This document shows positions 1 through 22,278 of a stretch of 22,278 nucleotides of DNA, one piece after another. The DNA is from a virus. The stretch spans positions 1 to 22,278 of IMG/VR virus record IMGVR_UViG_3300036715_002972, one strand, 5' to 3'. Both the position numbers and the translations under genes were made by a program. Numbering within the stretch: position 1 is the first letter of the stretch; the number at the start of each line of letters is the position of its first letter. The notes under the pieces were generated by a model that was given only the letters and a program-made list of their open reading frames with translations, made no database searches and had not been told where the DNA came from.

Positions 1-520
1 CTTTATACTTCTTTAAGATTTTCTGATAGTCAAGGCATTCAATAATAACATTTTTTAATCGCTCGTGAATAATCGGTAGCTTATCAATGTTATTAAAAAA
101 CTCTCTAGCGACATTTTTTGTAAAAGTTGGTTTAAATGTTTTTGATTTTGAGTCTCCGACGAAAGACGCATGCAGTTTAAAGTATGTTTTAACTGCCATA
201 TCAACATCACCAAGCTCTTTTACCTCTCCAATTATAACCTCATCTAAAATTTCTTTATGTATTGCTCGTGAGAAGAGTATTCTATTAACTTTTTCTTGGA
301 ATTCGTCAAACTTAAAAGTAGCTACAAAAAATAAATTAGCAATCCTCTTATCATAGTCGTTATAGACCTCTAATTTAGATGGATCCTTATTTAAGAGTAG
401 CTTAGCTGATCCGCCGAACACCTCAACATATACCCTGTGAGGTGGCATAATTTTTAAGAGTTTGTTTAGCATGTAATATTTACCTCCCATATAAGGAAAA
501 AATGATATTTTTCTACTCAC
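1..520 (-). CDS. dam: Dam-type (D12 class) N6-adenine DNA methyltransferase, N-terminal part, cut by window edge
   Basis: Reading leftward from a GTG at 520, an open frame of 173 codons runs off the window. Near the N-terminus it shows the D12-class signature: FPYMGGK (residues 8-14, the SAM-binding motif that opens Dam enzymes), EVFGGSA (33-39, motif I) and EVYNDYD (51-57, an acidic motif that contacts the cofactor). The catalytic DPPY motif would be expected just beyond the edge, so catalytic competence cannot be judged. The family transfers methyl groups from SAM to adenine in DNA, and phages use it to evade restriction or mark their own DNA. A GGAGGT lies 5 nt before the GTG, and the GTGA overlaps the stop of the upstream gene by 4 bases, implying translational coupling. 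No restriction endonuclease is visible beside it. The specificity (GATC or other) is unknown. Confidence 0.85.
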   Translation of the reverse strand, partial: MSRKISFFPYMGGKYYMLNKLLKIMPPHRVYVEVFGGSAKLLLNKDPSKLEVYNDYDKRIANLFFVATFKFDEFQEKVNRILFSRAIHKEILDEVIIGEVKELGDVDMAVKTYFKLHASFVGDSKSKTFKPTFTKNVAREFFNNIDKLPIIHERLKNVIIECLDYQKILKKYK

Positions 521-822
521 AACACACCTCCGATTAAACCGACACTACGGAGTCGTCTCTCTACTAACCTGCCAAAAATAAACTTCTCTTCTTTAGATAG
601 TGAGCGATACCACTCTACCCACCATTTGGGCATTTGCATTACAATTAGGTCAAAGTCTCTTCTATCTCCAGAAGTAATCCCAGACAACTCTTCTTGACTG
701 GGAGGTAGCATACCCATTGCTATCTCTTTTGCTGTGAGATTATCCAACCAAGCATCATGCACCCTTCTCGGCACATAAACACCAATACCTTTTAACCTTT
801 TACCACTAAGTCTGGTAGCCAT
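517..822 (-). CDS. Hypothetical 101-aa protein coupled to the methyltransferase
   Basis: I do not recognise a family. The protein is basic at its N-terminus (ATRLSGKRLKG) and at its C-terminus (VERRLRSVG), with a Trp-rich middle (PKWWVEWYRSL) and a predicted helix SKEEKFIFGRLVERRL. There is no signal peptide or membrane segment. The ATG at 822 follows TTTAGGAGG at good spacing. A sigma-70-like promoter (TTGACT, 17 nt, TAAAAT) lies just upstream at 851-879, so this gene and the methyltransferase may be transcribed separately from the rest of the leftward operon. Its stop overlaps the methyltransferase start by 4 nt, suggesting the two act together, for instance as an accessory or regulatory partner. 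That is inference from position only. Confidence 0.7.
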   Translation of the reverse strand: MATRLSGKRLKGIGVYVPRRVHDAWLDNLTAKEIAMGMLPPSQEELSGITSGDRRDFDLIVMQMPKWWVEWYRSLSKEEKFIFGRLVERRLRSVGLIGGVL

Positions 823-850
823 CTTTTCCTCCTAAACAATTAATAATAAT

Positions 851-879
851 ATTTTACTATAATTTTTTAATAAAGTCAA
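851..879 (-). promoter_or_regulatory. Sigma-70 type promoter for the 101-aa gene and methyltransferase
   Basis: On the minus strand TTGACT (874-879) and TAAAAT (851-856) are separated by exactly 17 nt. The -35 abuts a hairpin (879-900). The sequence between and after the boxes resembles the three tandem promoters near 4.6-4.8 kb, which suggests a shared origin. Confidence 0.6.
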
Positions 880-900
880 GTCGGCAGTAAGATGCCGACT
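879..900. repeat. Intergenic inverted repeat (hairpin)
   Basis: The arms AGTCGGCA and TGCCGACT (8 bp) enclose a 6-nt loop. The hairpin sits between the stop of the 99-aa gene and the promoter of the next gene. There is no long T-run on the minus strand (only CTTGACTTTATT), so it may be a weak terminator, an RNA-processing hairpin or an operator next to the -35 box. Confidence 0.5.
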
Positions 901-909
901 GTTAGTCGA

Positions 910-1209
910 TTAAAGATTAATAAATAAACTCTCTCTGCCAGTCGTGACTTCTAAAATACGATTATCTGTCTGTTTGTCGAAGTCTTCAATAAACCAAATA
1001 TAACCTGCACCAGTCTTGTTAATAAACTTTTTAATTTTAGATAAATCTCTGCCTGTCAATCTAACAGCACCATCACTGCCTGCCTGTTGCAGAGATAGTT
1101 TCTTGCCATTTACATACATATACCACCGAGATAACACCATTATCTCTGCATCCTTGCAATCTTTAATCGCTTTTAAAAAATGCTCGGATAATACTACTCC
1201 ATAAAGCAT
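910..1209 (-). CDS. Hypothetical 99-aa alpha/beta protein
   Basis: No family is recognised. The ATG at 1209 is chosen because TATAGGAGGTG lies just before it. A longer frame from a GTG at 1239 would place that ribosome site inside the coding sequence. By eye the protein reads as two similar halves, each strand-helix-strand-strand: YGVVLS / EHFLKAIKDCKD / AEIMVLSRW / YMYVNGKKLSL, then GAVRLT / GRDLSKIKKFINKTG / GYIWFIEDF / RILEVTTG. That topology resembles one domain of a sliding clamp (see findings), but no sequence identity is claimed. It lies within the leftward operon, followed by a hairpin and preceded by a conserved intergenic element. Confidence 0.7.
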   Translation of the reverse strand: MLYGVVLSEHFLKAIKDCKDAEIMVLSRWYMYVNGKKLSLQQAGSDGAVRLTGRDLSKIKKFINKTGAGYIWFIEDFDKQTDNRILEVTTGRESLFINL

Positions 1210-1232
1210 AACTACACCTCCTATAATTAATA

Positions 1233-1277
1233 ACCCCACTCGGTTCAGATATAAAGGATGCCAGCCGTAGCTGGCAG
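1233..1277 (-). repeat. Class A intergenic element, copy 1 (hairpin plus conserved 17-nt block)
   Basis: On the plus strand this holds CGGTTCAGATATAAAGG followed by a 7-bp stem with a CGTA loop (TGCCAGC/GCTGGCA, 1259-1276). The same block with a different hairpin occurs at 1776-1816 and 2578-2619. Each copy sits between the stop of one leftward gene and the ribosome site of the next. Confidence 0.65.
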
Positions 1278-1290
1278 TTAGTTTTAATAA

Positions 1291-1749
1291 TTAAAAATAC
1301 TCATCCTTAAAAACTTCTATTTTAAAAGTAGTTTTAAAATGACGCTCTTCGTCAGCCACTTCAAAATAACCCTGTTTTAAAGCAAACCTTTTTAAAATAA
1401 GATTAGGTGTGTCAGAGTCGTAAATATGAGTAATAGTTAAAATAACTCTGTCCCCGAAGGTGAGTCCGAAGACATATGCAGAGTCATTGTCAGGGGAAGT
1501 TTCTACAGTTATTTTTACAATATACTGGTCAAGTGTAAGAATGATTGTATCCACTTTACTAACATCTTCCTCCACAGCTTTTAATTGCAGTCGTGAGTCA
1601 ACTGTGAAGAGATAGCCGTCTGTTAGATAAAACACCTTAGAGTCCTCAGGATACGCTCTGTGATAAAACGACTGCACTTCCAAATCAACCGCTCTGCCTT
1701 TAAAGTCCATCAAACCGTCACGCATCTTACACCAAAATTCTAAAAACAT
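1291..1749 (-). CDS. Hypothetical 152-aa protein, beta-rich
   Basis: No family is recognised. The protein is soluble, rich in alternating hydrophobic strands (VFYLTDGYLFTV, DTIILTLDQYIVKITVE, YVFGLTFGDRVILTITHIY, FKTTFKIEVF) and acidic overall, with no signal peptide or membrane segment. It is the longest complete product of the leftward operon. The ATG at 1749 follows TATAGGAGGTAGTAAA, the operon's standard leader. Copies of the class A intergenic element lie on both sides. Its position suggests an early, host-directed role, but the sequence does not show which. Confidence 0.7.
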   Translation of the reverse strand: MFLEFWCKMRDGLMDFKGRAVDLEVQSFYHRAYPEDSKVFYLTDGYLFTVDSRLQLKAVEEDVSKVDTIILTLDQYIVKITVETSPDNDSAYVFGLTFGDRVILTITHIYDSDTPNLILKRFALKQGYFEVADEERHFKTTFKIEVFKDEYF

Positions 1750-1775
1750 TTTACTACCTCCTATAAAAATTTAGT

Positions 1776-1816
1776 CCCACACGGTTCAGATATAAAGGCA
1801 GACTCTAAGTCTGCCT
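1776..1816 (-). repeat. Class A intergenic element, copy 2
   Basis: The conserved CGGTTCAGATATAAAGG block is joined to a perfect 9-bp hairpin (AGGCAGACT/AGTCTGCCT, 3-nt loop, 1796-1816). In the leftward transcript the hairpin comes first, followed by TTTATATCTGAACC. This could be a weak intrinsic terminator or attenuator with a short U-tract, or a processing signal. Confidence 0.65.
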
Positions 1817-1827
1817 GTTAGTTTTAA

Positions 1828-2106
1828 TTAACTTTTTAAATAACTTCGTAGATTATAACCAAATGGATAACAACTGGATAATATTAACAATATCCCAAGC
1901 TTCCACCTCTCATCGTCTGTAAGATTGTCAGTTAATTTTTCTAAATTATACATAATGCAGGTCTTATCTTTTTGATATTTCAGAAATTCGTAAAGTGCAT
2001 CGCCGATACTCTCTTCATTATCCACCAGCTTATCCAACTGACGGATATCCTGTTTTAACTCTTTAATAAGATCTTTTAAATCTTCCTTGCTAATTACTGC
2101 AGACAT
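1828..2106 (-). CDS. Hypothetical 92-aa helical protein
   Basis: No family is recognised. The protein is almost entirely helical: a charged heptad-like N-terminal half (SKEDLKDLIKELKQDIRQLDKLVDNEES), then DALYEFLKYQ and a hydrophobic C-terminal helix (RWKLGILLILSSC) ending in YNLRSYLKS. The C-terminal third resembles that of the 115-aa product at 3074-3421 in pattern (charged residues, G-x-LL-x-LS, then a Leu-spaced tail), so the two may be distant paralogues. The start is supported by TATAGGAGGTAGTGTT immediately upstream. The coiled-coil character suggests oligomerisation or binding to a host protein, which is inference. Confidence 0.7.
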   Translation of the reverse strand: MSAVISKEDLKDLIKELKQDIRQLDKLVDNEESIGDALYEFLKYQKDKTCIMYNLEKLTDNLTDDERWKLGILLILSSCYPFGYNLRSYLKS

Positions 2107-2143
2107 AACACTACCTCCTATAAATTTTTATTAAGGGGATCTG

Positions 2144-2204
2144 CCCCTATTAAACAATCTTTAAAAGATTGTTTAATAGGGGACCCAGTCAGAGTCTGAC
2201 TGGG
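2144..2204 (-). repeat. Class B intergenic element, copy 1: 39-nt perfect palindrome plus 21-nt palindrome
   Basis: Two 19-nt arms (2144-2162 and 2164-2182) pair perfectly around one central base, and a second perfect 10-bp palindrome follows at 2184-2204 (CCCAGTCAGA/TCTGACTGGG). Related elements lie at 3457, 3877 and 4247. Relative to 3457 this copy has C instead of T in the left arm and the matching G instead of A in the right arm, so pairing is preserved. Confidence 0.75.
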
Positions 2205-2215
2205 GGATAGTTTAA

Positions 2216-2551
2216 TTAAGTTAATAAATACGACTTACTACCAAACACAAACTCGTATTTAACATCGCAAGGTAGCTCATATTTTATAATTACCAAATCA
2301 GGTAGCCTGTATCGTGATAACAGAAAGTCGGAGTATGTATCTTTTAAACTTTCTATTATACTACGAGTCAGCTGAACTGAAGGAAACTCTACACCTTTAT
2401 AAACCACACTTAAAGGCATGACCCAACTGTCTCTATCCCCAATTACTCTAATTTTGCCATCGCTCACATAAAGGATGCCTGACTCCCTGACAGTTGCTTC
2501 TAACATTCTAAAAAAGTCTAAGACCTCTTCCTCTGGAATTCTTACTAACAT
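2216..2551 (-). CDS. Hypothetical 111-aa protein, paralogue of the next upstream gene
   Basis: The protein begins LVRIPEEEVLDFFRML and closely parallels the 113-aa product at 2631-2972 (shared LVRIPEE, a VMPL stretch near residue 44, a VEFP stretch, a D-L-x-I-I strand and FVFGS-x-SY at the end), so the two are tandem duplicates. By eye the order is strand-helix-three strands, then strand-helix-three strands. The N-terminal stretch (R-I-P, amphipathic helix, then LYVSDGKIRVIGD) is reminiscent of the first repeat of PCNA/beta-clamp domains. This is only a structural suggestion and no function is established. The ATG follows AAAGGAGGTAGTAAT. Confidence 0.7.
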   Translation of the reverse strand: MLVRIPEEEVLDFFRMLEATVRESGILYVSDGKIRVIGDRDSWVMPLSVVYKGVEFPSVQLTRSIIESLKDTYSDFLLSRYRLPDLVIIKYELPCDVKYEFVFGSKSYLLT

Positions 2552-2577
2552 ATTACTACCTCCTTTTTAAAATTAGT

Positions 2578-2619
2578 CCCACAAAGGTTCAGATATAAAG
2601 GCAGACTCTGAGTCTGCCT
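2578..2619 (-). repeat. Class A intergenic element, copy 3
   Basis: The AGGTTCAGATATAAAGG block is followed by a perfect 10-bp hairpin with a single-base centre (AGGCAGACTC/GAGTCTGCCT, 2599-2619). It is nearly identical to copy 2, with a changed but still complementary hairpin tip. Confidence 0.65.
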
Positions 2620-2630
2620 GATGTATTATA

Positions 2631-2972
2631 TTAACCTACCTCATATGAATTACTACCAAATACAAAATCAAACTTAAACCTGTCGGATCCTTCGTATCTA
2701 AAATAAAATATAATTAAATCTGTGAGTCTGTGTTTTGAAAATAGACAATCAATATAAGCCTTTTTTATACCTTCAATGTCAGCATGAGTTAATAGCATCG
2801 GGGGGAACTCTACATCCTGATAAAAGTATCCCAGTGGCATTACACCCTTGTCCTTGTCACCCTTCACACTCACACGGCCACAACTGATATAAAGAGTGCC
2901 AGTTTCTTTAATAGCCGAGTCCAACATTTTAAAAAATGCTAATACACTTTCCTCTGGAATTCTTACTAACAT
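2631..2972 (-). CDS. Hypothetical 113-aa protein, paralogue of the 111-aa neighbour
   Basis: It starts LVRIPEESVLAFFKML and ends FVFGSNSYEVG, aligning along its length with the 111-aa product at 2216-2551. Many core positions have diverged, so the duplication is old or the pair evolves fast. The predicted order is the same double strand-helix-strand pattern. It has no motif, signal peptide or membrane segment. The ATG at 2972 is preceded by TATAGGAGGTAGTGTT. Duplicated, diverging small genes in an early phage operon often target host or rival-defence proteins, but this is not shown here. Confidence 0.7.
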   Translation of the reverse strand: MLVRIPEESVLAFFKMLDSAIKETGTLYISCGRVSVKGDKDKGVMPLGYFYQDVEFPPMLLTHADIEGIKKAYIDCLFSKHRLTDLIIFYFRYEGSDRFKFDFVFGSNSYEVG

Positions 2973-3037
2973 AACACTACCTCCTATAGATTTTTATTTG
3001 AGTGCTAAACTTACTATAAAATAATCTTAACAAGAGT

Positions 3038-3058
3038 CCCTGCCAGAGTCTGGCAGGG
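3038..3058 (-). repeat. Intergenic hairpin
   Basis: A perfect 10-bp palindrome around one base (CCCTGCCAGA/TCTGGCAGGG) lies downstream of the 115-aa gene and is related in sequence to the GC hairpins of the class B elements. In the leftward direction it is followed by ACTCTTGTTAAG, with no clear U-tract. Confidence 0.6.
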
Positions 3059-3073
3059 AGTTTGATAACCTAA

Positions 3074-3421
3074 TTAAAACATTTCTAAAAATTCTTCTAA
3101 GTCAGATGCTACGGATCTACGCTCGCTTAAATACACTAACATACAGCCGATTTCAAAATACTGTTTCAAACCACCGCTGACTAAAATCTTTTTTATAGCT
3201 TCGATTAAGTCAAACCTCTCCCTATCATAAAAGTCCTCAAGATGTAAATAGTCACCTAATAACCTCTCTGCTATTATCTCTCCAGAGTCCCTCTCTTCTA
3301 CCTCTTCCTCTCCACCGTCAGCCTGTGAGTCAGATACTTCTTCCTCTTCATTGAAAATGAGATCGTCCAACCATTCAAGCTCTCTCATTACGTCCTCAGA
3401 GATTTCCTTCCAGTTTACCAT
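3074..3421 (-). CDS. Hypothetical 115-aa acidic helical protein
   Basis: No family is recognised. The protein is strongly acidic: residues about 15-50 are dominated by Glu and Asp (for example FNEEEEVSDSQADGGEEEVEE). Helical segments follow (EIIAERLLGDYL, FDLIEAIKKILVSGGL, YFEIGCMLVYLSE, SDLEEFLEMF). Acidic surfaces of this kind occur in phage DNA-mimic inhibitors, but the lack of a recognisable fold makes that only a possibility. The C-terminal third resembles that of the 92-aa product at 1828-2106. The ATG at 3421 follows ATAGGAGGAAGTGTT. Class B palindromes lie upstream of it, between it and the preceding gene. Confidence 0.7.
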   Translation of the reverse strand: MVNWKEISEDVMRELEWLDDLIFNEEEEVSDSQADGGEEEVEERDSGEIIAERLLGDYLHLEDFYDRERFDLIEAIKKILVSGGLKQYFEIGCMLVYLSERRSVASDLEEFLEMF

Positions 3422-3456
3422 AACACTTCCTCCTATTTTTAAATTTGAGGCAGTCG

Positions 3457-3513
3457 CCCCTATTAAATAATCTTTAAAAGATTATTTAATAGGGGGCCCT
3501 GCCAGGGCAGGGC
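3457..3513 (-). repeat. Class B intergenic element, copy 2
   Basis: A perfect 39-nt palindrome (arms 3457-3475 and 3477-3495, single A centre) is followed by a GC-rich hairpin (GCCCTGCC/GGCAGGGC, 3496-3513). A shared lead-in, AAATTTGAGGCAGTCG, precedes it on the plus strand and recurs in copies 3 and 4. Confidence 0.75.
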
Positions 3514-3520
3514 TGTATAA

Positions 3521-3838
3521 TTACTCAATTGTTATATCCCACGCACCCCCTTTTATTTGTAAATAAACAACCTCGATGCCGTATTTCTTCCAGTTTTTTA
3601 AATGTTTTAATAGCTTTTTAACATTATCTACCCGCTCTCTTAATAATAAATCACTGTCAGAGATTTCTACATTTAAACATTCTTTTAAAATATCATTTTC
3701 ACTTTTAACAGAAAAACATAACTCCCCGCCTTTCAAATTAATGTCCACCCATTGCTCGGTAGCCTCTTTTTTAAATCTTTTTAGAAATTTTTCTACCGCC
3801 GGTATAAACTCCCCGATGTTAATTTTTACCTTTACCAT
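3521..3838 (-). CDS. Hypothetical 105-aa protein with clamp-like internal duplication
   Basis: No sequence family is recognised. By eye the order is VKVKINI (strand), GEFIPAVEKFLKRFKK (helix), EQWVDINLKGG, ELCFSVKSE and CLNVEIS (strands), then DLLLRE, RVDNVKKLLKHLKNWKK (helix), IEVVYLQIKGG and AWDITIE (strands). The two halves repeat one strand-helix-strand-strand unit, the arrangement of a single sliding-clamp domain. The length of 105 aa is close to one clamp domain and far short of a whole clamp. The ATG at 3838 follows TAGGAGGACTGTGTT. Its neighbours are equally small early genes. The fold assignment is a hypothesis for structure prediction to test. Confidence 0.7.
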   Translation of the reverse strand: MVKVKINIGEFIPAVEKFLKRFKKEATEQWVDINLKGGELCFSVKSENDILKECLNVEISDSDLLLRERVDNVKKLLKHLKNWKKYGIEVVYLQIKGGAWDITIE

Positions 3839-3876
3839 AACACAGTCCTCCTATTTTTAAATTTGAGGCAGTCGCC

Positions 3877-3930
3877 CCTATTAAACAATCTTTTAAAATT
3901 GCTTAATAGGAGCCCCGCCAGGGCAGGGCT
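3877..3930 (-). repeat. Class B intergenic element, copy 3 (degenerate palindrome)
   Basis: The same lead-in and GC hairpin as copies 2 and 4 are present, but the long palindrome (3877-3910) has mismatches and a base missing from its right arm. It is the only decayed copy of the four. Confidence 0.6.
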
Positions 3931-3950
3931 TGTTTGATAGCTTTTAATTA

Positions 3951-4211
3951 TTAATAAACATCAATATAAACATCTAAATAATCATTTTTTAAAATTAAAG
4001 ATTTGCTATTGCCTACCAGCCAGCCATTTATCCACAATCTACCATCTTTAATTTCAAATTCTAATTTGATAACAGAGTCCGATTTTTCTAAAGCTATAAT
4101 TTCTAAATAAAACCTCTCTTCACAAATCACCAACTTACCATAACCATAAACTTTAAAGGATCCTGTTTGATAGCATAACTCTGTGCCAGTTTGATAGATT
4201 GTAATAACCAT
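3951..4211 (-). CDS. Hypothetical 86-aa beta-strand protein
   Basis: No family is recognised. The protein is made almost wholly of short alternating strands (MVITIYQTG, SFKVYGYGKLVICEE, RFYLEIIALEK, VIKLEFEIKDGRLWINGWLVG, LILKNDYLDVYIDVY), as in a small beta-sandwich or barrel. It shares a strand-turn pattern (E-x-KDGRLWING versus E-x-FKDFLTING) with the 81-aa product at 4321-4566, so the two could be distant relatives. The ATG follows TAGGAGGAAGTGTT, and the gene is flanked by class B elements on both sides. Residues 1-20 contain an imperfect internal repeat, YQTGTELC / YQTGSFKV. Confidence 0.65.
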   Translation of the reverse strand: MVITIYQTGTELCYQTGSFKVYGYGKLVICEERFYLEIIALEKSDSVIKLEFEIKDGRLWINGWLVGNSKSLILKNDYLDVYIDVY

Positions 4212-4246
4212 AACACTTCCTCCTATTTTTAAATTTGAGGCAGTCG

Positions 4247-4302
4247 CCCCTATTAAATAATCTTTAAAAGATTATTTAATAGGAGCCCCGCCAGGGCAGG
4301 GC
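4247..4302 (-). repeat. Class B intergenic element, copy 4
   Basis: Palindrome arms 4249-4265 and 4267-4283 pair perfectly, and a GCCCCGCC/GGGCAGGGC hairpin follows. The plus-strand lead-in and the tail TTGTTTGATAGC are shared with copy 3, showing that these intergenic blocks were duplicated as cassettes. Confidence 0.75.
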
Positions 4303-4320
4303 TTGTTTGATAGCTTTTAA

Positions 4321-4566
4321 CTATTCTTTATATGCATATATACCACCCCCGTCTATTTGGAGTCGGAGTTCGTCTTCCACCCGCATGCCATTGATTGTTA
4401 GAAAATCTTTAAAGATTTCTACTTCATAGTCACCCCATGCATCAGTGGCCGTAAATTCTAACACCCAGCCCTTTAGTTTCAACTGGCATCCATTGGTGGT
4501 ATTAAAGTCCATCAATGGTGTAATGATGAAAATTTGATCCTCTGACAGTCCTACAAATAGCTTCAT
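4321..4566 (-). CDS. Hypothetical 81-aa protein, first gene of the leftward operon
   Basis: No family is recognised. The protein is small and beta-rich (LFVGLSEDQIFIITPLMDF, CQLKLKGWVLEFTAT, YEVEIFKDFLTING, LRLQIDGGGIYAYKE). It is the promoter-proximal gene of the leftward cluster. Its ATG at 4566 follows AAAAGGAGGCTTGCT, and the nearest of three tandem promoters lies about 45 bp upstream. It should therefore be among the first and most strongly expressed genes of the operon. No function can be assigned. Confidence 0.7.
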   Translation of the reverse strand: MKLFVGLSEDQIFIITPLMDFNTTNGCQLKLKGWVLEFTATDAWGDYEVEIFKDFLTINGMRVEDELRLQIDGGGIYAYKE

Positions 4567-4607
4567 AGCAAGCCTCCTTTTAAAATTGATTTTAATTTAT
4601 TACTATA

Positions 4608-4636
4608 ATTATATACTAAAATTTTTAAAAAGTCAA
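4608..4636 (-). promoter_or_regulatory. Leftward promoter PL1 (nearest to the operon)
   Basis: TTGACT (4631-4636) and a consensus TATAAT (4608-4613) on the minus strand are separated by 17 nt. Transcription would start near 4601 and enter the 81-aa gene after a leader of about 35 nt. Confidence 0.8.
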
Positions 4637-4701
4637 GTCTTTTATTGCATATTTTTTATGCAATTTTTAATTTTCATATTCAATTTTAATTTATTACTAT
4701 A

Positions 4702-4730
4702 ATTATATACTAAAATTTTTAAAAAGTCAA
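4702..4730 (-). promoter_or_regulatory. Leftward promoter PL2
   Basis: Second repeat unit: TTGACT (4725-4730), 17 nt, TATAAT (4702-4707) on the minus strand. Confidence 0.75.
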
Positions 4731-4794
4731 GTCTTTTATTGCATATTTTTATGCAATCTTTAATTTTCATATTCAATTTTAATTTATTACTATA

Positions 4795-4823
4795 ATTATA
4801 TACTAAAATTTTTAAAAAGTCAA
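4795..4823 (-). promoter_or_regulatory. Leftward promoter PL3
   Basis: Third repeat unit: TTGACT (4818-4823), 17 nt, TATAAT (4795-4800) on the minus strand. Confidence 0.75.
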
Positions 4824-5000
4824 GTCTTTTATTGCATATTTTTTATGCAATCTTTAATTTTCATATTCAATTTTAATTTATTACTATAATTATATACCAT
4901 TTAAAAATAAAAATCTATGATCCCCATCATATTTTTTAAAAAGCAAATTAAAAAACAATTTTATATTTATTTTAATATTCTAATAAAGCAAATAATATAT

Positions 5001-5150
5001 CAAATGTATATATTCTAATATTATATCAAATGTATATATTCTAATATTATATCAAATGTATATATTCTAATATTATATCAAATGTATATATTCTAATATT
5101 ATATCAAATGTATATATTCTAATATTATATCAAATGTATATATTCTAATA
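5001..5150. repeat. Six tandem 26-bp direct repeats (iterons)
   Basis: CAAATGTATATATTCTAATA begins at 5001, 5027, 5053, 5079, 5105 and 5131, with an exact 26-bp period. The array is bounded on both sides by the same flank, TTCTAATAAAGCAAATAATA. There are no unique spacers, so this is not CRISPR. Iteron arrays of this size bind replication initiators or partition/repressor proteins. Confidence 0.85.
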
Positions 5151-5219
5151 AAGCAAATAATATATTTATTACTTTATTTTAATAATGTATTTAACTATAT
5201 TTTTATTGAAATCTTAAAA

Positions 5220-5830
5220 TATGCTAATTTATCAAACACTTATTTAAAATCATTGATAAATAAGCTTTATTTAAAAAGACATTGATAAATAACTATTTTT
5301 TATAAATCATTGATAAATTAATCTTTTTTAATACCTATCAAATGCTTATAAAATCGTGTTTTTATGTATTTTATGGTGTCATTATGGTTATTTTATGGTG
5401 TTTTTATGGTTATTTTATGGTGTTTTTATGATTAACTAATCATTGATATATAAAGAAAAAGTAATTAAATCATTGATAAATCACTATTTTTTAAAGCATT
5501 GATAAATTAGCATTTTTTAAGCTTTTATGGTTTTTACAATTATGTAGAAATTATGCTCCCCCTACCCTATATATTAACTATAATTAATAAATTTATATAC
5601 TTATGAAAATGATATATCTATATATAACACCATAAAATAAAAATCTTAAATCTAAAAAATAGCTATTTATCAATCACTTAAAAAATAGCTATTTATCAAT
5701 CACTTAATTAAAAATAACTATTTATCAAATACTTAAACACCATAAAAACACCATAAAAACACCATAAAAACACCATAAAAACACCATAAAAACACCATAA
5801 AAACACCATAAAAACACCATAAAAGGATCC
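5220..5830. repeat. Dyad-organised array of ATTGATAAAT and 11-bp-phased ACCATAA boxes
   Basis: The left half has forward ATTGATAAAT boxes (5251, 5280, 5308, 5441, 5471, 5497) and six TTATGGT-type boxes at 5371, 5382, 5393, 5404, 5415 and 5426. The right half has the inverted forms: ATTTATCAAT-type boxes at 5665, 5691 and 5720, then eight CACCATAAAAA units at 5738-5825 with an 11-bp period. The centre, near 5575-5600, is pure AT. The 11-bp phasing places every box on about the same face of the helix. Confidence 0.8.
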
Positions 5831-5843
5831 TATATTAAAATCT

Positions 5844-5932
5844 AAATGCAAATGATTTGCATTTGCATTTGTAATTGCGACTGCGTTTCATTTGCATTTG
5901 TAATTGCGACTGCGTTTCATTTGCATTTAGAT
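5844..5932. repeat. 21-bp palindrome plus two 29-bp direct repeats
   Basis: AAATGCAAAT-G-ATTTGCATTT is a perfect palindrome (5844-5864). Overlapping its end, a 29-bp unit starting CATTTGCATTTGTAATTGCG occurs at 5860 and 5889, with a third partial start at 5918. The whole module is bounded by inverted copies of ATCTAAATGCAAATG. It looks like a binding region for a dimeric protein. Confidence 0.75.
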
Positions 5933-6013
5933 TTGGCTTGGTTTTGGCTTGATGTAAAACCGCCACAGCCAGGCTTCGCTCTCTCCCTACCGCTCATAAA
6001 AAATCTTAATTTC

Positions 6014-6217
6014 CTATGGTAGCCTATAACCATAACTATTAAAAGGTAATACCTTACTCCATCTATCTTTACACCTATCCGTTATTCTGAAAAATATCTC
6101 CGTATAGCCATTGTCTATCAACGCTTTCCAGCCATCAAAAATGCATTCTAATGGTATATACGCATCTAATATTCCGCCGTAAAAGTGTAAAACAGAATAA
6201 GCTTTCTCTTTACACAA
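6014..6217 (-). CDS. Doubtful small gene, 67 aa
   Basis: This is an open frame in less AT-biased DNA between the two repeat zones. The product reads like a real small protein (SVLHFYGGILDAYIPLECIFDGWKALIDNGYTEIFFRITD, broken here by normal strand-helix-strand spacing). However, the only available start is TTG at 6217, with just a weak TTAGAG before it and no GGAGG, unlike every other gene here. It may be a real gene whose promoter lies in the 6226-6530 box array, or a remnant. No family is recognised. Confidence 0.4.
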   Translation of the reverse strand: MCKEKAYSVLHFYGGILDAYIPLECIFDGWKALIDNGYTEIFFRITDRCKDRWSKVLPFNSYGYRLP

Positions 6218-6578
6218 CTCTAATTTTATGATTACTTTATGGTGATTTTATGGTTAGCAAACACTAACCATAAAAATTAAGTAATTGATAAATAATGCTT
6301 TTAATATAGATTTTATGTTTTTATGGTTAAAATATACTCTTACTTTTCTATATATTTATATACTATATATGAGTATATAACACTCACATCTATACTATAT
6401 AAATATATACAGTAATAAGAATAAATTAATCATAAAACCATAAAAATTTAAGCAAAGGTGTTATTTATCAATACCTTAGATTTTATGGTTAGCAAACACT
6501 AACCATAAAGTAATCATAACCACACCATAAAATTAAAAGTGTGATATAATATTTAAAACGCTATAGGAGGTGTAAGGT
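6218..6578. other. Second dyad box region upstream of thyX
   Basis: No gene is present in these 361 bases. TTATGAT/TTATGGT boxes at 6226, 6237 and 6248 (11-bp period) end in a palindrome TTATGGTTAG-CAAACA-CTAACCATAA (6248-6273). A second copy of that palindrome (6483-6508) continues into inverted boxes whose CAT cores lie at 6504, 6515 and 6526, again 11 bp apart. Between them are an ATTGATAAAT (6284), an ATTTATCAAT (6463) and a TATATA-rich centre. The last box covers the position where the thyX -35 would sit. Confidence 0.75.
6542..6550 (+). promoter_or_regulatory. Extended -10 promoter of thyX
   Basis: TGATATAAT is an extended -10 (TGn before a consensus TATAAT at 6545-6550). At -35 spacing (6522-6527) there is no TTGACA but an ACCATAA box, so activation or repression through the box protein is plausible. 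The leader to the ATG at 6579 is only about 20 nt. Confidence 0.6.
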
Positions 6579-7487
6579 ATGTTATTAAATCATTTTTCTA
6601 TTGAGGATTTTAAAGATACATTCCCGTTAGCTACTATCGGTGCAAGAGTTTGTTATTCTCAAAGAGATATTGATGAGCTTTTAAATGAGAGTTATATGAC
6701 TGATAAACAAAAAAGAGCGAATTTCTTATCTAAGCTTTGTAATGATAAACACTTCTCTGTATTCTCCCATTCCTTTAGATATAAATATGTTGGAGAAAAT
6801 AACGCATTACGCATTGGTGCTACTCATTTTAAATCTCGCTATAATCCTGTATATCAAGGTGTTATAGGTATATCCTTAAGGCATTATTTAGAAGAGTTGC
6901 TTAATACAAACCCAGAGCAATTTCAAAACGAGATTAAACAACTTGCGGAATATGACACCCAAATAAACATTGTCGGTAAAGTATCACAAGTTAATTTAAA
7001 ACAAAAAGGTCAAGATATTAAAGTTTATTTACTTCATATAAATACTAATTACGATGGCTATGCTGTATTCTATATTGACGGTATAAGCAGGATAGCAACG
7101 CATCAACTTATTAGACACTCAACGCTTAACTTTTCACAAAGAAGTCAAAGATATGTAGCGGAAGATAATAATTACACTATAACACCAGACTATATTTTAC
7201 TTAATAAAGATGCGAAAGAAAGGGCGGAGCTACACGATAAACTCTCAAAACTTCTTTACAAAGATTTGGTTTATAAATACAATATCAAAAGAGAAGATGC
7301 GAGATACTTTTTACCAGCTGGAGCTAAGACATCAATTATAGTGTCTGGAACATTAAATTGGATTAAAGATTTTATAGATAAAAGAAACACACCGCACGCT
7401 CAATGGGAGATTAGAGATGTTGCAAGAATGATGCAAGAAGCGGTTGATTATTACTTTGAGCTTAAGTGGGGTGTAAAATGGATATAA
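6579..7487 (+). CDS. thyX: Flavin-dependent thymidylate synthase ThyX
   Basis: ThyX makes dTMP from dUMP using methylene-tetrahydrofolate, FAD and NADPH. Recognisable family parts are ARVCYSQRDID (22-32), SVFSHSFRY (60-68), YIDGISRIATHQLIRH (165-180), the signature stretch continuing STLNFSQRSQRYV (181-193), EDARYFLPAGAKTS (239-252) and the C-terminal PHAQWEIRDVARMM (272-285). At 302 aa it is longer than the usual 210-260; much of the extra lies around residues 95-160, before the signature. The canonical signature is RHR-x7-S-x-R; here the third residue is Ser (R179-H180-S181), which is unusual. The start is fixed by TATAGGAGGTGTAAGG. The next gene overlaps its end by 10 nt. A Tmk gene lies convergently downstream, completing a dTMP-to-dTDP route. 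Confidence 0.93.
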   Translation: MLLNHFSIEDFKDTFPLATIGARVCYSQRDIDELLNESYMTDKQKRANFLSKLCNDKHFSVFSHSFRYKYVGENNALRIGATHFKSRYNPVYQGVIGISLRHYLEELLNTNPEQFQNEIKQLAEYDTQINIVGKVSQVNLKQKGQDIKVYLLHINTNYDGYAVFYIDGISRIATHQLIRHSTLNFSQRSQRYVAEDNNYTITPDYILLNKDAKERAELHDKLSKLLYKDLVYKYNIKREDARYFLPAGAKTSIIVSGTLNWIKDFIDKRNTPHAQWEIRDVARMMQEAVDYYFELKWGVKWI

Positions 7488-7864
7488 AACTATTAGAAAG
7501 GAAGTTTAAAGAAATTTTAGATCCGATAGAAGAGGTAGAGCTTTATTACGACTATTTTGCTGACTTAGGGACTTGGCATGTTTATTGGCTTCATTATAAA
7601 GGCTATACTCATCTCCCCAGAATAAATGTTTACAGATCTGATAAAGACGGTATGCGATTAATAGATATTAGCACTATCACAGAAACTTTTCTTAATGAAA
7701 AAACAAAAATACCAACTGAAATAATAATTATAAAATTCTGGGAAGCTATACTTTCAGATTTTAATATAATAACTATACAAACAAGAAAAAACACTTGCTT
7801 TAAAATGCGGGAGCAGTATCGCTTTACAATTAAAAGGAAGCTTGACAAACAAGATAGTAAGTAG
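7478..7864 (+). CDS. Hypothetical 128-aa protein co-transcribed with thyX
   Basis: No family is recognised. The ATG at 7478 overlaps the end of thyX by 10 nt, with GGGGTG as its ribosome site. An in-frame GTG at 7466 is also possible (132 aa) but would place the GGGGTG inside the gene. The product is soluble, with an amphipathic N-terminal helix (IKLLERKFKEILDPIEEVELYYDYF), a Trp-rich strand region (TWHVYWLHYKGY), helix FWEAILSDF and a basic C-terminus (YRFTIKRKLDKQDSK). Its last codons contain the -35 box of the promoter at 7842-7870. Coupling to thyX suggests a role in nucleotide or DNA metabolism, by context only. Confidence 0.7.
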   Translation: MDIKLLERKFKEILDPIEEVELYYDYFADLGTWHVYWLHYKGYTHLPRINVYRSDKDGMRLIDISTITETFLNEKTKIPTEIIIIKFWEAILSDFNIITIQTRKNTCFKMREQYRFTIKRKLDKQDSK

Positions 7865-7870
7865 TATAAT
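7842..7870 (+). promoter_or_regulatory. Full-consensus sigma-70 promoter of a candidate small RNA
   Basis: TTGACA (7842-7847), exactly 17 nt, then TATAAT (7865-7870): both hexamers match consensus perfectly. The 13 nt from the -10 onward (TATAATATTTAAA) are identical to the thyX promoter. No gene follows on this strand before the terminator at 7919-7953, so it should produce a short RNA. Confidence 0.8.
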
Positions 7871-7876
7871 ATTTAA

Positions 7877-7953
7877 AGCTTCATAGCTTATTACTCCTTC
7901 CTTACACCCTCCTATAATAACTCCATCTGACTAAACCTCAGGTGGAGTTTTTT
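7877..7953 (+). ncRNA. Candidate antisense small RNA complementary to the thyX ribosome-binding site
   Basis: The predicted RNA of about 77 nt has three parts: a 5' hairpin AAGCT-TCAT-AGCTT (7876-7889), an open pyrimidine-rich stretch with two anti-Shine-Dalgarno runs (ACTCCTTCC and CCCTCC), and an intrinsic terminator hairpin with six Ts. Positions 7900-7916 (CCTTACACCCTCCTATA) are complementary to all 16 nt of the thyX leader 6562-6577, with one bulged C. The CCTCCTATA portion also matches the TATAGGAGG of four leftward leaders (near 1209, 1749, 2106 and 2972). No coding frame of note lies in it on either strand. It could alternatively be only the 3' UTR of the thyX mRNA. Confidence 0.55.
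7919..7953 (+). terminator. Intrinsic terminator of thyX operon and small RNA
   Basis: A 12-bp stem, AACTCCATCTGA / TCAGGTGGAGTT with one G-T wobble and a 7-nt loop, is followed by TTTTTT on the plus strand. The right arm overlaps the last codons and stop of the convergent tmk gene. There is no T-run in the minus direction. Confidence 0.85.
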
Positions 7954-8483
7954 AAAAATTTCTCAACAATACCCCAAGCATGATTTTTACTCTTAACATA
8001 ATAAACATTGTCAACTATAGCATCAATCATATTATAACATCTCTTCACTTTTCTTAAAAACTTAGCATCTACTTCTTCACCCCTACTCTTAACTCTATTT
8101 AAACAAATTGCAAAAGGTGTTGAAGGGATTAAAATTAAATCAGGTTTTTTCCATTGGGGATAATATTTGTTGTAGATTTGTAGGAGTTTTTTACAGTCTT
8201 GTTTTTCGCAATTTTCAATTTGATAGCAAATAGTAGAAGGATAATACCTATCACTTATTACAACATATCCAGCATTTATTAACCTATCTATTCTTTGGCT
8301 ATATGAAACTCTTTCATTACAAAAATCTTCAAACAGCATAGAAGCTATCTCTGGAAACTTATCCATTTCTTCTAACCATTTTGTATTTTCTTTTATTAAA
8401 ACTGAATTAGGTATTTTTTCTGCAATATATTTAGCAAGTGTAGATTTACCACTTCCATCTACTCCTTCAACTACAATAAACAC
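7938..8483 (-). CDS. tmk: Thymidylate kinase (dTMP kinase)
   Basis: The product of 181 aa phosphorylates dTMP to dTDP. The P-loop GVDGSGKST is at residues 7-15, the DRYYPST motif at 78-84 (dTMP kinase DRY motif), and the lid R-V-K-S-R-G-E-E at 130-137. It is slightly shorter than typical bacterial Tmk (about 200-210 aa) because of a compact C-terminus. The start is a GTG at 8483, with AAAGGAGTT upstream. The gene faces thyX and shares its terminator region. The first codon abuts the -35 of a rightward promoter (8484-8512), so transcription of tmk and of the late genes would interfere. A TATAAT (8510-8515, minus strand) could serve as the tmk -10, although no good -35 is seen. Confidence 0.88.
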   Translation of the reverse strand: MFIVVEGVDGSGKSTLAKYIAEKIPNSVLIKENTKWLEEMDKFPEIASMLFEDFCNERVSYSQRIDRLINAGYVVISDRYYPSTICYQIENCEKQDCKKLLQIYNKYYPQWKKPDLILIPSTPFAICLNRVKSRGEEVDAKFLRKVKRCYNMIDAIVDNVYYVKSKNHAWGIVEKFLKNST

Positions 8484-8512
8484 TTGACAACTCCTTTATA
8501 AAGATGTATATT
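8484..8512 (+). promoter_or_regulatory. Rightward promoter for tail and lysis genes
   Basis: TTGACA (8484-8489), 17 nt, TATATT (8507-8512). Transcription would start near 8519 and enter the 47-aa gene at 8541. The -10 overlaps the opposing TATAAT of tmk. Confidence 0.75.
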
Positions 8513-8540
8513 ATAGTATATCATACTTTAGGAGATTGTA

Positions 8541-8684
8541 ATGCCAAAAAAGTTGGAAGATTGTGTTAAAAAAGTAATGACGCAAGGTAAATCAAAATCA
8601 GAAGCATATTCTATATGTTCTGAAAGCACTGGATATAAAAAAGCTAAAGGTAATAAGTGGAAAAAAGAAAAAGGAGGTAAATAA
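8541..8684 (+). CDS. Small basic 47-aa protein
   Basis: A short gene with a good site (TAGGAGATTGTA before the ATG), ending 2 nt before the next gene. The product is rich in Lys, with the stretch EDCVKKVMTQGKSKSEAYSI (6-25), resembling small basic phage proteins that carry a C-V-K-x-V-M-x-x-G-K-S-K-S-x-A-Y motif. The C-terminus is a run of basic residues (KKAKGNKWKKEKGGK). Nucleic-acid binding or a minor virion role is plausible from its charge, and neither is shown. It is the first gene behind the 8484 promoter. Confidence 0.7.
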   Translation: MPKKLEDCVKKVMTQGKSKSEAYSICSESTGYKKAKGNKWKKEKGGK

Positions 8685-8686
8685 TA

Positions 8687-9388
8687 ATGGGTTATACTTC
8701 AGCACCGTTTAATCCATCAAACCCTTATCCAAACCAAGTTGCAACAGAATTAAATTTAGCTAATCAAAATTTTACAACATTGGCTCAAGCATTCTTAAAC
8801 AATGACCCTTCTTCTGGAGTAATAAAAAGTAGTGTTTATACTTTCAGAAGAGTAGATTTAACTAATGCTACAAGTGATTATATGTTGCAGGTTGGAGAAG
8901 AAGCTATAATTAGATTTGATAGTCAACCACTTGTTAACCTTAGAGTTGCTATGCAGGAACCTGCTGACCCTCACAATCCAGCAATTTATAATATTATTAT
9001 AGGTATTTATAAAGCTTCTGATGGTAATATTGATTTTGACTTTTTCCCAAATAATACGACTTACTCTAAACAAATACAAACTTTTGGATTTCATAACTCC
9101 ACTGCTGATCTTTCAAATTTTTATAATGCAACAGCAGAAAGATTTTGGATTGATACTTATGGAGGTGCGGATAATTACCCATGGTTTGCTAATATGTATG
9201 CTATTTATTATGGTTCACAATATCAAAAAGGGTTATATGGTATTGCTAATTCTAATCCTTCAGTATGTATATTTTCAGGCACTTGGACTGATACATCAAC
9301 AGCTTGGACTTCATTAGGGAGTTTTAGAGTGTATCCATCGGAAACTGTATATACGTCAGGAATAGCTTTAGTAAGGAGGGTAGCGTAA
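8687..9388 (+). CDS. Putative tail fibre or appendage protein
   Basis: A 233-aa protein with no signal peptide. Its N-terminus (NPSNPYPNQVATELNLANQNF at 10-30, split here as NPSNPYPNQ and VATELNLANQNF) and the following TTLAQAFLNNDPSSG resemble the opening of phage tail-fibre and neck-appendage proteins, which define the axis of a trimer. The rest is Asn/Ser/Thr/Tyr-rich with short strands and glycine turns, typical of receptor-binding structural proteins. The start follows AAAGGAGGTAAATA. It is followed after 1 nt by a fibre-associated gene. Receptor binding is inferred from composition and neighbours, not from a definite domain hit. Confidence 0.6.
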   Translation: MGYTSAPFNPSNPYPNQVATELNLANQNFTTLAQAFLNNDPSSGVIKSSVYTFRRVDLTNATSDYMLQVGEEAIIRFDSQPLVNLRVAMQEPADPHNPAIYNIIIGIYKASDGNIDFDFFPNNTTYSKQIQTFGFHNSTADLSNFYNATAERFWIDTYGGADNYPWFANMYAIYYGSQYQKGLYGIANSNPSVCIFSGTWTDTSTAWTSLGSFRVYPSETVYTSGIALVRRVA

Positions 9389-9389
9389 T

Positions 9390-9971
9390 ATGAAAGTATG
9401 GGCTTATATAAATTCTCAAACTAATACTTTGTGTTGTGCTTTATTTCCTGAAGCTGTTCCTAATAATGTTAAAGCTATAGAGTTAGAAGTAGAAAATCCT
9501 TCTGATGTTGTTATTGATAATGGTTCAATTAGAGTTAAAACTGATGCAGAAAAATTAGCAGAAGCTAAACAAAAAACTATTGATGAATTATCACAAAAAG
9601 CTTCTGCATATATTTTTAGATATTATCCAGATTTAAAACAGAAGAGTGATGTATCAGATAAAGAAAATGGAGAAAGTTATTTAGCATACAAAGGGTTTGA
9701 TGTAATTTCAATTAGGAAAGATATAACTTCTTTAATACTTTCTAACACAGATTTTCATACTGCTTTAAATAATTTAAATCAAAAATACAATTCAAATAAT
9801 GATACTATGATTGCTTATTGGCTTTCACAAGTTCTAAAAGTTGGGTATAGGCAATATTTTGTGTTTCAAGTTAAACAAGAATACGGAGCATACTTACAAC
9901 AAATTCAACAAGCTACTTCTTTACCATTACAAGAATTTGAATTTAAAACACCGTTCCCACAATTACCATGA
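9390..9971 (+). CDS. Putative tail-fibre-associated protein, 193 aa
   Basis: The N-terminus (MKVWAYINSQTNTLCCALFPEAVP) and the linker VKTDAEKLAEAKQKTIDELSQ (50-70) look like the small proteins that follow fibre genes in many phages, where a strand-rich head is joined to a long helix (DUF4376-like or assembly-protein style). Residues 60-190 are mainly helical with many Gln. The ATG at 9390 follows AAGGAGGGTAGCGTAAT, inside the previous gene's end. The next gene overlaps by 4 nt (ATGA). Its role is probably tail assembly or fibre attachment. Confidence in the exact family is low. Confidence 0.55.
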   Translation: MKVWAYINSQTNTLCCALFPEAVPNNVKAIELEVENPSDVVIDNGSIRVKTDAEKLAEAKQKTIDELSQKASAYIFRYYPDLKQKSDVSDKENGESYLAYKGFDVISIRKDITSLILSNTDFHTALNNLNQKYNSNNDTMIAYWLSQVLKVGYRQYFVFQVKQEYGAYLQQIQQATSLPLQEFEFKTPFPQLP

Positions 9972-10354
9972 GATTATTAACTCCACTTAAAGTGGAACTT
10001 GAAAGCAATGGTAAGAAGTGGAGATTAGCAGAAAAATTTGCTGTATATACAGAGCAAGCAGGAGAGGAAAGAGTATGGATTGAGGTAGAGGAAGGTTTCG
10101 AGACCGACTTTGCCTCAATTCCGAAAATTTTTATTCCTGTTCTACAGTGGAGAGATAAATTTAACAAAGCAAGTGTGGTGCATGATTGGTTGTATCACAC
10201 CAAGATGTTTGATAGAAAAACTTCGGATAAAATTTTTTTAGAACTAATGCTTGCACTTGGGATAAACAAATACAAGGCTTATATCTTTTATTGTATGGTA
10301 AGAATGTTTGGCTGGATTTATTGGAGGAGAATATTTGACAGGTTTAAGATATAA
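9968..10354 (+). CDS. DUF1353-family phage protein
   Basis: A 128-aa protein with the hallmark of the DUF1353 phage family: VEEGFETDFASIPKIF (40-55) followed by VVHDWLYHTKMF (69-80), then TSDKIFLELMLALGI. Conserved T-D-F-A-S-I-P and H-D-x-L-Y residues could form a metal or catalytic site. The family's biochemical role is unknown to me, but it occurs beside lysis and tail genes in many phages. The start overlaps the previous stop by 4 nt. The spanin gene starts within its last 20 nt. Confidence 0.85.
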   Translation: MRLLTPLKVELESNGKKWRLAEKFAVYTEQAGEERVWIEVEEGFETDFASIPKIFIPVLQWRDKFNKASVVHDWLYHTKMFDRKTSDKIFLELMLALGINKYKAYIFYCMVRMFGWIYWRRIFDRFKI

Positions 10355-10688
10355 GCTTATAGCTTTTTTCTTAATAGGGGGCTTTGTTCTTGGTAGTATC
10401 TTTAGTCTTATCAACGCATCAAACAAAATAACAGAGCTTAGTGTAGAGATTAACCAACTTCAAACACAATTACAACAATGTAAAAATACTAACCAACAAC
10501 TTATAAACCAAATACAAATACAACAAGAAGAATATAATAAAGCAAGGCAAATATTAAAAGAAGCTTATAATAGACCCCCAAAACGAGTTTATGTGAAGCA
10601 AGTAGTTAAACAACCTGTCTATATTACAAACCAAGACTGCCAACAGATGGCAGACTTGGTAAAGCAAGCTCAGGAGCAATTGCAATGA
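10335..10688 (+). CDS. Inner-membrane spanin (Rz-like)
   Basis: A 117-aa protein with one N-terminal transmembrane segment (YKLIAFFLIGGFVLGSIFSL, about residues 6-25), then a long Gln/Asn-rich coiled coil (NKITELSVEINQLQTQLQQC onward to about residue 80) and a short C-terminal tail. This is the inner spanin layout: anchored in the inner membrane and spanning the periplasm to meet the lipoprotein encoded next. The TTG at 10335 is chosen because GGAGGAG lies 7 nt upstream. A longer frame from a TTG at 10308 has no such site. It overlaps DUF1353 by 20 nt and the outer spanin by 4 nt. Together they fuse inner and outer membranes in the last step of lysis. Confidence 0.8.
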   Translation: MTGLRYKLIAFFLIGGFVLGSIFSLINASNKITELSVEINQLQTQLQQCKNTNQQLINQIQIQQEEYNKARQILKEAYNRPPKRVYVKQVVKQPVYITNQDCQQMADLVKQAQEQLQ

Positions 10689-10918
10689 AAAAGCTCCTGA
10701 CCATTCCAGCTCTCTTCATTCTTTCTTGCTCTTCAACAAAGTATGTTGAAAAGCCTATATACTTAAAATGTAATATACCAGAAGTTCCTAAAACTCCTAA
10801 ACCGTTATTAAATAATGAAATGTCTTATCCAGAAAGATTACAAGCTCTTTTAAATTATATGTTTGATTTAGAAAAAGAAAACGAGTTATTACGAAAAGCG
10901 GAGGAAGTGTGTAAATGA
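10685..10918 (+). CDS. Outer-membrane spanin lipoprotein (Rz1-like)
   Basis: A 77-aa product with a signal peptide, KKLLTIPALFILSC, whose lipobox I-L-S-C puts the lipidated Cys at residue 15. The mature part begins SSTKYVEKPIYLKCNIPEVP and is Pro-rich, then helical (YPERLQALLNYMFDLEKENELL). Outer spanins are small lipoproteins encoded directly after, or inside, the inner spanin gene, and both features hold here (ATGA overlap on each side). Its presence is the best evidence that the host has an outer membrane. Confidence 0.85.
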   Translation: MKKLLTIPALFILSCSSTKYVEKPIYLKCNIPEVPKTPKPLLNNEMSYPERLQALLNYMFDLEKENELLRKAEEVCK

Positions 10919-11184
10919 ATATATTAAAAGGTTTAGTTAAGTATTATGGTTTTGAATTAGCCTTCTTACTTATTACTTTACCGATTGCAATTATTTTTTC
11001 TTATGACTGTAATGCTTTAATATCAGCAATTGCCCGCAAGTATTCTATTTGGGCGAGTGGTTTAATTGCAGTTTTTATAGCGAGGAGGTTTAAGGTTGGT
11101 GAAATTGAATGGACACACCCTTACGATAAATATTACACTTTTGTCCTTATTGGCTACACTGCACTTATCTTTAGCTTGGGATAA
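10915..11184 (+). CDS. Holin candidate, three transmembrane segments
   Basis: An 89-aa membrane protein with hydrophobic spans at about 13-30 (FELAFLLITLPIAIIFSY), 44-59 (SIWASGLIAVFIARRF) and 73-89 (YTFVLIGYTALIFSLG). This size and three-span topology is that of class I holins, which form the lethal membrane holes that time lysis. The position between spanins and endolysin supports the call. The endolysin gene begins 89 nt before this one ends, in another frame. It could alternatively be another small membrane protein, since holins cannot be assigned by sequence alone. Confidence 0.65.
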   Translation: MNILKGLVKYYGFELAFLLITLPIAIIFSYDCNALISAIARKYSIWASGLIAVFIARRFKVGEIEWTHPYDKYYTFVLIGYTALIFSLG

Positions 11185-11716
11185 TTGCGATAAGATAGAA
11201 GCGACAACAAAAGAAGCTACCGAGAATGTTATATCTAACAAATATCCATACTGGTATAATGTAGCTTTATCTAAACGAGAGACAAACTGCAGGTGGATAA
11301 CATCTCTTGACGGACACGGCTCGGTAGGATACTTTCAACTTACCCCAAAATTTTTAGATCCGATGTTAAGATCGTTATATCCTGATTACGATAAACCTTA
11401 TTCAAAAGACCATTTTTACGCTTTTTCGTATTACATCAAATCTCTTCACAACTCCAGCCCATCAAACAAACTCTTTATTGTCTATCAAAGATACAATGGA
11501 GGAGATTGGGTTCTAAAAGAATGCAGAAGAGCTGGAGTTTATGATTGGAGTAAATGCAAACAATATTGTATGCGTGGTAATGTTTGCGTGCATAAAATTA
11601 ACGGGGAATGCACGCAATACAGAAGTGCGTGTGATATTAATTACGGATATTCTTTAACAATTTTTAATTACGGACAAAAATATAAAAAAGGTATTGATTT
11701 ATTACCTTTTTGGTAA
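11096..11716 (+). CDS. Secreted endolysin, lytic-transglycosylase type, Cys-rich C-terminus
   Basis: A 206-aa protein with a Sec signal (hydrophobic INITLLSLLATLHLSLA, likely cut near residue 27). The catalytic region matches the SLT/lysozyme fold: SKRETNCRW with Glu62 as the likely acid, GSVGYFQLTP at 75-84 (G-x-x-G-x-x-Q-x-x-P pattern) and YNGG at 133-136. The C-terminal part carries six cysteines (143-179), with two more at 31 and 65. This even number suggests disulfides in the periplasm. The TTG at 11096 follows GAGGAGG with good spacing; the GTG at the next codon is the alternative. Sec export would make lysis partly independent of holin-formed holes. Confidence 0.8.
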   Translation: MVKLNGHTLTINITLLSLLATLHLSLAWDNCDKIEATTKEATENVISNKYPYWYNVALSKRETNCRWITSLDGHGSVGYFQLTPKFLDPMLRSLYPDYDKPYSKDHFYAFSYYIKSLHNSSPSNKLFIVYQRYNGGDWVLKECRRAGVYDWSKCKQYCMRGNVCVHKINGECTQYRSACDINYGYSLTIFNYGQKYKKGIDLLPFW

Positions 11717-11722
11717 TATAAT
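11694..11722 (+). promoter_or_regulatory. Promoter for the portal/head operon
   Basis: TTGATT (11694-11699), 17 nt, and a consensus TATAAT (11717-11722). Transcription would start near 11729, about 20 nt before the portal ATG. It overlaps the end of the endolysin gene. Confidence 0.65.
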
Positions 11723-11749
11723 TATATTATATTTTAGTAAGGAGTTAGT

Positions 11750-13606
11750 ATGTATTTTAATATAACATCAATCAACGGTGAATTAACCTTACCAAAAGAA
11801 GAGCTTGAGACATTTGCTTTAAGTATTTATAGAGAACTTCAATCGGTATCTCAACCAAGAAGAAACAGAGTTATTGATTATCTTTCTGAATTGAATGGAA
11901 ATTCTATTATACCTGACCCTGATGATAGCACAGGTAATTGGAGAACAAATATTAAATCATCTATCTTCTTTCAAAAAACGCTTTTTGCATATCTATACTT
12001 AAGGGCGTTATTACACAAATCAACCAAATCGCTTTTATCTTTTGAGAGTAAAAGATATACATATCTTCCATCAGCGTATAGAAAAGTTTTTAATCTCGGT
12101 GTTTATAAAACTTCTTTATTCGAAACCATAGACAAAGCTCTATGGTATGGTATTTTATCTGGCGAGCTTGCAGTGTTGCTTGATGCTGACTATACTATAG
12201 ATGAATGGGACGATGTAGAGTTTACGGTTATAACAAAAGCTTTAAATCCTTTGGAGTATTACAAATCTTCCGATAACCAATTTTACGCTTATGATGTATT
12301 TTTGCCAATAGAAAAAGTTAAAGGTTTGTCTAAACTCTGGAAGTATTCACCAGAGAAGTTAGAAATCTATAACTTAACTACGGATAAAGACAGAACAGAT
12401 TATCTCATTACAGCAATGAGAGATCGAGCAACATATGGCAAAATAACTTACATATTCGGAAGATATGTTAATTCCGAAGGTGAAGTTTCTTTACCGTTGA
12501 AATTTACTCTTTATAACGATAAATATTTAGTAGATGTAGAAAATATTTTACACGCTGATAAACAGTTTCCTGTTATAAGTATTTCTTTTTATTCTGAAGA
12601 TATGCAATTATCATACGCAGATTTAATATGGGATTACTATAAAGAGGATAGCAGACTTACAAGAGCTATTATAGATAGAGCTATTTTATCAACAACTATG
12701 GGCTTTGAGATAAATACTTCAGCTTTAGCTTCTAAAGATGAAGTATTTACAGTAAAACCATTTACAGTAATAAAAACAGTATCAGATACTCCAGCGATTA
12801 AACCATTCGCTATGGCAAGCTTTGACCCGAATGTTTTACCAGTAAGACAATTAATCCTTCAAGAAGCCCAAAATGTTTCTGCTTTAACTGAATTCTTAAT
12901 GGGACAGCCAACAAGCAAAGGCAGACCAACGGCGAAAGAAGTTGCTTTGAAAACCCAAATGAACCAGAATGTAATCTCTACTATAATAAATCGTATTGAA
13001 GACGAGTTTATAGCAAGGATAACAAGAAAGCTTATATCCTTAATGTTTCAGTATCACCTTCAAGAAATACTTAACTCAGGAATGCTTGAGCAGTCAGAGT
13101 TAAAAGAAATGAATGAGTTAATGAATAAAGCTATTATGGAAGATAAAGAGCCTTACTACTACTTAATTAAAGAACTTTATAAAGGCACTGTGATAAAAGT
13201 TGAAGGTATGTCTGGAGTTATAAAACAAAAAGAAGAATTAGAAAATATTCTTAATGTAGTAGAAATGTCTTCTAATCTTGGATTAATACCTTACTTAAAT
13301 ATGGTAGAGATATTTAAGAAAGTATTCCAAATCCTTCAACTTGATGCGGAGCTTGTTAGAATACCAACTCCAGAAGAATTACAAGCTATGGCTAAAGTTC
13401 AAGCGGATAAACAAAAATTAGCAGATGAATTATCTGCGTCTGTATCAGAGCAAATTTTACAAGATAAAGAAACATTATCTAAATTAGCACAAGATCCGCA
13501 ATCACTAATGGCTTATATACAACTAATGGCTAATGCTAAAGTAGGACAAGCTCAAGCACAACAAATGCAACAAGGAGAGAAAGATGGAACTTCTGATAAT
13601 AGCTAA
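11750..13606 (+). CDS. Portal protein
   Basis: A 618-aa product, first gene of the head operon, with TAAGGAGTTAGT before the ATG. It has the feel of a podovirus-type (head-to-tail connector) portal: helical N-terminus with RRNRVIDYLSELNG, an alpha/beta wing, a segment with SALTEFLMGQPTSKGRPTAK at about residue 380, then VALKTQMNQN and long helices (RIEDEFIARITRKLISLMFQ), and a Gln/Ala-rich tail (QAQAQQMQQGEKDG). Twelve copies would form the ring through which DNA enters. The size fits portals of 500-720 aa. It overlaps the next gene by 23 nt. The large terminase lies five to seven genes downstream, unusually far away. Confidence 0.8.
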   Translation: MYFNITSINGELTLPKEELETFALSIYRELQSVSQPRRNRVIDYLSELNGNSIIPDPDDSTGNWRTNIKSSIFFQKTLFAYLYLRALLHKSTKSLLSFESKRYTYLPSAYRKVFNLGVYKTSLFETIDKALWYGILSGELAVLLDADYTIDEWDDVEFTVITKALNPLEYYKSSDNQFYAYDVFLPIEKVKGLSKLWKYSPEKLEIYNLTTDKDRTDYLITAMRDRATYGKITYIFGRYVNSEGEVSLPLKFTLYNDKYLVDVENILHADKQFPVISISFYSEDMQLSYADLIWDYYKEDSRLTRAIIDRAILSTTMGFEINTSALASKDEVFTVKPFTVIKTVSDTPAIKPFAMASFDPNVLPVRQLILQEAQNVSALTEFLMGQPTSKGRPTAKEVALKTQMNQNVISTIINRIEDEFIARITRKLISLMFQYHLQEILNSGMLEQSELKEMNELMNKAIMEDKEPYYYLIKELYKGTVIKVEGMSGVIKQKEELENILNVVEMSSNLGLIPYLNMVEIFKKVFQILQLDAELVRIPTPEELQAMAKVQADKQKLADELSASVSEQILQDKETLSKLAQDPQSLMAYIQLMANAKVGQAQAQQMQQGEKDGTSDNS

Positions 13607-13871
13607 TATAGTTGTAATCTTAATTAATATCGGAATTCTTTTATATTTGTTTATTGAAATAACAAGATTAAAGCAGACTTTTAAACAGAATTTTAAAATG
13701 ATAGAAGAAAGCTTTAATGCACGGATTTTAGAGTTATCAGAAGCTATGAAATTTTTAACTAAACTTAATTTAAGTAAACTAAAGAATAAAGACGAAAAAT
13801 CAAAAATTGTTCCGTTTAAACCAGAAGATTTAGATAAGATTAAGGAGCAGTTAAATGTATCTTCACACTGA
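13584..13871 (+). CDS. Small membrane-anchored coiled-coil protein, 95 aa
   Basis: An N-terminal hydrophobic span (IANIVVILINIGILLYLFI, about residues 6-24) is followed by a charged coiled coil (EITRLKQTFKQNFKMIEESF and the helix RILELSEAMKFL) and a Lys-rich tail. No family is recognised. It overlaps the portal gene by 23 nt and the next gene by 17 nt, so it is part of the head operon. A membrane-inserting virion component or a DNA-ejection protein would fit, as would a minor membrane protein. This rests on topology alone. Confidence 0.65.
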   Translation: MELLIIANIVVILINIGILLYLFIEITRLKQTFKQNFKMIEESFNARILELSEAMKFLTKLNLSKLKNKDEKSKIVPFKPEDLDKIKEQLNVSSH

Positions 13872-14298
13872 ACCAGATTTTTTATCTGTTGAAGAAGCTT
13901 TCAAAAGAAAGGTTAAGAACCCTACTTTTATTAAATATGGTGATACTATCATAGGTAAAAAAGTTGATAATGAAATTTTCTTCAACTATTCTGCCGATGA
14001 GAGTATTACTTTTTATATAAAAGATATGCTTAAGATATATAAAGCTAAAGTAATACAAGATAAGTATAATCCAAATAGACAAGCTTTTTTAACTATAACA
14101 GGGCAAGAAATTTATTTTACACAAGACTTGCCAACATACAAAGGGCATATACATTATTTAATGTTTCCGCATTTATATACATCTGACTTTAAAGACTTAT
14201 CCGTAGCTTATAATGTTCTACAAATCTTGGAAGGTAAAAGGACTGAAGAAGAAGTTAATAAAATATATCAAGATGTAGAGGAGCAGTATATAAAATGA
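13855..14298 (+). CDS. Hypothetical 147-aa protein of the head operon
   Basis: No family is recognised. It is soluble, alpha/beta, with strands NPTFIKYGDTIIGKKVDNEIFF (about 22-43) and AFLTITGQEIYFTQDL (77-92), and a C-terminal helix (RTEEEVNKIYQDVEEQYIK). The ATG follows TAAGGAGCAGTTAA. Its end overlaps the ATP-grasp gene by 4 nt (ATGA), so the two are translationally coupled. It may supply or be the substrate of that enzyme, or be a small head protein. Confidence 0.65.
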   Translation: MYLHTEPDFLSVEEAFKRKVKNPTFIKYGDTIIGKKVDNEIFFNYSADESITFYIKDMLKIYKAKVIQDKYNPNRQAFLTITGQEIYFTQDLPTYKGHIHYLMFPHLYTSDFKDLSVAYNVLQILEGKRTEEEVNKIYQDVEEQYIK

Positions 14299-15503
14299 AA
14301 GCATTAGTAATTGGCACAGGTATAGAATTTTCGCATGTTTTAGCTTTAGCTGAAGCTGGGGTTGAAACTTATTATTATACAGATTTTATATCAACTTTTC
14401 CGAGCTTTGATGACTTTGCTTCAGGCTACGGATTTAATAATATAAAGAAAGTTCATAATCCTTTTTCATATGTGGATAAAGTAGATATAGTCTGTAATTT
14501 CGATGTTCTTAACGGTGATTTGTTTGAGTTTTTAAAAAAGAAGGGTTATAAAACCTTTGGAGGCGGAGTAGCTACTGAACTGGAATTAAACCGAAGAGCT
14601 TTAAAATCCGCTTTATCTGTTGTTAAATTACAATCACCTTCGTATAGGATAATTAAAGGCTATGATAATATACCTATTCCAGCTGTTGTTAAACTTTCGA
14701 TATTTAGAGGTTCTATGGAGACTTTCATACTTAAGAATGAAACACAAAAGAAAAATCTAAAGACAAAACTTGAGATAGAATTTGGAGCTTTCCTTAAAGA
14801 AATGGAGTTTGTAGTAGAAGATTTAATGGATTTAGATAAAAACTATATAGAGGTCGGGATTGATGCTTTCTTTGATGCTGATAAAGGAGGTTTTATCTTT
14901 CCTTTAATGCTTGGTGTTGAATATAAAAAAGGTGTATATATAGGCAGAGTTATAAATCATCTTGGTGAATTACCTAAACCATTACAAGAAACGGTATTAA
15001 AGCTTTCACAACTTTTAATTAAAGCGGGTTATCGCGGTATGCTTTCAACTGAAGAGTTTGTAAATCTTAAAACAGGAAAACATTACTTTTTAGATATAAC
15101 AACCAGAGGAGCATATCCTTTATCTCTTGGTTATAGATATGCTGTAGAAAATTTTAAAGATGTTGTATTTGATAGTGTTCCCCCTAAATATAAAGGTAAG
15201 TATTATGTATCTGTTCCTTTTACACTTAACGAAACTAAAAATATGTTTGTTAATATAAAATATCCTGATAAAGACAAAAGATATAACTTTGAAGCCTTAA
15301 TGAAAGTTAAAAATGAGTATTATATACCAAAAGCAGAGCAACCTTCGGGTGGTATAGTATGTGAAGTATTTGACAAATTAGATTTTAATAAAGTTAAAGA
15401 TACAATGTCTAACTTGCTCGGTAAAATTGAAGCATACTCCTTAAATGACGAGTTAGAGCAGTTGGAGGACTGCTATAATGAATTTACCAAACTTGGTAAA
15501 TAA
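14295..15503 (+). CDS. ATP-grasp ligase-like protein (PurD/PurT-like fold)
   Basis: A 402-aa protein. Residues 1-85 form a Rossmann-like pre-grasp domain opening with KALVIGTGIEFSHVLALAEAG. Then come GYKTFGGGVATELELNRRALK (84-104), the typical entry into an ATP-grasp fold, and IPAVVKLSIFRGSMETFIL (128-146) with a likely ATP-binding Lys133. VGIDAFFD (187-194) and the metal-binding end of the fold GKHYFLDITTRGAYPLSLGY (261-280) follow, where D267-x-T-x-R replaces the usual E-x-N-x-R. Such enzymes join a carboxylate to an amine or thiol through an acyl-phosphate. A ligase in the middle of a head-gene operon is unusual. Candidate substrates are a virion protein, a nucleotide precursor or a host metabolite. 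Confidence 0.75.
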   Translation: MKALVIGTGIEFSHVLALAEAGVETYYYTDFISTFPSFDDFASGYGFNNIKKVHNPFSYVDKVDIVCNFDVLNGDLFEFLKKKGYKTFGGGVATELELNRRALKSALSVVKLQSPSYRIIKGYDNIPIPAVVKLSIFRGSMETFILKNETQKKNLKTKLEIEFGAFLKEMEFVVEDLMDLDKNYIEVGIDAFFDADKGGFIFPLMLGVEYKKGVYIGRVINHLGELPKPLQETVLKLSQLLIKAGYRGMLSTEEFVNLKTGKHYFLDITTRGAYPLSLGYRYAVENFKDVVFDSVPPKYKGKYYVSVPFTLNETKNMFVNIKYPDKDKRYNFEALMKVKNEYYIPKAEQPSGGIVCEVFDKLDFNKVKDTMSNLLGKIEAYSLNDELEQLEDCYNEFTKLGK

Positions 15504-15888
15504 CAATCTTGTAAAGAAAGAAGATGTAGAGCAAGTAGTTAAAGAGAAAGCTACTCTTAAGTTTTCACAAGAAGAAATAACTAACTACGCTACACATAGA
15601 CAAATTGAAGATTTAGAGACGGCAAGAAAAATATTACTTCAAGCCTATATTCAAGCTGAATTACTTTATAATGATGCCGATATGTTTTCTAAAGTTAAGA
15701 ACCCTGCAAGAACTATGACTGAATTATTACAGACAAAGATAATGATTGCAGATAAATTAGCTTCTTTATCCAATGCTACGGATAAACTAAAACCAAAAAA
15801 AGAGCAGTTATCTACTCCTTTAATTAATATAAATATAACAACACAAAAGTCTATCGAAGACTTTATAGAAGTTGAGGTTGAAGATTGA
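15478..15888 (+). CDS. Helical 136-aa protein, possible terminase small subunit or head protein
   Basis: It overlaps the ATP-grasp gene by 26 nt, with TTGGAGGACTGCTATA before the ATG. It is helical throughout, from VKKEDVEQVVKEKATLKF to DLETARKILLQAYIQAELL and LLQTKIMIADKLASLS, then a tail of alternating hydrophobics LININITTQKSIEDFIE. Size and helix content fit phage terminase small subunits, which recruit DNA to the large subunit. No helix-turn-helix is obvious, and TerL is three genes away, so the assignment is weak. Confidence 0.5.
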   Translation: MNLPNLVNNNLVKKEDVEQVVKEKATLKFSQEEITNYATHRQIEDLETARKILLQAYIQAELLYNDADMFSKVKNPARTMTELLQTKIMIADKLASLSNATDKLKPKKEQLSTPLININITTQKSIEDFIEVEVED

Positions 15889-17066
15889 ATATAAACACAA
15901 CTAAATCAACTCCTTCATTTGTAGATTATGTTATAGATGAAGTAAAATGTGATAACACAGCTTGGGTTTATAAATTTACAACTTCTTGGAATGATTGTAA
16001 TTCTTGGGGAGCAAATACTTATTTTTCAATAAAAGCACAAGTTTATGAGTTTAATATAGAATTCTTACCTAAAGATACAAAGTTTAAATTTCTTCCTTAT
16101 GTTAAAAGTTATACTCCTGAAATGTTTTCAAGTTTTGTTTTTAATAGAATAGAAAGACCCGCCATAAATGTCAAGGATTTTATAGTAGGTGATACATTTA
16201 CACTTAACCAAGATATTAATAACACTACTTTAAAATTTTATTTAAGTCCTGATATTAAATTAACAAAATCAAGTGTATTAAATAAATATAGAGTATTTTT
16301 CTCAAGAGTTTTATATTCTATATCTATACATGGCGAATGTATTACTCGTGGGTATAGATATATAAATCCTTCCTTTAACTTTTCTACTAAACTACAAACT
16401 AATATTTATGCAGATAGATATATAAATCCTTTTATAGATTTTTCTTTATATAGTTTAGTTTATGTTTATCCTAATTGTAAAGCTACTTATTGGAGTAGAA
16501 AATTTAATGTTTGGAAAGATTGTAATGTATGGAGTTTTAATTGCAATGTAGATTTTTGGACTGGAAAACCTGATGTCTGGAAATATTGTGATATATGGGA
16601 CACAAATTGTAAAACAACATATTGGTATGGAAAGTTTGATGCTTGGAGAGATTGTGGTATATGGAGTTCAAGTTGTGGAGCTACTTCTTGGCTTGGAATG
16701 TTTAATGAATGGAAAGACTGTAATAATTTAGGTTCAGTTTGTAAAGCGACTTATTGGAGCGGAAAACCTGACGAATGGGAAGATTGTAATGTATGGAGTT
16801 TAAGCTGTGATAATACATCGTGGATTGGTAAGTTTAATAAATGGAATGATTGTAATGTATGGAGTGTAGGTAGTAAAGAGACTTATTGGGGCGGAAGACA
16901 CGATGTATGGAATGATTATTATGTATGGAATTTAAGCTGTAAAATGAAAGATTGGGAAGGAAGATTTGATGATTGGGGCGATTGTAGTATATGGGATTTA
17001 GATTGTAAGACAACTTCTTGGATTGGAAAATTCATTGTTTGGGGAGATTGTAAAATATGGAGTTAA
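15885..17066 (+). CDS. Trp/Cys-rich tandem-repeat structural protein
   Basis: A 393-aa protein. Residues about 22-44 hold one divergent repeat (CDNTAWVYKF, then WNDCNSW). Residues 45-197 are beta-rich. Residues 198-393 are nine tandem repeats of 22 residues with consensus C-x-x-T-x-W-x-G-K-F-x-x-W-x-D-C-x-x-W-S followed by two variable residues. Repeat 7 has lost both Cys, and repeat 4 has lost its third Trp. The DNA of the repeats has diverged while the W and C pattern is kept, which shows selection for the pattern. The regular period suggests a stacked beta-solenoid or a disulfide-stapled fibre. It overlaps the previous gene by 4 nt and the next by 10 nt. Related W-D repeats occur in phage tail proteins, so a tail or surface role is the best guess. 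Confidence 0.7.
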   Translation: MNINTTKSTPSFVDYVIDEVKCDNTAWVYKFTTSWNDCNSWGANTYFSIKAQVYEFNIEFLPKDTKFKFLPYVKSYTPEMFSSFVFNRIERPAINVKDFIVGDTFTLNQDINNTTLKFYLSPDIKLTKSSVLNKYRVFFSRVLYSISIHGECITRGYRYINPSFNFSTKLQTNIYADRYINPFIDFSLYSLVYVYPNCKATYWSRKFNVWKDCNVWSFNCNVDFWTGKPDVWKYCDIWDTNCKTTYWYGKFDAWRDCGIWSSSCGATSWLGMFNEWKDCNNLGSVCKATYWSGKPDEWEDCNVWSLSCDNTSWIGKFNKWNDCNVWSVGSKETYWGGRHDVWNDYYVWNLSCKMKDWEGRFDDWGDCSIWDLDCKTTSWIGKFIVWGDCKIWS

Positions 17067-18229
17067 AATCTATTAACTTATTAGACTTACCTATAACTAA
17101 AATCACTGGAGAATTTGTTAAGCTAAATGAAAACAAAAATATCATATTCCCCCAAATTCTTAAAGTGTTAAACTCTAACTACTCTCTCAATGCTTCTGAT
17201 ATATATGACGGATTTTATTTAAACAATAAATTAATTTATATCTATAAACAAAATACAGATAAAGTTTTATATAACTTAAATAACAAATATGATATACCTG
17301 ACTTTAAAGGATTTTGTGTATTTGGTAATATTTATTTTGTTTTTTATCAAAATAAATGTTTAGTAATAGATACAACAAACGATAAAGTTAAAACAGTAAA
17401 TTTAACTATAGATAATACTAACCAAGATATAATTAAAGTAAAACAATTAACTCCGCAACTATTTACAGTTATCACAAGCAACCCTACCACTATACATTTA
17501 TTTGGTTTAGACAGTGTAGGAGATATAGCTTCTGCTGATGATGGAGCTACTGTTAATATTAACACATTTTCTTATGCTTCATTTTCTAACCCAGTTGTTA
17601 ATGTTGATTTAATCTATTTAGAAAATAATCTTTTCTTAATTGGAGATGATTATACAGTTCTTTTAAAGATGGAGATAAAGGATATTATTTACTTACAGAC
17701 ATTAAAAACTTTCGATTACCGTTATACACCTTTTCCAGATTTTGGAAATGCTGGAATAAAATTTATTAGAGAAACTCAATCATTTTATATATTCTGTAAT
17801 ACACTTTACAACTCTTTTATTTATATAACAAAAGATATGAAAAATTATTATTTCGGAAGAGAGACAGTGTTTTTAACTCCTTATGTTTGTTTTAAATTGC
17901 AAGAAACAGATTTTTATATAATTACAGATATTTTACAAGAAGAGTTTATATCTACTAATGATTATCACGAAATTAACTTTAAGCTTGAGATTTCTTATGT
18001 CATTTTTAAATCTGTTGTTGTTAAAATCCCTGAAGTTCAAATTTCAAATACTGATAGAATAGCATCACTTACTATAGAGGCAAGATATGATAATGGCTAT
18101 AATATTTTTAGTTATGGAGTTATTTATAATAAAAATAATTACAGAATATTAAACAGAGGCACTGATTTTGTAATTACTCTTCATTCTAACAATGCTTTAA
18201 GATTAGAGGAGTTGTCTTTATGGGCGTAA
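17057..18229 (+). CDS. Beta-propeller-like tail or head-completion protein, 390 aa
   Basis: The product is beta-rich with recurring four-strand blade-like units, such as YLNNKLIYIYKQNTDKVLYN, CVFGNIYFVFYQNKCLVID, YLENNLFLIGDDYTVLLKM and SFYIFCNTLYNSFIYITKD. It ends in a strand-rich domain (IASLTIEARYDNGYNIF to LRLEELSLWA). Podovirus tail-tube B and P22 gp10-type stabilisation proteins have such propellers and lie near portal genes, so a connector or tail role is plausible. There is no signal peptide. The ATG overlaps the W/C repeat gene by 10 nt, and the next gene overlaps by 10 nt. The assignment rests on pattern rather than a definite homologue. Confidence 0.6.
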   Translation: MELKSINLLDLPITKITGEFVKLNENKNIIFPQILKVLNSNYSLNASDIYDGFYLNNKLIYIYKQNTDKVLYNLNNKYDIPDFKGFCVFGNIYFVFYQNKCLVIDTTNDKVKTVNLTIDNTNQDIIKVKQLTPQLFTVITSNPTTIHLFGLDSVGDIASADDGATVNINTFSYASFSNPVVNVDLIYLENNLFLIGDDYTVLLKMEIKDIIYLQTLKTFDYRYTPFPDFGNAGIKFIRETQSFYIFCNTLYNSFIYITKDMKNYYFGRETVFLTPYVCFKLQETDFYIITDILQEEFISTNDYHEINFKLEISYVIFKSVVVKIPEVQISNTDRIASLTIEARYDNGYNIFSYGVIYNKNNYRILNRGTDFVITLHSNNALRLEELSLWA

Positions 18230-18408
18230 ATATAATACAAGGTAAGAAAGGTAAAAAAGTAAAAGTAAATCAAGGTGTTGTTATATATGTTAAATCAGAT
18301 AATTCAGTTCAAGGGGAATTAGTATTAAATGAGAAAGTTATTGACATATCGGATTTTTCTGTTATAATAGTATTATCGGAGGTTGATAAACAATGGCAAC
18401 AACTTTAA
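18220..18408 (+). CDS. Small 62-aa protein, beta-rich
   Basis: A short product (GVNIIQGKKGKKVKVNQGVV, then strands VIYVKSDNSVQGELVLNEKV and FSVIIVLSEVD). The basic N-terminus and small barrel-like strand pattern resemble minor virion proteins, but no family is recognised. Its ATG lies within the end of the propeller gene and its end overlaps the next gene by 16 nt. The last third of the gene contains a strong promoter (18341-18368). Confidence 0.6.
   Translation: MGVNIIQGKKGKKVKVNQGVVIYVKSDNSVQGELVLNEKVIDISDFSVIIVLSEVDKQWQQL
18341..18368 (+). promoter_or_regulatory. Internal promoter upstream of the terminase region
   Basis: TTGACA (18341-18346), 16 nt, TATAAT (18363-18368): both hexamers are consensus. 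It lies inside the 62-aa gene, about 25 nt before the next ATG, and would boost expression of the 122-aa protein, terminase, scaffold and capsid. Confidence 0.7.
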
Positions 18409-18761
18409 CTAAAGCGTTTGTAGATTTAATAGCTAATGACTTTCAAAAGTTATATGTAGCTTTAATAAAACAAGACGGGACAGAATGTTCTGGAGGTGGT
18501 TATCAAAGATTACAATTCGGACAAACTCAAACGAAAGAAGATGCTAATTATATTTATATATCCAACGCCTCACAGCTAACATTTACTTTTGCTACATCTG
18601 ATATAGCTCCTTTAAACAATCCAGTATCAAAAGTTAGTTTATATAAAGACAATACTTTAATAGCTACAGTAGATATAAAACCTAAACCATACTTAGACCA
18701 AGACCAATTTTTTATTACGCCTGATAATTTAGTTATAAGGATACCTAAAATAAATCCTTAG
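18393..18761 (+). CDS. Putative tail-associated protein with GGGYxR motif
   Basis: A 122-aa protein. FQKLYVALIKQDGTECSGGG (17-36) followed by YQRLQFGQ matches a widespread small phage structural family in which a short helix precedes strands and an E-x-S-G-G-G-Y-x-R motif. Later strands include LTFTFATSDIAPLNNPVSKV and a C-terminal LVIRIP. These proteins are usually annotated as minor tail or fibre components. The start is preceded by TCGGAGGTTGATAA. It lies directly ahead of the large terminase. Confidence 0.6.
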   Translation: MATTLTKAFVDLIANDFQKLYVALIKQDGTECSGGGYQRLQFGQTQTKEDANYIYISNASQLTFTFATSDIAPLNNPVSKVSLYKDNTLIATVDIKPKPYLDQDQFFITPDNLVIRIPKINP

Positions 18762-18770
18762 GGGTAAAGT

Positions 18771-20222
18771 TTGAGTATAGTATTAACTGATAAACAAGCT
18801 GAAATATATAATTCATTCTTTAATGATCCAGAGTTAAGATGGGTGTTATCTGTCGGCGGTAAAGGTTCAGCTAAAACAACTGTGTCGGTTATTATACTTC
18901 TTACTTTATTCTTTGATGAAAAATATAAAAATTCACAAATACTAATAGCAAGGGAAAGTTTAAGAGATTTAAAGAATACTTTAGTCGCAGAGTTTAGAAA
19001 GAAATGTAGTGAGATTGGTGCTAAACAAGATGAAGTATTTATTGTTAAAGATGATTTACAATATATAGAAAATTTAATTACAGGAACAAAAATATTCTAT
19101 CTCTCTTTATCTGATAAAAACCAACAATACCGATCTGTATTATCTTATGAATTTAATGTTGTAATTATAGACGAGTTAGACAGGATTAGTGAAGAAGCTT
19201 TTGACGAAGTAGCTCAAAGAATGAGATTAAGGTTGGACTTTAACAGAGGCTTACTTAACTTAAACCCAGTGCCAGAAACACATTGGGTCTATCGCAAGTT
19301 TATTAAAGATAATTATCCGCAGACTAAAGTAATTAAAAGCTCTTCATTTGATAATTACATAAAAGTTAAAATTCCTGTATCTGTTTTTACATCGAAAGCT
19401 AAACCTTATATATATGATGATAAAGAGTATTATGTAATTAATAATACTCGTTATGAAGTAATAGGCAGAGAAGGGGATTATATCCTTGCTAAACAATATA
19501 ATCTTTCACACTCTTTCTATGTAGAGATGGAGCATAGGAATTTTGCCTTTAAACGAGTTATGCTCTACGGTGAATGGGGGAGTGCTTATGTAGATGACGG
19601 CTTATATACTTCATCGTTTAGTGAGGATAATGTCTTTAAAGGGACAATAACTTCGAAAGATTTACAGTTCTTTTATAAAACTTACGCTGGGTTAGATTTT
19701 GGATTTAGAAGACCTGCATTTGTTTTATTAGCGGAAGATGAGTGGGGAAGATTAATAGTAATTGACGAATTACTTGGAGAGAATGTTTCTACTCTTCAAT
19801 TTATAGATTTAGTAAGAAGAAGATTAAGGGAGAAGTGGAGGCTTGATGCTTTACAAATAGAATGGTATGGGGATATTGCAGGGCGTCAAGCAAGCCAAAG
19901 CGATGGTGTATCTATCATAAGTAGAATAAGGCAAGAATATAATATTGATGTTATTACAAATAAAGTTCCTATACTTGATAGTGTAGGGCTTCTTAGAGAG
20001 CTTTTAGAAAAGGATATAAGAAATCAGAAAGCTCTTCAAATCTCGCCCGACGCCCCGATTTCAATGGCTGGTTTCTTAGGCGAATTTAAGATGGACGATT
20101 TTGGAAAGCCTGTTAAAGACGGCTATTACGACCATATACATGATGCTTTAAGATATGTTATATGGGGTGTTGCAAGACAGAGTAAATACGATAAATTTAA
20201 AGTAGTTGTTCCTGAATATTAA
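18771..20222 (+). CDS. terL: Terminase large subunit
   Basis: A 483-aa DNA-packaging motor. The ATPase domain has Walker A GGKGSAKT (29-36), Walker B VVIIDELD (130-137) with the catalytic Glu, and the coupling stretch LNLNPVP (162-168). The nuclease domain opens with YAGLDFGFRRPAFVLL (Asp309 as a metal ligand) and ends with DHIHDALRYV (Asp458), the usual RNase H-like ligands. The start is a TTG at 18771 after AGGGGTAAAG. It sits between a tail-type gene and the scaffold/capsid genes, a non-canonical order. TerL docks on the portal and translocates and cuts concatemeric DNA. Confidence 0.93.
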   Translation: MSIVLTDKQAEIYNSFFNDPELRWVLSVGGKGSAKTTVSVIILLTLFFDEKYKNSQILIARESLRDLKNTLVAEFRKKCSEIGAKQDEVFIVKDDLQYIENLITGTKIFYLSLSDKNQQYRSVLSYEFNVVIIDELDRISEEAFDEVAQRMRLRLDFNRGLLNLNPVPETHWVYRKFIKDNYPQTKVIKSSSFDNYIKVKIPVSVFTSKAKPYIYDDKEYYVINNTRYEVIGREGDYILAKQYNLSHSFYVEMEHRNFAFKRVMLYGEWGSAYVDDGLYTSSFSEDNVFKGTITSKDLQFFYKTYAGLDFGFRRPAFVLLAEDEWGRLIVIDELLGENVSTLQFIDLVRRRLREKWRLDALQIEWYGDIAGRQASQSDGVSIISRIRQEYNIDVITNKVPILDSVGLLRELLEKDIRNQKALQISPDAPISMAGFLGEFKMDDFGKPVKDGYYDHIHDALRYVIWGVARQSKYDKFKVVVPEY

Positions 20223-20239
20223 TTTTAAGGAGGTAAGAT

Positions 20240-20410
20240 ATGGATAACGAATTAAAACAATTTTTAAAGGATTTGAAAAACGGAGAAAAAGGTTCTTTAC
20301 AACAGCAAGATGATTTAATTGTTGAGTATTTGAAATCTCATTTGGAAAATTATAAACTTTATGATATTTACGGAATTAAAGAAATACTTTTAGATTTATT
20401 AGAGTATTGA
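20240..20410 (+). CDS. Small 56-aa helical protein
   Basis: A short gene with AAGGAGGTAAGAT before its ATG. The product starts MDNELKQFLKDLKNGEKGS and continues as charged helices (DDLIVEYLKSHLENYKLYD, GIKEILLDLLEY). Its first 12 residues parallel those of the following scaffold-like protein (MDKELEQLLEQLK), so it may be a duplicate or binding partner of that N-terminus. No family is recognised. Confidence 0.65.
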   Translation: MDNELKQFLKDLKNGEKGSLQQQDDLIVEYLKSHLENYKLYDIYGIKEILLDLLEY

Positions 20411-20434
20411 CAAATTGATGTTTTAAACTAAATT
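20407..20434 (+). promoter_or_regulatory. Possible promoter for scaffold and capsid genes
   Basis: A consensus TTGACA (20407-20412) overlaps the stop of the 56-aa gene, but the best -10 (TAAATT, 20429-20434, 16-nt spacing) matches only 4 of 6 positions. Confidence 0.35.
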
Positions 20435-20453
20435 TTATAGAGGAGGTTATTTT

Positions 20454-21041
20454 ATGGATAAAGAATTAGAGCAGTTATTAGAACAATTGAAAGAAGTTGC
20501 AAATGAAACTCAATCTCAATCACAACCCCAAACTCAAACACAAGAATATGTTTCTTCACAATCACAAAATTACGCAAACGATGTAGAGGCTCAATTTAAA
20601 GTTTGGAAAGATATTGGCATTATGAGATTTACTTCTAAATATCAACATTTACCTAAATTTTACCAAATCCTTAATTTAATTGTCCCTAGAGCAGATAGAA
20701 AAGTTTTAGAGGATATTCAAGCTAATAAAGTTAAAGATGATTACTTAATCTATTTAGAAAATGCGTATAAGGAAGTTGTTAAAGAAGTTGCTTCATTCTC
20801 TAAAGATATTATTTCTTCACAGACACAAGTAAATAGAACATCTAACACAAACCAAAAACAAATGCCTGATTATACTATGGATAAATATTATAATGATTAT
20901 AAAAAATATCTTGAAGATATTACAGTCAAAGATGTAGCTCTAATAGAGTTTAGAGATGGAATAGAAGATAATGGAAAAATCAGGTCTATAGGAATACCGA
21001 AAGCAACTTTAGAAGAAAGGCTTAAAATTTCTGAAAATTAA
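20454..21041 (+). CDS. Putative scaffolding protein
   Basis: A 195-aa protein directly ahead of the major capsid gene, the usual place for a scaffold. It has a charged N-terminal helix (DKELEQLLEQLKEVAN), a Gln/Ser/Thr-rich linker (QSQSQPQTQTQEYVSSQSQN at 20-39), then helices (VWKDIGIMRFTSKY, YLENAYKEVVKEVASFSKD) and a strand-rich end (VALIEFRDGIEDNGKIRSIG). Low complexity and helical character fit scaffolds, which fill the procapsid and then leave. No protease domain is visible. The ATG follows AGAGGAGGTTATTTT. Confidence 0.6.
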   Translation: MDKELEQLLEQLKEVANETQSQSQPQTQTQEYVSSQSQNYANDVEAQFKVWKDIGIMRFTSKYQHLPKFYQILNLIVPRADRKVLEDIQANKVKDDYLIYLENAYKEVVKEVASFSKDIISSQTQVNRTSNTNQKQMPDYTMDKYYNDYKKYLEDITVKDVALIEFRDGIEDNGKIRSIGIPKATLEERLKISEN

Positions 21042-21064
21042 ATTTTAGTGGAGGTTAGATAACA

Positions 21065-22141
21065 ATGGCAGTTTTCTGGAGTTCTGTTGCAACACCATCT
21101 CAGTCAAGTTTTAACTCCGATGTCTTTTTAGATACTGGAGATACAAAACCTATTACTCGTGCTGAGATGAGTAAAGAAATTATGAAAAAGGTAATGCCTG
21201 AAGCTACATTCAGAAAGTTTGTATCTAAATATACAGACTTCGGGCAGAACAAAGCTAATTACTTTATAATGGTTAAAAGACAAACAAGAGGAACAGATAC
21301 ACTTTGGACTGGTAATCTCGGCGAGTTTGATCCATTACCAGAACAATCTATGTCTTGGAAGCAGTTTGACGTCCAAGTAGATGAGCGTGGTATGAAGGTG
21401 AATATTACCGAAAGAGCGAAAATCTTTTCGAACTTTGATATTATAGCTGAAGTTAGAGAACAAGTTAGTGATAGTATTGTATCTTCAATTGAAAGAGATT
21501 TAGTTGTAAATGCGTTTGGTTATCTTGATGTATTAGGATTAAACACAAGCGATAACGGTTTAACTATCTATACTCAAAAGTCAGTTTTACCAACTAAAAC
21601 TTTTGCTAATAATACACAACCAATAACTATCCAACAACAAGATGTATCACAAACAAAATTCGCTTCTTTATCAATGAACACCATTTTAAGTTTTGCGAAA
21701 GCACTAGAAGATTTATATACACCAAGCTACAATGGAAGAGGTTTTGGAAACTATCTCGTAATTATTAATAAGCAAGCCGAAAATGAGCTAATGCAAGATC
21801 CAGTATTTTATACAGCTGTCACCAGATTTCAAGATAAAGAAAAACTTTATACAGGATATATTGGTAATTTCTACGGTCAAGAGTTTGTAGCAGATAAAGG
21901 TAAATGGATAGATGAGTTTATATGTAAAGCCCAATCAAACCTACAAGGTAGAGCAGTAGCTATATTCTTATCTAAAGATGCAGTTAGAGAAGCTATTGTG
22001 AAACCAGAACAAGTTTTACCAATGCAAACTGCTGACTTCGGAAGATATATGTCTGTAGGTGTCCAAACATACAGAGGCGAAACTCCAACTTGGTTTAGTG
22101 TTGAAGGTCAACCAGCAGGCGGTGTTTTAATCGGAGCTTAA
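21065..22141 (+). CDS. Major capsid protein (HK97-fold, N4 gp56-like)
   Basis: A 358-aa protein with the layout of N4 gp56-type capsid proteins: a flexible N-terminus, EIMKKVMPEATFRKFVSKYT (38-57), a strand with KANYFIMVKRQTRG, then LPEQSMSWKQFDVQVDERGM and the helix FDIIAEVREQVSDSIVSSIE. The later SYNGRGFGNYLVIINKQAEN segment and RAVAIFLSKDAVREAIVKPE also fit. The start is supported by GTGGAGGTTAGATAACA. Capsid follows scaffold, as expected. There is no N-terminal propeptide or protease gene, so maturation is probably by scaffold exit rather than cleavage. Confidence 0.85.
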   Translation: MAVFWSSVATPSQSSFNSDVFLDTGDTKPITRAEMSKEIMKKVMPEATFRKFVSKYTDFGQNKANYFIMVKRQTRGTDTLWTGNLGEFDPLPEQSMSWKQFDVQVDERGMKVNITERAKIFSNFDIIAEVREQVSDSIVSSIERDLVVNAFGYLDVLGLNTSDNGLTIYTQKSVLPTKTFANNTQPITIQQQDVSQTKFASLSMNTILSFAKALEDLYTPSYNGRGFGNYLVIINKQAENELMQDPVFYTAVTRFQDKEKLYTGYIGNFYGQEFVADKGKWIDEFICKAQSNLQGRAVAIFLSKDAVREAIVKPEQVLPMQTADFGRYMSVGVQTYRGETPTWFSVEGQPAGGVLIGA

Positions 22142-22144
22142 TTT

Positions 22145-22278
22145 ATGACTAATCAAGAGTTTATAGATTTTGTCATAAGGGACAAGAAAGTCCCTTATGA
22201 TGATACTTTGCTTACTCAAATATGGGATTACTTTAAAATAGCTATTCAGGATTTAGAGACAAGAATTGATTTTGCTTA
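22145..22278 (+). CDS. Head-completion or adaptor candidate, N-terminal 44 codons, cut by window edge
   Basis: An ATG 3 nt after the capsid stop, with CGGAG about 8 nt upstream, opens a frame that runs off the window. It begins MTNQEFIDFVIRDKKVPYDD, then TLLTQIWDYFKIAIQDLETRIDFA, and is helical. Genes directly after the capsid often encode head-tail adaptors, which is the likely role here. A perfect 11-bp hairpin (22173-22200) lies within its first codons. Confidence 0.6.
   Translation, partial: MTNQEFIDFVIRDKKVPYDDTLLTQIWDYFKIAIQDLETRIDFA

Follow-up and report, generated by a model that had tools for sequence, protein, structure and literature searches.

A candidate phage small RNA with a predicted anti-SD stretch complementary to a class of early-gene leaders

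Introduction

Most phage antisense RNAs known to block ribosome-binding sites have a single target. The sar RNA of P22 and the c4 RNAs of P1 and P7 each block ant, a message of the phage that encodes them, with c4 acting around the ribosome-binding site, and the 6S RNA of lambda is also named amongst phage RNAs (PMC12197685). NfeR1 (alpha-r14) of Sinorhizobium meliloti is a trans-acting, Hfq-independent RNA in which unpaired CCUCCUCCC motifs block several ribosome-binding sites (PMC10746234). With regard to viruses, Pyrovirus is described as having Aquificae hosts, a lytic lifestyle, opposed early and late blocks, a PolA-type polymerase, a thymidylate kinase, a terminase, a portal and a capsid protein, and genomes of 37-42 kb; word searches of the main text of that description find no mention of promoter, terminator, small RNA or ThyX (PMC7689252).

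The window considered here is the whole stretch of DNA that was analysed, a virus record of 22278 bases with approximately 31 % G+C. A first-pass annotation had placed at 7842-7953 a small RNA that represses thyX, and possibly early genes, late in infection. Below, this locus is compared with that of a relative, and its candidate targets are evaluated.

Genomic context of the candidate RNA

The window encodes a terminase, a capsid protein, a thymidylate kinase (tmk) and a flavin-dependent thymidylate synthase (thyX), as identified using Pfam, along with a portal-like connector identified using PHROGs. Terminase, capsid, tmk, connector and opposed blocks, with replication on one strand and structural genes on the other, resemble the layout and gene content given in the published description of Pyrovirus; polA lies outside the window and is present in two relatives, G001 and G008. 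The phage appears to be a virus of heat-loving bacteria. Small, leftward genes of early type occupy the left of the window (517-4566), and from 6579 onwards most genes run rightward.

The divergent A+T-rich region at 4939-5840 harbours arrays of a 26-nt repeat (4991-5172) and 11-nt AAACACCATAA iterons (5735-5833; inverted copies at 5369-5440), and GC skew around it is negative leftward and positive rightward; this region is probably the replication origin. Before the early operon, positions 4578-4897 contain tandem repeats of approximately 93 nt, three of them with a leftward TTGACT-17-TATAAT promoter, and G001 also has tandem perfect early promoters. Most of the early intergenic regions (822-4321, minus strand) are built from a G+C-rich hairpin, followed by a ATCTGAACCnnGnGGG- or CCTATTAAAnAATCTTTTAAAGATT-like motif and then the SD. 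Similar units occur in the early intergenic regions of G001, and they may form a second layer of early regulation.

On the rightward side, a TTGACA-17-TATATT promoter at 8484-8512, kept in G001, overlaps the start region of tmk and drives the late block. A perfect promoter at 18341-18368, lying within the end of ORF 18220-18408 and ahead of the gene at 18393, is an obvious late-gene promoter, with a perfect or near-perfect counterpart at the same place in those relatives that cover the region. The putative structural protein encoded at 15885-17066 displays many short W/C-rich repeats (e.g. CKATYWSGKPDEWEDCNVWS) in its C-terminal half, and is amongst the least conserved late proteins in the relatives.

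A predicted small RNA gene at 7842-7953

The thyX gene (6579-7487, plus strand; Pfam Thy1, E = 2e-35) is followed on the same strand by an ORF of 128 aa (7478-7864), which has no match in Pfam or PHROGs and whose 3′ end contains a sigma-70-type promoter at 7842-7870. This promoter has the full consensus that had been claimed for it (TTGACA-17-TATAAT, 12 of 12 positions). The window holds two such perfect promoters against a mean of 0.047 in shuffled sequence, with chance expectations from shuffling ranging from 0.03 to 0.09 per genome.

Taking the start to be 6-8 nt past the -10 element, the predicted transcript is a non-coding RNA of approximately 77 nt (7877-7953, plus strand). Structural prediction bears out the three elements originally noted, namely a 14-nt 5′ hairpin (AAGCT-TCAT-AGCTT, 7876-7889), an unpaired C/U-rich stretch of approximately 29 bases (7890-7918) and a strong intrinsic terminator (7919-7953), the last consisting of a 12-pair stem (7919-7949) followed by U6. 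The fold has a minimum free energy of -19.2 kcal/mol (z = -5.4), with none of 200 shuffled sequences being equally stable; the terminator was missed by a simple terminator scan and recovered by folding. Within the open stretch, which would serve as the targeting region, lies the octamer CCTCCTAT (7908-7915).

The segment had been described as containing no gene, which holds for its middle and fails at its edges. At the 5′ edge, the final codons of ORF 7478-7864 are overlapped by the -35 element and spacer of the promoter; at the other edge, the terminator shares its 3′ arm with the final codons of tmk (7938-8483, minus strand; Pfam Thymidylate_kin, E = 1.5e-18), which is convergent with the RNA and has its stop codon within the terminator hairpin. 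Similarly, TATAATATTTAAA is indeed common to this promoter and that of thyX, whilst the suggestion that the one arose by duplication of the other is unsupported, because the relative G001 does not share TATAATATTTAAA.

Several other roles for the segment were considered. A coding role for the RNA is ruled out, as no start codon with a ribosome-binding site lies inside it, and so is a small gene on the minus strand, where the frames comprise just 3 and 7 codons. Pyrimidine-rich RNA is a poor R-loop former, and a function as replication primer is less likely because the RNA is of this type and the iteron arrays lie elsewhere, at 5.0-5.8 kb. Comparison to Rfam families gave no hit to the small RNA at gathering scores. 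An RNA gene at 7842-7953 is likely to exist, and with its own promoter and terminator, both kept in one relative, it would give an independent transcript.

Conservation in a related phage

The relative G001 (IMGVR_UViG_3300035661_000134) is 41880 bp in size and apparently complete, as its ends overlap by 71 bp. Its ThyX is 62-64 % identical to that of the window phage and its Tmk 75 %, and in both phages the two genes converge in the same order. G001 has no counterpart of the 128-aa ORF; instead, TTGACA-17-TATAAT (L002:2383-2411) lies directly at the end of thyX and is followed by ATTCCATAGCACCTCCTATCCAATACACCCCCTCCCGCCCCGCCTGAGTTTATTCAGGCGGTCTTTTT. The promoter in this genome encodes the final ThyX residues, LDRKINQCYNIP, which are unlike the ThyX C terminus in the window.

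The G001 RNA, at approximately 60 nt, lacks the 5′ hairpin and is predicted to fold (z = -4.2) with a C-rich stretch left open ahead of a terminator, with the equivalent hairpin at L002:2451-2479; tmk is again convergent with the RNA, and its stop codon likewise falls within the terminator hairpin. In the predicted folds of both RNAs the C-rich anti-SD motif CCUCCUAU is unpaired. Promoter and architecture are kept between the two phages, whilst the upstream gene is a different one and the RNA sequence has for the most part diverged. Because the unit of promoter, unpaired anti-SD stretch and terminator recurs at the same place despite these changes, comparative sequence analysis lends good support to a small antisense RNA gene. 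The unit occurs at this tmk-side position in only two genomes, the window phage and G001. A search of the phage collection with positions 6000-9500 returned no nucleotide relatives, and a tmk alignment search found G001 plus remote kinases and nothing else.

Complementarity to the thyX leader

The leader of thyX, TATAGGAGGTGTAAGG (6562-6577, plus strand), is the best-pairing leader within the window. As originally reported, positions 7900-7916 of the RNA (CCTTACACCCTCCTATA) are complementary to the whole of this 16-nt leader, forming 16 pairs with one bulged base. Duplex prediction against all 31 leaders of the window, a check that had been suggested at the outset, places thyX first with a modelled energy of -24.3 kcal/mol. 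Unconstrained shuffles of the unpaired stretch match the thyX pairing in 2 of 20000 cases; retaining CCUCC raises this number to 39, and retaining CCUCCUAU to 254, again of 20000 each; if any of the 31 leaders is allowed as the target, shuffled stretches do as well in 10 of 400 cases. The pairing with thyX therefore exceeds what the anti-SD core alone predicts, but is not overwhelming on its own.

Complementarity to early-gene leaders

The first-pass annotation had also listed four leftward genes with TATAGGAGG leaders able to pair with the RNA. These are real, and three further leaders carry AATAGGAGG. All seven precede early genes on the minus strand: 910-1239 (start codon at 1209; leader TATAGGAGGTGTAG), 1291-1749, 1828-2106 and 2631-2972 (leader TATAGGAGGTAGT in each), 3074-3421 and 3951-4211 (both AATAGGAGGAAGT), and 3521-3838 (AATAGGAGGACTG). 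Of the nine occurrences of the octamer CCTCCTAT in the window, one is in the RNA and the others lie in antisense within these seven early leaders and that of thyX. In G001 there are 14 occurrences, comprising the antisense of 12 early leaders, the RNA and a single coding site. By sequence, the candidate targets of the RNA are encoded elsewhere and would be bound at the ribosome-binding site, with seven early genes plus thyX in the window phage and 12 early genes in G001.

This distribution reflects a leader class, ATAGGAGG(TG), which is found in 7 of 10 early genes in the window, a set that is only part of the early genes of this phage, and in 1 of 21 others, namely thyX. For G001, ATAGGAGG leaders precede 12 of 24 early genes and none of the 27 others, and the RNA of this phage is an exact match to the leader sequence ATAGGAGGTG, which 11 of 24 early genes and none of 27 late genes have. 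Early genes make up most of its best partners, and two of them form 13 exact pairs (ATAGGAGGTGCTA; ORFs 3269 and 6778). One 10-mer of the G001 RNA fits 11 of the 24 early leaders, a result reached by 30 of 20000 shuffles that keep CCTCC. The corresponding early-class match in the window is weak by itself, being equalled by 1273 of 20000 such shuffles. What had been a secondary suggestion, that early genes are targets, is the one that the second genome favours, in that complementarity to the ATAGGAGG(TG) leader class is conserved there at the level of sequence.

Modelled at 70 °C, the RNA beats the 16S tail by approximately 3-6 kcal/mol on the early-type leaders tested and on thyX, and by approximately 0-1 kcal/mol on most late leaders. 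The late leader at 9390 in the window is an exception and pairs well (-18.0 kcal/mol at 37 °C and -11.0 kcal/mol at 70 °C). Part of the early preference of the RNA is just due to strong SDs, because early leaders of G001 also pair better than late ones with the plain 16S tail.

Search for further candidates

In a second relative, G008 (31668 bp), the sole perfect promoter (L022:9908-9935) lies between leftward replication genes and is followed by GATAACCTACCGCCTCACCTCCAAAG and a hairpin. The region L022:9908-10010, with CCTCACCTCCAAAG and the hairpin behind the promoter, possibly specifies a third anti-SD RNA; in the candidate transcript (L022:9936-10010) the hairpin has a weak U tract. A 12-nt complementarity links its ACCTCCAAAGTT to the leader of a gene for a 951-aa primase-helicase, a match that is only weakly better than those of shuffled sequences (equalled in length by 131 of 5000 and in energy by 33 of 400). 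This third candidate RNA is weaker than the other two, and is offered as a lead only.

A virus-wide scan for a promoter followed by CCTCCTAT recovered 31 stretches, against 36 for a composition-matched control motif, and a terminator followed in 4 of 25 unique cases for CCTCCTAT and 2 of 23 for the control. Across viruses, anti-SD motifs are accordingly not enriched in general between a promoter and a terminator, and there is no sign of a widespread class of such RNAs. An unrelated phage contig has a consensus promoter, CACCTCCTATAG and a strong terminator in non-coding DNA (L040:2236-2362), a similar layout that is perhaps due to chance.

Alternative explanations

It was considered whether the promoter and terminator together form an attenuated late promoter, in the manner of lambda pR′-6S RNA-tR′, with the RNA as a by-product and an antiterminator later permitting readthrough into the late genes. 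Lambda makes a short RNA by this route, from the strong pR′ promoter with a terminator behind it near the late genes, and in both phages studied here a strong promoter and terminator stand just before the rightward late block. Despite this, readthrough would traverse tmk in antisense, the late block is served by a promoter of its own (8484-8512, also in G001), and no antiterminator was identified, although many ORFs are unassigned. The arrangement would also leave the complementarity to early leaders unexplained, and this explanation is unlikely.

That the RNA represses thyX specifically, and nothing else, would agree with the first place of thyX amongst 31 leaders, its 16 pairs with one bulge, the rarity of equals amongst CCUCC-fixed shuffles (39 of 20000) and the fact that the RNA would cover the entire short leader. 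The window thyX leader is, however, simply an early-type sequence. G001 retains the RNA gene beside thyX, yet its thyX leader, CTATCGGAGGTGT, has diverged from the RNA and ranks only 23rd of 51, with a pairing energy 7-10 kcal/mol less favourable than that of the best early leaders. The thyX-specific targeting first proposed is thus not conserved, and covariation of leader and RNA, the absence of which in relatives had been named beforehand as speaking against the idea, is not seen in G001. Exclusive repression of thyX is therefore doubtful.

A similarly doubtful possibility is that the minus strand of the segment is a leftover intergenic unit of early type (hairpin plus TATAGGAGG) in reversed orientation, and that the anti-SD stretch is merely its mirror image. 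Early intergenic regions share the order of hairpin then ATAGGAGG leader, and in both phages the minus strand reads SD then ATG, opening frames of 3 and 7 codons. Such a relic does not predict the perfect outward promoter and the terminator that frame the segment in both phages, nor a changed flanking gene around a kept promoter. As an account of where the RNA gene came from, a reversed early intergenic unit is a serious alternative, and may be correct.

Less probable still is host shut-off, with the RNA imitating the anti-SD tail of the 16S rRNA in a general way and acting on host messages. The G001 RNA contains CACCUCCU, as does the 16S tail, and any strong SD would be bound by it; the AUA-GGAGG extension, on the other hand, fits phage early leaders and would add nothing against ordinary SDs. 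Queries of genome contigs with thyX and terminase gave no matches.

Finally, an ordinary convergent terminator beside a chance promoter, with no functional RNA, is very improbable: convergent genes do often share a terminator and the C-rich stretch could be a Rho site, but both phages have a perfect promoter at this position despite their different upstream genes, and this, along with the early-leader match in G001, makes a chance arrangement unlikely.

Proposed mode of action

The favoured reading is that of a phage-encoded, trans-acting antisense RNA that would block translation of a class of early-type leaders, which in the window phage includes thyX; from the sequences compared, we place its probability at approximately one in two. 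Host-type RNA polymerase would start at the perfect promoter and stop at the terminator, which overlaps the end of tmk. The open middle of the RNA, with its extended anti-SD CCUCCUAU, could then pair with early (replication-side) leaders, thyX being the strongest in the window phage, and by covering the AUAGGAGG ribosome-binding sites of these messages would keep ribosomes off. Early messages would be the more sensitive because, thyX apart, only they carry AUA before GGAGG, and it is by virtue of this AUA that the RNA could out-compete the 16S rRNA tail on them; late messages, without the extension, would be less affected. A possible consequence is negative feedback, in which rising genome copies would raise the copies of the RNA gene and so lower early translation, with late genes spared.

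Promoter, fold, conservation of the unit in one relative and the match to the early-leader class are read directly from the sequences, whilst transcription, pairing in vivo, repression and timing are inferred. With regard to timing, the proposed action late in infection is unsupported: the promoter looks host-type, as do the early and late promoters of both phages, and because these look alike it is uninformative in this respect. More tentatively, hyperthermophilic Aquificota viruses might use a self-encoded anti-SD RNA, tuned to the leader shared by their early operon, as an early-to-late translational switch or copy-number feedback, with the targeting stretch being remodelled time and again to keep pace with the leaders of the individual phages.

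If the favoured reading is true, a whole class of early genes would be addressed via a shared leader, forming a simple, RNA-only regulon switch that works at hot-spring temperatures in viruses without a cultured representative. It also suggests a search rule for other phages, namely a perfect promoter, then the unpaired reverse complement of the early SD of that phage, then a terminator.

Comparison with known systems

Lambda 6S resembles the present locus in its strong promoter, terminator and nearby late genes. Unlike in lambda, a separate promoter serves the late genes of the present phages, the intervening tmk is in antisense orientation, and an anti-SD is part of the RNA. As is predicted here, the short sar and c4 RNAs of phages base-pair with a phage message and so prevent its translation, but they act on a single target, ant, in temperate phages, whereas the RNA described here has many distant leaders as candidate targets and the genus that its phages resemble is described as lytic. 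Nor is it cis-encoded in the manner of sar and c4, as the RNA (7877-7953) lies approximately 1.3 kb from the thyX leader on the same strand.

The likeness to NfeR1 is that of a trans-acting RNA with an unpaired C-rich anti-SD directed at several messages, here by sequence only, and by analogy the mode of action would resemble that of NfeR1. NfeR1 is, however, bacterial and carries its motif in the unpaired regions of three hairpins, whereas the present RNA is phage-encoded and has it in an open linker. The alpha-r14 arrangement of three hairpins, each with an unpaired CCUCCUCCC, is not found, with both fold and motif being different, and membership in the NfeR1 family is excluded by the predicted fold. 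Unlike in NfeR1, the anti-SD of the phage RNA is extended to match a leader class of the phage. The RNA would therefore best be viewed as a putative new form of the known anti-SD regulatory RNAs, one that is phage-encoded and matched to an early leader class.
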